64,000 nucleotides of DNA, from contig NZ_AP024233.1 in the NCBI RefSeq assembly GCF_025998535.1, positions 1,773,219-1,837,218 of the forward strand. The letters run 5' to 3'. Below the pieces are notes generated by a model. That model was not told the origin of the DNA. It did no database searches and worked only from the letters and a program-made list of their open reading frames with translations. The first letter of the stretch is position 1. The number at the start of each line of letters is the position of its first letter. Below, piece by piece: positions 1 to 64,000 of this stretch. The stretch comes from Desulfolithobacter dissulfuricans. Its GTDB lineage: Bacteria > Desulfobacterota > Desulfobulbia > Desulfobulbales > Desulfobulbaceae. The position numbers and the translations under genes were made by a program.

Positions 1-2645
1 TCCACGTCTGCAGCTGCCGCCGTATCATCCACAAGCTTCAGGCTGGAGACAATGCAAAGCTCCTGCAGCAACGGTTCCCGGCCGGCAAGAAAATCAGCGG
101 TCTCCCCTTCCACATCCAACAGGACCTCGGCATCCAGGGGCAGGCCAATGACCTTGTCGCGCCGGGCGCTCTCCAGTACCCGGGTAATCTCTTTACGGAT
201 GGCCAGCAGCCGCTCCCAGCGTTCATCCAGTTCCGGATCGATCTCGATATCGTCCACCTGGGGAAATTCTTCGAAAAAGATCGACTCTTCGACGGGAGCG
301 TTTTGATCCAGCCCCTTGAAGTGTTCCCAGGCCTCGGCCGCCGTAAAACTGAGCACCGGCGCCATGAGACGCAACAGACCGTCCAGGATGCGGTAAATAA
401 CGGTCTGGGCCGCCCGGCGAGCGGGATCGTCGGGCAGAGAACAGTAGAGACGATCCTTGAGAACGTCCATGTAGAGGCTGGAAACCACGGTACCGCAGAA
501 ATTGTGCAGGTTATGGTAGACGGCATGGAACTCGAAATCATCATAGGCCTTCCGGACCCGGCGGACCAGCTGGGCAAACCGGGCCAGGGCCCAGCGATCG
601 ATCTCGGTCAGAGTCTCGGGCCCGACCGCGTCCCTGTCCACCTGAAAATCACTGAGGTTCGAGAGGAGAAAACGGATGGTGTTGCGCATCTTGCGGTAGG
701 CATCCGAAACATGCTTGAGTATCTCGTCCGAGACCTTGACATCATCCCGGTAATCCTCGCTGGAAACCCAGAGCCGGAGAATCTCGGCCCCGTATTTGTC
801 GATCACCTCCTGGGGCGCGACCACGTTGCCCACGGACTTGGACATCTTCTTGCCCTGGCCGTCCACCACGTAGCCATGGGTCAGGACCCCACGGTACGGT
901 GCCCGGTTGCGGGTACCCACCGAGGTGAGCAGCGAAGACTGGAACCAGCCACGGTGCTGGTCGCTGCCCTCGAGATAGAGATCGGCCGGGGAACGCAGTT
1001 CCTGGCGCGGTTCCAGGACTGCGGCGTGACTCACCCCGGAATCAAACCAGACATCGAGGATATCGCTCTCCTTGCGGAACCTGGCAGAACCGCACTCACA
1101 GCGCACGCCATCGGGAACAAAGTCCGCGGCCTCGTAACGGAACCAGGCATCGGCGCCTTCCTTTTCAAACAGGGATTCGATCCGCTCGCACACTTCGGGA
1201 CTGCGGAGAACCTCGCCGCACTCCTCACACAAAAGCACGGTGAGCGGCACGCCCCAGGAACGCTGGCGGGACAGACACCAGTCCGGCCTTGCCTCGACCA
1301 TGCCGTAAATCCGCTGCTGCCCCCAAGCCGGCGTCCAGGTCACCTCGCCGATGGCCTGGAGCGCCTTTTTACGCAGATCATTCTTTTCCATGGAGATGAA
1401 CCACTGGTCCGTGGCCCGGTACATGACCGGCTCCTTGCAGCGCCAGCAATGGGGATAACTGTGCTCGATATGGCTTTCCCTGACCAGGGAGCCGTCACGG
1501 CGCAGATCCTCGTTGATATCGCGGTTGACCTCGGGAATCTTCCCACCGGCATAGGGACCGGCCTCGCTGGTCAGGTGGCCCTCTTCGTCCACCGGAGAAA
1601 GCGGTTCCAGGCCGTAGCGCAGGCCGGTGAGGTAGTCGTCGGCCCCGTGGCCTGGAGCGGTGTGCACGCAGCCCGTACCCGAATCGGCGGTCACGTAATC
1701 GGCCAGGACCAGGAGCGAATCGCGGTCCAGGAAGGGATGACGGCACTTGCGTCCTTCGAGCCCAGCGGCCTCGAAGGTGGCCAGGACCCGGTACTCGAGC
1801 CCGAACTCCTTGAAACAGGGCTCCACCAGGTCCCTGGCCAGGATCCAGACCTCGTCGCCCACTTCCACCGCCGCATAGACGAAATCGGGATGGAAGGCCA
1901 CGGCCAGGTTGGCGGGCAGGGTCCAGGGGGTGGTGGTCCAGATCAGGACAGAGACATTTTTATCCGCCAGTTCAGGCACCAGGTCACTCAGATCGTCCTT
2001 GAGTGGGAACTTCACGTAGATCGATGGCGACGTGTGATCGTAGTACTCCACCTCGGCCTCGGCCAGGGCAGTGCGGCAGGTGGCGCACCAGTACACGGGT
2101 TTGCGCGAACGCACCACCGAGCCGGAAAGGAGAAACCTGTTGAACTCCCGGGCAATGGAGGCCTCGTAGGCGAAGTTCATAGTCAGGTAGGGTTCGTCCC
2201 AGTCGCCGAGCACCCCGAGCCGCTTGAACTCGGCCTTCTGGGTCTTGATCCATTTTTCCGCATATTTGCGGCAGGCACCCCGTTTGGCCAGGGTGGATAT
2301 TTTCTCTTTCTTGTCCCCGAGCTCCTTGTCCACGTTATGCTCGATGGGCAGCCCGTGGCAGTCCCAGCCCGGCACGTAGGGGCAGTTGAAACCGGACATC
2401 CGCCGGGACTTGAGGATGATATCCTTGAGGACCTTGTTAAAGGCCGTGCCCAGATGGATATGGCCGTTGGCATAGGGAGGACCGTCGTGCAGGATGTAGA
2501 GCGGTTTATCGGCCGCGGCCTGCTGCAGCTTGTGATAGAGATTCTCCTTTTCCCAACGCTTCAGATACATGGGCTCCTTCTGCGTCAGGTTGGCCTTCAT
2601 CTTGAACCTGGTCTTGGGCAGGTTTAACGTGTCCCGGTAGTCCAT
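1..2645 (-). CDS. ileS: Isoleucyl-tRNA synthetase, partial (C-terminus outside window)
   Basis: Class I aminoacyl-tRNA synthetase that charges tRNA-Ile in the cytoplasm. Reading the minus strand from the ATG at 2645 gives an uninterrupted frame of 881 codons starting MDYRDTLNLPKTRFKMKANL. The HIGH-type motif is seen as GPPYANGHIHLG near residue 57, WTTTPWTLPANLA marks the editing (CP1) domain, and KMSKS is present as GKKMSKSVGN. The family is usually about 930 residues, so the C-terminal zinc-binding part lies left of base 1. No strong Shine-Dalgarno is visible, only GGAA about 8 bases upstream. Long open frames on the plus strand here are antisense shadows of this GC-rich gene. The family call is secure. 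Confidence 0.96.
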   Translation of the reverse strand, partial: MDYRDTLNLPKTRFKMKANLTQKEPMYLKRWEKENLYHKLQQAAADKPLYILHDGPPYANGHIHLGTAFNKVLKDIILKSRRMSGFNCPYVPGWDCHGLPIEHNVDKELGDKKEKISTLAKRGACRKYAEKWIKTQKAEFKRLGVLGDWDEPYLTMNFAYEASIAREFNRFLLSGSVVRSRKPVYWCATCRTALAEAEVEYYDHTSPSIYVKFPLKDDLSDLVPELADKNVSVLIWTTTPWTLPANLAVAFHPDFVYAAVEVGDEVWILARDLVEPCFKEFGLEYRVLATFEAAGLEGRKCRHPFLDRDSLLVLADYVTADSGTGCVHTAPGHGADDYLTGLRYGLEPLSPVDEEGHLTSEAGPYAGGKIPEVNRDINEDLRRDGSLVRESHIEHSYPHCWRCKEPVMYRATDQWFISMEKNDLRKKALQAIGEVTWTPAWGQQRIYGMVEARPDWCLSRQRSWGVPLTVLLCEECGEVLRSPEVCERIESLFEKEGADAWFRYEAADFVPDGVRCECGSARFRKESDILDVWFDSGVSHAAVLEPRQELRSPADLYLEGSDQHRGWFQSSLLTSVGTRNRAPYRGVLTHGYVVDGQGKKMSKSVGNVVAPQEVIDKYGAEILRLWVSSEDYRDDVKVSDEILKHVSDAYRKMRNTIRFLLSNLSDFQVDRDAVGPETLTEIDRWALARFAQLVRRVRKAYDDFEFHAVYHNLHNFCGTVVSSLYMDVLKDRLYCSLPDDPARRAAQTVIYRILDGLLRLMAPVLSFTAAEAWEHFKGLDQNAPVEESIFFEEFPQVDDIEIDPELDERWERLLAIRKEITRVLESARRDKVIGLPLDAEVLLDVEGETADFLAGREPLLQELCIVSSLKLVDDTAAAADV

Positions 2646-2870
2646 TTGTATGTTCCGATTGATTTGAGATTGCAGTCCTTTCAAGAAAACGGTCGCACCA
2701 CACGTCCAGTGTGACTGATAAACAGAAAAGAATACCAAGCTGATGCGAAGTTGCAAGAAAAAAGGGGGGCTGGGGCCAATCAGGGCCCGGCGAGGGGTGC
2801 CAGGGGATGGTCAGGCCGGCAAGACGCTCTGCCCCGGCATCCCGGGACTACGGATTCCGGCGACAAGGGC

Positions 2871-3410
2871 TCAGAATTCGATACCCTTCTGAGCCTTGAT
2901 CCCCTGGCGGTAGGGATGCTTGATCTCACGCATCTCCGTGACCAAGTCGGCAGCCTCGATGAGCCCATCGGTGGCCCCGCGGCCGGTCACCACCACATGC
3001 ATGGACTTAGGCCTGGCGGCCAGAGCACGGATCACCTCGTCTTCGCCGAGCATATCATAGGTTATCAGGTAGGTCAGTTCGTCGAGGATGACCAGCTGGT
3101 GGCGGCCGGCTGCCAGGGTCTGACAGGCGAATGCCCAGGCCTCTCTGGCCAGGGCGATATCCTTGTCCAGGTCGTCGGATTTCCAGGTGAAGCCCCGCCC
3201 CATGACATGGAAATCAAGCAGATCCTCAAAACGCCTGGCCGCCTCGAGCTCGCCATATTTCCAGGAACCCTTGATGAACTGAATCATGGCCACCCGCTGC
3301 CCGTGTCCCAGGGCCCGCATGGCCAGGCCGAGGGCCGCGGTGGTTTTGCCTTTGCCGTTGCCGGTAAAAAGCAGAAAAAGGCCGCGGGCCCCGGTGGTCT
3401 TGTCAGCCAT
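2871..3410 (-). CDS. cobO: Cob(I)yrinic acid a,c-diamide adenosyltransferase
   Basis: CobO/BtuR/CobA-type ATP:corrinoid adenosyltransferase. It attaches the adenosyl group to cob(I)alamin or its precursors, making coenzyme B12 in the cytoplasm. The 179-residue product has the family P-loop GNGKGKTTAALG near residue 16, the LVILDELTYLI strand and the conserved VVTGRGA segment. The ATG at 3410 is chosen over an upstream in-frame start because GGAGGAAAG lies directly before it. The gene overlaps the end of the upstream methyltransferase by 8 bases, so the two are probably translationally coupled. Cobalamin use fits the B12-type reductase-like gene next door. Confidence 0.93.
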   Translation of the reverse strand: MADKTTGARGLFLLFTGNGKGKTTAALGLAMRALGHGQRVAMIQFIKGSWKYGELEAARRFEDLLDFHVMGRGFTWKSDDLDKDIALAREAWAFACQTLAAGRHQLVILDELTYLITYDMLGEDEVIRALAARPKSMHVVVTGRGATDGLIEAADLVTEMREIKHPYRQGIKAQKGIEF

Positions 3411-3999
3411 TCTTTCCTCCTCTGCGGGTGTCGCCGCCCGGATGCTGAACCAACCCCTCGGACAGGGGCCGGCCATGCTGGCGGATATATTCATAAAGGA
3501 CAATGGAGGCGGCCACCGAGACGTTGAGGCTCTGCACATGACCCCACTGGGGAATGGTAAGAGGGTGGATATCCGGGTAGTCGTCGGGGTTGAAACTCAG
3601 GCCGAACTCCTCGTGTCCGAGAATAAAGGCGGATTTTTCCGGCAGACCACCCTTGCCCAGCACTTCCGTGCCGCCGGGCTCGAGGGCAAAGAATGTGTAC
3701 CCCTGGCGGCGGATCTGATCATGGCAGGAGGCAAAGTCGTCATGGAAGACGTACTGCACCCAGCGCACCGAGCCCTTGGCCGGTTCCGGATCAAAAATTC
3801 CCACACCCACCAGGTGGATCTCACGGACGGAGAAGGCGTCAGCGGTGCGAAAAATCTTGCCGATATTGAAGTCCGGTTTCAGGCCGTCCAGAATGACGAT
3901 GCATTCATGTATTCCCGGCCGGGCATCGACCATATTGCGGCGCCGGGCCCTTTCAAAACGGGTCTCCATGTCCAGGCGCCTGTTGAAACGTCGTCTCAT
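3403..3999 (-). CDS. SpoU/TrmH-family RNA 2'-O-ribose methyltransferase
   Basis: SPOUT methyltransferase that uses S-adenosylmethionine to methylate a ribose 2'-OH of tRNA or rRNA. The 198-residue protein shows the three SpoU motifs: NIGKIFRTADAF near residue 45, ILGHEEFGLS near residue 127, and the knot segment IPQWGHVQSLNVSVAASIVL. It lacks the long N-terminal extension of rRNA-modifying RlmB, so a tRNA substrate (TrmH or TrmL type) is more likely, but this cannot be settled from sequence alone. It is first in a two-gene unit with cobO and divergent from the TSCPD gene at 4095. Confidence 0.9.
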   Translation of the reverse strand: MRRRFNRRLDMETRFERARRRNMVDARPGIHECIVILDGLKPDFNIGKIFRTADAFSVREIHLVGVGIFDPEPAKGSVRWVQYVFHDDFASCHDQIRRQGYTFFALEPGGTEVLGKGGLPEKSAFILGHEEFGLSFNPDDYPDIHPLTIPQWGHVQSLNVSVAASIVLYEYIRQHGRPLSEGLVQHPGGDTRRGGKNG

Positions 4000-4094
4000 G
4001 CTCTTGGTTTCCTTCTCTTTTCTCCTGTTGTTCTTTTTCGGCCCACGTTGTACTCTGGAGAGGAAAAAAAGACAACCATCATGGAGGGAGTGAC

Positions 4095-4661
4095 GTGGAA
4101 CAGGAACAGAAAACCAGCACCTGCGAGCTGTGCGGGGCCAGAAAAAAAACCAGCCAGAGCCATGGCATGGCGGTGTGTTCCACCTGCCGCACCATCATCA
4201 GCAATGTGAAGAATCATCCTGACATTGTCCGCCGGGCCTGGCAGGAGCTCCGGGACGAACCCATCCTCCCGCGCCCGGCCCAGGCTGTCCATACCGAGGA
4301 TCCGGACCTGCCCGATGTGCTGGATGGCAAGCGATACCGGACCATCGACCGGGACCGCAACAAGTGGTACCTCTCCATCAGCGAGCTCGATGGCCGTCCG
4401 GTGGAGGTGTTCGCCTCCACCGCCTTTGACCGGGACCATGAACTGCAGTCCCGTATCTCCAACCTGACCACCATTACCCGGCTGATATCGCTCATCCTGC
4501 GCCACATCTTCATCGGCGAACGGTTGACCCTGGAAAAGGTGCTCAAGCAGATCAAGCGCAGTTCGCGACAGAAAAACGACCTGCCCGATATGCTCTACGG
4601 CGTACTCAGCCGCTATGACAGCGCGCAAGCGGAGCAGGATCTGCGGCGAAAATCTGCCTGA
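4095..4661 (+). CDS. Zinc-ribbon protein with TSCPD (B12-type ribonucleotide reductase C-terminal) domain
   Basis: Stand-alone protein of 188 residues. It has an N-terminal CxxC...CxxC knuckle (Cys 10, 13, 28, 31). From about residue 73 it resembles the TSCPD domain that ends adenosylcobalamin-dependent (class II) ribonucleotide reductases, with PDVLDGKRYRTI, an EVF strand, and ITRLISLILRH followed by LEKVLKQI. No catalytic reductase barrel is present. It may be a detached domain or a regulator; its role is unknown. The start is the GTG at 4095, five bases after GGAGGGAG. The next gene begins six bases after its stop, suggesting a two-gene operon. Confidence 0.78.
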   Translation: MEQEQKTSTCELCGARKKTSQSHGMAVCSTCRTIISNVKNHPDIVRRAWQELRDEPILPRPAQAVHTEDPDLPDVLDGKRYRTIDRDRNKWYLSISELDGRPVEVFASTAFDRDHELQSRISNLTTITRLISLILRHIFIGERLTLEKVLKQIKRSSRQKNDLPDMLYGVLSRYDSAQAEQDLRRKSA

Positions 4662-4666
4662 GCCCG

Positions 4667-5140
4667 ATGGCACTTCCGCCGATCCAGGACCTGGAAAGAT
4701 GGGTTACTCCCCGGGTGGCCCGCTGTTACTGGAACAGGGACCTCAACTGTACGCCCACGAGCCTGCTGATCCTGGCCGAGGCCTTCGGGGTGGAGCTGGT
4801 GGACCAGGTGCTGGCCGCGGCCATCGGCATGCACGGGGCCGGCCGCTACGGGGCCCAGTGCGGCCTGGTGGAAGGAGGGCTCCTCTTCACCGGCATCCTG
4901 GGCCGGAAGCTGGGCCTGGCCGACAGCGATATCGAACCGATCTGTCATCGGTTTGCCGCCAGCTTTGAAAAAATATTTTCCAGCCTGCGCTGCTCCGACC
5001 TGAGGCCCGGTGGATTCCGGGCCGACGATCCTCCCCATCTCTGCGAACCACTCACCATCCGGGCCATAGCCCATTCCATCGATTTTCTCACCAGATCCAT
5101 GGGCCAGACACCGCGCCTGGGGGAGCTGGATCGCCGCTGA
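4667..5140 (+). CDS. C_GCAxxG_C_C family (putative redox-active) protein
   Basis: Protein of 157 residues matching the Pfam putative redox-active family C_GCAxxG_C_C. It has NCTPTSLLILAEAFGVE near the N-terminus, then a Gly-rich GAGRYGAQCGLVEGGLLF segment. Widely spaced cysteines follow (ICHRF, LRCSDLR, HLCEPLT), as in family members thought to bind a metal or cycle thiols. The family is common in anaerobic Desulfobacterota and Firmicutes, but no reaction has been established for it. It starts six bases after the TSCPD gene. No good ribosome-binding site is visible, which suits translational coupling. Confidence 0.82.
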   Translation: MALPPIQDLERWVTPRVARCYWNRDLNCTPTSLLILAEAFGVELVDQVLAAAIGMHGAGRYGAQCGLVEGGLLFTGILGRKLGLADSDIEPICHRFAASFEKIFSSLRCSDLRPGGFRADDPPHLCEPLTIRAIAHSIDFLTRSMGQTPRLGELDRR

Positions 5141-5159
5141 CGACTGCAGGACTTAAGGT

Positions 5160-6221
5160 CTACTTTTTCCGGAAAATCTTCAACCATTCCCCGTAACCGG
5201 CCGCTTCCATTTCCTCCCGGGGAATGAAACGCAGGGCGGCCGAGTTGATGCAGTAGCGCAGCCCGGTGGGCGGGGGGCCATCGTCAAAGACGTGGCCGAG
5301 GTGGGAATCTGCCATCTTGCTGCGCACCTCGGTCCGGATGGTGAACAGACCGCGGTCCGGCCGCTCGACGATATTCTCCCTGACCAGCGGCCTGGTAAAG
5401 GAGGGCCAGCCGGTACCGGAATCGAACTTATCCGGTGAGCCGAACAGGACCTCGCCGCTGACCACATCGACATAGATCCCCTCGCGTTTGTTGTCCCAGT
5501 ATGCGTTCCGAAACGGCGGTTCGGTACCGTTTTTTCGGACCACCTTGTACTGCAATGGAGTCAGGATCTTTTTCAGCTCGGCCTCAGACATTCTGCGCCA
5601 TGGTTTCTTTTCAGCCATTGTATCTTTTCCAGCCCATGTTTTCTCGAGAAAACCGGCCCGACCGGAGCCGGATTTATACATGGAATAGCGCAGGGCATGC
5701 TTGCGGTAGTAATCCTGGTGATACTCTTCGGCCTCATAAAAGGGGCCGGCAGGCAGGATGGCGGTGACAACCGGTTTCTCGAAAAGACCCGAGTCCTCCA
5801 GCTCCTGTCTGGATTTTTCGGCCAGAATTCTCTGGTTATCGTTATGATAAAATATGGCGGTGACGTACTGGGTGCCACGGTCATTGAACTGCCCGCCGTC
5901 GTCGGTAGGATTGATCTGCCGCCAGAACACTGCCAGTAGTTCCTCATAGGTTATCTTCGTCGGATCATAGACAACCTGCACCGCTTCGTAATGACCGGTG
6001 GTGCCGGAGGAGACCTCTTCATAGGTGGGATTTTCAGTCCGCCCGCCGGTATAGCCGGCCCGGACACTGACAACCCCGTCCAGGGATTCAAAAGGCGGCT
6101 CCATGCACCAGAAACAGCCACCGGCAAAGGTGGCCAGTTCCCGGCCGGCGCCGGCCTGAACCTGGGACATGGAAAGGGCAAGGGGAAGAACGGATAAGAG
6201 AAGCAGGGATATCCTGTACAT
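5160..6221 (-). CDS. msrAB: Exported bifunctional methionine sulfoxide reductase MsrA/MsrB
   Basis: Repairs oxidised methionine in exported proteins: MsrA reduces the S-sulfoxide and MsrB the R-sulfoxide. The 353-residue protein has an N-terminal signal peptide (hydrophobic residues 6-18). The MsrA domain has the active site [10 protein letters not shown] (Cys36, Cys39). The MsrB domain has [11 protein letters not shown] and the catalytic RYCINSAAL. The MsrB zinc CxxC pairs are absent, as in PilB-type fused enzymes. The ATG at 6221 is chosen because AGGAGG lies 5-10 bases upstream; an upstream in-frame extension has no such site. It is monocistronic and convergent with the redox-protein gene. 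Confidence 0.95.
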
Positions 6222-6351
6222 GATAACCTCCTGTGGAAAAACAAAAAACAAGATGATCCGCGGAATTGGCGGACCCCGTTGTGTTTTAATGCACCACAGA
6301 CTACCACATGCCCACACTAAAAACGATAACTATTACCAGAAACAGTAGGAA

Positions 6352-7631
6352 TTATCCGTCATCCAGCAGACGGAGATAGAGAAACCAGAGAGTGCCGGGC
6401 AGGAGAAAGAGCATGGCCAGAACCGCGACAATGGTCCTGGGATCGTAACCCCAGTCAAGCCCCTTGCCGGTGATCCAGGTCGAACCACTGAGGACCAGGG
6501 TGAGGAGGCCCATCTCGGCGGCAAAGACCCGCCCCGGAAACGGTCCGGCACAACCCGGTGCAGGAGAGTGGTGGAAAAGACCCACTGGATCGAGCCACCC
6601 ACATGGCCAAAGAAGACACACAGGGCACCGATCCACAACACCGGTGCCCGGGAAAAAGACAAGTAGGCCAGGGACGAGATGAAAAAGGCCGCCCCGATTG
6701 CCCGGCGCATGTTCTGGTCTCCCTCGCCAAAGAGGCGCCAGGCAAGGATCGGCCCCACCGCCGCCCCGAGGCCGCGCATGGAGTAGAGAACTCCGGAGCC
6801 GGCACCCTGCCCGTTCTGGACAAAGACCTGTTCGCCAAACACGGTCAACATGACCAGGATCCCACCGGACAGGGCCCATCCCGACTTGACAAGCAGCAGG
6901 GCCGCCACCCGGCGGTGGCTGACCACGTAGCCGATCCCCTCAACCAGGTCCTCCAGGCCGAGAAGCCGGCCCAGGGAGAGCGGTCCCACCTTTTTCTTCT
7001 TTTCCTGACGGATGGTCACTGTGGAGAGCAGAGCCGCGGAAACCAGGAAGGTAAGTGCGTCGACGATGATGGCCGTCTTCCAGCCAAACAGGGCTGAAAC
7101 AAAACCGCCCAGCCCGGCACCCAGGGCCAGCATGATGGACCAGGAAGCCCCGGAAAGACCGTTGGCCACAGCCAGTTCTTCCTGGCGGCAGAGGTTGGGC
7201 ACCGTGGCCTGTCGGGCCGGACTGGCAAAGGTCCAGATGGATTCCTGTACAAAGGCCAGGAGATAGATAATCCACACCTGATCCGCACCCCGGACCAGAA
7301 GATAGACAGGGACCACCGCAGCCCGGGCCAGATCGCAGCTGATAAGGATAAAGCGGCGGCTGAACCGGTCGGCCACCACACCGGCCACGGGCCCGAGCAG
7401 GGTGGTTGGCAGAAACTTGGCGATCAGAAACCAGCTGACCGCAGAGCCGGAACCGGTGAGCTGGTTGAGGAGAACAAAGATACCGATGTAGTTGAACCAG
7501 TCACCGATCTGGCTGATCACCCCGGCCAGCCAGAACCGCCGGAAGCCGGGATTTTGACGCAGAAGAAAGAGGTAGGATCGGAAATGACCGGCTTTCAGAT
7601 CTCCGGTATCGGGCTCAGCAGAACGACCCAT
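6352..7631 (-). CDS. MFS transporter (frameshifted near the C-terminus)
   Basis: Inner-membrane major facilitator protein with many hydrophobic helices. The GVVADRFSRR loop between helices 2 and 3 is the MFS signature, and the sequence resembles MFS permeases of the enterobactin-exporter (EntS-like) group; the substrate is unknown. The frame that starts at 7631 loses homology after VVPDRFRG (about 6535-6545). The conserved tail (GRVFAAEMGLLTLVLSGSTW onward) continues in another frame to a stop at 6352. One extra G in the GGGG run would rejoin the frames and give the usual PDRFRGRVF motif. The start is the ATG at 7631, preceded by GGTGAG; a GTG two codons upstream is possible. It may be intact in the cell. 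Confidence 0.75.
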
Positions 7632-7706
7632 GGGCACTCACCGCTTTTTTGTCCTTTCGTGAATGGTGCTCTTCGTCTTTTCTGAAATGGTCCTGGGACA
7701 GAGAAA

Positions 7707-7786
7707 ATCGAGTAGGGTGAGGCAAGGTAATTAAGCTTGCCTCATCCCTCTCACAGAACCGTACGTACGGGCCTCGTATACGGCTC
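7707..7786 (-). ncRNA. Group II intron domains V and VI
   Basis: On the minus strand, 7786-7755 reads GAGCCGTATACGAGGCCCGT and continues to ACGGTTCT. It has the AGC/GTTC-type ends and hairpin layout of catalytic domain V. A second hairpin follows (GAGGCAAG...CTTGCCTC), fitting domain VI with the branch-point A. They lie just past the stop of the intron ORF, as expected. Confidence 0.75.
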
Positions 7787-7801
7787 CTGTTTATTTTTCC
7801 T

Positions 7802-9070
7802 TCATACTGAAACAGAAATTCCGGTCTGTACAGATGCGAGGTCAAAGAGCCCCATTTCCCCATGCAGGCAGCTGTTGGGAAGGGCATAATGGCTCAGTGG
7901 ACTTGCTGCATTGGCCCAGGAGTTCATCTTGATACTTTTGAACTCTCCTCTATAGCCCAGCTGTCTCAGTCTGCGGTGTAGCCTGCACGGCTTTTTCCAC
8001 AGCTTCAACTGAACAGCACGCAGCCGTCTTCTGATCCACCTCATCAGCCGAGAAAACTCACCCTTGCAGTTCGCTATCCGAAAGTAGTTGGCAAAACCCC
8101 TCAGCAACCGGTTGAGGTCGGCTATCACCTTCTCAAGGTTCACCGGGGAGTTACGCCGGGTCATCGCCTTGACCTTTGCCTTGAAGGCCCTCACCTTGCC
8201 TCGCTGTATTCGGGTCATCACGGAGTGGATACAAACTCCAAGAAATTTAATCCCTTTGAGGCTGTGGCTTATATGGGTCTTTTCCTGGTTGACGGTCAAC
8301 AGCAGTTCTTCTTCAAGATAACGACTGGCCTGGTTCAGTGCATTTTCGGCTGCGCTCTTTGACTGGCACAGGATCAGGATGTCGTCCGCATAGCGGACGA
8401 TGCGGTGGCCACGATTCTTCATAAACTGATCGAAGGAATCAAGGTATACGTTGGCAATCAACGGGCTGATAACTCCGCCCTGCGGACTGCCGACCTCGCT
8501 GGCCTGCCAACCATCTCCTGTCAGAACACCGCTTTTCAAAAACTTCTCCAGCAGACCAAGAATACTTCCATCGCTGACCCGGCGACGGAACGAGGCAAGG
8601 ATCAGGTCATGGTTCAACGTGTCGAAGCATTTCGACAGATCCATGTCCACTACCCATTTCCGCTCGTACGTCCGGATGAACATCGTGGCTTTGCTGATTG
8701 CCTGGTGACAACTCCGACCAGGACGGTAGCCGTAGCTCGACGGATGGAAATCGCGGTCAAATATTGGTTGAAGTATATCCAGCAGGGCCTGCTGTACCAC
8801 ACGGTCACGGACTGCAGGTATGCCGAGTAGCCGTTTCCCGCCGTTCGGCTTCGGGATCTCCACCCGTCGCACGGCCAGCGGCTGGTAGCTCTTGTCCTGC
8901 AGTTCCGTCAGGAGATGATCGATATTGGTCGCAAGTGATCCGGCAAAATCATCGATGGACTGGCCGTCTATACCGGCAGCTCCTTTCGAGGATTTCACCT
9001 TGTAGAATGCCTTGACCAGGTTCTCCCGGCTCAGCATTCGATCATATAGGCTGTACCAGACGTCAACCAT
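7802..9070 (-). CDS. ltrA: Group II intron reverse transcriptase/maturase
   Basis: Multifunctional intron-encoded protein of 422 residues that aids intron splicing and copies intron RNA into DNA. Reverse-transcriptase blocks are clear: IPKPNGGKRLLGIPAVRDRV, GYRPGRSCHQAI, VVDMDLSKCFDTLNH, GSPQGGVISPLIANVYLD and the catalytic RYADDILILC. A maturase (X/GIIM) domain follows (LNRLLRGFANYF, LRRLGY-like). There is no C-terminal HNH endonuclease, so mobility would use nicks or replication-fork primers. The ORF lies in intron domain IV. It appears intact. Confidence 0.94.
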   Translation of the reverse strand: MVDVWYSLYDRMLSRENLVKAFYKVKSSKGAAGIDGQSIDDFAGSLATNIDHLLTELQDKSYQPLAVRRVEIPKPNGGKRLLGIPAVRDRVVQQALLDILQPIFDRDFHPSSYGYRPGRSCHQAISKATMFIRTYERKWVVDMDLSKCFDTLNHDLILASFRRRVSDGSILGLLEKFLKSGVLTGDGWQASEVGSPQGGVISPLIANVYLDSFDQFMKNRGHRIVRYADDILILCQSKSAAENALNQASRYLEEELLLTVNQEKTHISHSLKGIKFLGVCIHSVMTRIQRGKVRAFKAKVKAMTRRNSPVNLEKVIADLNRLLRGFANYFRIANCKGEFSRLMRWIRRRLRAVQLKLWKKPCRLHRRLRQLGYRGEFKSIKMNSWANAASPLSHYALPNSCLHGEMGLFDLASVQTGISVSV

Positions 9071-9798
9071 GCTCCTGTCCTGCGTTTCCCTTCCTCTATT
9101 TCCACGTGGAGACTTCGGTTCTTCAATGGGCGCGACCGCTTTCTATCCTCATGGGCAATATACGATCAACACTCCCATCTACTCCGATGAACGGCCAAAA
9201 TCGGCAGAGGACCTGTCACGGCATACCGCCGATAGCGTGCCCCGTCCCGTCGGACGGCTTGTGTTCAGTCTGCCAGGTGTCCATAGATTCCGGAAAACCT
9301 TCAAATAAACTTCATCCCTTCGCAACAGATATGGCTTTTGGCTCATAACTGCCCCCAACGAACCAGGCCGTTGGGTCATCCCGGTTTTATCCTCCACACT
9401 GTTACCAGGCTTCACAGGCCGGAATTTCATCACTACTACGGAATCATCTGCCACCTCACACCGCTTCGATCCGCCTTGGATTTCTCCTTGTGCTTCTCTT
9501 TTTCCGCTTAATGCGGAAACAGTGCAAGGCTTCCCCGGTTAAGGCGAACTCCCTGTGAGCGACCACATCCTCAATCACGTATCAGGACTGACCAGGTATC
9601 GGGCTTCGCGCTATTTAGGACGCTTACCCTCCTGATACGCCGAATCAGGTTCGCTTGCGCTATGTGCCGCTCACTTCCTATCGCTTCCTTCAGACCCTGC
9701 CGTTACCAGCAACGCCCTTACGATTCGGATTGTCTTCCCCCTGGTCAGGGTGACGCCTGCTTAACACAGGCTGGGTTTGCCCGCCATGCCGGGCAAAC

Positions 9799-9830
9799 TA
9801 AAAAAAGCCCGCGCATTTATTGCGCGGGCT
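9799..9830 (-). terminator. Rho-independent terminator of the original tRNA-Pro gene
   Basis: A 10-bp GC-rich stem (AGCCCGCGCA / TGCGCGGGCT, loop of 5) followed on the minus strand by seven T residues. It lies about 105 bases past the tRNA 3' end. It is probably the chromosomal tRNA terminator, now separated from the intact tRNA by the integrated element. Confidence 0.8.
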
Positions 9831-9935
9831 TCGTCCCTTTTGGTAAGCCTTACCAAAGTTTACCAGCAGAAAAACTCAACAATTAAAACCTTTGAGGCCA
9901 CAAATCGTTGTGGCCTCAAGGTGATGTGTCGTAAA

Positions 9936-9985
9936 TGGTCGGGAAGAGAGGATTCGAACCTCCGACCCCAGCGTCCCGAACGCTG
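9936..9985 (-). other. 3' half of tRNA-Pro(CGG): attachment-site scar of an integrative element
   Basis: On the minus strand, 9985-9936 contains a complete anticodon arm (CAGCG TTCGGGA CGCTG, anticodon CGG), a five-base variable loop, a perfect T arm (GGAGG TTCGAAT CCTCT), the acceptor 3' strand CTTCCCG, the discriminator base and CCA. Upstream sequence (AT-rich, from 9986) contains no D arm or 5' acceptor strand, so this is half a tRNA. Tyrosine integrases typically recombine between the anticodon loop and the 3' end. The element restores the tRNA at its other end and leaves such a fragment at this end. The orientation predicts the intact tRNA beyond the right edge of the window. Confidence 0.85.
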
Positions 9986-10049
9986 TAAAATTTCTATGTA
10001 TAAGGGAAGTTACCGCACTTGTACGCAAAAATAGACGGAAAAAAGTTTT

Positions 10050-10325
10050 CATAGTTTGTCGAAAAAACAGTTCATAGAATACCTTCCTTGTATGGCCAGC
10101 AGGCTTTTGTTATTGCTTTTTCGTATCTCCGAGTGGACAAGGCACGAACTGGAGGCCAGACCTGAAAAACTCCATTTCCGAGACCGTCGAGACATTCTTA
10201 TATCAAATTTATACCTAATTGTAACGTCCCGCTTGATTATATTCCCTCCTTTCAGGGTGATGGCTGGACTTTCACCAGCTAGCTCGTTAACATGCCGGTC
10301 ACACGTGGCTGGCTTCGCTACGCAC
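10050..10325 (-). mobile_element. Possible 5' fragment of a second group II intron
   Basis: Read on the minus strand from 10325, the sequence begins GTGCG (the group II 5' consensus). It carries GCTGGTGAAAGTCCAGC, a hairpin arrangement common in domain I of bacterial group II introns, and then fades out. No reverse transcriptase follows; the fragment ends near the tRNA scar. It lies just after the small ORF at 10342-10593. A 92-codon open frame across it is probably not a gene. Confidence 0.4.
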
Positions 10326-10341
10326 AATCTAACCTTATTCG

Positions 10342-10593
10342 TTAGGCCATATGGTTTACCAAGAATCCAAAATAATATTTTCGTCTCCTTTCTAAAAATG
10401 GGATACTTAATTCACTACATAATTCGAAACATTCTTTATCAATACCTCCAGGTTCACCATCGGTAAGAAATACACACCTTTTATTATAAGGAACCATATT
10501 GATTAACTCTGGAATGTGTTCTGAGTCCCACCGTTGTCCCGAACCTCCTTCCCCCCAACTATCTCCTCGATGAAAATAAAAACTCAGCTCCAC
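10342..10593 (-). CDS. Hypothetical protein, probably truncated
   Basis: Open frame of 83 codons with a plausible amino-acid mix, including an extended central strand (RCVFLTDGEPGGID) and a basic C-terminal segment (ERRRKYYFGF). I do not recognise a family. It is boxed in by a large palindrome on its 5' side and the possible group II intron fragment on its 3' side, so it is probably a remnant of a longer gene. No clear ribosome-binding site is visible. Confidence 0.3.
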   Translation of the reverse strand: MELSFYFHRGDSWGEGGSGQRWDSEHIPELINMVPYNKRCVFLTDGEPGGIDKECFELCSELSIPFLERRRKYYFGFLVNHMA

Positions 10594-10595
10594 AT

Positions 10596-10651
10596 CTAAT
10601 TTCTGTTAGGTAACCCCCCGGCTTTGCCGGGGGTTACCTAACAGAAATTAG
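10596..10651. repeat. 26-bp near-perfect palindrome
   Basis: Left arm CTAATTTCTGTTAGGTAACC... and right arm ...GGTTACCTAACAGAAATTAG pair over 26 bp around a short GCTTTGCC-type loop. The only asymmetry is one extra C in the left C run. It directly abuts three 25-bp direct repeats. It could be a strong terminator or transposon-end structure. Confidence 0.7.
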
Positions 10652-10652
10652 C

Positions 10653-10727
10653 GTGATCATCAGGTGGCTCCATTACGGCGATCATCGGGTGGCCCGATTA
10701 AGGTGATCATGAAGTGGCTCTATATGG
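10653..10727. repeat. Three tandem 25-bp direct repeats (IS21-like transposon end?)
   Basis: Copies begin at 10653, 10678 and 10703. They share the pattern RYGATCATSRRGTGGCYC followed by an A/T-rich spacer, in exact 25-bp register. Multiple terminal repeats of about this size occur at the ends of IS21-family elements. No istA or istB gene is present, so this would be an orphan end. It cuts off the 5' part of the transposase fragment that starts at about 10742. Confidence 0.5.
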
Positions 10728-10782
10728 AGTGTCATTAACACTGGGTGACGGACATCCCGATCAGCGGGGAAAACGCCTTTGA

Positions 10783-12738
10783 CAGGAGTTTAACCGCTAA
10801 CCCCCGGATCAGCAAAAATACCATTTAATATCAACATGATAGCTACGGCCAACCCGTAGGCCCCTTCCGTTTTACGTTTCCAGCCAATAATTTTTTCGAA
10901 AAAACCATCTGATAAATATTTTTTCTTGATCACGTAGGCCCCTACTCGTATAATATCCGTATGGCGCATATACATAAGAAAATTAAAAAGGGGCGACCCT
11001 ACTACTACATCAGGGAAACCGCCAGGGTTAACGGCAAGCCCAGGGTGATCAACCAGGTCTACCTGGGCTCACCCGAGCGGATCATGAAAATGGCCGCGGG
11101 CGAGCTGTCAGGTCCGGATAGAATCCAGATCCAGGAGTTTGGCGCGCTCTGGCTGGCCAACCTGATGGACAGCGAGGTCGATATTGCCGGTATCGTCGAT
11201 TCCGTTGTCCCAAGGTCCGCGCGGGAGAAAGGCCCCAGTGTAGGTGAATATTTTTTGTATGGCGTCCTGAACAGGATGGTTGACCCTCGCTCCAAAAGGG
11301 CGCTGCCCGAATGGTATTCATCAACCGCTGTTCAGCATATCCGGCCAGTGGACATAAACGCCCTTACCTCGCAGAGATTTTGGAAGAAATGGGACCGGGT
11401 CGATGCGAATCAGCTGCGGGAGATCGCCAGCCGATTTTTTCAACGTATTGCGGAGCTGGAACCTGGCACATCTGACTGTTTCCTGTTCGATACGACGAAC
11501 TACTACACGTTCATGGCGAGTGATACTCCTTCCGATCTTGCCCGGCGCGGCAAGAACAAGGAAGGCAGAAACTGGTTGCGCCAGGTTGGCGTTGCCCTGC
11601 TGGTGTCCAGGAAAAGCAAGTTGCCCCTGTACTATCGCGAATACGAGGGAAATCGCCATGACTCAAAACTGTTTCTGCGGGTTATGGAGGAGCTGTTTTC
11701 GGTCATGAATACGCTCTCCGGGCGGGAGAGCGACATGACCCTGGTTATTGACAAGGGCATGAACAGTGAAGAGAATTTTGCCTTGATTGATGCCAATCCC
11801 CATGTGCATTTCATCACCACCTATTCCACCTATTATGCCGAAGACCTGATTCACGTTGATCTCAACAAGTTTCAGCCGGTTGATACGGACAAAAACCGGG
11901 TGTTGCGTGAACAAGGTCGCGAGGATGACCAGCTGGTAGCGTGGCGGACAAGCGGTGCGTATTGGGGCCAGGACAGGACAGTGGTGGTCACCTATAATCC
12001 CAGGACCGCCACCAGGCAGCGTTACGGTTTTGAGAAAAAGCTCCTGCGGCTTGGGGAAGAGCTTGCCCTGATGCGGGCCAAGGTCAATGGCGGGGAACGG
12101 AACTGGCGTAACAGAGACCGGGTTTGGCGGCGGTATGTTGAGCTTTGTGCAGGTCTTCATCTGCCGGACAACCTGTACAAGATGGAGCTGTATTTTGACA
12201 ATGGACGGTTGCGCATGTCCTGTCGCAAGAATCATTACCGGATAAGCCGTTATATTGACCGGTTCGGCAAGAATATTCTTATCACCGACAACACATCCTG
12301 GACAACCGACGAGATAGTTCGAGCCAGTCTTGACCGGTACGGCGTGGAAAGTAATTTTCGGCAGAGTAAGGATACTGGCCTGGTCAGCCTGATGCCGTTA
12401 CGGCACTGGACCGACAGCAAGATTCGGTGCCATATTTTTACCTGCATTGTTGCGTTGACCTATCTCCGCAGGATTGAGCTGATGGCACGTCGTGCCGGAT
12501 TAGAGATGAGCTCAGCAACCATCATGGATACCATGCACAGGCTTCACTCCTGTCTGGTGTGGAACAAGGGGAGGAGAAAACCGGAGCGACTGCTTGAGGA
12601 ACCGAGCGTGAAACAGGCAGCCATTCTGAAGGCGTTCGGGTATTACATTGACGGTGGGGTCTTACAAAGGGCCGGAGAGTAACTTTTTGTTTTTACAAGT
12701 TTATGCTGGAGTGTCGGTTTTTATCGGTTAAACTCCTG
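10783..12738 (+). mobile_element. IS1634-family insertion sequence, complete
   Basis: A 1956-bp element bounded by 14-bp perfect inverted repeats (CAGGAGTTTAACCG at 10783; its complement ending at 12738). It is flanked by the 5-bp direct repeat TTTGA (10778-10782 and 12739-12743). It encodes one intact transposase. Perfect ends and duplication suggest recent insertion. Confidence 0.93.
10961..12682 (+). CDS. IS1634-family transposase
   Basis: DDE transposase of 573 residues. The N-terminal signature MAHIHKKIKKGRPYYYIRET, followed by a strand ending YLGSPERI, is typical of IS1634 (IS4 superfamily, Tnp_DDE_1). Catalytic regions are seen at CFLFDTTNYY and TLVIDKGMNSEEN, with the C-terminal Y(2)R-E(3)RQSKDTGL region (VESNFRQSKDTG). 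It moves the surrounding element. It is complete between perfect inverted repeats and probably active. Confidence 0.93.
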   Translation: MAHIHKKIKKGRPYYYIRETARVNGKPRVINQVYLGSPERIMKMAAGELSGPDRIQIQEFGALWLANLMDSEVDIAGIVDSVVPRSAREKGPSVGEYFLYGVLNRMVDPRSKRALPEWYSSTAVQHIRPVDINALTSQRFWKKWDRVDANQLREIASRFFQRIAELEPGTSDCFLFDTTNYYTFMASDTPSDLARRGKNKEGRNWLRQVGVALLVSRKSKLPLYYREYEGNRHDSKLFLRVMEELFSVMNTLSGRESDMTLVIDKGMNSEENFALIDANPHVHFITTYSTYYAEDLIHVDLNKFQPVDTDKNRVLREQGREDDQLVAWRTSGAYWGQDRTVVVTYNPRTATRQRYGFEKKLLRLGEELALMRAKVNGGERNWRNRDRVWRRYVELCAGLHLPDNLYKMELYFDNGRLRMSCRKNHYRISRYIDRFGKNILITDNTSWTTDEIVRASLDRYGVESNFRQSKDTGLVSLMPLRHWTDSKIRCHIFTCIVALTYLRRIELMARRAGLEMSSATIMDTMHRLHSCLVWNKGRRKPERLLEEPSVKQAAILKAFGYYIDGGVLQRAGE

Positions 12739-13254
12739 TTTGACATCATGCGTGCCGGCCGTGCCCAGTGGCGGATCGAGAATGAAACATTCAATACTTT
12801 GAAAAACCAGGGCTACCACCTGGAGCACAACTATGGACTCGGCAAGAAGCACTTGAGCGCTGTTTTTGCCCATCTGATGCTACTGGCCTTCCTGATAGAT
12901 CAGGTTCAGCAGATGTGTTGTCCGCTGTTCCAGGCGGCCGGCCAAAATATAGAAACGAGACGGTACCTCTGGGAACGAATTCGCGGCTACTTCAACGACT
13001 ATCTTGCCCCGTCAAGGGAGCTGATTCTCCACTGTATCGTCAACGGCGTCCGCAAGCCGAAACTGGAGTTCCAATGGAAGTGAGGCGTGGCTCGAAAAAA
13101 TCAGGTTGTAAAAGAACGTATCCTTGCGGACAACATCCGGAAGGATGACTGGAGAAGTACGTCAAAAATTCGGTTTTTTCTCCGGGAAAAGCGCCTTCCC
13201 TGTCGTTTCATGCCGAAAATCGACAGGAAACGTAGACAACAGGGTTAAAAGTTC

Positions 13255-14585
13255 GGCTCTTCGTCATTTCATGTGGATTTCAGCAGGTTCTGTAACGGAG
13301 CAGCGAGAAGGTAGATGATGGTAATGAATGTCTCATCGTTTCGGTATCCACGAGCCCGCACCTTGGCGGCCTGGAATATTCCGTTGAGGGCCTCTATGCG
13401 TCCATTGCTATGTTCTGATATCCATCTGGCAAGAATCTCCTCCCGGTACTTTTCCACTGTGCGCAGCGCCTTTCTGACCGGAGCCAACAGTTTTTTGTCA
13501 TCGCAAAGCTCATTGGCCAGATTCAAAAACCAGGTCAGCCGCCATCTGGCCGCCCGCAGATTCGTTGCTCGGCGAACCCAGCGCAGTAGCTCTTTGATGC
13601 GCCAGGCTTCGGCTGTGTGCAGGTCCATGGCCTCAAGCTCTGCCAGCGCATCAAGCTGCTTTTCCGTGAGGTCGCTTTCCGCTGCCTTGAGAGTAGCCCA
13701 TCTCGCAGCCCGGGGCATGCGTACTTCCTTTGCTTCCTTGCGGCGCACCTCGTCCACTGCCTTGCTGAACAGCTGGACCACATGGAACCAGTCCACCGTA
13801 ATATTGCTGTTGACGAAGTGGGTCTTTATGCCGGAGATGAAGGCTCCGGACATGTCAGAGACCACCTCGACCACATTCTCCGCCTTTCCCTGGTGGTCGG
13901 CCAGAAACCGCTTGAATGCCTTCAGTGTCTTTTTGCCCTTGCCGGGAGTGGCAAAGACTACCGGTTTTTCCTTGCGGTCCAAGTCGATGAACACGGTGAT
14001 GTAACGATGACCGCGACGGGATTTGGTTTCATCCAGGCTGAAGGCTTTCAGGCCGCTCAAGTCCATCCGGGCCAGGGCCTGGTTGACATAGTGACGGATG
14101 ATCCGCCACAACCGCTTGTCTTTCATCTCCAGAATCCGAGCGGCGGTGAGTACCGGCATATCACGGACAAATACCATGGCCGCCTGCTCGAAAAGCAGGG
14201 TAAACTTGCTGCCTTTGCGAGCCCAGGGAACGGTAATCTGTTTCACGCCATGGTGTTCACAACGAATCCTGGGGACAGGGGCGGTGATGTAACAGTGATG
14301 TTGGAAAAAATTCAGATGCCGCCATGTCTTCACCTTGAAATCATGAGCCTTGCACATGGCTCCACAGACAGGGCAAGGATACTTCGCCCCTCGGTCGGCC
14401 TTGATGGTAAGGCGCAGTTCATGGGGAACCTTCTCCGTGTCCAGAATCTGTCCCTTGATTTCCCAGGGGGCTTCCAGGCCAAGTCCAAGACTGATAACGT
14501 CACGACTGTTCATCCTGACACCTCCGACGTTTCGAGTGGATTTGGTCACAAAATATACCAAATCCACTCAAAACGTCGAGGAGCC
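13255..14585 (-). mobile_element. ISL3-family insertion sequence, complete
   Basis: A 1331-bp element. The ends are imperfect inverted repeats of about 26 bp: GGCTCTTCGTCATTTCATGT at 13255 against GGCTCCTCGACGTTTTGAGT read from 14585. An exact 8-bp target duplication AAAAGTTC lies at 13247-13254 and 14586-14593. Eight-base duplication is the ISL3 norm. Confidence 0.93.
13269..14513 (-). CDS. ISL3-family transposase
   Basis: Transposase of 414 residues. An N-terminal zinc-binding region (CPVCGAMCKAHDFKVKTWRH and a downstream C-x-H) is followed by the DDE domain, with SLDETKSRRGHRYITVF and VSDMSGAFI as the aspartate-bearing strands and HSNGRIEALNGIFQAAK carrying the glutamate. The start is the ATG at 14513, preceded by GGAGG; the longer frame to 14567 lacks a binding site. 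The product is full length, with intact ends around it, so the element is likely mobile. Confidence 0.92.
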   Translation of the reverse strand: MNSRDVISLGLGLEAPWEIKGQILDTEKVPHELRLTIKADRGAKYPCPVCGAMCKAHDFKVKTWRHLNFFQHHCYITAPVPRIRCEHHGVKQITVPWARKGSKFTLLFEQAAMVFVRDMPVLTAARILEMKDKRLWRIIRHYVNQALARMDLSGLKAFSLDETKSRRGHRYITVFIDLDRKEKPVVFATPGKGKKTLKAFKRFLADHQGKAENVVEVVSDMSGAFISGIKTHFVNSNITVDWFHVVQLFSKAVDEVRRKEAKEVRMPRAARWATLKAAESDLTEKQLDALAELEAMDLHTAEAWRIKELLRWVRRATNLRAARWRLTWFLNLANELCDDKKLLAPVRKALRTVEKYREEILARWISEHSNGRIEALNGIFQAAKVRARGYRNDETFITIIYLLAAPLQNLLKST

Positions 14586-14647
14586 AAAAGTTCTCAAATG
14601 GTCCTGTTCGCTGGTTGAGCAGGGGCCAAATCGGGAACTGCTGCAGG

Positions 14648-16942
14648 TTATTCAGAAGGTACAGACATCCACAACTGATCATCCTCCACAGTGTCGTCTG
14701 CGGTAGCAGGTATAGCAGAGACGGCTTCTTTCATTTCCTTTTTTGGCAGTATGGAGCTTCCAATATTTTTTAATAGCGCCCTATAATTGTTATATGTTAG
14801 GTCAAAAATTGAATGCAACTCATCCTTTGTCAGATTTTCTTCAAGCTTTGAGTTCTTCAAACAGTGATCCGCCTTAATGCTGTTATATAAACTCGAAAAG
14901 ATCTGCCTTTGACACTTGTATCGTTCTTGTGAGATATTTTTATTCAATATACTATTTGTTGGATTCCATATTTCTAAGATAAGATATTTATATTTTGGCC
15001 ACTGATCCGGCTGCATCTCTCCACGATAAACAACATTTCGAAAGGTACTTGGTGTCTTAACAATTTTCCAATCAGCAATTTCTCCTTGAAAATCACCAGT
15101 AAAAACACTAACTAATTTTCGAAATTGACTCGAAGTTTTTGGCGTGAAAAAGTCGTTAATCTGGCCGATATATTCATCAAAAGTGCTATCAGTATCTAAA
15201 GCGTTTTGAGAAATTTTATCTAATTTTGTATTTGTTTTATCAAGTTCAGTAAAAAATGCACAGATAAGAGCACTCTGAAAGGCTACGGTAGTCAGCACAT
15301 TTTCATAGAGATCGTTTAGCCAGAAAACAATTTGCTCTAAAAGGTCATCGCCTTTTTTCAGCTTTCTTTTATCTGTTACATTTTTAAAAAATAAACTAGC
15401 CCTTTCTCGCTGGAAACTCTCAAGACTTTTTTGAATTCTTTCGGCCGTAGCATCTAGTCTTTTTGCAATAGCTTCTATTTTTGGAACATCGGTAGAAAAC
15501 TCCCTATTCTTCAACTTCGTCTTCAAATTTTTACGATGTTCATAAAAAACTCTGCTCATGCCCTGTCCTTCAAAAAGGATCGGCTTCAGGGTCCGATCCT
15601 CATGGACTTCAAGTTTTGTTTCAAGGTCTAGAACTGCACTGCTATGTACCAAAAATGGTCTAAATTGCTCATAGCAGGCAATGATAAAATTTCCATAACG
15701 ATGCATGAAACTTTTCTGCAGGGTTTCAGCTGTCGACTGAGAAAAATTATCCCTTGTTGTTATGTTTGCAACATCAGCTCCTAATAAATTTCTTCCATCA
15801 AGACGCTCCATGCAAACATAGGAATTAAGATCTTTCCTATTAGAAAACTTTCCCGTACGCGGCGCGATCCCGCTAACATATCCATCATTTAGCATTAGGT
15901 GCTCAATAATATAATAAATATGATTAACCCCAGTAAGAGCTATAGGACTCTGGATTTTTACTTTATCCCTGAACTGATCAAGCTCAACATTGAAAATCCT
16001 TAAAGAAAATCTGGAACGATCGTCCTTATTTTTTATTTCAGAAAGTGTAGCTCTTAAAAAATAGGCTATTAAATCTTTATCATCCAGTAAAATATTTCTC
16101 GAATTAGATACTTTCCTAGCTGTCTTATTTAATGTTAAAAAAATAGATCTTGCGGCCTTCTTAAGATCAAACTCTCCTGAATATCTTTCATCAAGTGTTG
16201 GGAATGTGCATAACATCACAGGAAGATTTATCTCTTTTAATGAAAATTTCTGTATGTATTTTTGCGTCCATTCTGAATAGTACTCTTTAAAAGGGGCGCG
16301 CTTTTCATCTGACCATCTTTCTTTCAAATTCCTATATAACGCTAATAATGCCATTGCCCTATGTTGACCATCGACAATTACTAGCCTTGTTTTCTTTGTA
16401 TTTAACCTAAGCCTCACTTTATCGTGCTTCAATAATTTTCCACTTAAAATAGGTTGCTCAAACTCAAAAACCTCCTGGCCAACATTACCTGATCTCAAAA
16501 TATATCTACCTGGTTTTCCATTTTTACCTTCAACCTGAAATTCATCGACAAAAGGATATTTGTCTGCAGGCTTATTCTCATTTTCTTCTGCAGGTAACAC
16601 GACAACAACAATAGGAGGAAATAACTTTATCAAATCTCTTGATTTTTCATCAAGAAGATAAGGGATAAGCTCTGATGATACGCGAGCATCATCTATGTCA
16701 CGCTGCATAATTTCATCAAATCCCAACGACTCAAATGTAAAAATTTCACGAACAGGCGCAAGATGATCGAGAAGAGCTTCTGCAGAACCAGTTGAAAAAT
16801 CTAAGCCAACGTGTGTTAGCAAGTACTTAACCTCAATAGAATGTTGATCATCAAGGCCCGAGCCAACTTGAAAGCTGCCAGTTGTGCCAGATAAGGTCAA
16901 ATCAAGCGCTGACTCCTCTTGAAGTTCAAGAACATCTTCCAT
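14648..16942 (-). CDS. DGQHR-domain (DndB-like) protein
   Basis: Protein of 764 residues with the DGQHR motif (VIVDGQHRAMALL, residues 188-200) that defines the DndB/DGQHR family. DndB regulates DNA phosphorothioation operons, and the related DUF262 motif in SspE senses phosphorothioate DNA. The N-terminal third carries the ParB-like fold context (PPIVVVVLP). The C-terminal half is helical and charged and matches nothing I recognise; no HNH motif is visible. It starts right after the stop of the GIY-YIG gene (zero-base gap), so the two are co-translated. Base composition is AT-rich relative to the chromosome, a sign of transfer. Likely sensor or regulator; effector role unproven. Confidence 0.8.
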   Translation of the reverse strand: MEDVLELQEESALDLTLSGTTGSFQVGSGLDDQHSIEVKYLLTHVGLDFSTGSAEALLDHLAPVREIFTFESLGFDEIMQRDIDDARVSSELIPYLLDEKSRDLIKLFPPIVVVVLPAEENENKPADKYPFVDEFQVEGKNGKPGRYILRSGNVGQEVFEFEQPILSGKLLKHDKVRLRLNTKKTRLVIVDGQHRAMALLALYRNLKERWSDEKRAPFKEYYSEWTQKYIQKFSLKEINLPVMLCTFPTLDERYSGEFDLKKAARSIFLTLNKTARKVSNSRNILLDDKDLIAYFLRATLSEIKNKDDRSRFSLRIFNVELDQFRDKVKIQSPIALTGVNHIYYIIEHLMLNDGYVSGIAPRTGKFSNRKDLNSYVCMERLDGRNLLGADVANITTRDNFSQSTAETLQKSFMHRYGNFIIACYEQFRPFLVHSSAVLDLETKLEVHEDRTLKPILFEGQGMSRVFYEHRKNLKTKLKNREFSTDVPKIEAIAKRLDATAERIQKSLESFQRERASLFFKNVTDKRKLKKGDDLLEQIVFWLNDLYENVLTTVAFQSALICAFFTELDKTNTKLDKISQNALDTDSTFDEYIGQINDFFTPKTSSQFRKLVSVFTGDFQGEIADWKIVKTPSTFRNVVYRGEMQPDQWPKYKYLILEIWNPTNSILNKNISQERYKCQRQIFSSLYNSIKADHCLKNSKLEENLTKDELHSIFDLTYNNYRALLKNIGSSILPKKEMKEAVSAIPATADDTVEDDQLWMSVPSE

Positions 16943-17605
16943 TTAATTTCTCCCCAACAAAGGATATTGAATTCTATTTAAAATATTTTCTATATCGATA
17001 TATGGGCGATCTTCCCCAGCTATCTGCTTGATTGTTACAAAAAGCCTTGATGGAGGAATAGCCCTTTTTTTTATCTGCCAAGCAAAATTATGATCCCGTA
17101 CGTCTTTTGTACCAACACCAGTTATCTGTTTCAGGCCAACAAGATTATTCTCTGAAAAATATTTTTCAATCAAACGTTTATGTTTTGTAACTCTCTGCCT
17201 GATATTCTCAGACATACCAATATAAATTGGACTTGCAAAATCAGGGGCGGATTTCTCAATAATATCTTTTATTGTTTTTAGTCGAATAGGGTTTTCAACT
17301 ATTCTTAAAATAAGTGCTTCAGAAAGTCTTTGCTTATGATTTATCTTTCCGCTGAACTCCGGTTTAAGAGGACCTTTAATTGAAACCAGATATGGCTCCT
17401 CAACAAAATAATTAAAAATGAATTTTTCAAGAAATTCTTCTATTTCTTTTTTTGCATCTATATCATACCCGTCTTCTTTCTTCTTTCTAACCAGCTTGAT
17501 AGTTTGTTCCAGATCAAAATTCGTTATCTCTGGAGCATAGTACCATGCGTATATTCCTGGCCCATTAGGGATTTCATGAATTTCAGTCCAGTTAAATCGA
17601 TTCAT
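16943..17605 (-). CDS. GIY-YIG nuclease-domain protein
   Basis: Protein of 220 residues with the two halves of a GIY-YIG endonuclease core: GPGIYAWYY at residues 15-23 and PIYIGMSENIRQRVTKH near residue 127, with the downstream basic residues. A late FAW...IE...LLGRN tail follows. A roughly 100-residue insertion between GIY and YIG is unusual. It is directly joined to the DndB-like gene and follows the phosphorothioation genes, now separated from them by an insertion sequence. A restriction nuclease for unmodified or phage DNA is a reasonable inference, not shown. Confidence 0.75.
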   Translation of the reverse strand: MNRFNWTEIHEIPNGPGIYAWYYAPEITNFDLEQTIKLVRKKKEDGYDIDAKKEIEEFLEKFIFNYFVEEPYLVSIKGPLKPEFSGKINHKQRLSEALILRIVENPIRLKTIKDIIEKSAPDFASPIYIGMSENIRQRVTKHKRLIEKYFSENNLVGLKQITGVGTKDVRDHNFAWQIKKRAIPPSRLFVTIKQIAGEDRPYIDIENILNRIQYPLLGRN

Positions 17606-17618
17606 AACGATACGTTAC

Positions 17619-18875
17619 CAGCCCGTTGAAAAACTCTCGTTTTCTCGCAAAGTGATTGAACCCATCGGTTGATCGGTTAAAATGCCGAAAAACGTTGTCA
17701 TACAAAGGAGTTCCGATGGCCATAGGCAAACGAAACAAGCCTAAACAGAAACCGCACTGGATAGCGGCCATAACCTAGCGCCCAGGAGCGGACACCTTTT
17801 TTATACCCGCCTGAACCAGCTTCTCGAGAAAGATGGTTTCGATACATGGCTTGAGGAGGAGTGCGCCCCATATGTTGCCAAGGGTGGAGACCCTTCCATT
17901 CCTCCCGGTGTTTATTTCCGGATGCTCTTTGTCGGTTACCTCTGAAGGGTTCCAGTCTGAGCGGTCCATTGCCTGGCATTGCGCCGACCGGATGTCGCTG
18001 AAAGAGTTTCTCGGCTGTCAGCTGCACGAAAAGACTCCTGATCATTCCAGCTTCACGGTCTGGCGGAAACGGTTGCCTCTGGATCTTTACCGGTCTTTCA
18101 GCGCATCCTTGGCCTGGTGCACCGGCATGGCCTTGTCGAAGTGTATGCCGCAGGAGTGGATTCATCAACCATCGAAGCCAATGCGTCTCTGCGCCGCAAA
18201 GACAGCGATGCTTCCTACAGGGAATACGTCAAGGAGCTGATGCGCGAGGCCGGCGAGGACCCCACAGGCTCTGCTGCCGTTGTACGTTTCGACAAGAAGA
18301 GGCCCAATAAAACACTTTCCAACCGGGACTGGCAGTCGGAGACCGACCCAGATGCCCGCATCACCAGGATGAAGGACGGTACGACCCTTCTGGCCTATAA
18401 ATCCGAATATGCGGTCGACCTGAAGACCGGGGCACATCAATACCAGCCAACACCTTACCACCTAAATTCCTGATCGAGAGAGCAAACAGAGGCGGCGCTG
18501 GCATGGATACCAGGTTGCCTGCCGTGAGTTTCACAAGAATCGTCGCCGCACCCGTGGCAAGGAGTGCAAACGTCTTGGCCGGATGACTGTCCGCGGTTTG
18601 GAGAACATGACCAAGAAGCGGTATCTGATCCACGCCGCCGCGTACAATCTCGGTCTGATAATGCATGCTCTTTTCGGCAACGGTACCCCGAAAGGGATGG
18701 CCGATGTCCTGGCGCGGCTTGTTTTTGCACTTTTCGATCTCTCGGCGGCCATTTTCAGGCTAACAACGGTTCTTTTCCGCTTCCTTGAGTTGTTCTGGCT
18801 GCGAGTGCCGGTTTCGCCAAAATCTTCTGATGCCGGGTGATCCACGTTGCGAAATTAAATATTTTCAACGGGCTG
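17619..18875 (+). pseudogene. Decayed IS1182/IS5-like element with transposase pseudogene
   Basis: Inverted ends CAGCCCGTTGAAAA (17619) and TTTTCAACGGGCTG (ending 18875) bound a transposase read in pieces on the plus strand. The pieces include MAIGKRNKPKQKPHW, then GVYFRMLFVGYL, GFQSERSIAWHCADRMSLKE, EANASLRRKDSDASYREYV and a late RMTVRGLENMTKKRYLIHAA. Several frameshifts and an internal deletion separate them. No convincing target duplication was found. It splits the defence operon between the PAPS-reductase gene and the GIY-YIG gene and may interrupt co-transcription. Confidence 0.8.
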
Positions 18876-18890
18876 TTTACGGGAACTAGC

Positions 18891-19682
18891 TCACAAACTA
18901 CAAACCAAACATCCTTGATCGTCAGGTTCCCCTTCTTCTAATAAGATCTCCTGCCAGCTTCTACCATCCTCATCTTTTCTTCGTTTGGTGGCTAGGTCAA
19001 CAATTTCTTTCCTACGCTCTAAAAGCTGACTAAGGCTCATTCCTTCAATCCAAGAATATCCTTCTCCTGTATTAGGATTAAATTTTTCCAGTTCCATTGC
19101 CTTGTTAAACAAATCAGGATGGTTATCATAGAGACCAAGCCACTCTTCCTGACGCTGAAAAAAACAGAAATAGCATCCGGATCGACTCCTCCACTTATAA
19201 TATTCTGGTACGCCTATCGTTTCATCGAGAATCCGGAATACATCCTTACGAGTAATCTCATCATGAATGAAGGGAAAGACGGGGTGGATATTTGGCTTGG
19301 TGGAAATATATCCTTCCCTATGTTCATCGGCCCTAATAGCTACATAACTCATAACTTCATCAGTACCTACGAACTTCTCAAAGGGCTCAAGCTTCATTTT
19401 GACTGTACACCAGCGCTGCTTAGGAGAAGGTAGCATACCTCCTACCATGAAAAGATGGTGCTCGAAAGGAGCCTCACTGCCTATACGATCTATCTTTTTG
19501 CCAAGATATGCCTCAAGTCGGTCTATAAAATCGTAGGTCTCGGGAAGTTCACAGCCAGTATCCGAGAAATAATACTCCATCTCGGGTACTCGACCCTGCT
19601 GCTTGAGATAGATAGCTAAGGCAGCACTATCCTTTCCGCCAGAGATACCGCAGACATGCCGGACTGTTTTTTCTTTACTCAT
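18891..19682 (-). CDS. sspD: PAPS reductase-like ATP pyrophosphatase (SspD/DndC-like)
   Basis: Protein of 263 residues. The PP-loop SGGKDSAA (residues 14-21) binds ATP. Cysteines in RWCTVKMKLEP, the CYFC pair and the terminal CLVC pair could hold an Fe-S cluster. DndC and SspD of this family activate DNA for replacement of a non-bridging oxygen by sulfur. The ATG at 19682 is chosen because it overlaps the preceding small gene as ATGAGTAA; an in-frame TTG lies four codons upstream. Context (DUF4007 and ATPase genes) favours SspD over DndC. No cysteine desulfurase (SspA/DndA) is in the window, so a chromosomal IscS would have to supply sulfur. Confidence 0.8.
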   Translation of the reverse strand: MSKEKTVRHVCGISGGKDSAALAIYLKQQGRVPEMEYYFSDTGCELPETYDFIDRLEAYLGKKIDRIGSEAPFEHHLFMVGGMLPSPKQRWCTVKMKLEPFEKFVGTDEVMSYVAIRADEHREGYISTKPNIHPVFPFIHDEITRKDVFRILDETIGVPEYYKWRSRSGCYFCFFQRQEEWLGLYDNHPDLFNKAMELEKFNPNTGEGYSWIEGMSLSQLLERRKEIVDLATKRRKDEDGRSWQEILLEEGEPDDQGCLVCSL

Positions 19683-19971
19683 TGATTGCCTCAATGTCTG
19701 ACTTGAAATCCTTTTTCTTTGACTCTATTTTCTTATCTAGAAATTCATCAACAAGGTCTGCAAGTAAGGCTAGACGAGACGTTTCGTTGTCTAAGCTTTC
19801 TAAAAGACGCTGAAACTTAATTTTGTTATTCTGAATGTATTTCTTAGTGGAATCATCAATCCAAACAATTTCTTCATGCTCTGTTTTGCCATGCCGCATG
19901 GAACGTAGGCGAATCACTTCAAAGCCATCACTAAACCTGGCATTTGCTTTCATATACTGATCCTGCAACAC
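19675..19971 (-). CDS. Small protein between sspC-like and sspD-like genes
   Basis: Frame of 98 codons, mostly charged and helical (QRLLESLDNETSRLALLADL, then a lysine-rich tail). It starts at a GTG (19971), or at an ATG six codons later. The open frame extends upstream without an ATG and overlaps the end of the ATPase gene, so the true start may be earlier. The stop overlaps the sspD ATG, which indicates coupled translation. I recognise no family. It may be a small structural partner of the modification complex. Confidence 0.6.
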   Translation of the reverse strand: MLQDQYMKANARFSDGFEVIRLRSMRHGKTEHEEIVWIDDSTKKYIQNNKIKFQRLLESLDNETSRLALLADLVDEFLDKKIESKKKDFKSDIEAINE

Positions 19972-20012
19972 ACGAAGATCAATGAGGCGGCGAGAGAGTT
20001 CTTCAAGCTTTT

Positions 20013-23000
20013 TTACAGCCCCATCGCGGTCAACATCACGCCACTTATCTGAAGCGCGGCCCCGAGAAAGAGCAGTAGCCTGCTAAACCAAAGCTCATCA
20101 CTACCCTTATCGTCTGCCAAATGCTCGATAAAAGGCCGTAAACCTTTTACATCTACCGTGTATTGGCTCAAATCCTCATAGCGAGCGCAGGCCTTCTGCC
20201 GCAGGGTCTTTAACTCCATGCCCTTCTTTATATCTGGGAAGAGAGCTTGGGCCATGATATCCTGGAAGTCGGCGATCATCTTGCCGTATGCATCGCGGAG
20301 TTCCCTAATAACCTCGACTAACGCTGCAGCAAAACCTTCTATTTTTTTGCCGTCTGACTCGTCAGGATCAATGGCTGAATATCCGCAAGCCATTGGCAGT
20401 CTAACAAAAAGAAGATCCATGGGTGATTTGGCTAACTCAAAGGCTTTTCTTGTCTTCCGGCTCGCATCTGAAAGACGGTTGGTCTGTTTTGTATACTCAG
20501 GCAATTTTGCCATAAACTGAGCAAGTGGCTTGGCAATAGCAAGAAGTGAGACCTTTTGCGCTGCATTTTCTCCATAAAGTACCTTGATATATTGCTGAAA
20601 GAGTGAAGCGCGAATGCCGTGCATCCTAATGCGTTGGACCGTAAAATAATCCGGCCGCTTCATGAAGCGTTCAATATGCTGGTCACTGATGTATGGCGTA
20701 TAGACCTTGTTCTCATATAGGGCTAGCTCTTCTTGATTGCAAAGAAAGACACTGAGATAAAACAGGGGCAAAACCCCAGCTTTAACACCATAAGGCGGTG
20801 CCTGCAAAACCTCATTGAGTTCAGCAAAGGAGCGAGGTGTGTCTTTGGTGCTTTCCAAGAAAGCATCTATTTTCTGCCAGACAGGAAAAAAATTATACGG
20901 ATTATCTTCTGCCGGAGGCACGAGTTGCCACTTTCCCTCGCTTACCTCCTGATGCAGGCCTGTAGCATGCAGAAAGGCCCGATAGATACCTTTTTCTGCA
21001 GGGAATTTTTTAATGCCAAGATCCGGTTTGTCAGCATGGTGGACCATGGCCATAACCAATTTGTTGCGAGCTGCTGAGGCTTGAGCTGATGGTTTATCTC
21101 TATTGATAAGCTCATTATAAATCCGCGGCGACTGATCGTAAATTTTATCTAAGATTGAAGAGAGTTCTTGTTGAAAATCTCGTTTATTGGCAATAGTAAT
21201 TTCTTCAGCATGCCAAAACCACTGAGCATTTTCTGGATATTCCACAAGGCTATGGAGTAATTCATCTTCAAGGCGCCGTGCCGCCGCCAGCCTATCTTTG
21301 AACTCACGCTGAGCAACAGGATCTGCCTGAAGGTCGGGACAATTCTGCTCAACCCGATGTAAGGCTAGCACCTCTGCAACCGCCTCACGAAGTTGGGTGC
21401 CATTAGGACAGAGTGCGACTAGATCCAATCTTTCGAAATAAGGCACTACTTCTTGTCGGGCCATTTCTAGATCGTCAACAGATTCCACTAGGCAGAAGAT
21501 AATACGCTGCTGGCCTGCCTGCTTTGGCTCTTTCTGATAATTCGTAAGATCAACAAAAACAGGGATAAAATAGCGCAAGGCTCCTGTCTTGATAGTATGG
21601 CGCCTAGCAACAATGGGCAGCAGCGGCTTACGACTGTTGATTGCCGCCGGCAGATCAAATCTGCCTAGCTGGCCAAGTTCGTCCTGCACTGCTGCATCTA
21701 GGTCAAAATCGCTGCCCTGCCATACCCGGTACTCATTGCTGAACTTCCGAAACTGGAGGACACAGCGTTCAATAAGGGCATTGGCAGCCATGGTTGCCGC
21801 TTTCTTGCTAGTTGTGCAGAGGCTGACAATATTTTTTGATGCCTTGAATCCCCCTGGGCACCAATAATATTTAGCAGACCTATGGTCTTGAGCAGCTTGA
21901 AATGCATGGACGGAGCATCTCCAAGACGCTCAATGGCAGTGACCACCTCTGCCCAGCGCCTATGGGTTGTAGGATCAGTAAGGACAGCAGGCTGATTTAG
22001 GATGAAGTAATCAAAAATTTCCCAAGGCATGACCCAATCGCCAACTTTCTGTAGACGGGTGAGGCTGTCGCGTAGCCCATGCTGTTCCTTACTGCCTAAA
22101 TAACTAAAAAGGGTGCGTTCATTCTGGGCCATCTTCTGGCACAGAATAGGAAGGATCAAAACAGTTACAGGGTGTAGCGGATAGCACTGACTGAAAAGAT
22201 GAGCCGCGGTTTCCTGATCAACGCTACCAGGCAAAGCCCTTTCTTTAGCCAACACCGACGCCATTTTTTTGCATTTTTCAGCAACTGTCTTCTGGTCACT
22301 TGTTGGCAGCTTATTAACAAAGGCCCTGCTGATAATACGGAGAGTTTGCTCCGTGGATTCCAGGAATGGAATATTCTCAAAACGCCCTTGAATCTTGCTC
22401 CACTCATTTCGAAGGCCCTCGCCAAAACCACGGGCATATTGTTCAAATCCTTGATGCATGAGAGTAAAGACATAGATATTGGCCTTGCGACCAATTGCAG
22501 CTGTCTCTGCTAAGGCTTGGAGCAGATAGATATCATTCGCCCCATAATGGCGAGCCTCATATTCGAGAAACTTACCGAGCTCATCAAAGATGATCAGCAA
22601 GCCTTTGCCCTTTTTGGCTTCCACGGCATCCCTGACTTCTTCAACAAGGGTCAATATCTCGTGGGTGGTAATATCTTTTTGGGAGGCAGCATCTGTTAAT
22701 TTGTCAATAATTACCGGCGGACGACCAGGTAAACTTTGCCAAAATCTAATAGCTGCGTCTCGAAGACTTTCCACAAAACGATGACCGAGAGGCTCTGGAG
22801 TACCGGTAAGGAGTACGGACAAATAACCCTTAGAGCTTGAAGTATGTCGGTATATATCAACACTTACATCCTCATCTGCATCGCAACAAATTTTTAATGC
22901 AGAAATTGTATGTGCGTTGGCAGGATTGCCAAAGAGATGCGCAAGATAAACGGCAAAAGAAGATTTGCCTGAACCATAAGGGCCAATTAAAGCCCATGAC

Positions 23001-23167
23001 CGAGGCATATCCTCTTCATTCAACGTTCTGGCAATACGTTGCAGAGTGATCAACGCCCGGCTCGTAGGGATATAAGCCTTTGTAATTGCCGACGAATCAA
23101 TATCTCGTTCCAGGTTTATAGAACGGGTATAGACAGTATCGATTTCAATATATTTTTGGACACTCAT
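20013..23167 (-). CDS. sspC: P-loop ATPase of Ssp-type phosphorothioation system, frameshifted in a G run
   Basis: Two overlapping frames (23167-21698 and 21791-20013) together make one ~1050-residue ATPase. The first has Walker A GPYGSGKSS (residues 62-70) and a Walker B-like LLIIFDELGKF. At 21850-21854 the minus strand reads CAGGGGGATTC. With six Gs the frames join as AQGGFKASKNIVSL and continue into MAANALIERCVLQF of the second frame. The protein would power the modification complex, as SspC does. Its ATG overlaps the sspB stop (ATGA). Either the sequence lacks a G or the gene is truly broken; the rest is well preserved, which favours error or recent mutation. Confidence 0.72.
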
Positions 23168-24090
23168 GCGGCTTTATCATGTTGTTGCAGGGCATTATAA
23201 TGTTTCTCGAGATATCTGATTGGCTCAACTTCTTGAAGGCGATAAAGTTGATGGATGCCTGCGGTTTCATCAAGCTTAAAAATGCCGGGGAGATAATTGA
23301 TGAGCTGCTCAACCTTAGCAAGGAGCGCATTTTCGGTCAGGCGAAAAAGAATACCAGGGGCAATATTACCATTACCACCATACATTAAATCTTCGATGGG
23401 TATTTCTGATATGCTACGTTTTTGAAAAAGATCAGCTATGGCAAAACCAAGGACGCCAAGAGGCAGGCTATCACGGCGTTCAAGACGGGATTGATAACTC
23501 TTGGTTGCAGGTGAGTAGGTAATTAATCGCAGAAGTGAAAGCGGCGAATCAAGGGCCTCTTCAACCGGCGTTTTCATATTGCTCTTTGACTGTACGTAGG
23601 TTCGCAAGAGAACAGCACAATCGTTTTTAACCGAGAGCACCGAAAACTTAGCCTTGATGTTCTCTTTAGCAAAATCCACTAAGGCATTAGCTACCTCTTG
23701 GCTGGTAAACTCTGGCTTATGAAAAAGATTAAAAAACCAATACCAAGACGTAGCGTGCTCAGGGTTTGTTGCAAGCAACCAATGGAGTAGCCAAATTGTG
23801 GCCTCGTCTTCTAAATAGGGATCCTTTCCAGCTTTTTCAGAAAAAAGAAACTCTCCAAGAGGTGTTGTCTCTTTCTTGTCAGGACCAATTACAATAAGCT
23901 GGGCAGCCCGAAGCCAATGACGAATGGAGTTGACCATGTTTTTTCCAACACCTAAACGAACAACAGCGTCATCTGCTGAAAAAATACCTTTATTATGCTC
24001 AAATTCCTGGAAACCTTTGGTGAGCCAGCCGAAACGTAACGCAAAGGATTCATGACGGCCAAAGGCCACCTGATTTGGTTTAAATTGCAT
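23164..24090 (-). CDS. sspB: DUF4007 protein (SspB-like DNA nickase)
   Basis: Protein of 308 residues starting MQFKPNQVAFGRHESFALRF, the N-terminal pattern of DUF4007 (Phe-His/Arg-Glu, then LRFGWLTKG). A winged-helix-like region follows (FSADDAVVRLGVGKNMVNSI). DUF4007 is the domain of SspB, the nicking component of the SspABCD phosphorothioation system. It is first of the minus-strand operon: its stop overlaps the ATPase start. Downstream order sspB-sspC-small-sspD matches known Ssp loci apart from the small gene. The assignment rests on this order and the visible N-terminal motif. Confidence 0.8.
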   Translation of the reverse strand: MQFKPNQVAFGRHESFALRFGWLTKGFQEFEHNKGIFSADDAVVRLGVGKNMVNSIRHWLRAAQLIVIGPDKKETTPLGEFLFSEKAGKDPYLEDEATIWLLHWLLATNPEHATSWYWFFNLFHKPEFTSQEVANALVDFAKENIKAKFSVLSVKNDCAVLLRTYVQSKSNMKTPVEEALDSPLSLLRLITYSPATKSYQSRLERRDSLPLGVLGFAIADLFQKRSISEIPIEDLMYGGNGNIAPGILFRLTENALLAKVEQLINYLPGIFKLDETAGIHQLYRLQEVEPIRYLEKHYNALQQHDKAA

Positions 24091-24221
24091 TGAGTCCTCT
24101 GTTTTTAACTATCCTTTTATCAGATTATAACTTATCTGGTTTCTCAAATAGTGAGTACCCTCTAATTTTTTTTTGTGATTTTTCCACAAAATTCTCTGCC
24201 TTTCCATCCTAAGCTCACCAT

Positions 24222-25792
24222 TGTTTTAGTTCAGTTGGAATTGGAGAATCCTCCTTCCAAAATTAGTGGGTTTGAGCTCCAGTGCCTGAATACTGCCAGG
24301 GGCAAGGATGACAAGATCGTTCCTTTGCGTCATCATGTTCAGGTTCAGCTAGCCGGGGCCGGGGTGACAAGGCTGCGTAGCGCCCCGAAGGGGGCTTAGC
24401 CTTGTCGGCCCGGTTTCGGCCAGCTATCCGCTGTTGGGAGCACTGAGCAGCTGCCTTTTGACGCCTTTTCAGTGCCCTGGCGGCTCTGGCCGCCTCAAGT
24501 TTACGGTCTCGTTCTTTGACAATCTGTGTCTCCCGTCCCTCCAGCTTATCCTTGGGGGGCTATATAGGCCGATGGCACTGTGCAGCCGTTCATCGTTATA
24601 GTGTACGCTATATAATCGGCAATCCGGGCCCTAGCCTCAGCAAGGAAGAGTGCCACTTTGGGACGGATACATTCTGTTTTGATTGTCTTGTGGTAACGCT
24701 CCAGTTTGCCGTTGCTCTGCGGGTAAAAGGGCGATGTCCTGACATGAGTCATTCCGGCTGCACGAATGTACTCCTTAAAATCTCTGACGATAAACTGAGG
24801 ACCATTGTCTGAGATAATTCGTGGCATTGCCTGTGGAAATTTCTCCCTCGCACGCTGGAGGATGATCTCCACATCCTGTTCGGTCATTGCCTCGCGCAAC
24901 TCCCTGTGGACAATATAACGGCTGTAACCATCCAAAATGGTACAAAGATAGTAAAACGTTCTGCAAATATTTACATAGGCAACGTCGATATGCCAGTGCT
25001 CATGCGCTTTCAGGGGCTGGACAAATCCTTTCCCCCTTCCTGGAAGGCTTGCTATTCCAACGCCGCAGAAAACCCTCCTTTTTCAGCACACGGTACACAC
25101 TGCTGGGGCTGACAGCAACAATATCCTGATCCAGCATCATGAAGGTCAGGCGACGATAACCTTCCAACGGGTGCTCAAGGCTGAACTTGATAATGGTCTG
25201 CTTCTCCCAACCCTCAAGCCAGAAATCACGGGGAACTAGGCCATTATGCTCACTGGCCTTGCCGTAGCGGTTCTGCCAGTTGTAGTACTTGCTGGGACTG
25301 ACCCCCAACCATTGGATGAATCGTGTTACAATAATATCAGTACGTTGTGACCAATACCGAACAAAGTCAATGATCCTGTCACGGGTATCATGGGGAACTC
25401 ACGAGGCTTTCAGGGAACCCCAAGTATTTTTTTAAATCGAACGTGTTCCTCCATGAACTCGAACAGTACTTCGTTTTTAACCTGCAGCTTGGCCTCCAGT
25501 GCGTCAATTCGTTTGCGTTCCGATTTTTTCCGCCGAGCCTCGCTCTTGTCAAAAACCGCCGAACCCTATTCGAAAATTTCCTTCTGCCAACGGTAAAACA
25601 CTGTAGGATGGAGCGAATACTCGTCGCACAGGTCAGATACCGCCACCATGTCAATGAGATGGCGCTTGAGAATAGCTACCTTCTCGGCAGCTGAGTAGGT
25701 TTTGCGTTTCCGTTTCATCTTGAATTCCTCCTATCCTACTGAGTAAGTTAACTCAATTTGAGGAATTCTCCAATTCACACTGAACCAAAACA
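24222..25792 (-). pseudogene. Degenerate IS3-family element
   Basis: Ends match as inverted repeats of about 30 bp (TGTTTTAGTTCAGTTGGAAT at 24222; TGTTTTGGTTCAGTGTGAAT read from 25792). Inside, on the minus strand, orfA starts at about 25719 (MKRKRKTYSAAEKVAILKRH) and has an in-frame TAG after WQKEIFE. orfB is split: MGVSPSKYYNWQNRYG at 25308, and an integrase-core piece MDGYSRYIVHRELREAMT ending at 24546. Several frameshifts and stops show long inactivity. Confidence 0.85.
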
Positions 25793-26380
25793 TTCTCGCG
25801 GCCTGCTGCCGGTCAGGAGAACAAAACGGGAATTGCTGGGAACTTCGTCAATGGTTTCACACCACATTCCAAGATCGTCTGTCGACATTTTGTCCCAAGG
25901 TACTAAATTCTCAAGCGACATGAAGTAGTCGATGAGTGAATTGCGCGTCTTAAAAAATAAAGGCAAGTCGGACTCGTATTTATGAAAATAAACGTATAAT
26001 TTCTCTCCAGGAGCACATTCCGCGTCTAGTATTGCTTTAATGAATGCATTCTGGAAGGCTTGTATCTCGGATTCTTTCATGCCTATATAGGAAAACATTT
26101 CTTTCGCTTCAGCCCAAATGTAACCGATTTCCATTCTCTCAAGTGATGCTTCAGAAATCACTTGCCTTGCTGCATCTTTCAAAATTTGCAAATCCTCAGC
26201 ATGCATAGTAAACGGGCCGTATGCTGGCCAAGCACCGTATCGTCCTAATGTAGTATTTCCACCTTTCGACGAAGCGGCAATATATTCGAGTCCCATATCC
26301 ATTGTTTGAGCTGTTGGCAGCGCGACAGGCTCATTTATAGATTCCAGCCGCCTCAACAATTGCACACGATCTTGATCCAT
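25793..26380 (-). pseudogene. Unknown gene truncated by the IS3 element
   Basis: Frame of about 196 codons of a soluble, acidic protein (MDQDRVQLLRRLESINEPVA at the N-terminus; later GEKLYVYFHKYESDLPLFF). The last few codons before the stop at 25775 come from the insertion sequence, so the true C-terminus is lost. I recognise no family. A run of about 250 bases between its start and the next gene contains transposon-like debris. The gene could be a leftover of another defence or regulatory locus. Confidence 0.5.
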
Positions 26381-26530
26381 AATCTCACCCTGAATCAGAG
26401 TTGGCCCGAGATCTAGTGGCTCATAAACGCCACTGAGGCCATTTTTTCGAGGTTCAACCGGTTTGCAAATGACTGATTCAAGCCACTAGGCTTTCATGCC
26501 AGCATGGTCTTTGAAAATCTGACAATATCT

Positions 26531-26647
26531 TTAGTAAAAAGGCACACTATCACCTATTATCGGCAGATGAGAATGGAATTTTGAGGTGGACCCCACAGAC
26601 CCTGCTATCTGGCTGAGTTTCTCCAGAAGCAAGTCCTTGTCATACAT
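26531..26647 (-). pseudogene. HEPN toxin gene, truncated after about 20 codons
   Basis: An ATG at 26647 overlaps the end of the nucleotidyltransferase gene by 8 bases and begins MYDKDLLLEKLSQI, the typical N-terminus of HEPN proteins paired with MNT antitoxins. Similarity ends after about 16 residues, where unrelated sequence takes over and the frame stops at 26531. The catalytic RxxxxH motif is absent, so the toxin is lost. Confidence 0.5.
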
Positions 26648-26951
26648 AGCGGGCCTCTTTATCTAACCGCTTCTTCAGATAGGGATTCATGCGTGGGCGA
26701 TAACGAACCAGGTCCACCTTGCAATGCAGTATCTTTTCAAGATCTTCTTTCAGATTCACCATACGCAGGAGATCCGGAACCAGTGTCTCCACCACCACGT
26801 CCACATCACTGACCCCTGTGGCCTCATCCCTGGCCACAGATCCAAAAATTCCCAGCTTGGTCACACCATATCGTTTAGCCAGCTCATCCCTGTGCATACC
26901 AAGAATTCGTAAGACCTCGGCCCGTTGCAACTTATTCCTGGTTTCAGTCAT
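26640..26951 (-). CDS. MNT-domain minimal nucleotidyltransferase (MntA-type antitoxin)
   Basis: Protein of 103 residues with the minimal nucleotidyltransferase signature GSVARDEATGVSDVDVVVE near residue 37: GSxAR, then the DxD pair that binds metal. MNT proteins of this type pair with HEPN toxins and silence them by AMPylation. Here the partner is only a stub, so this is an orphan antitoxin. Its survival without the toxin suggests either recent loss of the partner or another use. It is upstream of, and overlaps, the HEPN remnant. Confidence 0.85.
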   Translation of the reverse strand: MTETRNKLQRAEVLRILGMHRDELAKRYGVTKLGIFGSVARDEATGVSDVDVVVETLVPDLLRMVNLKEDLEKILHCKVDLVRYRPRMNPYLKKRLDKEARYV

Positions 26952-27014
26952 TTCGCTTCCTCATCCGGCTCTTCCTCACAAACACGAAAAAGGCCCCTTC
27001 AGGCGCGCGCAAGC

Positions 27015-27740
27015 TCACACGTATTCTTTCCTTTTCTCCACCACCACGCCGACGATCCGGAACTCCCTGCCGGTCATGTCCATGATCGGATAACGGTAGT
27101 TCAGTGGCTTCAGGTAAATACAGCCACCATCTTTCACAAACTGCTTCAGCGTGGTTTCTCCGTTGCCGTCCGGCCCATTATCCACCCTGGCAACCACAAA
27201 GCTGCCGGAGACCGGCTCCCTGGCCGGGTCCACAACGATAATATCCCCTTCCCGAAACTCCGGCTCCATCAAGTCCCCTTCCACACGGAGGGCAAAAGCA
27301 TCGGGACTGACACGACTCAACGTCGGCACCCACTCTTCATCATCATCCGAATGAGAAGGGTCCGTTCTTCCGGCCCACTCCCCGGCCCGCGTCCATGATA
27401 TCAGCGGAACGCTGGTCCGGAAATCCTGCCCTGAAGGAAGATTGGAGTCCGCTTTTGCCAGCTGCTCGCGCAGAGTGGCAAGCCTCTGCTCTATCTCATC
27501 ATCAGAACGTCCGGCGAGGATGAACCGGCCAAGGGCCAGCATCTCCTCGTATGTGCAACCAAGGGCATCGGATATGCGTTCTTTCAGGTTTTGGCCTGCA
27601 CTTTTTCTTTTCCCGAGAATATCGCTTAAGTGGTTAGGAGAGATACCCACACGGACAGCCAACTTACTTTTCGCACCTCGGCCCTTGGCTTCCAGCCTAT
27701 TTCGCAGAGCTGCCACAAAACATTCATCTGATGAGTTCAT
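27015..27740 (-). CDS. CI/LexA-type repressor with inactive S24 peptidase site
   Basis: Protein of 241 residues. It has an N-terminal helix-turn-helix (KLAVRVGISPNHLSDILGK, residues about 26-44), a linker, and a C-terminal LexA-like S24 domain. The family catalytic serine sits in GDSMEP; here the codon is TTG and the motif reads RVEGDLMEPEFREGDIIVVD. The catalytic lysine region is kept (TTLKQF). The protein should therefore bind and dimerise but not self-cleave. It is divergent from a Cro-like gene across an operator region with TTAAGC half-sites, so it probably controls the element's phage-like switch. Removal would need an antirepressor; two candidate antirepressor-domain genes lie nearby. 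Confidence 0.88.
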   Translation of the reverse strand: MNSSDECFVAALRNRLEAKGRGAKSKLAVRVGISPNHLSDILGKRKSAGQNLKERISDALGCTYEEMLALGRFILAGRSDDEIEQRLATLREQLAKADSNLPSGQDFRTSVPLISWTRAGEWAGRTDPSHSDDDEEWVPTLSRVSPDAFALRVEGDLMEPEFREGDIIVVDPAREPVSGSFVVARVDNGPDGNGETTLKQFVKDGGCIYLKPLNYRYPIMDMTGREFRIVGVVVEKRKEYV

Positions 27741-27835
27741 AACTGACTTTTAAGCAATCGGCTTAATTTAAGCAACTCTAAACTAAGCTTAATTTCATAT
27801 TTGACAAACTTGTGCTTTTTGCATAGTATTAAGCC
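27741..27835. promoter_or_regulatory. Divergent operator/promoter region of the repressor switch
   Basis: Five TTAAGC half-sites. 27750-27766 is a 17-bp palindrome (TTAAGC-N5-GCTTAA). A wider pair follows at 27768-27773 and 27787-27792, and a single site lies at 27829-27834. A strong rightward promoter TTGACA (27801-27806), 17-bp spacer, TAGTAT (27824-27829) places the start of transcription at about the ATG at 27836, so the mRNA would be leaderless. The single site overlaps the -10 and start. Confidence 0.75.
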
Positions 27836-28321
27836 ATGAAAAGAGGAACGCTTAAACATATTGCAAAGTTTTCAGGAATCACCCCTCAACATTTAAGCGA
27901 CATTCTTGCCAGAAGAAAAACACCATCTCCCCGCCTCGCTGTCACCCTTGAAGAGCACTCCGGTGTTTCACGCGTGCTCTGGGTTTGGGGCACGCGCGAA
28001 GAGTTGAGGGCGGCACTCGAAAAGGCTTTTCCTAAGCCGAAGAACACGAACCTAAGCAAGCAGATCAATTCTGGACAGGGCAATGCTGACCAGATGCTAA
28101 TTACGGTGGACGAAGCGGCGCGAATCACCGGGATGTCGGCTTCCTGGTGGCGTGCAGCAGTTATCGGGCGCAAACCGATGCCGCCCGTCCGGGTGATAAG
28201 GTTTGGTAAGTCGGTGCGTCTGCACCTCGGTGATTTGCTGCGATATATAGAACAAGAACAAGAGGGAGAACATACCAAGCAGCGTCGCAAGCCGAAAAGC
28301 CCCCCCGGAAGAGTCCCATAA
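27836..28321 (+). CDS. Cro-like regulator fused to an excisionase-like HTH
   Basis: Protein of 161 residues. The N-terminal helix-turn-helix (AKFSGITPQHLSDILARRK) is close to that of the divergent repressor, implying the same operators. The C-terminal half (ITVDEAARITGMSASWWRAA... and VIRFGKSVRLHLGDLLRYIE) resembles AlpA/MerR-type excisionase folds. It is first of the rightward unit and its promoter lies directly before the ATG with no room for a leader or Shine-Dalgarno. It probably acts as the Cro arm of the switch; the second domain might regulate excision. Function is inferred from position and fold. Confidence 0.75.
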   Translation: MKRGTLKHIAKFSGITPQHLSDILARRKTPSPRLAVTLEEHSGVSRVLWVWGTREELRAALEKAFPKPKNTNLSKQINSGQGNADQMLITVDEAARITGMSASWWRAAVIGRKPMPPVRVIRFGKSVRLHLGDLLRYIEQEQEGEHTKQRRKPKSPPGRVP

Positions 28322-28429
28322 CAGACGTCAGCCTGTCCGCCGCACAAAACAGCGCCTCCCGACGAGCCGCTGCATCTCTCTGCCCATAGAGACACATATA
28401 CGCATATTTAATCTCTTAGAGGAGGGTTA

Positions 28430-28516
28430 GTGGATACTGGTACAACGGAGATTCGGTATCTGCAACACATTAAAACCAGGAAGCCAAGGAAAAGCAGATG
28501 GCGCACAGAAAGATAA
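28430..28516 (+). CDS. Possible 28-residue peptide
   Basis: A GTG at 28430, preceded at close range by GAGGAGGG, opens a short basic frame (KTRKPRKSRW near the end) that stops inside the start of the next gene. It may be a leader peptide that couples translation of the excisionase-like gene. There is no homology evidence. The 108 bases before it hold no other gene. Confidence 0.35.
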   Translation: MDTGTTEIRYLQHIKTRKPRKSRWRTER

Positions 28517-28734
28517 CAGACCGGAAATACACCAGAGAGGAGGCTGCAAAAATTTGCGGTGTAAGTCTTCGCACCATCGACCGGGCAATAAAAAACGGTG
28601 AACTGGAGGCATACAAGCCCGGAAAGGAGGTGCAGATTTTCGAAAGCGATCTGTCCGAATGGTTTTTTTCAAAACAGATCAGCCGCAAACGTATCGGTCG
28701 TCCGCGCCGCAAGGTTCGCATAACCAGACCATAA
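28498..28734 (+). CDS. AlpA/excisionase-like DNA-binding protein
   Basis: Small basic protein of 78 residues with a helix-turn-helix of the HTH_17/excisionase type (YTREEAAKICGVSLRTIDRA, then IKNGELEAYKPGKEVQIF). Such proteins bend DNA for element excision or act as activators. A poly-basic tail (RKRIGRPRRKVRITR) follows. It is in the rightward unit after the Cro-like gene, and an upstream 28-codon frame overlaps its start. No integrase is in the window, so a direct excision role is inference. Confidence 0.75.
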   Translation: MAHRKITDRKYTREEAAKICGVSLRTIDRAIKNGELEAYKPGKEVQIFESDLSEWFFSKQISRKRIGRPRRKVRITRP

Positions 28735-28745
28735 AAGAGGCGACC

Positions 28746-29111
28746 GTGGCTCATCTCAACGAACATGGCGTGCTGACCGGTGGCCGCAAGATCGTATTGG
28801 CCCGAGGAAAGCGGTTCCTGGTGGTCGCCACATTATGCGAGTTTCACGGGCAGTGGTACTTCGGGGTCAACGTTAAGGTCGGACGGACGGAAGTTGACAG
28901 TTTCGGGTTCGGTTTTCTCCCGGCTCCGAAAAGAGACAAACCGTACCCGACATTCGACGAAGCCCTGAACGCCGCCCGGTTATATGCGGAACGGGTGATC
29001 CGGGACAGGACCAGGAGAAAGCACACTCCCATCAACCCGCCGGTGAAAGCCGCAGCCAGGAAGGCCCTCGAAGCCCTGTACCGGGAACGTCAATTAAAGC
29101 TGTTCGGCTGA
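28746..29111 (+). CDS. Hypothetical protein of the regulatory unit
   Basis: Protein of 121 residues read from the GTG at 28746, which AGAGGCG precedes by a few bases. The frame is open further upstream, but only in overlap with the previous gene. It has a beta-rich first half (GRKIVLARGKRFLVVATLCE, then FHGQWYFGVNVKV) and a basic helical C-terminus. I recognise no family. It starts 11 bases after the excisionase-like gene, so the two are likely co-transcribed. Confidence 0.55.
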   Translation: MAHLNEHGVLTGGRKIVLARGKRFLVVATLCEFHGQWYFGVNVKVGRTEVDSFGFGFLPAPKRDKPYPTFDEALNAARLYAERVIRDRTRRKHTPINPPVKAAARKALEALYRERQLKLFG

Positions 29112-29133
29112 AAGTATAAGCGCAAGGTGCGAA

Positions 29134-29334
29134 ATGGAGAAGGTAAGAATCTGTGTCATCTGCCGGGAACCATTTTTTTCCAGTGGCAACAGGGCCAAAT
29201 ACTGCTCTGTCCGGTGCCGTCTCGCTGCCCAGAGCACCAGGAAGACCAGGATAGGCCGTCCCCTCTTCAAGACCGTCCCGGAAGGCAAGTCAACAGCCCC
29301 GGCCTCAAAGGCCGGGGTCTATCGCGCAGCATGA
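29134..29334 (+). CDS. Small zinc-finger protein
   Basis: Protein of 66 residues with CxxC...CxxxC spacing (CVICREPFFSSGNRAKYCSV, then RC), a treble-clef-like zinc knuckle seen in many phage and plasmid accessory proteins. A basic stretch follows. The last ~12 codons are encoded by a CCCCGGCC/GGCCGGGG hairpin that looks like a transposon-derived insert (see separate entry), so the original C-terminus may differ. No function can be assigned. Confidence 0.5.
   Translation: MEKVRICVICREPFFSSGNRAKYCSVRCRLAAQSTRKTRIGRPLFKTVPEGKSTAPASKAGVYRAA
29297..29331. repeat. Hairpin resembling the right end of a TnpB-type element
   Basis: CCCCGGCC-TCAAA-GGCCGGGG (29297-29317) followed by TCTATCGCGCAG. A similar hairpin with the same downstream TCT.TC.CGCAG occurs at about 56349-56381, next to a tnpB tail. 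It is probably a transposon-end remnant inserted into the small zinc-finger gene. Confidence 0.45.
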
Positions 29335-29570
29335 TGAAACAGCGGCTCCAGACCACAGTTCCCCTCTTCCGGTGGGTCCTGACGGCCATGGGCGTAACAG
29401 GAGCGTTTCTTAATGCCTTGGGCGATGGAACCTGCTTTGTGATCTGGATTCTGGCCAATATCGGCTGGATAACCGTCAACCTCCAGCGGCGGTCAGGGCC
29501 GGAGGTTGCTCTGTTCACGGTCTATTTAGGTACGGCTGTTCTTGGCCTTGTTACCTGGGGGATGCAGTGA
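29331..29570 (+). CDS. Small inner-membrane protein
   Basis: Protein of 79 residues read from the ATG at 29331 (a second ATG follows at once). It has two or three hydrophobic segments (FRWVLTAMGVTGAFLNAL, CFVIWILANIGWITVNL, VALFTVYLGTAVLGLVTW) joined by short polar turns, so it is an integral membrane protein. Its stop overlaps the start of the replication-initiator gene by four bases. I recognise no family; a membrane-associated partner for the replication protein is speculation. Confidence 0.6.
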   Translation: MMKQRLQTTVPLFRWVLTAMGVTGAFLNALGDGTCFVIWILANIGWITVNLQRRSGPEVALFTVYLGTAVLGLVTWGMQ

Positions 29571-30895
29571 GCAAACCGGCTGAGAAGACACGGGAAGTAA
29601 CGTCGTTCGAATACGACGGCAAACGGATAAGAGTCATCCTGGACAAACAGGGCCGACTCTGGTGGGTGGCGAAGGAAGTCTGCGAGGTGCTTGGGTTACG
29701 GAGCCCGTCCGTGATTGTACAGGTACTGGATGATGATGAACGGGTTAAAAAAAATTTAGGCCGCCAAGGCATGACCTGGCTCGTCAACGAGTCCGGGCTT
29801 CACGCCTTGATTTTCCGTAGTAACGAGCCCAAGGCCAAATCGTTTCGCAAGTGGGTAACATTGGAGGTGCTGCCCACGATATACGAGACCGGCAGTTACC
29901 GGATCAAAGAAAATCAGAATCCCTTCATCCTGTCGCCCATCGACCAAGAATCCAGCAAGTCTTTTCGATTGGCCGGACCTTCCAGCCACGGGAAATGGGA
30001 GACAACACCATTAGCCAACCACCCTGTCCAAAAGGAAAAGGTAGAGGCTACCCTGGAACCTGTTAATGACGGCCCCAAACCGCTGCCGGACTCACTTCCG
30101 TCCACTGAACCAGTGAACTTGCCGCCATGCTCATCAACCAATCATGTTTCACCAAACATATGCCTGCAATCAGCATTGTTTGGGATCGTAAAAAGAGGAC
30201 ATCGCAGAACAATGAACAACGAGCTGATAGCATCATTCACAGGCGCAACGGTTAAATTTTCGGGTCAACAATTTGACCAGGGAGACATGGATGTCTTCCT
30301 ACAGGCTGTTCACTTATCTGCCAAGCAGAAAAATCAACGGCCTGATGGATTGGTTCAGTTCACTGTCCGCAGTTTTCTTAAAGCGATAGGAAGGAAGCCA
30401 GGAAAATCAGGTCAGGAATGGCTGCTCAATTCGATTCGTCGATTAACGACCTCATTAGTCGAGATTGAAATACGCTCACGTAACCAAGTTGCCGCTCCTG
30501 ATAGGTACGGAGGATCACTTATTGATGAATTTTATTTCAGAGGTGCTACCCAGACCTATTACTTGAAAATCAATCCCAAATTAGCGGCACTGTTCGATGC
30601 TGGCTGGAGCGCTCTGGACTGGCAGCAACGGCTATGTCTTCGGACCGATCTTGCCCGGTGGCTGCACGGATTCTACGCCAGCCAACAGGCGCCCTACCCC
30701 TGCAAAGTGTCGACCATCCAAAGGCTGTGTGGCTCCGAAGAACGTAGATTCAGCAACTTTCGCATTAAGCTCAGAAAAGCTCTTGAGCAGCTCGTTGAGT
30801 CTGGTGCCATCAGGTCTTGGGAGATAGACAGGGAGGATAAGGTTCATGTGCAACTGCCCAAGAGACTCCCGGAGAGCAATCAACAGCATGGCTGA
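29567..30895 (+). CDS. BRO-N domain fused to a TrfA-type plasmid replication initiator
   Basis: Protein of 442 residues. Residues about 12-115 match the BRO-N domain of phage antirepressors (GRLWWVAKEVCEVLGLRSPS, NESGLHALIFRSNEPKAKSF, then RKWVTLEVLPTIYETGSYRI). A linker follows. From about residue 200 the protein resembles TrfA, the initiator of broad-host-range IncP plasmids (SALFGIVKRGHRRTMNNELI, FLKAIGRKPGKSGQEWLLNS, then LRTDLARWLHGFYASQQAPY). TrfA binds iterons as a monomer and opens the origin. Nine iterons lie 240 bases downstream. The start GTG at 29567 overlaps the upstream stop. The fusion suggests that replication is tied to the regulatory switch. Confidence 0.82.
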   Translation: MSKPAEKTREVTSFEYDGKRIRVILDKQGRLWWVAKEVCEVLGLRSPSVIVQVLDDDERVKKNLGRQGMTWLVNESGLHALIFRSNEPKAKSFRKWVTLEVLPTIYETGSYRIKENQNPFILSPIDQESSKSFRLAGPSSHGKWETTPLANHPVQKEKVEATLEPVNDGPKPLPDSLPSTEPVNLPPCSSTNHVSPNICLQSALFGIVKRGHRRTMNNELIASFTGATVKFSGQQFDQGDMDVFLQAVHLSAKQKNQRPDGLVQFTVRSFLKAIGRKPGKSGQEWLLNSIRRLTTSLVEIEIRSRNQVAAPDRYGGSLIDEFYFRGATQTYYLKINPKLAALFDAGWSALDWQQRLCLRTDLARWLHGFYASQQAPYPCKVSTIQRLCGSEERRFSNFRIKLRKALEQLVESGAIRSWEIDREDKVHVQLPKRLPESNQQHG

Positions 30896-31118
30896 ACAGC
30901 GCAAACGGGACCAGGGCTGTTGGATAGCGGTAAACGATAGGTTGCCTCTGCCCTATGTGGATGTCCTGGTTGCTCTGCACAGCCCGGAAGGTCAGATAGT
31001 GGACCTGGGATACAGAAACCGGAAAGGCGTTTGGTTTTACGCGGACATCAACAGGGAAAAAATCCTGGCTGCAGTTGCATACTGGCATCCACTTCCAGAT
31101 CCACCCCGGTGGGGTTGA
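30888..31118 (+). CDS. DUF551 family protein
   Basis: Protein of 76 residues read from the ATG at 30888, overlapping the end of the initiator gene by 8 bases. The pattern CWIAVNDRLPLPYVDVLVAL ... VAYWHPLPDPP is that of DUF551, a small family common in phages and prophages. Its biochemical role is unknown. It is in the same transcription unit as the replication initiator and directly upstream of the iterons. Confidence 0.75.
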   Translation: MAEQRKRDQGCWIAVNDRLPLPYVDVLVALHSPEGQIVDLGYRNRKGVWFYADINREKILAAVAYWHPLPDPPRWG

Positions 31119-31133
31119 GACACATCAGGCTTA

Positions 31134-31490
31134 GGGCGTGGCATATCAGGTGTAAAGGCGAAAATAACGCTACATCAACCCGTTAAAACTAACGACCTAA
31201 AAAAACTTAGGGCGTGGCATAGCGGTCGTGAGGGCGTGGCATTTCAGGTGCAAGAGCGTGGCATATCAAGTGCAAAGGCGTGGCATAACAGGTGCAAGGG
31301 CGTGGCATATCAAGTGCACCCCGTGGCATTTCAGGTGCACAAGGCGTGGCATAACAGGTGCGTATGGCGTGGCATTTCAGGTGCACAGTTGACATTTTTG
31401 ACATCGCAAAAATCACATAAAAACAAATTGATCTACTACACAGGCCCCGACCGTAAAAGTTTTTTAAAAGTTTTTTAAAAATAAAACGCG
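31134..31490. other. Iteron-type replication origin
   Basis: Nine copies of a ~20-bp repeat with core GCGTGGCATWWCARGTGCA. Core starts are at 31136 (isolated) and then 31212, 31234, 31256, 31278, 31300, 31321, 31344 and 31367, spaced 21-23 bp (two helical turns). The second copy is diverged. An AT-rich stretch (31387-31480, with GTTGACATTTTTGAC and T/A runs) follows as a probable unwinding region. No coding sequence occupies this stretch. The adjacent TrfA-like initiator makes an oriV the natural reading. Confidence 0.85.
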
Positions 31491-31526
31491 CGCGAGGGGG
31501 CCAAAGGCTCGGGCAAGGGAGGGACC

Positions 31527-32480
31527 ATGGAAGAACTCATTCCAGTGCGCTTCCAGGAAGACACCCTCTTCCTGATCAGCTTCGGTAACGAACCTTACGT
31601 CCCCATACGGCCCGTGGTGGAAGCCATGGGGCTGGACTGGGAAGGTCAGCGGCAACGGATCAACCGCAACAGGGAGAGGTGGAGAGCCGTTATCGTGACA
31701 ACCCCTTCTAAGGGTCAACTTCAGAGGCATCTCTGCCTTCCTCTCAGAAAGCTCAATGGCTTTCTGGCCACTATCGACGCCAGCCGGATCAGGAAAAAAC
31801 TCCGTAAAAAGGTCCTTGCCTATCAGGACGGCTGTGACGACGCCCTCTGGAAACACTGGACCGATTTGGTTGCCGGCTGTCCTTCATGGACCCCGGAGAA
31901 GGTCAAGGTTGACATCTTTGCTGAAATAGATTGCCGGGCCAGGGAACTGGCAGACGAATACTGCGAGGCTATGCGGGAACGGATGCTGAAGGACGCCTTC
32001 GTCATGACCGGAACCGTTCCTCCCGAGCAATGGGAACCGCTGACCGACTGGAGGCGTTCTCTGGAGTTGCATGAAATAGCCTGGCGGTCCTGCCATTCAA
32101 GACTCTCATCTCTTGACGACAAGATTTCGCTCGACGGCACCACCCCCAGGGCCATAGCGGTGGCACAGGCACTTATCGAGGCTTGGTATGACGGAAAACG
32201 GTGCGGTGCGAATCCGGAAGGGTATGGCAACTACACCTCTCAGGAGATCGAGGCGATAAAACACGACTACCATGAGTACCTTCCCGTGGCCATCAGGCTG
32301 CTGAAGGGTGTCAGGGAGAACGAAGATCCCAGTCAGCCACGGTTGGAGCAGGCCGAGGATGGCAAGTTCTTCTGGCGGAAGGCCAGGTGGTACGTCAGCC
32401 AGTCGTTCAAGACCAGGGACCAGGCATGGAGGGCCTTGTCCAGGTCTGTCGTTCTCTGGGCCAGGGAAATTCAAGATTAG
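31527..32480 (+). CDS. P22-type antirepressor N-terminal domain protein
   Basis: Protein of 317 residues starting IPVRFQEDTLFLISFGNEPY-like at residue 5, then VPIRPVVEAMGLDWEGQRQR. This is the P22_AR_N domain (Phage antirepressor N-terminal). The rest has no recognisable KilA-type domain; it is helical, with several Trp and Cys residues. The ATG at 31527 follows AAGGGAGGG. Antirepressors of this type inactivate CI-like repressors by contact, which would suit the non-cleavable repressor encoded 4 kb to the left. Position just past the origin makes a replication or regulation role likely. Confidence 0.78.
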   Translation: MEELIPVRFQEDTLFLISFGNEPYVPIRPVVEAMGLDWEGQRQRINRNRERWRAVIVTTPSKGQLQRHLCLPLRKLNGFLATIDASRIRKKLRKKVLAYQDGCDDALWKHWTDLVAGCPSWTPEKVKVDIFAEIDCRARELADEYCEAMRERMLKDAFVMTGTVPPEQWEPLTDWRRSLELHEIAWRSCHSRLSSLDDKISLDGTTPRAIAVAQALIEAWYDGKRCGANPEGYGNYTSQEIEAIKHDYHEYLPVAIRLLKGVRENEDPSQPRLEQAEDGKFFWRKARWYVSQSFKTRDQAWRALSRSVVLWAREIQD

Positions 32481-32622
32481 TGTCAAGAAATTCAAAACGG
32501 ACCTTTTCTACGCCAGTTAATGAAAAATCCATACGAAGGTATAAGTGGAGGCTCAAAAAACAAACAGGGGCGAAAAATGACCCCTTGTGGACAGCATGGA
32601 GGGAGAGACAGGAGGGAGGTTT

Positions 32623-33219
32623 ATGGATCACTCGACAGGGCTATCAAAGGAGGAGCAATGGCGGGCAGCCTGGGCTTGGGTGGAAGCCAACCGGTACATG
32701 GTAAAGGCCATGGCTGCCCGGTATCTCAAATTTATGGCGTCTGATCAGGAAGACATCATCCAGGAGGCTGTCATTGTCGCCTATCAGGTCCTCAACACTC
32801 TTGCCAGAAAAAACGTTCCTGCCAGCAGATATGGCGCATATTTCAGGACCATGTTCCGGACACGCTGTATCAAATTGGCCGCAGGTGGGCGTGTCACGAC
32901 CACCTTTGACCTGGACAAGATTCCGGTAATAAGTCCAGACACCGATTTCTACGAAGTCGACAAAGCCATCATTGAAGCGGCACTGCAAATAATGACCGAC
33001 CGGCAACGCCAGGTATTCCGCTGGATACTGGAGCAACCTGAACCGATCAACGCTACGGCAGTTGCCAGGAAATTCGGTATCCAGAACCGCTCTGCCCGCA
33101 AATTGATCAACAGTGGAATTAAACGAATCAGGAGAAATAAGAACATTGCAGATCAATATCGACCAGTTCGCACAGCAGTCAGTGATTCCCCGCAAACTCT
33201 TGCTATGGATGCGGGATAA
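32623..33219 (+). CDS. Sigma-70-like RNA polymerase sigma factor
   Basis: Protein of 198 residues with a region-2-like helix (MAARYLKFMASDQEDIIQEA, then VIVAYQVLNTLA) and a C-terminal region-4-like helix-turn-helix (LQIMTDRQRQVFRWIL, then ATAVARKFGIQNRSARKLIN). Both are hallmarks of ECF-type or phage-type sigma factors. The ATG at 32623 is chosen because GGAGGGAGG is 3-4 bases upstream; an earlier in-frame ATG has no such site. It probably directs polymerase to the element's own promoters. The conserved motif upstream of three transfer units is a candidate target. Confidence 0.75.
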   Translation: MDHSTGLSKEEQWRAAWAWVEANRYMVKAMAARYLKFMASDQEDIIQEAVIVAYQVLNTLARKNVPASRYGAYFRTMFRTRCIKLAAGGRVTTTFDLDKIPVISPDTDFYEVDKAIIEAALQIMTDRQRQVFRWILEQPEPINATAVARKFGIQNRSARKLINSGIKRIRRNKNIADQYRPVRTAVSDSPQTLAMDAG

Positions 33220-33589
33220 GAGAATCATCGACGATCCCCTCACCGAGAAAAACATTGCCGGCCTGGAGATGCTGGAGCAACTATGGGGCCGCCACGAGGT
33301 TCTGCGGGCGCAACTGGGCCGGCTTTCCAAACCTCGGAGGCAGCGGCTGATCGACACCGCCGGGTTGGAAACCAAATGGGAGCGCTATGCCTATGGCCGC
33401 TACATGAACCTCGAAAACGGACAGAAGCTCGCCATGAAACAATTAATAGCTGAAATCGAGGAAACCTATGGTTTCTCCCTGAATAAAATTCAGGTCAGGC
33501 GCCTCTATCAGATCAGGGAAAAAATTTATTTCACTCGAAAAAAAAAGAAACGAGGAACAGTGACAGGCTCTCAAAATCATCATTCTTGA
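33146..33589 (+). CDS. Hypothetical protein downstream of the sigma factor
   Basis: Frame of 147 codons if read from the TTG at 33146, behind AGGAG; a GTG at 33113 would add 11 residues. It overlaps the 3' end of the sigma gene. Helical and basic, with LLLWMRDKRIIDDPLTEKNI near the start and a lysine-rich tail. I recognise no family. Coupling to the sigma gene suggests an anti-sigma factor or co-regulator, but no membrane segment or zinc motif supports that. Confidence 0.6.
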   Translation: MQINIDQFAQQSVIPRKLLLWMRDKRIIDDPLTEKNIAGLEMLEQLWGRHEVLRAQLGRLSKPRRQRLIDTAGLETKWERYAYGRYMNLENGQKLAMKQLIAEIEETYGFSLNKIQVRRLYQIREKIYFTRKKKKRGTVTGSQNHHS

Positions 33590-33644
33590 CAGGCAAAAAC
33601 ATCGGTAATTTGCAACAAACAAAGAAAAAGAAACAAAGTTTCTT

Positions 33645-33764
33645 ATGGTCGGTAATTTTCAGCAGGCCAAAATTCCCAAAACCTTCCCTCGTGTGAACCG
33701 CAAGGTTGCGCCACGTAGTGGCATGCCTGCCAAGGCTGTCTCGAAAAAAAATTTCCCTGTTTGA
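33645..33764 (+). CDS. Possible 39-residue basic peptide
   Basis: ATG at 33645 opens a short frame rich in Lys, Arg and Pro (IPKTFPRVNRKVAPRSGMPA), ending at a TGA at 33764. There is no clear ribosome-binding site and no homology evidence. It fills the gap between the sigma operon and the transfer leader motif. Confidence 0.25.
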   Translation: MVGNFQQAKIPKTFPRVNRKVAPRSGMPAKAVSKKNFPV

Positions 33765-33811
33765 AAAAAAATTCAAAAAAAAGGTTCCGCCCCCGGATAA
33801 GAGAGGGTGAA
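33757..33811 (+). promoter_or_regulatory. Conserved transfer leader motif, copy A
   Basis: Contains AAAAAAGGTTCCGCCCCCGG (33777-33796) after an A-rich tract, then ATAAGAGAGGG. The same motif recurs at 48.5 and 60.06 kb, each time upstream of a rightward transfer unit. Here it is 134 bases before the OmpA-like gene. The 3' part of this copy is diverged from the other two. Confidence 0.65.
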
Positions 33812-33845
33812 GGGACTCCTCCTTTTTAAAACTCCCCTTTCATGA

Positions 33846-33913
33846 ACGGCGCGATTTTTCCCTCCGTCAACCAGGGAGGGGTGACGTAAAGCGCCGTGTA
33901 CGTCACCCCTCCC
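33846..33913 (+). promoter_or_regulatory. Stable hairpin with potential pseudoknot in the transfer operon leader
   Basis: Perfect 15-bp stem: GGGAGGGGTGACGTA (33874-33888) against its complement at 33899-33913, with a 10-base loop. The loop segment GCGCCGT (33891-33897) is exactly complementary to ACGGCGC at 33846-33852, so a pseudoknot is possible. No T run follows, which argues against a simple terminator. It lies between the leader motif and the first transfer gene. Confidence 0.55.
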
Positions 33914-33929
33914 GCAACTGGAAAAAAAG

Positions 33930-34523
33930 ATGCGGATAATCAGGACAACAATCCTGGTGGGAGCTTTGCTGATGCCAACCTTGACCGGGGCACAGACATT
34001 TGAAGTCAGGCAGGAAAAACATACATTCCGGATGGAGGTGACACAGGATGTCACCCGAGAGACTTTTGTGATCGGCCTGTTTCCGGAAACCACTCAGGAA
34101 TCGAAAACTCCTGCCCGGACAGTCACGAGCAAAAAGCCTGTTGCCGTGCGGATAAACGTGCTTCCCACCCATGCCCGGAAAGCAAAAGCCATGAAATGCC
34201 GATTACCGGTTGTCCGGTTCAAGATCAACGACGCCACTCTTCAGGCAGGCCAGGAGGATGCAATCCTCTCCGGCCTGAAGAAATGCGGCATTACACATGA
34301 CACAGGACTGGTAATCGTTGGCCACACATGCGATCTCGGCCCAGCCGAATTTAACCGGAACCTGTCCCTGCGCCGGGCGGCGGTTGTAGCCGATTTCCTC
34401 AAGAAGCACGGCTATGCCATAGCCATGGTCCAGGGAAAAGGCTCGGAAAATCCCGTAACACAGGACCCGGCCAGGCGATACCTGAACCGCCGGGTTGAAA
34501 TCAAAGTACAGGAGAAGAACTGA
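33930..34523 (+). CDS. OmpA-family protein of the transfer region
   Basis: Protein of 197 residues with a signal peptide (RTTILVGALLMPTLTGAQT). The C-terminal OmpA-like peptidoglycan-binding domain has LVIVGHTCDLGPAEFNRNLS, then LRRAAVVADFLKKHG, and an ending NRRVEIKV. It would sit in the periplasm or outer membrane and anchor the mating apparatus to peptidoglycan. It is first gene of the transfer unit behind leader copy A, and overlaps dsbC by one base. OmpA-like genes are not part of the F plasmid core, so this is an accessory of this element group. Confidence 0.8.
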   Translation: MRIIRTTILVGALLMPTLTGAQTFEVRQEKHTFRMEVTQDVTRETFVIGLFPETTQESKTPARTVTSKKPVAVRINVLPTHARKAKAMKCRLPVVRFKINDATLQAGQEDAILSGLKKCGITHDTGLVIVGHTCDLGPAEFNRNLSLRRAAVVADFLKKHGYAIAMVQGKGSENPVTQDPARRYLNRRVEIKVQEKN

Positions 34524-35248
34524 TGCTGAAACGTATTGCGATCTCAGTGGCACTGCTTGCCGCAGCAACAACCACTTATGCTGGCAGTTGTGGAGATGAT
34601 GAAGCGGCTGACCTGGCAACCAGCGATGTTGCGGCTACGCTCAGGGAGACCTTTCCGAACTATCAGTTCCAGGAAATCAATCCCGCTCCGGTCTCCGGTC
34701 TTTACGAGGTGGTATCGAAGAACAATATCATCTATTTCGCCCCGGAAACGGGCCATCTCATTTTCGGGGAAATATGGGACAAGAAGGGCCAGAATCTTAC
34801 CGCAAAAAGCAGGGACCGGCAGACAGCCAAGATGATTGAGAACCTGCCCCTGGACAAAGCGGTCAAGATTGGCAACGGCAAGCACAAGGTCATCGAGATC
34901 ACCGATCCAGATTGTCCTTTCTGTCGCAAGGGCAGCAAGTTCTTCGCCAACCGCAGCGATGTGACCCGCTATGTCTTTTTCTTTCCACTGGCCATGCACC
35001 CCGATGCAGAGCCTAAAGCCATGTACATCCTCGGGGCTGACGACCAGGTGGAAGCATACGAAAGAGTCATGCAGGGCGAGTTGGACGGCAAGCCTGTTCC
35101 GGCACCGACCAAGGCAGCCCGTGACCTGCTGGAGGAACACAAGCGGATAGCAATTCAACTCGGCGTCAACGGTACACCGAGATACTGGATCAACGGCGTC
35201 TCTGTCTCCGGAGCAAACATTCAGAAGATCGAGTCGCTGCTTCAATAA
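34523..35248 (+). CDS. dsbC: DsbC/DsbG-type thiol-disulfide isomerase
   Basis: Periplasmic disulfide isomerase of 241 residues. It has a signal peptide (ISVALLAAATTTYAGS), an N-terminal dimerisation domain (YEVVSKNNIIYFAPETGHLI), and a thioredoxin fold with the active site DCPFCRKG near residue 133. The cis-Pro loop is GTPRYWINGV. Such isomerases are frequent in F-type transfer regions, because TraN, TraU, TraH and others carry many cysteines. The two very Cys-rich TraN-like proteins here make the need obvious. It is co-transcribed with the OmpA-like and pilin genes. Confidence 0.92.
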   Translation: MLKRIAISVALLAAATTTYAGSCGDDEAADLATSDVAATLRETFPNYQFQEINPAPVSGLYEVVSKNNIIYFAPETGHLIFGEIWDKKGQNLTAKSRDRQTAKMIENLPLDKAVKIGNGKHKVIEITDPDCPFCRKGSKFFANRSDVTRYVFFFPLAMHPDAEPKAMYILGADDQVEAYERVMQGELDGKPVPAPTKAARDLLEEHKRIAIQLGVNGTPRYWINGVSVSGANIQKIESLLQ

Positions 35249-35276
35249 TCTCCCAATCAAATTCAAGGAGGTAAAA

Positions 35277-35635
35277 ATGAGTAACCGGAACAATCAGATC
35301 AAAAACCTTGCAACCCCCGCAGCGGAAAAATGCCGTCAGGCAAAGATGGCCACGGCACTGGCTGTCTGCACCGCCGCCTGCCTGCTGGCAGCCGGAAACG
35401 CCCTGGCCTTCACCGCCCGGCGTCCGGCACCTTTGCCTATGACATCTACGACGTGGGGGTCAACCAGATCCTCAAAGGCCCCATCGGTTTTGTCGGCGGA
35501 GTCGGTGCGATGGTTGCCGCAGGCGTCATGGCGATCCGGCAGATGCTGTTGCCGGCAGCGGCCACCGTTCTCGGCGGAGCCTTCCTGCTGAAGGCCGACA
35601 GCGTTGTATCTACCCTGGGAGCCATCATCAGTTAA
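35277..35635 (+). CDS. traA: TraA-like conjugative pilin, frameshifted
   Basis: The pilin precursor is read in two frames. The leader from ATG 35277 (MSNRNNQIKNLATP..., hydrophobic CTAACLLAAGNALAFT, cleavage at ALA) loses frame at 35418-35420. The mature part continues in another frame (GTFAYDIYDVGVNQILKGPI, then two hydrophobic segments ending STLGAIIS) to the stop at 35635. One more G in the CCCGG stretch would join them. A long leader and two membrane spans fit F-type pilin of about 120 residues. AAGGAGG lies before the start. It sits between dsbC and traL, as expected. Confidence 0.75.
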
Positions 35636-35644
35636 GGACAACTA

Positions 35645-35923
35645 ATGTCTGAGGGTACACGAAGAGCATTTCCGCAGTATTTGTCCAACCCGATCCAGGT
35701 TCTCTGGTTCGAGAGCGATGAGCTGTCAATTATCGTGCTGTTCTTCGTGCTGGCTATGATTTACGGGGGACTGGCCTGGATACTGTTCTTCGCCGGTCCC
35801 TACCTGTACAGCCGAAGCAAGAAGACAAAGCCACGGGGATACCTGTTTCATCTGCTCTACATGATCGGGTTGAACAAAATGAAACACTACCCGGAATATT
35901 TTGACAAAGATTTTAACGAGTGA
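35645..35923 (+). CDS. traL: TraL, type IV secretion pilus assembly protein
   Basis: Small inner-membrane protein of 92 residues (VirB3-related). It starts with the conserved FPQYLSNPIQVLWFESDE and has one or two hydrophobic segments (LSIIVLFFVLAMIYGGLAWI). It takes part in F-type pilus assembly at the inner membrane. It follows traA by nine bases, and its stop overlaps the traE GTG start by four bases. Confidence 0.93.
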   Translation: MSEGTRRAFPQYLSNPIQVLWFESDELSIIVLFFVLAMIYGGLAWILFFAGPYLYSRSKKTKPRGYLFHLLYMIGLNKMKHYPEYFDKDFNE

Positions 35924-36477
35924 AAACAAATATTTTTCTGCAAAAAACCAGCAACCTGTTTGTCGAGAACAGGGTTTTGAAGTTCACGGTGCTTGTTCTT
36001 GCGGCAGCCGTTGCCGTCAACTCGTTCATGGTTTCCCGAGCGGTCAAGTACCAGCGGGTAATCCTCATCCCACCCAAAATGACCGGCACAATCGAGTTTG
36101 TCGAAGGCTTGCCGTCCGAGACGTACATCAAGGACATCACCCGCAAGATTATCAACCTGGGGGCCACCTATTCACCGGCGACTGCCAGGGCACAGTTCGA
36201 CGAGCTGCTGGCCTATTATGCGCCGGAGGAATACCCCAAGGCATCGTCAACCTGGTACGCCCTGGCAAGCAGGGTGGAGGAAGCGCTGGTCAGCTCCGTT
36301 TTCTATCCTCAGAAAATCGTCCTGAATGATGGCGAACTGGAGGTGATCGGCAACTACAAGCAGTTTGCCAACAACCAGATCATCGAGTCCGGTCCCAGAG
36401 CGTATGTTCTCCGGTACCGGATCGAGGACGGCAGGTTCTATCTCCTGTCGTTTCTGGAAAAAGGAGGAACGCCGTGA
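35920..36477 (+). CDS. traE: TraE, type IV secretion inner-membrane protein
   Basis: VirB8-like assembly protein of 185 residues with an N-terminal membrane anchor (KFTVLVLAAAVAVNSFMVSR) and a periplasmic domain containing ILIPPKMTGTIEFVEG and SEYI-type YIKDITRKIINL. It is needed for pilus extension in F-type systems. GTG start at 35920 overlapping traL, and a stop overlapping traK, show tight translational coupling. Confidence 0.92.
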   Translation: MKTNIFLQKTSNLFVENRVLKFTVLVLAAAVAVNSFMVSRAVKYQRVILIPPKMTGTIEFVEGLPSETYIKDITRKIINLGATYSPATARAQFDELLAYYAPEEYPKASSTWYALASRVEEALVSSVFYPQKIVLNDGELEVIGNYKQFANNQIIESGPRAYVLRYRIEDGRFYLLSFLEKGGTP

Positions 36478-37238
36478 ACAAGCCCAGATACGGCCTGATC
36501 GGAGCAATAATCGCTTCCATGGCCATGCCAGCCATAAGTGTTGCCAACACGCCTTTCAAGGGCAGCGTCACTGTTCCGCCGGAAATAACGACAGCGGTTG
36601 AGCTGTCCAGCACGGATATAAACAGGATCGTTTGTCCCGGCACCATGAATGACCTGATTTTTTCTCAGGAAAAAGGGCTGGACGGACATTTTTCCGGCAA
36701 CAATGCCTTTGTGAAATTCAAAATCACCAAGAAAGGTGAAGAGCTTATCTACAGCACCACTCCCAGCGAGCTGTTTGTGGTGTGCAACAACGTCGTATAT
36801 ACGTTGATCGCCACCCCCAAGGAAATTCCGGCTGTCACCGTTCGCCTGGCACCGGGCATTGGCGACAAGCTGAAAAAAAACATTACCCATTTTCAAAATC
36901 TACCTCTTGAGAAACGGGCATTGCAACTGATCCGTGAGGCTTACTCAGGAGAATACCCGTCCGGGTATCAGATGGTACCGGCGGACGTGAAAATTGATCT
37001 GTCCTCTGATTTCTCAACCACGCTGTACAGGGTCGTGAATGTTGAAGGGGTTGGGCTGAGGCTCAAGGAGTTTCAAGTTAAACCTCTTGCAGAAAAGCGG
37101 CTGACTCTGGATGAAAAAATGTTTCTGACCCCGAACATCAGTGAAACCCTGCTGGCGGTTGCGATTGAACGGCACAACATCAAACCCGGTGAGACAACCA
37201 GGGTGTTCGTTGTAGAGCAAAAGGAGAAAAAGCAGTGA
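36474..37238 (+). CDS. traK: TraK, secretin-like outer-membrane complex protein
   Basis: VirB9-like periplasmic protein of 254 residues with a signal peptide (GLIGAIIASMAMPAISVANT). Beta-rich segments follow (ITTAVELSSTDINRIVCPG, where F-type TraK has its conserved N-R-I pattern). With TraV and TraB it builds the outer-membrane core of the F-type channel. GTG start at 36474 overlaps traE, and the stop overlaps traB. Confidence 0.92.
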   Translation: MNKPRYGLIGAIIASMAMPAISVANTPFKGSVTVPPEITTAVELSSTDINRIVCPGTMNDLIFSQEKGLDGHFSGNNAFVKFKITKKGEELIYSTTPSELFVVCNNVVYTLIATPKEIPAVTVRLAPGIGDKLKKNITHFQNLPLEKRALQLIREAYSGEYPSGYQMVPADVKIDLSSDFSTTLYRVVNVEGVGLRLKEFQVKPLAEKRLTLDEKMFLTPNISETLLAVAIERHNIKPGETTRVFVVEQKEKKQ

Positions 37239-38431
37239 GCATCAAGGACAGATTTGACAGCCTTTCCCCTGGTCACAAGAAGGTGGTGGTCTGGTCGATG
37301 ATCGGGGCTGTATTCCTGGGCGTGACGGTTGTCGGCTACAAGGCGTCCCGCTCCGGGGACGATGCAGCGTCATCGGCTTCTGTGGTGAAAAAGACCCGGG
37401 AAATTTCCCTGGAGCCGGATTTGATCCAGAAAACCATGCTCCGGGAGCAGCGGCGGGAAATGGACGCCCTGAAAAAGGAGGTGGAACAGCTCAGAAAGGA
37501 GCGGGAGAATTGGCAAGCCACTACAACTCCCCCTGCTGAAACTGCCGAGGAAACCAGGCTTCCGGAAGTACCAACCGCCGACCAGGTGGTGAACATGAAC
37601 GGTTCCGACAAACTGGAGCCTCTGCCGCTGCCCGGAAGCAGGTTTCCCATGCCGCCCGGCAATACCACTCCCCCGCCCCCGCCCCCGGAAGAAGTGCAGG
37701 TCATCGGGGCCATCGGTGTGCTGACGAACCAGGAAGCTGCTGCCGACGTCCAGGTGGCCGGGACGGACAATCAAAAAAAAAAGAAACGGACAGTCTATCT
37801 GCCTCCTTCCTTTATGGAGGCGAGGCTGCTGACAGGTTTCGACGCTTCTACAGCCGGTAACGGCAAGAACAACCCCGAACCGATCCTTCTCAGGATTCAG
37901 ACTCCCGCAGTTCTGCCAAACGACATCAAGGCCAATCTGCGCGGCTGCTTTGTTATTGCCGAGGCGGTCGGACGCCTGAACAAGGAACGGGCCGACGTAA
38001 GGCTGGTGTCCCTGTCCTGTATCAGCAACGAGGGCAATGCGGTCATCGACACCACCATCAAGGGATTTGTCACTGATTCGGACAGCAAAGTTGGACTTTC
38101 CGGCAGGGTGGTCTCCAAGATGGGCGCGGCCACGGCCAGGGCTGTGGTTGCCGGCCTGTTTGACGGAGCAGGGAGAGCGTTGCAGTCAGGTACCCAAACC
38201 CAGGCTGTTTCGGCTCTCGGGGTGACATCCGTGGTTGATACGGATCAGCTTGTCAACGCATCCATTGGCGGCGGGTTGTCCGAGGGGGCCAATACTCTGA
38301 GTGACCTGTATCTCGACATGGCGAAACAGGCGACCCCAGTGATCGAGGTTGGAGCCTCCAAGAAAATCACCGTCATTATTTCAGAGGGCAAAGAGCTTGA
38401 AATTAAAGAGTTTAAGAATGATGAACTGTAA
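37235..38431 (+). CDS. traB: TraB, VirB10-like core channel protein
   Basis: Protein of 398 residues spanning the envelope. It has an N-terminal membrane helix (VVVWSMIGAVFLGVTVVGYK), a coiled coil (REQRREMDALKKEVEQLRKE), a proline-rich linker (PPGNTTPPPPPPEE) and a C-terminal VirB10/TrbI beta barrel (GCFVIAEAVGRLNKERADVR, GFVTDSDSKVGLSGRVV). It transmits energy from inner-membrane ATPases to the outer pore. It overlaps traK upstream and traV downstream. The fold and length are typical. Confidence 0.94.
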   Translation: MSIKDRFDSLSPGHKKVVVWSMIGAVFLGVTVVGYKASRSGDDAASSASVVKKTREISLEPDLIQKTMLREQRREMDALKKEVEQLRKERENWQATTTPPAETAEETRLPEVPTADQVVNMNGSDKLEPLPLPGSRFPMPPGNTTPPPPPPEEVQVIGAIGVLTNQEAAADVQVAGTDNQKKKKRTVYLPPSFMEARLLTGFDASTAGNGKNNPEPILLRIQTPAVLPNDIKANLRGCFVIAEAVGRLNKERADVRLVSLSCISNEGNAVIDTTIKGFVTDSDSKVGLSGRVVSKMGAATARAVVAGLFDGAGRALQSGTQTQAVSALGVTSVVDTDQLVNASIGGGLSEGANTLSDLYLDMAKQATPVIEVGASKKITVIISEGKELEIKEFKNDEL

Positions 38432-38837
38432 ACATCTCTGCAAGTATGGATTGGCGATTCTGGCCTCGGTCACGCTTACCGGGTGCGGTGCAGCGCTGAA
38501 TCCGTACCACGAGGACTTCAACTGCAAGGCCCCGGCCAGTGACGGGCGGTGCCTCGATACCCCGACAGCTTATGAAGAAGCTGTCAAGATCAACGATATG
38601 GTTCTGGTTGATAAATCGGACGCCAAAATTGATCCAGAACGGGAAGTACAGGCCAGCCGGTACGAAACTCTGGCGAAACTTCTGAAAAAACCACGCAAAC
38701 CGATCCTGGAGCCGCCCAAGGTGCTTCGAGTGCTCCTGCTTCCCTACAAGGGGGATGGCAATGAACTGTTCATGTCCCGTTACGTTTATGTAACCGTGGA
38801 AGAGGCACGCTGGGTACTGACTGATCGCCATGAATAG
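38418..38837 (+). CDS. traV: TraV, outer-membrane lipoprotein of the transfer channel
   Basis: Lipoprotein of 139 residues. The signal peptide with lipobox LTGCGAALNPYHEDFNC is highly typical of TraV: the lipid cysteine, then NPYHEDFNC. With TraK and TraB it makes the outer core complex. Either of two adjacent ATGs (38418, 38421) may be the start, both inside the end of traB. The stop overlaps the HD-GYP gene by 8 bases. Confidence 0.9.
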   Translation: MMNCKHLCKYGLAILASVTLTGCGAALNPYHEDFNCKAPASDGRCLDTPTAYEEAVKINDMVLVDKSDAKIDPEREVQASRYETLAKLLKKPRKPILEPPKVLRVLLLPYKGDGNELFMSRYVYVTVEEARWVLTDRHE

Positions 38838-39402
38838 TCAGCTCAGGGAAGTAATAAATGTCCTGGCAGAAGTTGTTGATGCCAAAGACAAGTACACAAT
38901 CGGGCACTCCCAGGCGGTGGCGACCAAAGCAAAAGTCGTTGGTCATTGTCTCGGACTTGACAGCCAGCAGCTCGATAAGCTGGAGGTGGCCGCTTTCATG
39001 CACGATCTTGGCAAGATCGGCATACCTGACATAATCCTGGCCAAGCCGGACAAGCTCTCCCGTGAAGAGTTCAATGTCGTCAAGAAACACCCGGTGTTGA
39101 CCCGCAAGATACTTGAACCTTTAAACAGCCTGTCAAACCACGTCATTCTCGGGGCAATACATCATCACGAACGCCTGAACGGTACCGGATACCCGTTTGG
39201 CCTGGCGAACGGCCAGATATCCAAATTCGGACGAATCATTGCTGTTGTGGATGTGTTCGACGCCCTCACTTCGGACAGGCCCTATCGCAATGCCTTGTCA
39301 GAGAGGGAATCGCTGCGGATCGTATGGAACGGCGCTGGAGAACTGTACGATTTCGATGTGGTTCACTGCCTGATCAAATCAGTTGATAACGGATTGATAT
39401 AA
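38830..39402 (+). CDS. HD-GYP domain protein (probable c-di-GMP phosphodiesterase)
   Basis: Single-domain HD-GYP protein of 190 residues. The metal-binding HD is in FMHDLGKIGIP (about residues 56-66), and the downstream HHHERLNGTGYPFGL carries the HHE and GYP signatures. DVFDALTSDRPYR is also conserved, so all catalytic residues appear present. HD-GYP enzymes degrade cyclic di-GMP. No sensor domain is attached, so regulation must be by expression or partner. It is embedded in the transfer operon, overlapping traV by 8 bases and two bases before traC, and so is co-expressed with the mating channel. Lowering c-di-GMP locally could switch between sessile and mating states. Confidence 0.92.
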   Translation: MNSQLREVINVLAEVVDAKDKYTIGHSQAVATKAKVVGHCLGLDSQQLDKLEVAAFMHDLGKIGIPDIILAKPDKLSREEFNVVKKHPVLTRKILEPLNSLSNHVILGAIHHHERLNGTGYPFGLANGQISKFGRIIAVVDVFDALTSDRPYRNALSERESLRIVWNGAGELYDFDVVHCLIKSVDNGLI

Positions 39403-39404
39403 CG

Positions 39405-41957
39405 ATGTTTATAGAGCTGGTACGCAATATCGTTTTTGGTAAATACGGGGGAATGCGTTTCGCTGACCTGGATGAAATGACCAGGAGGCAGTCGTTTTCC
39501 AACTACCTGAATTACGTTTCCTATGATCCGGACACGAAATCCTACCTGAACCAGGACGATACCGTAGGGCTGCTATGGGAATGCAGCCCGATCACCTTTG
39601 CCGGGACCAAGACCATCAAGACCATGGAGGGGCTGTTTCGGGCCGGGTTGCCAATGGATTCAGTAATTCAGCTCATCCTCCACGCCGACCCGCATATTGA
39701 TCCTATCCTGGACCAATACAAACAGAACAGAGTCAGGAAACATCCCCTGATTACCGCCAATACCGAAGCAATTATGGACTTCTTCTGGAAGGGTAAGAAG
39801 GGACTTGAGGCGTGTGGTAATATCCCGGTACGCAATTTCCGTCTGTTTGTTGCCGTCAAACTGCCCCGGAAAAGCCGGGAGGCCAGGGGTGCTCTTCTCA
39901 AAGACATCCAGCGGCAGATAACGGAGACACTTCATGCGGCCAGGCTCTATCCAAGACACATGGAACCCGGCGAGCTGCTTGAATGGTGCCGCCGGCTTAT
40001 CAACCATTATCCGAAAGACTACCCGGACTCCAATTTCAATGCCTATGGCCCGAATATGCCTATCCGGAAACAGGTTATCACCAGTGACACTGTGATCCGG
40101 GATGAGGGCGAGTACCTGAGAATCGGGGATAATTATTTCTGCTGTACCACGCCCAAGGTGTTTCCCAGGGAAGTTGATCCGCTCCAGACCAACACACTGT
40201 TCGGTGGAATATGGGGCGTGACTTCGGATGCTGACCAGATCAAGACAGGTTTCATCTATGCGTTCAATATAATTTTCGAACCACTGAACGCCAAGCTCCA
40301 TGCCAAATGTAACCTCGTCCTGAACCAGGAGGCCGTTGGATCGCTCTCCCCGTCGCTCAGGCGAAAACAGCAGGAATATCTGACCGCCACCGATGAGCTG
40401 GAACGGGGAGTTCAGTTCGTGAAAATCATGCCGATAATGTGGACCTATGCCGAAGACCCCGACCTGGCCAAGGATTCATGTGCGCGTGTACGAAGGATTT
40501 GGGAAAACAACGGCTATGTAATGCAGCAGGATCAGGTTATCCTGAAAATTCTTTTCCTGGCGACACTTCCCTTCGGCCTTTATACCGCAGGCAAAAATCT
40601 TCAGAATATCAATCGGGATTTCATAGCCCCTGTAACGTCCGTCACCCCTGTTCTGCCGATACAGGGCGACTTCAACGGGGCCGGGGCACCAAAACTTCTT
40701 TTCCTGGGCAGAAAGGGTCAACTGGCAAGCCTGGACTTTTTCGATACAGGCGCGGTCAACCAGAATATCTTCTGCTGTGCTTCATCCGGCACCGGCAAGT
40801 CGTTCCAGGTAAACTTCATCGCTTTCAACTATTACGCCAGCGGAGCGCTGGTGCGGATAATCGACATTGGCGGTTCGTACAAGAAAATGGCAAATATGCT
40901 CGGTGCCCGTTACCTGGATTTTCACCCGGATATTCCCATTTGCCTCAACCCGTTTACCCATATCGTTGACCCGAACGAAGAGCTGAAAAGCGTAGCAGCG
41001 GTTTTCGCCCAGATGGCCTATTCCAACTCGGATGACGCCAAGCCGGACGATACCGAAATGAACCTGATCCGCAATGCCGTGCGCTGGGCCTGGAAGCAGA
41101 AACAGAGCCAGGCCGACGCTGACACCGTGTACGAGTTTCTCCTGCGATTCCCTGACGTACCGGACACCGAGCTGTCCGACCTGGCGGATAACAAGGAGCT
41201 GGTGGAAGTGGCCAGGAAACTGGCTTTCAATATCCGGGAGTTTACCAGCCAGGGTGCCCATGGCCGTTTTTTTACAGGACCGAGCACCTTTGACATTCGC
41301 AATGACGAGTTTGTCGTGCTGGAGCTGGAAAACCTCAAGGTGCAGCCCGACCTGTACCGGGTTGTCACTCTGCTTGTCATCAACGCAGTCACCCAGGACC
41401 TCTACCTGTCGGACCGTTCCCGGCCACGGCTCATTATATTCGATGAAGCCTGGCAGTTCCTTGGCCGGGCGGCCATGATGGCATCGGTGATAAGCGAGGG
41501 TTACCGCCGGGCCCGGAAGTACCAGGGCAGCTTCATGGTTATCACCCAGTCAATTCTCGATCTCGAAGCCTTCGGGGAAGTGGGAGATGTTATCAGGGGT
41601 AATTCCGCTTTTAAAATCTTCCTGGAATCACCGGATTTCGACGCCGCAAAGAAGAAGGGTCTCATTGACTATGATGATTTCACCATGAACCTGCTGAAGA
41701 GCGTGAAAAGCAACCCGCCAAGCTATTCCGAGCTGTTTTTTGATACTCCGTTTGGAACTGGCGTACTTCGCCTTACTGTAAATCGTTACGCTTATTACAT
41801 CTATACATCAAAGGCGAGCGAGATTGCACAAATCGAGAGCATGGTGAAAGACGGGAAAACCTATGATGAAGCGATTCGTGAAATGTTACGGCGAGATAAA
41901 TTGCGCGATAATAGCGGCGACAGCAGCCCTGACACTGACCATATCAACCTGCCCTGA
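39405..41957 (+). CDS. traC: TraC, VirB4-type assembly ATPase
   Basis: Cytoplasmic, membrane-associated ATPase of 850 residues that drives pilus assembly. An N-terminal TraC_F_IV domain is followed by the RecA-like core: Walker A CASSGTGKSFQVNFIAF near residues 458-474 and Walker B PRLIIFDEAWQFLG near residue 675. ITQSILDLEAFGEVGDVIRG and the later motif also match VirB4. The length is normal. It starts two bases after the HD-GYP gene, and the next gene begins inside its last 95 bases. Confidence 0.95.
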   Translation: MFIELVRNIVFGKYGGMRFADLDEMTRRQSFSNYLNYVSYDPDTKSYLNQDDTVGLLWECSPITFAGTKTIKTMEGLFRAGLPMDSVIQLILHADPHIDPILDQYKQNRVRKHPLITANTEAIMDFFWKGKKGLEACGNIPVRNFRLFVAVKLPRKSREARGALLKDIQRQITETLHAARLYPRHMEPGELLEWCRRLINHYPKDYPDSNFNAYGPNMPIRKQVITSDTVIRDEGEYLRIGDNYFCCTTPKVFPREVDPLQTNTLFGGIWGVTSDADQIKTGFIYAFNIIFEPLNAKLHAKCNLVLNQEAVGSLSPSLRRKQQEYLTATDELERGVQFVKIMPIMWTYAEDPDLAKDSCARVRRIWENNGYVMQQDQVILKILFLATLPFGLYTAGKNLQNINRDFIAPVTSVTPVLPIQGDFNGAGAPKLLFLGRKGQLASLDFFDTGAVNQNIFCCASSGTGKSFQVNFIAFNYYASGALVRIIDIGGSYKKMANMLGARYLDFHPDIPICLNPFTHIVDPNEELKSVAAVFAQMAYSNSDDAKPDDTEMNLIRNAVRWAWKQKQSQADADTVYEFLLRFPDVPDTELSDLADNKELVEVARKLAFNIREFTSQGAHGRFFTGPSTFDIRNDEFVVLELENLKVQPDLYRVVTLLVINAVTQDLYLSDRSRPRLIIFDEAWQFLGRAAMMASVISEGYRRARKYQGSFMVITQSILDLEAFGEVGDVIRGNSAFKIFLESPDFDAAKKKGLIDYDDFTMNLLKSVKSNPPSYSELFFDTPFGTGVLRLTVNRYAYYIYTSKASEIAQIESMVKDGKTYDEAIREMLRRDKLRDNSGDSSPDTDHINLP

Positions 41958-43836
41958 AGCTGGCTGGGCCGGCAATGCAACCGCAACGGCTCAGAACTCG
42001 GCCAATGCGGTGATGAACGAGTTTGGATCGAGCGAGGGAATCCGCCAAAACGCTACGGTTCCACTGACCGGCGGCGGCCAGATGTCCTCCATCGACGGTT
42101 CCAGCCAAGGCACCGTACAGCTTGTTCAACCCTCCTCGACGGCCTTCATGACCATGCTCATACAGCCGGGGCCGACCGGGGACCTGACCACCGTGCAGGT
42201 CATGCAGGACCTGAATTTCGATAACACAAATGATTATTCATACAGGGTTCCTGTTCCGGTATCCGGTGTCTGCGCCAATGGCATCATTTCCTGCGATCCG
42301 GGTACGTGGGACAACTGCGACTACTTTAAATGGACAGCGGATGATAACGGAAAGGTTTCCGTTGCCCCATCCGTGGTTTCAGAGCTGGGTGGGTGTTACT
42401 GTATCAATTCATCCTGCGGATCACACCTGGCCTGGAACAATGTCAGCCTTCTTTTGCAGGACCTGGGTGGCGGGGCCGCCGGCGCTATTCAGCAGAAAAA
42501 AAGTGGCTATGTCATCACCCAGGTAGAGGCTGACGGGCCAAGCATTGCCTATTACGGCCAAGACACCACTTCCTCCAGCTCTACCGCCGGTACCGGCTCA
42601 AATCCTCAGACCAGGTATCTCAATAATCCTGCCATGTTGACCAGTGACGCCGAAACTCTGGTTATGACTCAATCAGCCAATCCGGATAGCTATTATTCTC
42701 TGATTTCAGACAACATGGCACAAAGAGGTGGAGATTCACGAGCTTATACTTGCAGAATAAATAGAGTTTACACGATAGATGAAATTGTAAGATCATCTGG
42801 CGCTCCAACGATTACAGACGGAACATATACATATACACATTATTATGAGTATCATATCGGCGGTGAAGGGGGAGATAATAGTGCAGGTACAACAGAGAGG
42901 CATTCGTTTCTTTACGGTTATCAGGTAAGTTCAGGTATGGTAAGGGCTTATCCTGATGGACCTTGGATTTCTCTTTCATCAGGAAGTGCATCATCATGCA
43001 GATCATACAGTTACTCCACCGGCATATATCATAGAGTTAGCGGAACTATATGTTTTCAAGTTGAAAATGGGCAATGGAGATTTGACGGGTTAAGCACAGA
43101 TACTGGATGGACAAATTTATGCCCTCCTGGAAGCAACTATGAAAGTGGCGCTTGTGTCACTATTGAGTGTGCAAACAACGAAGTAATTGCAAATAACTGT
43201 TTATCTTATGAAAATAACACCGATTGCAGGCTTAAAGAAGAAATTGTTGATGGTGTTATAACATACAGAAACTACAACCCTACCAACCTGATACCACTTC
43301 CAAGCAACAGAACCGTTGGTGAAAATTCCTGCATAAACACCGTTACCCGTGACTGGTGGTCAAAAGAGCGTACCTATCTGTGCCAATCTGACGAAAATTT
43401 CAACTTTGATGATACAGCTCAGAGGGTTCACACCATCACAAGCTCAACGCTTGATAACGATTACAACCCCTCGATCACCTATGATGACATGCGGAGAGAC
43501 CTGGACACCGGGGAATGGATAGCAGATTCCGGGACTATCAACTTACCGGATGTGCTCCAGGTGGATGAATGTCAATTCGTCTGCAAAACCAGGAGGCTGG
43601 TGGAAGATACCGAGGTCAGCCTGGCTGGGACGACCACGGATTACCAAATATCAAACGATAGCTGGGAATTTCTTTACAAAACTTGTATCGACCAAACCAC
43701 TTGCCCCACGGAACCGGGAGAGGAAATCCTTACACCTTGCAGTTGCATAGATGAATTTGCCGAGGCCGCTTCGGTCATGTCCGTGCTTGAGGGGGCAGCC
43801 AACGATATGATTTGTTCCGACGGGGTAGAAAGGTAA
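41863..43836 (+). CDS. Cys-rich exported TraN-like protein 1
   Basis: Protein of 657 residues with a signal peptide (INCAIIAATAALTLTISTCP). The N-terminal part (GSSEGIRQNATVPLTGGGQM) and the ~30 cysteines in total resemble the N-terminal half of TraN mating-pair-stabilisation proteins. The middle (about 42640-43330) is clearly AT-rich and low in similarity, while both ends are GC-rich, suggesting replaced or fast-evolving surface parts. It starts 95 bases inside traC; its stop overlaps the next start (TAATG). It may form one functional unit with the next protein, either as a split TraN or as a duplicated adhesin. Confidence 0.65.
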   Translation: MMKRFVKCYGEINCAIIAATAALTLTISTCPEAGWAGNATATAQNSANAVMNEFGSSEGIRQNATVPLTGGGQMSSIDGSSQGTVQLVQPSSTAFMTMLIQPGPTGDLTTVQVMQDLNFDNTNDYSYRVPVPVSGVCANGIISCDPGTWDNCDYFKWTADDNGKVSVAPSVVSELGGCYCINSSCGSHLAWNNVSLLLQDLGGGAAGAIQQKKSGYVITQVEADGPSIAYYGQDTTSSSSTAGTGSNPQTRYLNNPAMLTSDAETLVMTQSANPDSYYSLISDNMAQRGGDSRAYTCRINRVYTIDEIVRSSGAPTITDGTYTYTHYYEYHIGGEGGDNSAGTTERHSFLYGYQVSSGMVRAYPDGPWISLSSGSASSCRSYSYSTGIYHRVSGTICFQVENGQWRFDGLSTDTGWTNLCPPGSNYESGACVTIECANNEVIANNCLSYENNTDCRLKEEIVDGVITYRNYNPTNLIPLPSNRTVGENSCINTVTRDWWSKERTYLCQSDENFNFDDTAQRVHTITSSTLDNDYNPSITYDDMRRDLDTGEWIADSGTINLPDVLQVDECQFVCKTRRLVEDTEVSLAGTTTDYQISNDSWEFLYKTCIDQTTCPTEPGEEILTPCSCIDEFAEAASVMSVLEGAANDMICSDGVER

Positions 43837-46490
43837 TGTTTCTAATCGTATTGATCTTTTTTGTTTTAACGTTTCCTACAACCACAAGCCTGGCGGCTGT
43901 GGCAGTAGGTGGTAGTCTTACCACAGAACCGACAACCAATTTTGTATGTGGTAAAGATTTAAATGGGGACGGATATTTTGATGCGGAAGGAGAAATAATA
44001 GAATGCGTCAATGAAGTGTGTCCCCATGATGCTGTTGAATGTACAGGTACATTTTCAGCACCGAGTTGCCCAAGGGGAGGAACTCTCAATCCGGACCGGG
44101 ATATGTGCCAGGCAGAACCTGTCAGCATTACTTGTTTGCCTGGCTTCACCTATGATTCAAGTATCGACAAATGTGTCAAAGATGTTGACTGCCCAGATGG
44201 CGGAACATTTAATCCTGTTGCAGATCAGTGTGAAAAACTGGTCAGAAATGAATGCCCTTCTGGATACACTTACGATGCGGCCCGGGATGTATGCAGAAAA
44301 CCCGTAGATTGCGGAATCGGGACGTTTGTGGCCACTCGTGATCGTTGCGAAGTATCTGTCACGTTGGTTTGTCCAACAGGCTACAGATTAAGCGGTGAAC
44401 TATGTATAGCCAGTCCAATATGCTCAAACGGAACATACAGTGCCCGATATAATAAGTGCCTGGAACCTTATACAATAGGATGTCCGACTAGAACCACTTA
44501 CAATTCAGCCAGAAATCGCTGTGAAGCTGCTCCTGTTTGCTCTGAAGGTACTTATGACGCTTCAAGAAATCAATGCGTCGTTTCAACAACCAGTACCTAT
44601 CCAGCCACCATGACACCGAATTGCCCGGCTGGAACCACTTACAATTCAGCCAGAGATCGCTGTGAAGCTGCCCCGACTTGTTCTTCTGGTACTTATAATT
44701 CTTGGACAAATAGATGCGTCGGAACAGACACCACTACTTACCCTGCTTCTCAAGCAATTGCTAACGGAACATATTATAAAACCTCAAAAAATTGTGAAGT
44801 ATGCAGTGACAATGGATGTAGGCTTATAAAAAGAATTAAATGTGGGTATATTGTAAGTGGCGCATCGGTGAAAGCTGTGTGCGATACTTTTGATAGATAT
44901 GGGCGAAAAATATCTTCAACTTATGGCCCGGTCTTGACATCAACAGGAAGGTCTTGCGCTTCGGTATATACAACTTGTGGCGGTGGGACTGAAATGCAAT
45001 ATGAATCAATAAGCTATTGTGTCACTGTATCATATCGAAACACATGGCTTTTAAATGGGAGTCCATTTTTTTCGTGTCCAAATGGAGGAACAATAAGTGG
45101 TGCTACCTGCACAACAACCACTACTGTAAGTATAAACCCAACCTGTCCTTCGGGAGCAAGTTTGGATACGTCAAGGGATGTTTGCTGGGCAAGTTACACA
45201 CCAACTTATTCATGCCCAGATGGTGGAGTGTTAAACGGCACAAATTGCGTTGTAAGCGGCACTGAGTATGCCAGCCCAACATGCCCATCCGGAACAACAA
45301 TGGATTATAGCGCTGATGTATGCTGGGCGAATTATTCCCGTGAATGTCCCTCCGGGATGTCTTATGACTCAGCCAGTGATCAATGTGCGATGAATGCACG
45401 ATGTGCAGGTTCTGGAGTTTTGAATACCAGAACCGATAGGTGCGAAATACAAGTTACCAGAGAGTGTCCTGCCGGAACCACTTTTGATGCGGCTCGTGAT
45501 TTATGTTATTCACCTCCAATTTGTAATAATGGATCTTATAATACTGCATCAAATGAATGTCGGGCTTCAATAACCCGTAACTGTGGTTCTGTTTACACCT
45601 GGAATTTTTCAGAGTTCAAATGTGTCTTGCCCGTATCCTGTCCCAGAGGAAGTTCTTTTTCTGATGTGTTGGATAAGTGTGTTTCCGAGGCTGATCATTT
45701 GTGTCCAAGAGGATACTCCTGGAACGGCCTCCCTGTTGCAATGTGCGAGGCTGCTGTATTCTGTTCATCTGGGACTTATGATCAAGATGAAAACAAATGC
45801 TATGAGGGTAATTATACCTGTCCAGAAGGAGATTATACCTGTGCTGATATAGATGGTTCAGGAGTTAACAGATGCTCAAGTTATCCATGTGTTGACATAA
45901 ATATCCCTGAAAACATACAAGAAAATAACGCTGATACATCAAGTTACCATAATGATGGTGAAATTGACCCTGAAACTGGTGAATGTGAAGGAATGTATAT
46001 TATATTCAATGGTCATGGTGGTGAGTGCCTGAAACCTGGATGGGATACCATCTTTTTCGACTGTTGTGATACAGAAGTTGACTCATTTCTGTTTCTGGAA
46101 GAAGCATGTCCAGAAGAAAGTATTGAAACCGCCCAGGCCGTGGCTGCCGGAGTAACACATTACATCGGAGATTATTGCAAAATAGATATTCCGATAATCG
46201 GCTGCATTCAACGGGCCAAAATGTATTGCGTATTCAATTCTAAGATGGCGAGGATTATCCACGAACAGGGACGGTCACAGTTGCAACAATTTGGACGTTC
46301 AGGAGGCTGGGGGACACCTGAAGCGCCTAACTGTGCAGGTTTCACCCCTGAAGAATTTCAGATGCTCGATTTTTCCCAAATCGACCTGTCGGAGATGTTT
46401 GACGAAATGGTTCCGGCTACCGACATGACCCAGATGCAACAGGATATTGAGGAGTCAATAGAGAATTATTACAACAACATAGTTTATTGA
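43836..46490 (+). CDS. traN: TraN, Cys-rich mating-pair stabilisation protein
   Basis: Outer-membrane adhesin of 884 residues that binds recipient surface proteins in F-type mating. A signal peptide (VLIFFVLTFPTTTSLAAVAV) is followed by more than a dozen repeats of the type CP-x-G-x-(T/S)-(Y/F)-(D/N)-x3-D-x-C, as in CPSGYTYDAARDVCRKP. The conserved TraN tail follows: CVFNSKMARIIHEQGRSQLQ, GWGTPEAPNCAGFTPEEFQM and LDFSQIDLSEMFDEM. The repeat region is AT-rich compared with neighbours, pointing to diversifying selection or transfer. Start chosen at 43836, where TAATG couples it to the gene before. Confidence 0.88.
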   Translation: MFLIVLIFFVLTFPTTTSLAAVAVGGSLTTEPTTNFVCGKDLNGDGYFDAEGEIIECVNEVCPHDAVECTGTFSAPSCPRGGTLNPDRDMCQAEPVSITCLPGFTYDSSIDKCVKDVDCPDGGTFNPVADQCEKLVRNECPSGYTYDAARDVCRKPVDCGIGTFVATRDRCEVSVTLVCPTGYRLSGELCIASPICSNGTYSARYNKCLEPYTIGCPTRTTYNSARNRCEAAPVCSEGTYDASRNQCVVSTTSTYPATMTPNCPAGTTYNSARDRCEAAPTCSSGTYNSWTNRCVGTDTTTYPASQAIANGTYYKTSKNCEVCSDNGCRLIKRIKCGYIVSGASVKAVCDTFDRYGRKISSTYGPVLTSTGRSCASVYTTCGGGTEMQYESISYCVTVSYRNTWLLNGSPFFSCPNGGTISGATCTTTTTVSINPTCPSGASLDTSRDVCWASYTPTYSCPDGGVLNGTNCVVSGTEYASPTCPSGTTMDYSADVCWANYSRECPSGMSYDSASDQCAMNARCAGSGVLNTRTDRCEIQVTRECPAGTTFDAARDLCYSPPICNNGSYNTASNECRASITRNCGSVYTWNFSEFKCVLPVSCPRGSSFSDVLDKCVSEADHLCPRGYSWNGLPVAMCEAAVFCSSGTYDQDENKCYEGNYTCPEGDYTCADIDGSGVNRCSSYPCVDINIPENIQENNADTSSYHNDGEIDPETGECEGMYIIFNGHGGECLKPGWDTIFFDCCDTEVDSFLFLEEACPEESIETAQAVAAGVTHYIGDYCKIDIPIIGCIQRAKMYCVFNSKMARIIHEQGRSQLQQFGRSGGWGTPEAPNCAGFTPEEFQMLDFSQIDLSEMFDEMVPATDMTQMQQDIEESIENYYNNIVY

Positions 46491-46504
46491 TCGTTCTGCG
46501 CGAC

Positions 46505-46890
46505 AGACCCCTTCCTCCAGGGAGGGGTTAGCAACTGTTTCCTGAATCCTGCTCGATTTTGATCTATCATGCTTGTTATGAGCAAGCTAATACCCATCTC
46601 TGAAACCGCGAAAATAGCCGGTGTGTCACCCAGCACGCTGCGGCCTCGAGATCGACCGCGACCTGAACGCGGCGGTCAACCTGGAGCGATACGCAGTACG
46701 GCAAGCTCTGCCGGAATTGACGCCTGTGGAGAGATCAGCGCTGGCGCGGTAGCCCCTCCCGGTTGTCGCGTGAAACTGGCTCGGTGAAGCAGGAATTCAA
46801 CAGCGATCAGGATCGGACAGCTCCGGTCAGGATTGCGTAAGTTTGAAAGAGCGGAAGGATAGCGCACAGCCCGCAGGGCGGTTGTAATCG
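46505..46890 (+). mobile_element. Internally deleted IS607-like element (tnpA start joined to tnpB end)
   Basis: A hairpin (CCCCTTCCTCCAGGGAGGGG, 46508-46527) precedes an ATG at 46578 that begins MSKLIPISETAKIAGVSPST. This is the MerR-like N-terminus of the IS607 serine recombinase TnpA. After 22 codons it jumps at about 46644 to the TnpB C-terminus (EIDRDLNAAVNLERYAVRQA). The tail at 46818-46854 is repeated at 56296-56332. Both genes are dead. The element separates traN from fic; the ~490-base gap otherwise holds no gene. Confidence 0.7.
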
Positions 46891-46980
46891 GTGACGGCGA
46901 AAAATCCGGCCCCTGTACCGGACATCATCCCCGCTGCCTTTACTCTTCATGTTTATTCAACTCTATGTTATCATGGAATT

Positions 46981-48210
46981 ATGAATCCTGATAAACCGGA
47001 CATAGAAACGGACGTTAAACCGGTCGCGAATCGTCACGAAGCGGTTTCCCTGATGGAACCTCTGCTAATCCCGCCGGAGTCTCGTTTTTCGGGTAAAATC
47101 AATGATCTCACCGTGGAGCTTGCCGCCAGAGCAGCCGGTTTTCGACGCAGCATGCCCGATGGTATGACCCGTTCCCTGGCCGACCTGGTCAGGGCCATGA
47201 ACTGTTATTACAGCAACCTGATCGAAGGGCATGATACGCATCCGGTCGACATAGAGCGAGCCCTGCAAAAGGATTACAGCTCAGATAAAGAAAAAAGAAA
47301 CCTGCAGCTCGAAGCCAGGGCGCATATCGAGGTTCAGGCCTGGATCGACCATGGCGGCTTAAAAGGAAGAATATTCACCATTGATGGAATCAGGGAAATC
47401 CACCGCCGTTTTGCAGAACTTCTGCCGGATGAATTACTGTGGAGCGAAGATCCCGACAGTGGAGAACGAGTCCATATCAAACCCGGCGCTCTCAGGGATC
47501 GGGATGTCAAGGTCGGTCGTCATGTTCCTGTCAGCCCAGGCGCCCTGCCAAGGTTTCTCCAACGGTTCGAGCAGGTCTATTCCAATCTGGGCAAATCGCG
47601 GACCATTGCCATGGCAGCGGCGGCGCATCACCGATTGTTGTGGGTTCACCCCTTTATCGACGGCAATGGCAGGGTGACACGTTTGATGTCTCACGCGATC
47701 TTTTTAGAGACTCTCAACACTGGTGGCGTATGGTCCATTGCCAGGGGGCTTGCCCGGAACGTAAAAAAATACAAGGCCCTACTGGCCAATTGTGACCTGC
47801 CCCGGAGGAATTCCCTGGATGGTCGAGGGAACCTGAGTGAAGAAGCCCTGGCACAGTTTACCATATTTTTCCTTCAGACCTGCCTGGATCAGATCGATTT
47901 CATGGAAACGCTGATGCAGCCGGATCGACTGCGCCACCGTCTGCTCGCCTGGGCGTCCGAAGAGGTGGCCATGGGCACCCTGCTGCCTAAATCGGAACGA
48001 ATCCTGGAAGCTCTCCTCTACCGAGGACAACTGCCTCGCGGTGAGGTCCCGGCCCTGCTGGGAGTGGGTGAGCGCCAGGCACGCAGAGTGGTTTCCGCCT
48101 TGAGCAAACAGGACATACTGACGTCCACCAGTCAGCGAGCACCGCTTTCTCTTGGTTTCCCGCCGCGACTTGCTCCGCGGCTGATGCCGGGGCTTTTTCC
48201 GGATAAATAG
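46981..48210 (+). CDS. fic: Fic/DOC family protein
   Basis: Probable AMP transferase of 409 residues. The active-site loop HPFIDGNGRVTR (about residues 223-234) matches HxFx(D/E)GNGRxxR. The helix SNLIEG near residue 78 is the (S/T)xxxE(G/N) autoinhibitory motif of class II Fic enzymes, so activity is probably self-restrained. A C-terminal winged-helix segment (ILEALLYRGQLPRGEVPALL) is typical of these larger proteins. The ATG at 46981 fits the domain start. It is cargo between traN and traW, next to an IS607 remnant. It could be a toxin-like modifier or host regulator; target unknown. Confidence 0.88.
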   Translation: MNPDKPDIETDVKPVANRHEAVSLMEPLLIPPESRFSGKINDLTVELAARAAGFRRSMPDGMTRSLADLVRAMNCYYSNLIEGHDTHPVDIERALQKDYSSDKEKRNLQLEARAHIEVQAWIDHGGLKGRIFTIDGIREIHRRFAELLPDELLWSEDPDSGERVHIKPGALRDRDVKVGRHVPVSPGALPRFLQRFEQVYSNLGKSRTIAMAAAAHHRLLWVHPFIDGNGRVTRLMSHAIFLETLNTGGVWSIARGLARNVKKYKALLANCDLPRRNSLDGRGNLSEEALAQFTIFFLQTCLDQIDFMETLMQPDRLRHRLLAWASEEVAMGTLLPKSERILEALLYRGQLPRGEVPALLGVGERQARRVVSALSKQDILTSTSQRAPLSLGFPPRLAPRLMPGLFPDK

Positions 48211-48480
48211 CAAGACCTGTACCTTGCGCCGCATCTCAAAAATTGCGCTACGCTTAATTTTGAACTTTCGTGGTTCAGGTGCAGGGCAACCGACCGGTGG
48301 TTCACAACAGTGGCCTGGTGCCGCGAACCCTTAATTCCGTGAAGGAACTGTCAGCCCTCTACCACCTGGCCCACCAGCTTGCCAGGCAGTGGTCAACCAA
48401 TCCTGTTTCAAGTTCGACCTCTTGAAAATCCAGAATCACCCCCCACACCGGTCAGACAACGCCGGCCAGCCCGCCGCTCC
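48211..48480. other. Non-coding stretch between fic and the second transfer leader
   Basis: No convincing gene on either strand. The sequence is GC-rich and without repeats that I can see, and may be debris from the insertion that brought fic. The leader motif begins just after it. Confidence 0.4.
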
Positions 48481-48496
48481 ATTTTTTTTGAAAAAA

Positions 48497-48548
48497 TCAC
48501 TTTTTTTCCGAAAAAAGGTTCCGCCCCCCGGTAAGAGAATATAGAAGC
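48497..48548 (+). promoter_or_regulatory. Conserved transfer leader motif, copy B
   Basis: CACTTTTTTTCCGAAAAAAG, then GTTCCGCC and a run ending CCGGTAAGAGAATATAGAAG. It is identical to copy C (60.06 kb) over about 47 bases except for one extra C. It stands about 40 bases upstream of the traW fragment start. The T7-CCG-A6 part is a small palindrome. Confidence 0.7.
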
Positions 48549-48585
48549 GGGCACACCTCCAACCTTCAAGACGTTTCCAAAAAAT

Positions 48586-48804
48586 ATGTTTTCCGTAAAG
48601 ACGGTTCGATATGGTGTCAGTGCCATGGCCATTGTTCTGGCTGCTGTCGCACCGGCGCAGGCGTATAAACATCTTGGCACGGCTGGCCGGACATTCCCGA
48701 TTGTGGAACCGGACGCGCTGACTGAAATCAAAGAGGCGGCGGCCCGTGTCAATTGGGAAAAGGTTTGGGACAAGCAGCAATTCCCGGACAAGCCTGAAAC
48801 GTAG
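48586..48804 (+). pseudogene. traW: TraW, 5' fragment
   Basis: Signal peptide (AMAIVLAAVAPAQAYKHL) followed by the conserved TraW N-terminus (LGTAGRTFPIVEPDALTEIK, then VNWEKVWDKQQ). The frame ends after 72 codons, where transposase-bearing DNA begins. The rest of TraW resumes at about 50645. TraW is a periplasmic protein needed for F-pilus assembly, so this break matters. Confidence 0.82.
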
Positions 48805-49014
48805 GTATAGCGTGAAATCTTACGACATTTTTCGTAAACTTTTTATCCAATCCAGAGGATCGGACCCAACATGCAAATATCGACGGTGTCATCATAACCT
48901 ACTGGAATAACGACGATAAAAAACAAGATCCCGGTTATTTTTTTCTTGACAAGGCCTTGAAAGGGCGGTTCGCGTTTTTCTATGTGATTTCAATTAGTTG
49001 CATAGGAGAACGCC

Positions 49015-50406
49015 ATGGACCAAATCAAACTCTACAACGTGGAACGTATTGTCAGCCTCATCACGGATCAGACCAAAACGGTGCGAAAGCATTGCAATGC
49101 TGATAACTTTATCCGAGTATTGCGCCGATGTTTTCAGGCGATCCCTGATCACCGCCAAGTCAGCAAAACGAGCATCTCCCTCGATGATGCTCTCATGTCA
49201 GCATACGCCATGTTCTCCCTCAAGGATCCCTCGTTGCTGGCTTTTGAAAATCGACGTCTCAACGAGGCCGAAAATCTGCGTGCCGTATTCGGTATCGAAA
49301 ACATCGCCTCCGACACCCAGATGCGGGAAATCCTCGATCCTCTTTCGCCGCGTGAATTCAGATCAGGTTTTACCGCGGTATTCCGCATCCTCCAGCGCGG
49401 CAAAGACCTCGAAGCCATGACCTGTCTGGATGGACACTACCTGATCAGCGGTGACGGTACCGGTTTCTACTATTCGACAAAAGTCGGCAATGATTTCTGC
49501 CTCAGAAAGAAACAGGAAAACGGTAAACATGCCTACTACCAGCAGATGTATGGAGCAGCCATTGTCCATCCTGACAAACGGGAAGTCATTCCCTTCTGTC
49601 CCGAAATGATCAGCAACCAGGACGGCACCAGCAAGCAGGACTGTGAGCGGGCTGCTGCCCAGCGTTTCTGGCGAGAGTTCCGTCGCGAACACCCTCATCT
49701 TCCAGTCATCGTCACTGAAGACGCTCTGAGCAGCAATGCACCGCATATACGGGAGCTCAAGGCCTTGAACCTGCGTTTCATTCTTGGTGTCAAACCAGGT
49801 GACCATCAGTTTCTGTTCGAGCAGTTCGATGCCTCTGTCGAGACGGGTAAAGTGACGGAATTCAACATGGATGATCCCAGGGATCCAAAGAAATATCATG
49901 TCTTCCGCTACGTCAATGGCCTGTCCCTGAACAAGTCCAACCAGGATCTGAAGGTCAACCTGCTCGAGTACTGGCAAGCTGACGACAAGGGCAATGAACT
50001 GCGGTTTGCCTGGGTGACCGACCTGGAGATCACCAGGGAGAACGCCTATGAGATCATGCGGGCGGGCCGGGCCCGGTGGCGTATCGAAAATGAGACGTTC
50101 AATACCTTGAAGAACCAAGGGTATCATCTGGGACACAACTATGGCCTGGGGGCACAACATCTTTCAATGGTATTCACCACTCTGATGGTGCTGGCGTTTC
50201 TGGTTGACCAGGCTCAGCAGCTGGGATGCTGGCTTTTCCGCAAGGCCTGGGAAGAGTCCAGAAGCAAACGTCAGCTCTGGGAGAATGTCCGTAGTCGATT
50301 CAGGGAACTTCCTGTAGACTCGATGGAAACACTCTACCGGAGCATTGCTTTTGGCATCAAGGGGTACGTCGTCGAGGTGATCGAACCTGACGATGTGATG
50401 ACCTGA
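49015..50406 (+). CDS. IS4-superfamily DDE transposase
   Basis: Intact transposase of 463 residues. DDE-type strands are visible: DGHYLISGDGTGFYYS with the first Asp, VIVTEDALSSNAPHI with the second, and WRIENETFNTLKNQGYHLGH with the Glu and the Y-x-x-x-H/N ending. A C-terminal copy of the same family lies at 10742-13083. It sits inside traW. The ends of the element could not be placed: I found no clear inverted repeats between 48805-49014 and 50407-50644. GCATAGGAGAACGCC gives a good ribosome-binding site. Confidence 0.9.
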   Translation: MDQIKLYNVERIVSLITDQTKTVRKHCNADNFIRVLRRCFQAIPDHRQVSKTSISLDDALMSAYAMFSLKDPSLLAFENRRLNEAENLRAVFGIENIASDTQMREILDPLSPREFRSGFTAVFRILQRGKDLEAMTCLDGHYLISGDGTGFYYSTKVGNDFCLRKKQENGKHAYYQQMYGAAIVHPDKREVIPFCPEMISNQDGTSKQDCERAAAQRFWREFRREHPHLPVIVTEDALSSNAPHIRELKALNLRFILGVKPGDHQFLFEQFDASVETGKVTEFNMDDPRDPKKYHVFRYVNGLSLNKSNQDLKVNLLEYWQADDKGNELRFAWVTDLEITRENAYEIMRAGRARWRIENETFNTLKNQGYHLGHNYGLGAQHLSMVFTTLMVLAFLVDQAQQLGCWLFRKAWEESRSKRQLWENVRSRFRELPVDSMETLYRSIAFGIKGYVVEVIEPDDVMT

Positions 50407-50644
50407 CCCGCCGTCAATCGGTGGGCTATATCAAAGAGCACGACCTGCCGCAAACAGGAGCGGCAAGGTAAGGGTGCAACTATGCTTAATTGTCAGGATA
50501 TATCCCTTTTTTGGTTAACAACTTGGCGCATGATGGCGTGATCAAAGCGAAATAGCTTTACCGTCCCCCTTGGGTGAACATAAATCTGCGCCTACCATGG
50601 CTCAGAATGCCCTTCACCGGGAATAGCTGTGGGACAAGAAGAAG

Positions 50645-51118
50645 ATGACAGCTCTGATAAAGAAATACCAGCCAAAAGACCTGCAACGCCTTCCTGCCGC
50701 GACTGAAAACAAGAAGTTTCTGGTGGACCTGACCTACACCCTGAACCGCAACATACCGGATGGGCAGGGAGGGATACTCTATCCCAAAGGATATTCCTTC
50801 AACCCCCTGGATTACGTCAACCTGTCCAGCATCCTGGTAGTCATTGACGGGTCCGACCGGCGGCAGGTGGAATGGTTCAAGGATTCTCCCTATGCCGATG
50901 ATTTCCGGTGCAGGCTCCTGTTGTCAGGTGGAGATTTTTACGACCTGATTATGGACCTGGGCCGGCCAGCCTTTTACTTATCAGCGGAAATTGCCGACAG
51001 GCTTAAACTTGCTGCGGTCCCGTCTGTTGTCGTGCAACAGGGCAACAAGATGCTGGTGCAGGAAATCCTGGTGCCAGACAAAGAGACGCAAAAGGAGAGC
51101 ACAGGTGAAGACAAATAG
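50645..51118 (+). pseudogene. traW: TraW, 3' fragment
   Basis: Frame of 157 codons with the conserved TraW body: FLVDLTYTLNRNIPDGQGGI, LYPKGYSFNPLDYV, LVVIDGSDRRQVEWFKDSPY and AFYLSAEIADRLKLAAVPSV. The preceding bases read LWDKKK, resembling VWDKQQ at the break in the 5' fragment, so little is lost besides the join. The ATG at 50645 may allow a truncated product without signal peptide, which would stay in the cytoplasm. The stop overlaps the traU start. Confidence 0.82.
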
Positions 51119-52160
51119 AGTGATTGCTGCTGTAATCGCTGGCATTCTCGTCGCCACTCCTGTCCGGGCTGAAATGAAGAGCGGGGATTTCATGAACCCG
51201 ATTACGGACGTGGCCTGGCAGGAGATTTTTCCCATAAAGATAGGCGGGATAAGTATGTTTGGAGGGAGCAACTACGATACCGATGATCCGGCGGATTTCC
51301 CCATCTGCATCTGCCCGGCCCCTCCCCCCATGTTTATCAAAGTCGGTATCTCCATGAGCTTCTGGGAGCCGGCCCGGCTCATCGAGACGGTCGCCACCCC
51401 TTACTATTTCCCCAACATGGGTTTTGGCATAAGCATGGGCGGTACGGAAGGTTTCCTGTCCGGCAAGAACCAGGAAATGAACAACGCCTCAAACGAGCAG
51501 TCTTCATTTGCCCAGGCACATTACATGATCTTTGCTGTCTGGAGCATGTTGGGACTGCTGGTTGACTTCGTGTGCGTTGAGCAAAGCGGATTTGACATTG
51601 CCTACCTCACCGAGCTTGATCCCCTCTGGCAAGACGATGAGCTGGCTTTCATCATCCAGCCAGAAGCCCTGCTTTTTGCAAATCAATACGCACAAATGGC
51701 CTGCATGTCTGATTCAGCATCGGTTAATACCTATAGCCCCCTTGATCCGCTTTTCTGGTGCATAGGTAACAATTCCGCATATCCCATGACCGGGCATGTC
51801 GGTGATGAAAATCTGATCCAGGCCAACGCAACGATTGCCGCCCGCATGATATTCAAGCTGGCCCGAGAGATGCTCATTTGCGATACGGGTATTGATCTCT
51901 GCGGCTGTCAACCGACACCGATATGGCAAAAATCTCATTACAAGATGCACGCCGCTCGTCCGACTGTCCGGCAGATCGCTTACCCTGTCGGCAAAAGCCA
52001 GTTTTTCTACGGGTCCAATCTCAACCCTTCCTTCAAGGGACCAAAAGGACCAGGAGACGAATTTCTCTGGGTGCTTTTCAGAAAACGTGCCTGCTGTGCG
52101 TTCAGTTACACCATGATGGACTCTATACCGATAGACGATCTTTCCGGAGGGTTACCGTAA
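51105..52160 (+). CDS. traU: TraU, periplasmic conjugation protein
   Basis: Cys-rich periplasmic protein of 351 residues needed for DNA transfer in F-type systems. It has a signal peptide (VIAAVIAGILVATPVRAEMK). The conserved FMNPITDVAWQEIFPIKIGG, ICICPAPPPMFIKVGI and SFWEPARLIETVATPYYFP are strongly diagnostic. The GTG at 51105 follows AAGGAGAGC and overlaps the traW remnant. Its stop overlaps trbC (TAATG). The many cysteines explain the DsbC gene in the operon. Confidence 0.95.
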   Translation: MKTNRVIAAVIAGILVATPVRAEMKSGDFMNPITDVAWQEIFPIKIGGISMFGGSNYDTDDPADFPICICPAPPPMFIKVGISMSFWEPARLIETVATPYYFPNMGFGISMGGTEGFLSGKNQEMNNASNEQSSFAQAHYMIFAVWSMLGLLVDFVCVEQSGFDIAYLTELDPLWQDDELAFIIQPEALLFANQYAQMACMSDSASVNTYSPLDPLFWCIGNNSAYPMTGHVGDENLIQANATIAARMIFKLAREMLICDTGIDLCGCQPTPIWQKSHYKMHAARPTVRQIAYPVGKSQFFYGSNLNPSFKGPKGPGDEFLWVLFRKRACCAFSYTMMDSIPIDDLSGGLP

Positions 52161-52960
52161 TGCGTCGTCTCTGCTTTGTGATTGCCATGGCTGTCATGGC
52201 CGGAACTGTTCATGCCGGTGATAGCTCACGAATCGGCGTGAAAGATATTTCAGGTGTCCTGAAGCAGGCTAAGGAAAAAGCCGAAACCTTGTCATTGCCT
52301 GAAAACCCGCAGACAGATGCAGCTCGGGAAGCTGCGGAGCGGGTTGTGCGTCAGTTTCGTTCACCAGAGTACCAGGCCCGGCTCCAACGCGAGCAGGAAC
52401 GGCTAAAACAGGAGGTATTCAAGGATTACCTGGCTGCCAGTGGAGACAAGCCGGACCGGAAGCAGGATTCCGGACAACCGGATGGCCAACTTTCGGCAAC
52501 AGAGAGGGTGTACCTGTTTTTTTCAAGTTCTGTCCCCATGGATACGCTCCACTCTTACATGGACCTGATCGAAAAGGCGCATGACCCGAATGTAATCATG
52601 GTGATGCGTGGGTTTGTCGGGGGCATGAAGAAGGCGAAGCCTACCCTGGAGTATCTCACCAGCCTGCTTAAAAAAGATCCTGACTGTGATTTCGGGAAGA
52701 AGAAATGTGAAGCCTATCGTGTCAACATCCAGATAAATCCCATGCTTTTCCGGAAATATGCCGTCAACAGGGTGCCGACGGTTATCTATGCTTTCGGCCT
52801 CTCACCGGAGAGTGGCCTTGGAAATGACACGGCAACGGGCCGGGCATACATCATCGAGGGAGATGCTGGGCTGGATTATCTTCTGGAGCGAATCAACCGT
52901 GAGGCAAAAAGAAAGTCCCTGGACAGCCTGGTCAGAGTCATGCGAAGTGGAAACCATTGA
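52160..52960 (+). CDS. trbC: TrbC, type-F pilin assembly protein
   Basis: Periplasmic protein of 266 residues with a signal peptide (FVIAMAVMAGTVHAGDSS). The thioredoxin-like TrbC_Ftype domain has VYLFFSSSVPMDTLHSYMDL and VMRGFVGGMKKAKPTLEYL, with VNIQINPMLFRKYAVNRVPT near the end. It is part of the pilus assembly set and interacts with TraW. A charged coiled stretch precedes the domain. Start ATG inside the traU stop. Confidence 0.93.
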   Translation: MRRLCFVIAMAVMAGTVHAGDSSRIGVKDISGVLKQAKEKAETLSLPENPQTDAAREAAERVVRQFRSPEYQARLQREQERLKQEVFKDYLAASGDKPDRKQDSGQPDGQLSATERVYLFFSSSVPMDTLHSYMDLIEKAHDPNVIMVMRGFVGGMKKAKPTLEYLTSLLKKDPDCDFGKKKCEAYRVNIQINPMLFRKYAVNRVPTVIYAFGLSPESGLGNDTATGRAYIIEGDAGLDYLLERINREAKRKSLDSLVRVMRSGNH

Positions 52961-52977
52961 TGAGGAGGAAGCTCGTC

Positions 52978-53238
52978 ATGGCTGAAGGTGGAAAGCATGA
53001 TGGTTCGATTAGTGAGGCAGAAACAGTAAAACAAAAGCTCCACCAAATCCATGTGCTTGAATCAATAATCAACGATCTCACCCTTGCATTGGAATTATGG
53101 CTGGATGATTATGCTTTTGACGAGCACCACAAGATAAAACAGCGAAAATTGATTGAAAAGGCGTGTCTATTGATCGGCAAGCCAAGGAGCATGGAAGAAT
53201 TGAAGGATATGGTTAATAAATCAGAAGGTGCTTTATGA
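52978..53238 (+). CDS. Small hypothetical protein after trbC
   Basis: Frame of 86 codons, acidic and helical (VLESIINDLTLALELWLDDY). The ATG at 52978 follows GAGGAGGAAG at good distance. I recognise no family. It overlaps the start of the truncated trbI copy by four bases, so it belonged to the original operon trbC - this gene - trbI. Confidence 0.6.
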   Translation: MAEGGKHDGSISEAETVKQKLHQIHVLESIINDLTLALELWLDDYAFDEHHKIKQRKLIEKACLLIGKPRSMEELKDMVNKSEGAL

Positions 53239-53372
53239 GCGAAGAAAAACAGACAAGAGACAAAAAGAAACGAAGCAGGCCCGGATATACTGCGGCGCCA
53301 GAATCAGGATATTCCTTCCGAGAGGAAAAGAATGTCAAGCAATGGATAGTTTGCAGCCAAGCGCTTTTGTGA
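53235..53372 (+). pseudogene. trbI 5' fragment left of the toxin-antitoxin insertion
   Basis: An ATG at 53235 begins MSEEK and reaches KRSRPGYTAA, which parallels MSTEK...VGSRPGYAA at the start of the intact trbI (53966). The shared stretch AGCAGGCCCGGATAT is near identical in DNA. The frame then loses similarity and ends in the antitoxin gene at 53372. This is a partial duplicate flanking the inserted toxin-antitoxin pair. Confidence 0.55.
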
Positions 53373-53613
53373 TCTTGCTGATGGTAGTGAATCTTGGATT
53401 GCCATCTTCGGATAGAGATTTGTACAGACTGGCTCTGGTGACCCCTGCTTTTTTGGCTATTTCGGTCATCCCTTTCGCCCTTGCTGCAATACTCAGGGCA
53501 TGGATAAAGTCGGCTTCGTCTCCGGTAGCAGCTACCTCCTGCAAGAAAAGGCGAATATCCTCAGCAGTCTTCAAATGTTCGGCAATGTCAAAAGGTTTTG
53601 TTTTAAGGGCCAT
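53335..53613 (-). CDS. Antitoxin, HigA-like addiction module antidote
   Basis: Protein of 92 residues, helix-turn-helix antitoxin of the putative addiction-module antidote family (TIGR02684-type). The N-terminus is KPFDIAEHLKTAEDIRLFLQ, and the HTH is MTEIAKKAGVTRASLYKSLS, ending with GNPRFTTISKITKALGCKL. It binds the adjacent toxin and its own promoter. It is encoded opposite to the transfer genes, three bases after the toxin gene, in toxin-first order. It protects the element against loss. Confidence 0.9.
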   Translation of the reverse strand: MALKTKPFDIAEHLKTAEDIRLFLQEVAATGDEADFIHALSIAARAKGMTEIAKKAGVTRASLYKSLSEDGNPRFTTISKITKALGCKLSIA

Positions 53614-53616
53614 AAG

Positions 53617-53916
53617 TTAATCCTCCAGTTCGGATAAAAGCTCTGTAGCTTTGGCAATGTTTTTTTCCTGGCTCGATTTTTCGCCACCAACCAACAACAA
53701 AACAACGCTATTGTTCTTGATGGTGTAATAAATGCGCCAGCCTGGGCCAAAAAAGAAACGCAGCTCAAACAGATTGGGACCAAGCGGCTTGTAGTCTCCA
53801 AAATTGCCGTTTTCAACTCGGCTGAGCCTGGCCAGTATCCTGATTTTGGCTTGGGAGTCCTTCAACCTGGCAAACCACTTGTCGTATTCTTTTGTGCTGC
53901 GCAACGTGTATTCCAT
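53617..53916 (-). CDS. RelE/HigB-type toxin
   Basis: Toxin of 99 residues in the RelE/ParE superfamily, phage-derived Gp49-like/HigB subgroup. It has TKEYDKWFARLKDSQAKIRI at the N-terminus and the diagnostic ELRFFFGPGWRIYYTIKNN core strand. These toxins cleave translated mRNA at the ribosome. It precedes its antitoxin. With no other transfer genes on this strand here, the pair came in as a cassette. Confidence 0.9.
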   Translation of the reverse strand: MEYTLRSTKEYDKWFARLKDSQAKIRILARLSRVENGNFGDYKPLGPNLFELRFFFGPGWRIYYTIKNNSVVLLLVGGEKSSQEKNIAKATELLSELED

Positions 53917-53965
53917 ATCTAATTGTATCCCAGAGGATACGATATGGCAAGGGAGCTAGTAAATT

Positions 53966-54310
53966 ATGAGCACAGAAAAACCAAAAAAAACAAACAAGGT
54001 AGGAAGCAGGCCCGGATATGCGGCGGTTATCGGAATTTCCCTGTTGACTGCCGTTGTCACCGCCACAGTAACGGTGGCGGTCTATGACACCCGCTACGCC
54101 CAGAAAGTGGTGGCCATGGATCTCAAGGGTTATGTCAAGACCCAACGGGACCGACTACTGGCAGGTGAAATTGATGACGAGGGCCTGCGGGCCAGTTTCG
54201 ATGCAATGGAACAGGCCCTGCTCAATGTACCCCCCAACCATACCGTGATTCTGAAGGAGGTGGTTTTACGCAATGCTCCGGAAGTTACTGTCGATACAGT
54301 TAAGCAATAG
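53966..54310 (+). CDS. trbI: TrbI, type-F transfer inner-membrane protein
   Basis: Protein of 114 residues with one N-terminal membrane segment (AVIGISLLTAVVTATVTVAV) followed by a periplasmic domain (YDTRYAQKVVAMDLKGYVKT), as in TrbI of F-type systems, which affects pilus retraction. The ATG at 53966 comes about 50 bases after the toxin start. The 3' end overlaps the S26 peptidase gene. Confidence 0.82.
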   Translation: MSTEKPKKTNKVGSRPGYAAVIGISLLTAVVTATVTVAVYDTRYAQKVVAMDLKGYVKTQRDRLLAGEIDDEGLRASFDAMEQALLNVPPNHTVILKEVVLRNAPEVTVDTVKQ

Positions 54311-54758
54311 GGAAAAACGGCTTGTCGCCGTGGTAGTACCAGCTCTGCTCATAGGGGCCTGGCTGCCGGGACGTATCAGTGTCTCAACCAGTCCGTCGCT
54401 TCATCACCGGATTTTCTTTCTATCGGCTGCACCGGACACGAGCCGGATCAAAAATGGTGACTACATCGTGTTTCAGCAGGATGGGAAGCGGCTGATTAAA
54501 ATTGTCGGCTGTGCTCCGGGAGAATGGCTTGATGTCCACCGAGGCGAATACTTTTGTGGGGACCGATTCCTTGGCAAAGCCCTTACCCGTGACAGCAAGG
54601 GTAATCCACTGCCAAGATTTGTGTACAAAGGGGTTGTTCCTCCAGGGAATTTTTTTATGACCGGAGAGCACGTGCAGAGCTACGACAGCAGATATACAGG
54701 ATTTGTCCATGCTGACGATGTGGAATACAAGGCATACCCGCTCTGGCCGATCTGGTAA
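54273..54758 (+). CDS. S26 family signal peptidase of the transfer region
   Basis: Inner-membrane serine peptidase of 161 residues, TraF(RP4)/LepB-like. It has an N-terminal membrane helix (LVAVVVPALLIGAWLPG), then the nucleophile region VSTSPSLHHRIFFL and the catalytic lysine region GKRLIKIVGCAPGE. GNFFMTGEHVQSYDSRYTGF is the box D-like end. It may mature the pilin or other exported transfer proteins. Start overlaps trbI; its end overlaps traF. Confidence 0.85.
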   Translation: MLRKLLSIQLSNREKRLVAVVVPALLIGAWLPGRISVSTSPSLHHRIFFLSAAPDTSRIKNGDYIVFQQDGKRLIKIVGCAPGEWLDVHRGEYFCGDRFLGKALTRDSKGNPLPRFVYKGVVPPGNFFMTGEHVQSYDSRYTGFVHADDVEYKAYPLWPIW

Positions 54759-55620
54759 ACGGTTCCTGCTGCTTGGCTGCCTGGTCATGGTGGCCCTGAC
54801 AGGGACGGCTGTAGCGGAAGAAAAAAAGTTTTACGACGACTCAAAACGAGGTTGGTTCTGGTACGAAGACCCGCCTCCGGAAGAGGAACCGGAAAAGCCG
54901 GAGGAAAAGCCGGCCAGGCCGGTTCCCTCCTTGCAGGCGTACACTACCGAGGAGCTGTGGAACATGCACCCGGATGATTTCCAGGAGCTCCTGATGGCCC
55001 TGCAAAAAAAAGCGGTGCAGTATCCCACCGAAGAAAACGTCCTCGAATACCTGACCATCCAGGATATTGCCAGGCGCAAGGCCGCGGCCTATGCAAATGT
55101 GGCTGCGTATGTGGTCCAGAAGCATGGGCAGTTTGATGTGGCCCAGGCGTATCCGGCGGCCATGCCTGGTGTCAAGGCCAGGGTACGTCAGCAGCGCCAG
55201 GAAATCGCTTCGGTCATAACGAATGCAAAGGATGACCATGCCTTGCTCTTTTTCACAAATCCGGATTGCGGTTACTGTGCTGAACAACGCCAGATACTGG
55301 CATATTTCACGGAACGATATGGATGGCAGATTAAAACCATCGACACCACTATTGATCCGGGAATCGCCGCCCGGTTCAACATCAGCATCACCCCTACCCT
55401 TATGCTTATCAGGCGTGACAGGCCGGATTACCTGACCGTAACCACCGGCGTGGTTTCGCTTGCAGACCTGGAACGCAGGCTTTACCGGGCCATACGGCTT
55501 CTGCGGGGAGACATTACCCCGGAGAACTATTCGACATATGATTTCCAGAAAGGTGGAGCACTTGATCCCACCGCAATTTTGAACGAGAGGAACGATCAGT
55601 GGATCAAGCTGAAAGACTGA
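54709..55620 (+). CDS. traF: TraF, thioredoxin-like periplasmic assembly protein
   Basis: F-type TraF of about 303 residues with a signal peptide (LLLGCLVMVALTGTAVAEEK). A Pro/Glu-rich segment precedes a thioredoxin fold with an intact CGYC active site (FTNPDCGYCAEQRQI near residue 186). In plasmid F, TraF lacks the CxxC; here it is present, so this TraF may be a real oxidoreductase for the Cys-rich TraN, TraU and TraH proteins. It overlaps the S26 gene upstream and the next gene downstream. ATGs at 54709 and 54718 are both possible. Confidence 0.9.
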   Translation: MLTMWNTRHTRSGRSGKRFLLLGCLVMVALTGTAVAEEKKFYDDSKRGWFWYEDPPPEEEPEKPEEKPARPVPSLQAYTTEELWNMHPDDFQELLMALQKKAVQYPTEENVLEYLTIQDIARRKAAAYANVAAYVVQKHGQFDVAQAYPAAMPGVKARVRQQRQEIASVITNAKDDHALLFFTNPDCGYCAEQRQILAYFTERYGWQIKTIDTTIDPGIAARFNISITPTLMLIRRDRPDYLTVTTGVVSLADLERRLYRAIRLLRGDITPENYSTYDFQKGGALDPTAILNERNDQWIKLKD

Positions 55621-56318
55621 AATACTTCAACCTGGAAACTCCGCCGCCGTTTGCCAAAACCATCCTCAAGGAGTGGCCAGAGGAAAAATTTCGGGAATTT
55701 GAACCGTATATCATCGAGGAGCAGCGGCACGGCAGCGCTTCTGTGAACGTCTTCCGGGTAGTGGGGACGCGGCACCCTGACTATGCGGGTAAAACCTGGC
55801 TCGATCTCCTGATGAACGGACGGCGTATGATGGTCAACCTGCCGCTGTTTCAGGACAATCCAGGCTATTACCTGGAGACCGGGACCAAGGAGCCGTATAT
55901 GCACTACCAGTCCATTGATGGTGGTGACGTGTACATCGGTGCTGAAGGAAACCACCGCACCTGTATTGCCCGGTTTTTTTTCTTTACCCAGGGAATGACT
56001 ACGTTGCACGGGATCACCCTGGATGATTACCGGATTGACTGGGCCTTCAAGGAGGTTTGTGATGAACTGATGTTTGAGGTCAAGAAGCTAAGACTCCCGT
56101 TTCATCTCACTGTGACAAGAAAGCTCATCGACCGGCAGGATGCCGCAGACTGGCGGCTTGACAGGTTTGCCTTGACAGCCAGGGTTTTCGATGCGCGGCG
56201 GCAAGAAACCTTTGAGCTGGACAGGGAGGGATTGTGCCGGTTTATAGATGAGGTAAAAAAACCGTGGTGGAAAAAAATATCATTCACCCGGAAATCAGCC
56301 CCGGTCAGGATTGCGTAA
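55599..56318 (+). CDS. Uncharacterised protein with a ParB-like GNHR segment
   Basis: Cytoplasmic protein of 239 residues (GTG start at 55599 within the end of traF). The central DGGDVYIGAEGNHRTCIARF recalls the ParB/Srx motif GxxR with EGNHR. The flanks do not match ParB that I can see. The last seven codons are encoded by a repeated TnpB-derived tail, so the original C-terminus is lost or replaced. It is conserved in position between traF and traH; function unknown. Confidence 0.6.
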   Translation: MDQAERLKYFNLETPPPFAKTILKEWPEEKFREFEPYIIEEQRHGSASVNVFRVVGTRHPDYAGKTWLDLLMNGRRMMVNLPLFQDNPGYYLETGTKEPYMHYQSIDGGDVYIGAEGNHRTCIARFFFFTQGMTTLHGITLDDYRIDWAFKEVCDELMFEVKKLRLPFHLTVTRKLIDRQDAADWRLDRFALTARVFDARRQETFELDREGLCRFIDEVKKPWWKKISFTRKSAPVRIA

Positions 56319-56390
56319 GTTTGAAAGAGCGGCAGGTTGCGCTATCCCTCCTCGGCCTGAAGGCCGGGGTCTCTCTCGCAGTATTAGGAG
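56296..56390 (+). mobile_element. Right-end remnant of a TnpB-type element upstream of traH
   Basis: 56296-56332 repeats the tnpB tail at 46818-46854 with one mismatch in 37 bases. It is followed by a CTCGGCC-TGA-AGGCCGGGG hairpin and TCTCTCTCGCAG, like the hairpin at 29297. There is no tnpB gene. It supplies the end of the previous ORF and lies 9-100 bases before traH. In live elements this region encodes the guide-RNA scaffold. Confidence 0.55.
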
Positions 56391-56398
56391 GTAACGAT

Positions 56399-57871
56399 AT
56401 GAAAAAAATCATGAAACGAGCCTTTGCCCTGACCTTGGCGGCAACGCTGCTGCTGCCGGGTTCCGGTCTGGCCGGTGGCTGGGTGGATGACTGGCTTTCC
56501 CAGAGCACGACCACTTCCCCGGATTACTTTTCCGGGCAAAAACGCGGCTACTATTCGGCAGGCAGCTTCAATGCCCGCTGGCGCAGCAATGCGGACTATC
56601 CCATCACAGTGGAAATGCCCAGGATCAAAAGTGGCTGTGGCGGCATAGATATGTTCATGGGGGGGTTCAGCTTCATGGACTTCGAGTATCTTGTCGAGAA
56701 ATTTGAACGCATACTGGCAAACGCCGGAGCGGTGGCCTTTGATCTGGCCTTGAAGACCATGTGTGAACCCTGCGCCACCACGGTCAAGGCCATAGACGCC
56801 CTGGTCAACCAGCTCAACAGTATGCAGCTCGATGAATGTGCGACAGCCAAAAACATGGTAGCGATCCTGGATGATGGCAGTGGCGGTTTTGCGTCAATGG
56901 ATGCCATAAGCCAGAATTTGTCCACCGCTCTCAAGGAAAACAAGCTGACCCAGGGCATCGAGGACCTCTATCAGTCCATCACCGAGACAGATCGCGCCAA
57001 CCAGAATGTTCCGCAACAGGCTGACGTGGAACGTGCCGTGAGTGGCTGCAATGCAGAGATCAAGGAAATCTTCCTGTCTGATCTTGCACCTGGCGGCAGT
57101 TCCCTGCTGTACAACCTGGGTGTGGTCAAGATGGGGCTTAACGAACAGTATATTGACCTTATCAGGGGGCTGATAGGTGACATACGCATCGAGGGACCGG
57201 AAAAAGCGTTTCTCGTGCATTTTATCTCACCGTGCCCCCAAAATGACCCTGATGACGTGAAATCGTTCATAGATGGCAATGTAGTGGCCCGAAATCAGGC
57301 TGGAACCTGTTACCAGATTACCGACGCCAACAGGGACCTGGTGGATTATGTTCAGAGCACTATGGAGAGAGTGGCAAACGGTATTCGCAGTAAATCCGTA
57401 CCAGCTTCGAACGATCTGGCTTTTATAGAATCCAGCCCCCTGGCGCCGCTGCCGGTACTCAAGGTGGCTGTGTCCACGGAGATGGAATCGTCCACCATTG
57501 CCTCCATGAGCGAACTGACCGCCAAAGCCTACACCTTGCAGATTTTCAGTGATCTGTACAGCCGGGCAAACAGGATCATGGAAAAGACAAAAGAGATGAT
57601 GGGCAAGAAAGCCGTGGCTGCTGCCGGCCAGGATTCGGAAAACTGCACCGCTGCGATATTTGCCGATAATCTTGACAAGCAGGTGTCCGGGATGATGGAA
57701 AGCATCAACAAACTGAAATATGCTGCCCGTGACAGCTATACCACCGCTGCAAAGGAGATGACGACAATCATGGATATGTTGAGATACATGCAGCAGGCCG
57801 AGTCAAAAGTATATGCCGAGATAACCAGGAGATACGGCAAAGACATTGCCGACAGGGTGAAGGAGTTATAA
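56399..57871 (+). CDS. traH: TraH, conjugal pilus assembly protein
   Basis: Periplasmic/outer-membrane protein of 490 residues needed for F-pilus assembly. It has a signal peptide (ALTLAATLLLPGSGLAGGWV) and the TraH hallmarks YFSGQKRGYYSAGSFNARWR, SGCGGIDMFMGGFSFMD and MCEPCATTVKAIDALVNQLN. AGGAGG is 8 bases before the ATG at 56399. The upstream region carries a transposon-end hairpin but leaves this site intact. Confidence 0.94.
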   Translation: MKKIMKRAFALTLAATLLLPGSGLAGGWVDDWLSQSTTTSPDYFSGQKRGYYSAGSFNARWRSNADYPITVEMPRIKSGCGGIDMFMGGFSFMDFEYLVEKFERILANAGAVAFDLALKTMCEPCATTVKAIDALVNQLNSMQLDECATAKNMVAILDDGSGGFASMDAISQNLSTALKENKLTQGIEDLYQSITETDRANQNVPQQADVERAVSGCNAEIKEIFLSDLAPGGSSLLYNLGVVKMGLNEQYIDLIRGLIGDIRIEGPEKAFLVHFISPCPQNDPDDVKSFIDGNVVARNQAGTCYQITDANRDLVDYVQSTMERVANGIRSKSVPASNDLAFIESSPLAPLPVLKVAVSTEMESSTIASMSELTAKAYTLQIFSDLYSRANRIMEKTKEMMGKKAVAAAGQDSENCTAAIFADNLDKQVSGMMESINKLKYAARDSYTTAAKEMTTIMDMLRYMQQAESKVYAEITRRYGKDIADRVKEL

Positions 57872-58000
57872 CTTGGTCGTCTCCCGCAATAACCACCCAC
57901 TGCCCCATTTGTGCAAATTGCAACCTTTAACTCCCGATTTGCACAACTTCCTGTATTTTGGCAGGTGACCGGAAATCTTTGAAACAGTATATTGAGCAAC

Positions 58001-58046
58001 AAAAAAGCCCCGTTATATCCCCTACCTGAAGGAAGGGGTACGGGGC
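58001..58046 (-). terminator. Terminator of the CsgG-like gene
   Basis: GCCCCG...CCCCT-loop-AGGGGT-CGGGGC stem (58007-58046). Read on the minus strand it is followed by six T residues (58001-58006). It lies 60 bases past the stop of the minus-strand CsgG-like gene and faces the end of traH. Confidence 0.7.
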
Positions 58047-58080
58047 AAGATAGATAAACTTTACCATTTTGCGCGGAAAG

Positions 58081-58100
58081 CCCCGTCCTCCAGGGCGGGG
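58081..58100. repeat. GC hairpin resembling the IS607-remnant end
   Basis: CCCCGTCCTCCAGGGCGGGG (10 of the outer bases pair), close to CCCCTTCCTCCAGGGAGGGG at 46508. Hairpins of this form occur at ends of IS200/IS605/IS607 elements. It could instead be part of the terminator zone. Confidence 0.35.
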
Positions 58101-58106
58101 AGGACG

Positions 58107-58916
58107 TTAGTCAGTAACTACAGTTTGCCTGACCACGATTTTGTCCGGGGGTACAAGACGCCTGGCAATATCGTAGGAGGCCCGAACCACGATATCACGG
58201 GCGACTTCTTCCATAGCTGTACCGGAAAGGCCGCTCAACCCTCCGAAGCCAACACCTCCAGCAACAACTCCGGCTCCAACCCCATAACTGGTCTTTCCGG
58301 ACTCGGCAGTGTACGTCTTGCTGAAGATCACCTCGCCGGTCTTGACCTCGATTAAACGCACGTCCATACCTAGGGTCGCTTTTTGCTTGGTCTGGCTTAT
58401 GGCCCCGAGAACAGGGATGAAGCCACCACCCAGGGAACCGCTTTTGTTCTCAAAATTGATGGATGTAACCGATCCCATGACAAGGTAGTCGGCTGCCTCC
58501 AGCGATGCGGTCTGCTGAGGGCCTCCGGCCAGAGCCAACTCCTTCTGAACTGCCTCCATTGCTTTCCGGTCAAATATCCTGAAACAGCCTGTGTTTTGAA
58601 TAGATCCAGTAAACATATCCTGAAGTCCGTCTCCGATCCCCTCAAAGCTGGGGGTGCCTGCAAGCCGTAGCAGGGCAAAAAGACCACTCTGCTGGCTCGC
58701 CCCTTTTGATCGACACGCCGCAGCGTCGCAGGAGATATTTCCAATGGATATTTTGATGTTAGACCTGTCCGAACAACTCAACTGCTCGACAGTTCCCTTG
58801 TCGTCCACAGCCACTCCAATGGTCCTTTCCTTGACAGCGGTCGGCCCCTGTGTGGAGACGCATCCAGTTACCAGTAAACCGATCATTCCAACTGCTGCAA
58901 CAATATTTTTTTTCAT
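58107..58916 (-). CDS. CsgG-like lipoprotein
   Basis: Lipoprotein of 269 residues (lipobox LLVTGC, Cys19). The body follows the CsgG/curli-assembly pattern: an FRIFDRKAMEAVQKELAL segment, ADYLVMGSVTSINFE, MDVRLIEVKTGEVIFSKTY and a late Gly-rich membrane-hairpin-like region. CsgG forms an outer-membrane pore. No curlin genes are near. It is inserted between traH and traG on the opposite strand, with its own terminator. A role in surface export or in the mating pair interface is possible but unproven. Confidence 0.82.
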   Translation of the reverse strand: MKKNIVAAVGMIGLLVTGCVSTQGPTAVKERTIGVAVDDKGTVEQLSCSDRSNIKISIGNISCDAAACRSKGASQQSGLFALLRLAGTPSFEGIGDGLQDMFTGSIQNTGCFRIFDRKAMEAVQKELALAGGPQQTASLEAADYLVMGSVTSINFENKSGSLGGGFIPVLGAISQTKQKATLGMDVRLIEVKTGEVIFSKTYTAESGKTSYGVGAGVVAGGVGFGGLSGLSGTAMEEVARDIVVRASYDIARRLVPPDKIVVRQTVVTD

Positions 58917-58991
58917 AGAGCCTCCATAAAAAAAATTCCGACTTCATCTGGAAAAAAACACAAAATTGCAACCCAAGCTATACTCGTCGTT

Positions 58992-59894
58992 TCAATCATA
59001 AACACCAAGAATGATATTATCAGAATCGCTGGTAAAGCTGTCTGACGAGCTACTGTCGCTCTCGATAGAATCATTATTATCGTATGACGTATCACCAGAT
59101 TTGTAATGGTTAAGTTTAACACCTGTAAAATGCAAGAAAGGGAGTGCAACGAAAATAAGATACATCAAAAAGAGTATAACACCTCCTCCGTCAAAAATAG
59201 AGCTTGACAGAAAAAAAACAACAATAATGCTAAAAGCAACCAACTTGGCGACATTAGGGTATTTCCCCCATTTTTCATCTGGATTTCCAGTCAACCACTT
59301 GTTATCATTAACCATTAAGTAATCATCCTCAACTTCAGCACCACAAAATCGACATATTTCATCATCAATATCAATCTCAGCCCCGCAGGACCCACAAACT
59401 ACCTTGTCTCCGATGTCCTCTTGAGAGCAAAACTCTAAAGTGGACGTGGGCTGGACCGGTTCTTTTGACACAGAATAAACCGGAAGCCGATCCATAACTT
59501 CCAATCCTATCGCAGCAGCCTTAACCCGGACGTTCGTGTCTCCGGAGACGAAGACGGTTTCCTTGCCTTTGTCATGCAGGGTATAGGCCACGGACAGGAT
59601 GCGGTTGTCCGGCGAACTCATGTCGAGACCGGGATTGCGCCCCCTGCCGACAAAGATTTTCAGCTTGCCGCCGTTATCAAGTTCCACCCCTTTATTAAGG
59701 CTTCCCTTGGATCTCAGAGTATCCAGCAGCCGGATCACCTGCCGGGCGTTTCGGCCCAGATCGTCCTCATTGGATTTGAACCTGTCCAGCTCCTCAATCA
59801 CCTGCATGGGCAGAACCACGACGTTATCGGGAAAAGAGTTGATGGAGCCTGGATTGTCCAGAAGTACGTTGGTGTCAAGAACATAGTGTTTCAT
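58992..59894 (-). CDS. PIN-domain nuclease with zinc ribbon and membrane anchor
   Basis: Protein of 300 residues. The PIN domain (PhoH-type) covers residues 1-145, with acidic residues in YVLDTNVLLDNP, QVIEELDRFK, SPDNRILSVAYTL and FVSGDTNVRVKA, so all four metal ligands seem present. Then a CxxC...CxxC zinc ribbon (CGSCGAEIDIDDEICRFC) and two hydrophobic helices (LVAFSIIVVFFLSSSIF and a following one), with a Ser/Asp-rich tail. PIN domains are usually RNases and toxins; no antitoxin is adjacent. The first half is GC-rich and the rest AT-rich, suggesting a fusion of two origins. Tethered to the membrane next to the transfer channel, it might act on RNA there; role unknown. Confidence 0.82.
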   Translation of the reverse strand: MKHYVLDTNVLLDNPGSINSFPDNVVVLPMQVIEELDRFKSNEDDLGRNARQVIRLLDTLRSKGSLNKGVELDNGGKLKIFVGRGRNPGLDMSSPDNRILSVAYTLHDKGKETVFVSGDTNVRVKAAAIGLEVMDRLPVYSVSKEPVQPTSTLEFCSQEDIGDKVVCGSCGAEIDIDDEICRFCGAEVEDDYLMVNDNKWLTGNPDEKWGKYPNVAKLVAFSIIVVFFLSSSIFDGGGVILFLMYLIFVALPFLHFTGVKLNHYKSGDTSYDNNDSIESDSSSSDSFTSDSDNIILGVYD

Positions 59895-59981
59895 CTTGCC
59901 CTCCTCGTGCCTTATGTACCTTTTAATAACCGATGATATATGGGGGCAAACCCAATGTCAAATATCCTACCTTACCTATAT

Positions 59982-60011
59982 ATATCATATGATATGGTAC
60001 AATATGATATC
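59982..60011. promoter_or_regulatory. AT-rich palindrome with repeated half-site
   Basis: ATATCATATGATAT (59982-59995) is a perfect 14-bp palindrome, and ATATGATAT recurs 15-17 bases later. It lies between the PIN gene and traG, so it may be an operator for the divergent pair. No regulator can be assigned. Confidence 0.4.
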
Positions 60012-60043
60012 AAGAAAAAAATTCAAAAAAGTTTTCTTTCCTC

Positions 60044-60092
60044 CACTTTTTTTCCGAAAAAAGGTTCCGCCCCCGGTAAGAGAATATAGAAG
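60044..60092 (+). promoter_or_regulatory. Conserved transfer leader motif, copy C
   Basis: CACTTTTTTTCCGAAAAAAG, then GTTCCGCCCCCGGTAAGAGA and ATATAGAAG, matching copy B over its whole length apart from one C. An A-rich stretch before it (GAAAAAAATTCAAAAAA) matches copy A. It ends about 50 bases before the traG start. Confidence 0.7.
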
Positions 60093-60141
60093 ATCGTCGC
60101 TCCGCCAGGGGCAGGCAACAAAAAGTTCAGGAGATACAAGA

Positions 60142-63100
60142 ATGCCCAGACTTAGGATCAGTTCTTTTCCGGTTCCGACAATGTTGGCCACCTTGCTGAT
60201 GCTGTTGATCCAGGCCGATCCCGCCCTGGCCCTGCATATGGAATTTTATACTTATGGCGGTTTCGGGCCGGTGACGCAGGCGTTTCGCAAGATCGCCCTG
60301 ATTTTTACCGATTCGGCCTACCTTGGCCTGTTTTTTACCGTAGTCGTGCTGGGCATTGTCGCGGCGGCATCAGCCTGGACGGTAAAGATGGCCACCGGCG
60401 TCAAGATTGTCCCCCTTGTATGGGCAGCCCCCGTGTTGATCGGAGTAGTCATATACCTTGGGCTCTTTGTACCCAAGGGCAGCTTGACAGTTTATGACCC
60501 CGTACTCAACAGGTTTGAAACCATCGGCAATATACCCAATAGCATTGTATTTACGGCAGGTACACTAAACACCATCGAGAGGGGATTGGTCGAAATTATA
60601 GATACCGCCGGGATTCCAGGAGCAAAGTATCAGGAAAATGCCGGAGGTATTGGTTTCAACGCATTGAAGGCTGCGGGATGGACGGACCTGAAAAACGATT
60701 ACGCCAAGGCAAGTATGGCCCGGTACATCAGGGATTGTGTCATGTTTGAATTAACCAGGCCAGGCACCACGCTGTCCCTGGATACTCTCAGAAATAACAC
60801 AACAGACTTTATCCCGGAACTGGAGAAAGCTATCAATCCCTGGATATACACAGTCTATTATGACGCCGCCAACCCGGAAGGCGTTTCCATGACCTGTACT
60901 GACGCATGGAACAACATCAAACCCATTTATACTGACCCCAACTTTTACAGCGATGCTATCAAGGCTCTGTGCGGCCAAACGCTGTTTGATCCATCACAGG
61001 CATCAGATCTGAACACATGCAAAAATCTGGTCACCAACACCTTGAACGCGACTGTTGGATTGTCGGTTACTCCCGAGAAATTTATCCAGCAAAGGAAACT
61101 CTCCGAACTTCTCTATCAGTTCCTTTTTCAGTCTGACTACCAGTTATCCACTCTTCTGGATGCAAACCGCAGGATTACCACTTCCGGGATGGGCATGGGG
61201 ATCACCATGAATGCCTGGATTCCGATCATGCGGGCGGTCATGACATCCGTGGCAATCGGCCTGATTCCGTTTCTCACTCTGTTCATTCCCACACCCTTGG
61301 CAGGAAAAGCCCTGTCTGTCATGGCAGGATTTTTTGTTTTCCTTACCACATGGGGGATCACTGACGCTGTGCTTCATGGTGCGGCCATGGATTTCGCCGT
61401 AGATGCCTTCGAGGATATACGGCAGGCCGACCTGGGCGTATATGCCAGCTTCGCGTTCCCTGAAACATCGACCAAAATCCTGGCCATGTTCGGCGTAATC
61501 CGTTCGTCCGGTATCATGCTGGCCAGTTTTCTCTCCATGATGCTTATCAGGTTCGGGGGACATGCCCTGGCCATGCTTGCCGGCAATCTGAGTGGAGTAG
61601 CCCAACGTGCCGGAGCACAGGCCGGGCATACTGCCCTTACCGGCGAAGGAATGACAGATGCTCTGCAAAAACAGGTCAACACCGCTGCACTGGCAGACGC
61701 TATACCGGAACATCGTTTCGATAATCAGGCAGCAGCCAAAGCATGGGCTATACACAAGCAGATAGGACGTGCTGAAGCGGAAATGGCTGCTGTTGATGGC
61801 GCTGCAAAGGCGGGGAAACTGCCCGCTGGCATGAGCATGAAAGATCAGGCACGGGCCGTTGCAGCCGGAAAGGGAACTCCGATGGGAACCGAGAGAGGAC
61901 CTGTAACAGTCTCCACGGGACCTGACGGAAAAACAACTATGATCGCCGGTGAGACTCCGGTTAGCTGGAACTTTGTCCGCTCAGAAACACTCGGTGCGGA
62001 TGGTTCCGGCAAGGCCACGGAAAAAGGTGCTGCCGGTAGCATCGAGTACGCTGTTGACCAAAATGGCAACTATACTGCAACTTCTGCGTCGGTCAACGGG
62101 GTGAATCCAATAAATTTTGCCACATCGTTACAAAAGCAACGTGTTCAGGCTGCCGCGCATAACCTGGCGAGCAACGAAAATTACTCAAACTTGCTCAACC
62201 AACTTTCACAGGACAGCCTGACCAGTACTGAAGCTCGTTCCTTCCAGGATCAACTCAAGAATGTTGAGCAGGAAAAATGGAGCCGTGCCGTAGAAGATGG
62301 CTCGGCGTTCTCGATGATTAAAAATCAGTCTGTAAGACAGGCACTGGAAGGTCATCTTAAAGCAGGAGGAGGATGGAATTTTCTGGTTAAATTCGACGCA
62401 GGAGGAAAAGCAAGTATTACAGCCCAAGGAGAATCCGGTGAAAAAGTGAGTTTCAATGTATCGGAAAAAGAAGCCCAAATGTTTGAGCAACAGCAAATGC
62501 GGCTTCGTACCGAAGCTCTCAGTGAAACATTGCAGGATTCCAAAAATCTTTCTTATGCCAGCAATCTTGCCAAAAACATTGGTGCATCTGATGCTCAGTC
62601 CTATTTGGAGCAGGCTAAAACCGTAGAGACAGATTCTGCTACTTATGGAGCAAATCTGATGACAGCTTGGGTGAGGAACTACGCTATCAACAGATTTGGT
62701 GATGATTCACCGGAAAACATGCGCCGTGCAGTTGACCATTTTAATTTCCTGGCCACCAGGGGCGGTGAATCAGGAGTGGAACAGCTCCGAAAGGACATAA
62801 AAGGTTTTGCAAGCGGATATGATGCGTGGGGTGATACATCTGGATTGGTCAATGAAACCATATCCAGCACGAAACAACAATTGGAAGCTGAAAAGGTCGC
62901 ATTGCAAGACCAGGTAAATCCGGTTGCAGACATTGCAGCGGACAAGGCCGCAGCAATCAACGACAACACTTTTACTGATCCGACGAAAGGAAATCTTCAA
63001 GAACCAAGCAGAGATAAAACAATAAAAGCTGCTGATGAAGTCAGAACGTTCAATGAAAAAGAAAAAAATGGTGAAGGACGGATACAAACAAGCATCCCAA

Positions 63101-64000
63101 ATATGACAAAAGAAGGACTAAGTTCTGCTATACAGAATATTACCAGCGAATACATGACAAGCATTAAACGTGATGTTCCAAAACCATTTTCTCCGAAAGA
63201 CGTAGTAAAAACAACGACTGTTCCACTTGACTTTGATGAAGCGTTGCGTCAAGAAAATTTGCAAACACAGAGTCACCAGCAAAAACAAGATATAACTTCA
63301 ATACCAGACAATGCGCGGAACATTGCATCTATAAGCGACGGGAAGGTTGAATATACGCAATCTCCTGCCGGAGCCACACCACTGGCTACGGCGACAACAT
63401 CTTCTTCAGGGCCAGTCACGCCCGAAGAGGATCAGAGCCAGGTAAAAGCCACCATCGCCGCTTCTGCGTCCAACGCTGATACCATGCCAAACAGCCAACC
63501 GGTTCAGGCTCCTGAACAGCCTACCGAAGGACCGCAGGGAGCCCTGCCGAACGAACAACCCTATATCGCTCCCCAGGGAACAAAGCAGTCCGGCCAAGCT
63601 ATTGCCGAACAGTCCCAAAACACCGAACAGCCCAAACAGGAGCAATCTCTGCCGCGTTTCCCTGAGTGGGTTACGCAATACATGGAAAACCGCGCACCCG
63701 AAGCAACCGGGCAACCTACGGCTCATGGAGCCACAGGAGACACCGGAACCGGAGCCGGACAGGAACAAGTCATGCCCCATATCACTCCACAGGCAACAAA
63801 ACAACCTGTTGCTTCGCAAGGTGCAGGGCGATCCGGTCAGGCTTCAGAACAAGCTACAGAAGCCGTACCTGAACAGCCGACCGCGGAACAGGCTTATCTT
63901 GCTTCGATAAACGCTGAACAAGGTACAGCAGCTTCCGAGCAGGTAACGAACCAGGGTGCTTCTTTGGAACCACAGCCGGGCGACCAATCTTTTGTCGCTT
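60142..64000 (+). CDS. traG: TraG, mating-pair stabilisation protein, partial
   Basis: Large inner-membrane protein, open to the window edge (1286 codons so far, no stop). The N-terminal third has several membrane helices (MLATLLMLLIQADPALAL, LGLFFTVVVLGIVAAASAW, IVPLVWAAPVLIGVVIYLGL) and matches the TraG N-terminal domain (HMEFYTYGGFGPVTQAFRKI). Helices recur near 61180-61620. The periplasmic remainder is polar, and from about 63480 it is very rich in Gln, Glu and Pro (PEQPTEGPQGALPNEQPYIA type). CAGGAGATACAAG before the ATG is a good ribosome-binding site. It is preceded by leader copy C and is read as its own unit. Confidence 0.9.
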   Translation, partial: MPRLRISSFPVPTMLATLLMLLIQADPALALHMEFYTYGGFGPVTQAFRKIALIFTDSAYLGLFFTVVVLGIVAAASAWTVKMATGVKIVPLVWAAPVLIGVVIYLGLFVPKGSLTVYDPVLNRFETIGNIPNSIVFTAGTLNTIERGLVEIIDTAGIPGAKYQENAGGIGFNALKAAGWTDLKNDYAKASMARYIRDCVMFELTRPGTTLSLDTLRNNTTDFIPELEKAINPWIYTVYYDAANPEGVSMTCTDAWNNIKPIYTDPNFYSDAIKALCGQTLFDPSQASDLNTCKNLVTNTLNATVGLSVTPEKFIQQRKLSELLYQFLFQSDYQLSTLLDANRRITTSGMGMGITMNAWIPIMRAVMTSVAIGLIPFLTLFIPTPLAGKALSVMAGFFVFLTTWGITDAVLHGAAMDFAVDAFEDIRQADLGVYASFAFPETSTKILAMFGVIRSSGIMLASFLSMMLIRFGGHALAMLAGNLSGVAQRAGAQAGHTALTGEGMTDALQKQVNTAALADAIPEHRFDNQAAAKAWAIHKQIGRAEAEMAAVDGAAKAGKLPAGMSMKDQARAVAAGKGTPMGTERGPVTVSTGPDGKTTMIAGETPVSWNFVRSETLGADGSGKATEKGAAGSIEYAVDQNGNYTATSASVNGVNPINFATSLQKQRVQAAAHNLASNENYSNLLNQLSQDSLTSTEARSFQDQLKNVEQEKWSRAVEDGSAFSMIKNQSVRQALEGHLKAGGGWNFLVKFDAGGKASITAQGESGEKVSFNVSEKEAQMFEQQQMRLRTEALSETLQDSKNLSYASNLAKNIGASDAQSYLEQAKTVETDSATYGANLMTAWVRNYAINRFGDDSPENMRRAVDHFNFLATRGGESGVEQLRKDIKGFASGYDAWGDTSGLVNETISSTKQQLEAEKVALQDQVNPVADIAADKAAAINDNTFTDPTKGNLQEPSRDKTIKAADEVRTFNEKEKNGEGRIQTSIPNMTKEGLSSAIQNITSEYMTSIKRDVPKPFSPKDVVKTTTVPLDFDEALRQENLQTQSHQQKQDITSIPDNARNIASISDGKVEYTQSPAGATPLATATTSSSGPVTPEEDQSQVKATIAASASNADTMPNSQPVQAPEQPTEGPQGALPNEQPYIAPQGTKQSGQAIAEQSQNTEQPKQEQSLPRFPEWVTQYMENRAPEATGQPTAHGATGDTGTGAGQEQVMPHITPQATKQPVASQGAGRSGQASEQATEAVPEQPTAEQAYLASINAEQGTAASEQVTNQGASLEPQPGDQSFVA

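Follow-up and report, generated by a model that had tools for sequence, protein, structure and literature searches.

Why does one half of a tRNA-Pro(CGG) gene lie by itself in the window, the whole 64,000-nucleotide stretch analysed here (C1:1773219-1837218, C1 being a single contig of 3,596,428 bp), and what does it delimit? A sequence-only reading took positions 9936-9985, from the anticodon arm to CCA, for the left end of an ICE of more than 54 kb. The half tRNA proved real, with slightly wider ends: it covers 53 bp, from the 5' side of the anticodon stem to CCA and the following TT. Since ARAGORN finds no complete tRNA in the 64-kb window, the 5' half is absent at the scar, as that reading had it. 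It had also seen no second copy in the window; indeed, the 53 bp are present there only once, even with up to 3 mismatches allowed (0 in 100 shuffles). The tRNA terminator had been placed on the chromosome side, where 57 nt fold into a strong hairpin (-23.3 kcal/mol). In a relative, G007, the first ~21 bases past the tRNA 3' end of the scar have their counterpart downstream of an intact tRNA-Pro.

9934-9986, minus strand: displaced 3' part of tRNA-Pro(CGG), the distal attachment site (attR-type half), identical over 53 bp to the intact tRNA-Pro(CGG)
9889-9921, minus strand: original tRNA-Pro terminator hairpin, now on the chromosome side of the scar (fold z -6.2; flank matching downstream of tRNA-Pro in G007)

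An intact minus-strand tRNA-Pro matching the scar had been predicted to the right, next to an integrase gene beyond 64 kb, and both were found there. Genome-wide, exact copies of the 53 bp number two, the scar itself and C1:1900086-1900138, while the next-best match is a 34-bp piece (91%) inside a different tRNA-Pro. The second copy is part of the intact gene, and a tyrosine integrase gene starts 160 bp from the 3' end of that tRNA, on the element side.

C1:1900088-1900164 (window-equivalent 126870-126946), minus strand: intact tRNA-Pro(CGG), also an Rfam tRNA
C1:1898881-1899927 (window-equivalent 125663-126709), minus strand: tyrosine integrase of 348 residues (Pfam Phage_integrase)
9987-64000: body of the ICE within the window, continuing to C1:1900138 (window-equivalent 126920) and ending in the intact tRNA-Pro(CGG)

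The distance between the two copies is 116.9 kb (~117 kb); the element, read earlier as beginning at about 9986, starts at about 9987. Its GC content is 0.497, against 0.583 and 0.586 in the stretches of the two flanks that were read. No other 15-mer of the tRNA half, and hence no nested att copy, occurs in the 143.8-kb region.

The uninterrupted site is preserved in three of the 36 relatives searched (37 genomes including the host's own). In G004, G018 and G007, an HU gene, the whole tRNA-Pro(CGG) and an MFS gene are contiguous, with a gap between tRNA and MFS gene of ~230 bp in G004 and just under 1 kb in G018 and G007. The same MFS gene is the chromosomal neighbour of the scar.

6333-7637, minus strand: MFS transporter (Pfam MFS_1), directly downstream of tRNA-Pro(CGG) in G004, G018 and G007

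When the two flanks of the element are joined, they give a 102-bp alignment (94%) to the empty site of G007. The alignment extends ~21 bp past the tRNA end, where the host's own intact-tRNA side ceases to match. In the remaining relatives the MFS match is absent, or the MFS gene and the tRNA are on different contigs, or, in G027 (one contig), ~184 kb apart, so the HU-tRNA-MFS neighbourhood is not universal.

The locus thus has the marks of a tRNA-integrated island: an intact target tRNA and a displaced 3' fragment, an adjacent integrase inside, and an empty site in relatives. Positions 9934-9986 are almost certainly the distal end (attR type) of a 116.9-kb ICE inserted in the host's single tRNA-Pro(CGG) gene, an element that would be able to excise and transfer. 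The integrase would recombine attP of the circle with the anticodon-arm part of the tRNA-Pro(CGG) gene; at one end the tRNA would be made whole again by the 3' half that the element brings, and the 3' half first present in the host, together with its terminator, would end up 117 kb away. The scar in itself is a textbook, ordinary mark of tRNA integration. According to PMC4383910, Islander tRNA islands likewise have a regenerated tRNA at one end, a displaced 3' fragment at the other and an adjacent tyrosine integrase. They include anticodon-centred sites, just as the fragment here begins at the anticodon stem, and the element differs from them in nothing essential. IS elements and a group II intron close to the scar could be taken to mean that an older insertion unconnected with the element, or a duplication by chance, left the tRNA half behind, and that the element ends elsewhere. 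This is very improbable, since the two copies agree fully over 53 bp, the integrase is found beside the second one, GC shifts at both ends, and sister elements follow the same plan (see below).

That the inserted element is an ICE, rather than some other island, is indicated by its gene content. It encodes an almost full F-type transfer apparatus, and the coupling protein TraD lies beyond the window.

34523-38837, plus strand: DsbC, TraL, TraE, TraK, TraB and TraV
39405-41957, plus strand: TraC, VirB4-type ATPase (PF11130, 4.4e-78; 67% identical in G046 and G059)
43812-46490, plus strand: TraN (PF06986, 1.5e-20; NCBIfam TraN models)
50645-52960, plus strand: TraW, TraU and TrbC
54273-57871, plus strand: S26 peptidase, TraF and TraH
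59896-64000, plus strand, the ORF continuing to window-equivalent 64428: TraG (homologs in G046 and G059, and one annotated as TraG N-terminal-domain protein in Desulfosarcina BuS5)
L005:9854-11545: TraD, coupling protein
27015-27740, minus strand: S24-type repressor, backbone (Pfam Peptidase_S24; homologs in the corresponding position of G046 and G059)
29567-30895, plus strand: plasmid-type replication initiator with Bro-N, backbone (Pfam Bro-N, RPA, TrfA; conserved in G046 and G059)

An MPF_F T4SS is recognised by at least 5 F-type-specific genes (rule as given in an excerpt of PMC3158045), and the element has TraL, E, K, V, C, W, U, N and H plus TrbC. TraC and TraD provide the VirB4-type ATPase and the coupling protein that, with the MPF apparatus, are expected of an ICE. 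This apparatus would transfer the excised DNA. Further backbone genes encode SSB, RadC, a PD-(D/E)XK protein and HU, and a ParA-type ATPase is also encoded. With its tyrosine integrase, S24 repressor, SSB and PD-(D/E)XK genes the element might recall a prophage or phage-plasmid using tRNA-Pro, but among those of its proteins that were scanned with Pfam no capsid, tail or terminase family was detected, and the nearly complete F-type tra set makes this origin hardly conceivable.

Among known conjugative elements, the ICE resembles the SXT/R391 group (MPF_F) in its F-type tra genes including DsbC, the similarity of its TraD to the SXT type, its SSB and its exonuclease-like genes. However, its TraD scores far below the SXT_TraD cut-off (170 vs 366 bits) and no MobH gene lies upstream of traD. 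SXT inserts in prfC, whereas the present element sits in tRNA-Pro. Other known relatives are pSD of Geobacter anodireducens, pPRO1 of Pelobacter propionicus and unnamed1 of Desulfosarcina BuS5, whose TraC proteins are 44-47% identical to that of the element and in which a TraD-like coupling protein is also followed directly by an HD-domain protein; unlike the element, these are circular plasmids.

Two complete sister elements, each with its own displaced tRNA half, are collinear with the element described here.

G046:C1:315667-389963, ~74 kb: element in tRNA-Leu(GAG), integrase at 315833-316873, displaced 61-bp copy (98%) at 389903
G059:C23:224265-290330, ~66 kb: element in tRNA-Arg(CCT), 48-bp copy (85%) at 224265

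The three share a common plan (tRNA, int, traD region, tra region, repressor, tRNA half), and in all three the repeat begins in or at the anticodon stem. The possibility that both sisters retain a relaxase gene which the present element has lost was considered: genes that they have in common and that are absent here include those for an ArdC-type and an SNF2-type protein (both Pfam-scanned) and others, e.g. of 346, 188 and 327 aa. In G059 the two copies of the tRNA half differ in the T stem, as expected if the 3' half of the intact gene came from the element. The backbones of the G046 and G059 elements are 88% identical in DNA over 33.4 kb, and their TraC and TraD proteins 95% and 96% identical, yet their integrases are only 44% identical and their tRNA targets differ. 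This indicates that the integrase has been exchanged, and the pair is direct evidence of such exchange between closely related backbones.

The element is one of a family of Desulfobulbales ICEs whose members have moved from one kind of tRNA gene to another. When 16 aligned integrases were used to search the named genomes, they retrieved 78 distinct loci, mostly from Desulfobulbales as judged by the titles. Sixty-five of the 78 were examined, the remaining 13 being fragments or distant. At 55 of these 65, the integrase is preceded, at a distance of 125-431 bp, by a tRNA in the same orientation, and 11 anticodons are represented: Arg(CCT) 18 times, Leu(CAA) 9, Leu(GAG) 7, Leu(CAG) 6, Arg(TCG) 4, Pro(GGG) 4, Arg(TCT) 3, and Arg(ACG), Leu(TAA), Ala(GGC) and Arg(GCG) once each. 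The other 10 have no adjoining tRNA, some because the contig ends. These 55 tRNAs make up most of the 63 present in the 978,557 bases of the loci, and none of eight distant integrases tested has such a tRNA. tRNA-Pro(CGG) is not seen as a target among the 65 related loci. The family so delimited has at least 12 anticodon targets including tRNA-Pro(CGG).

The order int, HU, g103, g102, HD protein, TraD, g099 recurs in the loci. Within flanks of at most 10 kb, many contigs ending sooner, HU was counted in 33 of the 65 loci (in 4 of them the chromosomal HU, on the other side of the tRNA), the HD protein in 16 and TraD in 12. A quick integrase tree of 58 rows (five partial loci not entered, three short ones dropped) needs 15 changes of anticodon, where 11 is the least possible, and 5 changes of amino acid. 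In this tree the integrase of the element forms a long branch beside a group holding Pro(GGG) targets, with a support of 89 and not starred. The portions of the literature consulted on ICEs of this group, integrase swapping and HD-type relaxases hold no report of this ICE family.

The sequence-only reading of an ICE stands as to ends and integrase, but is not supported as to the relaxase, which had been expected beyond 64 kb: no member of four canonical families was found. The genome-wide search covered these four as PF07514, PF03432, PF08751 and PF03389. PF03432, PF08751 and PF03389 have no match in any of the three whole genomes G000, G046 and G059. PF07514 matches just stretches of 30-39 residues in 11 of 12 genomes, none inside the G000, G046 or G059 elements. 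The enzyme that starts transfer would most likely be the HD-domain protein beside TraD, the best relaxase candidate, as guessed from its position and conservation.

L005:11548-12969 (C1:1868548-1869972): HD-domain protein of 474 aa, backbone, directly behind TraD

All 15 homologs tested have the HD domain, and invariant in the 15 aligned proteins are H152, H183-D184, H201 and H231-H232, with an HDxGK motif. The signature of MOBH, as stated in a section of a FEMS review (PMC12857230), combines 3H and HD motifs. In MobH of four plasmids PASExHHH is indeed invariant (4/4), followed by H and HD motifs. The HD protein has the HD motif of this pair, HDxGK being invariant, but the 3H motif is absent from the 15 aligned proteins. 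PF07514 (TraI_2) matches none of the 15 at E 0.1, while the positive control, MobH of pRA1, gives 2.4e-88. A profile comparison with MobH is likewise weak (probability 17%). On these grounds the identification of the HD protein as a canonical MOBH relaxase was rejected. The gene position differs too, MobH being upstream of traD in the compared plasmids and the HD protein downstream of TraD here. The predicted fold, of low confidence (mean pLDDT 57), had no PDB match at E 0.001 and only weak ones of the HD-hydrolase type, and was left out of the evidence; a comparison of the sequence with solved structures returned nothing useful.

Homologs of the HD protein stand directly after the coupling protein in the four plasmids examined of seven matched (Geobacter, Pelobacter, Desulfosarcina, Nitrosophilus), all four typed as non-mobilizable by MOB-suite, as given in PLSDB. 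We propose tentatively, and with rather less than even confidence, that the HD protein acts as relaxase, or as the catalytic core of one, in a large F-type conjugative group of sulfate and metal reducers and Campylobacterota that is typed as relaxase-less. Lacking 3H, it would then represent a class separate from MOBH or only very remotely akin to it. If this is true, the tRNA-hopping ICEs demonstrate that some of the "MOBless" T4SS are genuine conjugation systems.

The lack of a recognised relaxase in the four families tested would also suit an integrated plasmid or a non-conjugative island, whose T4SS exports protein or is dead and which moves by its integrase or with the help of other elements. 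The plasmid-type replication initiator, the ParA-type ATPase and the existence of related plasmids point the same way. The 2011 survey, in the part of PMC3158045 on relaxase-less T4SS, lists artefact, unknown relaxases or protein secretion as explanations and favours secretion for many of them. We nevertheless consider this origin unlikely, because this combination of tra set and int end turns up again and again, in numerous species and at numerous tRNA sites, and because two members with 88% identical backbones have different integrases and sites, which fits repeated transfer of a unit. That the family is exactly delimited and hops between sites argues for conjugation here. The element is, in our view, an ICE of the usual tRNA-integrated kind that poses a testable question about its relaxase, and it is the family and the missing relaxase that merit the interest. 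With its precise ends, numerous sites and single conserved candidate gene, this ICE family makes the 2011 question, secretion versus unknown relaxases (in the same part of PMC3158045), open to testing.

The cargo of the ICE includes a defence block at 18891-24090, with Pfam matches to DUF4007 and PAPS_reduct.

18891-19694, minus strand: SspD (PADLOC)
20013-21791 and 21698-23167, minus strand: SspC, two overlapping ORFs (PADLOC)
23164-24090, minus strand: SspB (PADLOC)

The two SspC ORFs (20013-23167) match profile residues 1-442 and ~455-1023, which indicates a frameshift or a sequencing error. Other defence cargo consists of DruH and DruE of Druantia III and an AriAB (PARIS) fusion. The split of sspC and the group II intron behind traG suggest that this copy of the element may be partly decayed. 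That intron (L004:420-1940, window-equivalent 64420-65940, minus strand) either directly follows the repeat-rich 3' part of traG or interrupts it, and a further repeat-rich ORF continues past the intron.

Several smaller mobile elements are present. Three ISL3-type transposase ORFs (g013, g076, g113) have alike starts and the same length, one of them having been tested by Pfam. Directly beside the integrase, an IS200/IS605-like pair (L007:258-1793; C1:1897258-1898793) comprises, as judged by eye, a small Y1-type transposase and a TnpB-like protein. One group II intron with a reverse transcriptase occurs in two copies, at 7707-9712 of the window, just outside the element beside the scar, and at L005:3680-5589, inside it; their RT ORFs and ribozyme parts score alike.

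Follow-up and report, generated by a model that had tools for sequence, protein, structure and literature searches.

We analysed a stretch of 64,000 nucleotides of the Desulfolithobacter dissulfuricans genome (hereafter the window), and found that it holds an F-type transfer region with ompA-like, dsbC, traL, traE, traK, traB, traV, traC, traN and traW genes, together with traU, trbC, a signal peptidase gene, traF, traH and traG. The OmpA-like gene (33930-34523, + strand) is the first of its operon and is followed by dsbC, traL, traE, traK and traB (34523-38431, +). The gene traG (60142-63999, +; TraG_N, E 1.7e-73) runs off the window. A sigma-like gene (32623-33219, +) and an overlapping 158-aa gene, p158 (33113-33589, +), lie directly 5' of the transfer region. 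The gene traW (48586-51118) is split here and intact in related elements. Its N-terminal part (48586-48804, +) is cut by an IS insertion, and a DDE transposase ORF (49015-50406, +) separates it from the C-terminal part (50567-51118, +). Thus, transfer of this copy of the element may be poor. We also observed a gene for a Fic-domain protein between traN and traW (46891-48210).

Several other genes accompany the transfer region. The gene at 29567-30895, just 5' of the sigma region, encodes a replication-initiator-like protein with Bro-N, TrfA and RPA matches; it is conserved in relatives and suggests a plasmid-like phase of the element. Near the sigma gene lies an S24-peptidase (LexA/CI-like) repressor gene (27015-27740, - strand) that might place the element under SOS-type control. 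A group II intron found with Rfam (7707-9712, -) surrounds a 422-aa ORF (7802-9070), the usual place of the intron-encoded protein. A 764-aa ORF (14648-16942, -) shows a weak match to DndB, below the cut-off.

We found a repeated motif before the transfer operons. Its common core, AAAAAAGGTTCCGCCCCC, occurs exactly at 33777, 48511 and 60057, and the chance expectation within the window is about 0.06 even when three mismatches are allowed. The longer form TTTCCGAAAAAAGGTTCCGC is exact at 48505 and 60051 and has three mismatches at 33771 (0 expected from shuffles), while CCCCGGTAAGAGAATATAGAAG is exact at 48526 and 60071. These define copy 1 (GTTCCGCCCCCGGATAAGAGAGGGTGAA; 33784-33811, +) before ompA-dsbC-traLEKB, copy 2 (GTTCCGCCCCCCGGTAAGAGAATATAGA; 48518-48545, +; motif-model E 1.3e-5) before traW-U, and copy 3 (GTTCCGCCCCCGGTAAGAGAATATAGA; 60064-60090, +) before traG, whose right block is 1 nt nearer than that of copy 2. 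A fourth exact core lies outside the window at genome position 1865912 (window-equivalent 92694, L004:1501), 32 kb past copy 3. It precedes an operon for a 258-aa NusA-like protein, a TraD-like coupling protein and an HD-domain protein. All four copies point in one orientation, towards the transfer operons. Elsewhere in the complete 3.6-Mb genome, a single site (2577130) comes within two mismatches of the core, and it has two.

These observations agree largely with an earlier sequence-only reading, which had described near-identical repeats at 48.5 and 60.06 kb, a shorter form near 33.78 kb before the OmpA-like gene, and a sigma-like ORF at 32623. The two repeats share about 49 nt, with an extra C at 48.5 kb as the sole difference; the shorter form contains the exact core; the ORF has an ATG at 32623; and the 60.06-kb copy does precede traG. 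The 48.5-kb copy is placed before traW as described, but that gene is the interrupted one. Two of the four copies carry the proposed element ATATAG, and the other two read GGGTGA at that place. The same reading held that a motif scattered over the chromosome without ties to transfer genes would speak against its inference; in this genome the copies are confined to the operons of the element.

The 198-aa product of the gene at 32623 is, judged from its clear predicted fold, an ECF-like sigma factor. TIGR02937 matches residues 18-171 with E 1.1e-8 (34.9 bits against an NCBI cut-off of 42.9), and both Pfam sigma regions score below their cut-offs (region 2, 16.2 vs 24; region 4, 14.3 vs 24.1). 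The AF2 model (pLDDT 82) has helices at residues 9-86 and 114-171, which gives the group IV (ECF) architecture of sigma2 and sigma4 joined by a short linker, without sigma3 or sigma1. The top Foldseek matches are all sigma factors or sigma-containing complexes, and the VIA matches are sigma factors as well. Homologues at 30-42% identity are encoded in 38 of 258 genomes of the order, including that of the window, and the named matches are Desulfobulbales (Desulfopila, Desulfogranum, Desulforhopalus, Desulfocapsa and others). The gene order sigma-p158-ompA-traL-E-K-B-traC is kept almost throughout 40 homologous loci.

The conserved gene p158, directly 3' of the sigma gene, gives a weak MerR-like HTH signal in 3 of 29 family members. 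Right after it we found a second conserved non-coding element (33613-33650, +), a dyad of the form AAAGAAAC-N3-GTTTCTT. Both arms vary between elements: some have this form and others have AATAAAC-N3-ATTTATT. This dyad could be a p158 operator or an attenuator.

Related Desulfobulbales elements carry the motif in a diverged form, GTYMC-N7/8-GAAAAAAG-N2-TATAGA. We found it in many genera before the ompA, traV-C, traU and NusA-like-traD operons. Among 70 distinct aligned sites, 50 show a GT-to-TATAG distance of 22 nt and 9 a distance of 21 nt; the matrix used to collect them was ungapped and anchored at GT, and so favours sites of constant length. Before the NusA-like gene the motif can be read directly, without the matrix. 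The inner A-run starts at position 12, 13 or 14 and the remainder compensates (12+10, 13+9, 14+8), and MAFFT aligned all 35 columns of 35 representative sites without a gap. The hexamers GTYMCN and TATAGA are thus 16 nt apart, and we infer that they belong to the element sigma factor; ECF promoters have conserved -35 and -10 elements about 16-17 nt apart. The five bases before GT are A-rich (55% A), which speaks for a promoter. The spacer block GAAAAAAG is conserved better than either end of the motif, which is unusual for a sigma promoter.

The sites before ompA vary between groups. Some elements (e.g. L049-L054, L057, L061) have no ompA site and carry the motif only at the NusA-like operon; there the sigma and tra genes may form one transcription unit. 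In another clade (L056, L063, L068, L075, L076, L082-L084) only 1 nt separates the -10-like block from the ompA ATG, and transcripts begun 6-7 nt downstream of that block would lack the start codon. The right block of this ATG-adjacent site is ACAGA, not TATAGA. The site may be degenerate, or ompA may be read from upstream in this clade.

The motif is largely specific to conjugative elements. When 12 whole genomes were searched with a sequence-only motif model, matches with E<0.02 occurred in conjugation operons only. Of the matches that we read outside the model-building set (G158, G046), three stand before a gene for a TraV-like lipoprotein, and one (L300) before a truncated traC-like stretch. 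In this search, genomes without such elements, and genome G109, gave scores at chance level only. In the G109 element we found p158 and the NusA-like gene but neither the sigma gene nor the motif, a sigma-less comparison that covers this one genome. There is no room for a sigma gene between its replication-type gene and p158, and the motif is lacking at both of its NusA-like loci. Other motif-less copies of the NusA-like gene (L213, L225, L227, L252) have different or incomplete contexts. In several draft genomes we found the motif and not the sigma gene; most of these are also without traE, and in the rest the sequence breaks before the place of sigma. First-pass matches with one mismatch in other genomes (L011, L012, L014) were set aside as chance, the two that we read being without motif context. 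The pattern GGTCAC-N-GGAAAAA by itself proved too loose.

We then compared divergence of the motif with that of element proteins. Divergence at the left end of the motif follows that of sigma region 4 (r 0.62) and of p158 (r 0.65), and that of TraE less closely (r 0.25). The partial correlation between motif and sigma given TraE is 0.60 (0 of 2000 permutations). The NusA-like protein correlates equally to sigma, from fewer elements, and partial correlations did not separate sigma from p158 or the NusA-like gene. The element of the window is itself mosaic, with a TraE closest to those of GTCAC-class elements and a motif closest to those of the GTTCC class. Furthermore, chromosomes with two elements (e.g. 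G143, G155) carry two motif classes, each matching its own sigma class. The environmental strain Desulfopila sp. IMCC35008 is one host of two elements that differ in motif class. Since both classes occur in one genome, a host factor is no explanation. Together with the covariation, this indicates that the reader of the motif is most likely encoded by the regulatory module of the element. The sigma factor is the natural candidate because of its fold, and the sigma-less G109 element supports this choice.

The gene behind copy 4 (genome 1865972-1866745, L191:1531-2304) is the first of the traD operon. Its product has no Pfam or NCBIfam match. The AF2 model (pLDDT 83, last 17 residues disordered) was compared with known structures, and the best 13 Foldseek matches, all with E<=1e-3, are NusA or transcription complexes containing NusA (best 1.2e-12). 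VIA gave a Z of 11 over 236 residues, with model residues 1-250 aligned to NusA 5-286. The predicted fold thus resembles bacterial NusA over the N-terminal RNAP-binding domain, S1 and KH1. It differs in being 258 aa long, without a family model, and encoded beside traD in conjugative elements; because KH2 is missing and the protein ends after the KH1-equivalent region, we call it NusA-like and not NusA. We found the gene in 46 of the 258 genomes of the order. Relatives with 24-26% identity lie beside coupling-protein genes on a Pelobacter propionicus plasmid and a Geobacter plasmid, the former with the same order of NusA-like, TraD-like and HD protein genes.

Taken together, a conserved regulon of transfer operons is real, and the data strongly support the earlier suggestion that the mating genes form one regulon: here the motif is restricted to operons of the element, and it recurs before homologous operons of many relatives. 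We consider that the motif is probably a promoter class private to the element and read by its own ECF-like sigma factor (probability about 0.6). The sigma factor, from the sig-p158 pair, would guide host core RNA polymerase to GTYMC as a -35-like and TATAGA as a -10-like element, 16 nt apart with a conserved A-rich spacer. It would turn on all the separate units together, namely ompA-dsbC-traLEKB, traV-C or traW-U, traG, and NusA-like-traD-HD. The NusA-like product would then accompany RNA polymerase along the long operons. We infer direct recognition by sigma, the start sites and the NusA-like role from these data. The sequence-only reading had offered GGTTCC and ATATAG, about 17 nt apart, as promoter elements for this sigma. 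In favour of this, the pair matches the conserved ends and their 16-nt spacer, and the motif tracks the sigma module and is absent from the one element shown to be sigma-less. On the other hand, p158 and the NusA-like gene track it equally, GAAAAAAG is the most conserved part, two of the four copies here have GGTGA in place of TATAG, and the sigma protein scores below the family cut-off. The main weakness is that the predicted start would fall inside ompA in one clade.

These reservations lead to p158, which alone or with sigma as co-activator is the most likely other element regulator to bind the motif as a DNA site. MerR-type activators bind within promoter spacers, and the spacer is the best-conserved block of the motif. 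With this, the MerR-like signal in a few family members and a covariation as good as that of sigma fit such a role. However, p158 is retained in the G109 element, from which sigma and motif are both missing. The motif also lacks dyad symmetry, and p158 would more plausibly bind the dyad-shaped element beside its own gene. We regard p158 as a possible but less likely reader of the motif.

Somewhat less probable still is that the motif acts as RNA, as a nut/put-like operon leader bound by the NusA-like protein for processive antitermination. Antitermination is used by conjugative elements elsewhere (PMC8955417, PMC11658703), and here a NusA-like gene is conserved together with the motif. The motif lies from 1 nt to more than 100 nt before the ATG, always on the same strand, and the ATG-adjacent ompA sites fit a transcribed motif. 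But we found no RNA fold in the motif and no enrichment of sigma-70 promoters upstream of it (8.05 observed vs 8.10 shuffled), and G109 has the NusA-like gene without the motif. The constant end-to-end spacing with inner compensation also suits a -35/-10 pair better. The RNA leader that the sequence-only reading had named as its alternative is thus less likely, and it keeps some probability because the element also encodes a NusA-like protein. A Shine-Dalgarno argument at the ATG-adjacent sites in G018 and G070 was rejected as a sign of transcription; GGAGG is conserved also far from the start codon and is therefore unreliable. A resemblance of GTCACCCCTCCT to the 16S anti-SD was dropped, as it is not kept in other motif classes.

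That the repeats are recent leader duplications within this element, devoid of regulatory meaning, would fit copies 2 and 3, almost identical over 49 nt, but we judge it refuted and very improbable, given diverged, element-specific forms before the same operons in many genera. We also rejected a sigma-54 promoter: although the window copies fit the GG-N10-GG spacing, they lack the -12 GC, and the first GG is missing in relatives. RfaH/ops-type antitermination was likewise rejected, the genome having one NusG gene only and no specialised paralogue. TATAG resembles promoters of T7-like RNA polymerases; PF00940 had no match in the genome, in a search whose positive controls were silent too.

Returning to the ECF-like sigma factor as reader, a more elaborate private programme is a tentative extension. 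The sigma factor would start all transfer operons, and the NusA-like factor, made from such a promoter, would sustain the polymerase, possibly reading the 5' part of the motif in RNA.

SetCD is a two-gene transcriptional activator and not a sigma factor, whereas the candidate here is an ECF-like sigma factor adjoining an HTH protein. The SetCD regulon of SXT/R391 ICEs (PMC4344509) and AcaCD of IncA/C plasmids likewise place dispersed transfer operons under an element-encoded master regulator. SigN of pBS32 in Bacillus subtilis (PMC6751061) is likewise a sigma factor of a mobile element; it is under LexA control and has a link to cell death following DNA damage. So far as we found in the literature, SigN is not known to drive conjugation genes, as we propose for the sigma factor here. 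Bipartite antitermination of Gram-positive plasmids (PMC8955417) and canT of Tn916 (PMC11658703) are also element-specific controls of long transfer operons. These systems act on elongation, whereas the present element combines a NusA-like protein with a linear motif whose spacing resembles that of a promoter. Our literature search found no description of a Desulfobulbales conjugation sigma factor or a conjugative NusA-like protein. Element sigma factors (SigN, PMC6751061) and transfer master regulators (SetCD, PMC4344509) are known; the present combination is a novel variation on them.

These results suggest, in concrete terms, how F-type conjugation might be activated beyond the Gammaproteobacteria, namely by a single sigma gene acting with a promoter that is predictable from sequence. 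They also tie to traD, in conjugative elements, a NusA-like protein for which we found no earlier family model or description. In each element, promoter and sigma module change together, even where two elements share a chromosome, and sister elements could thus be insulated from each other.
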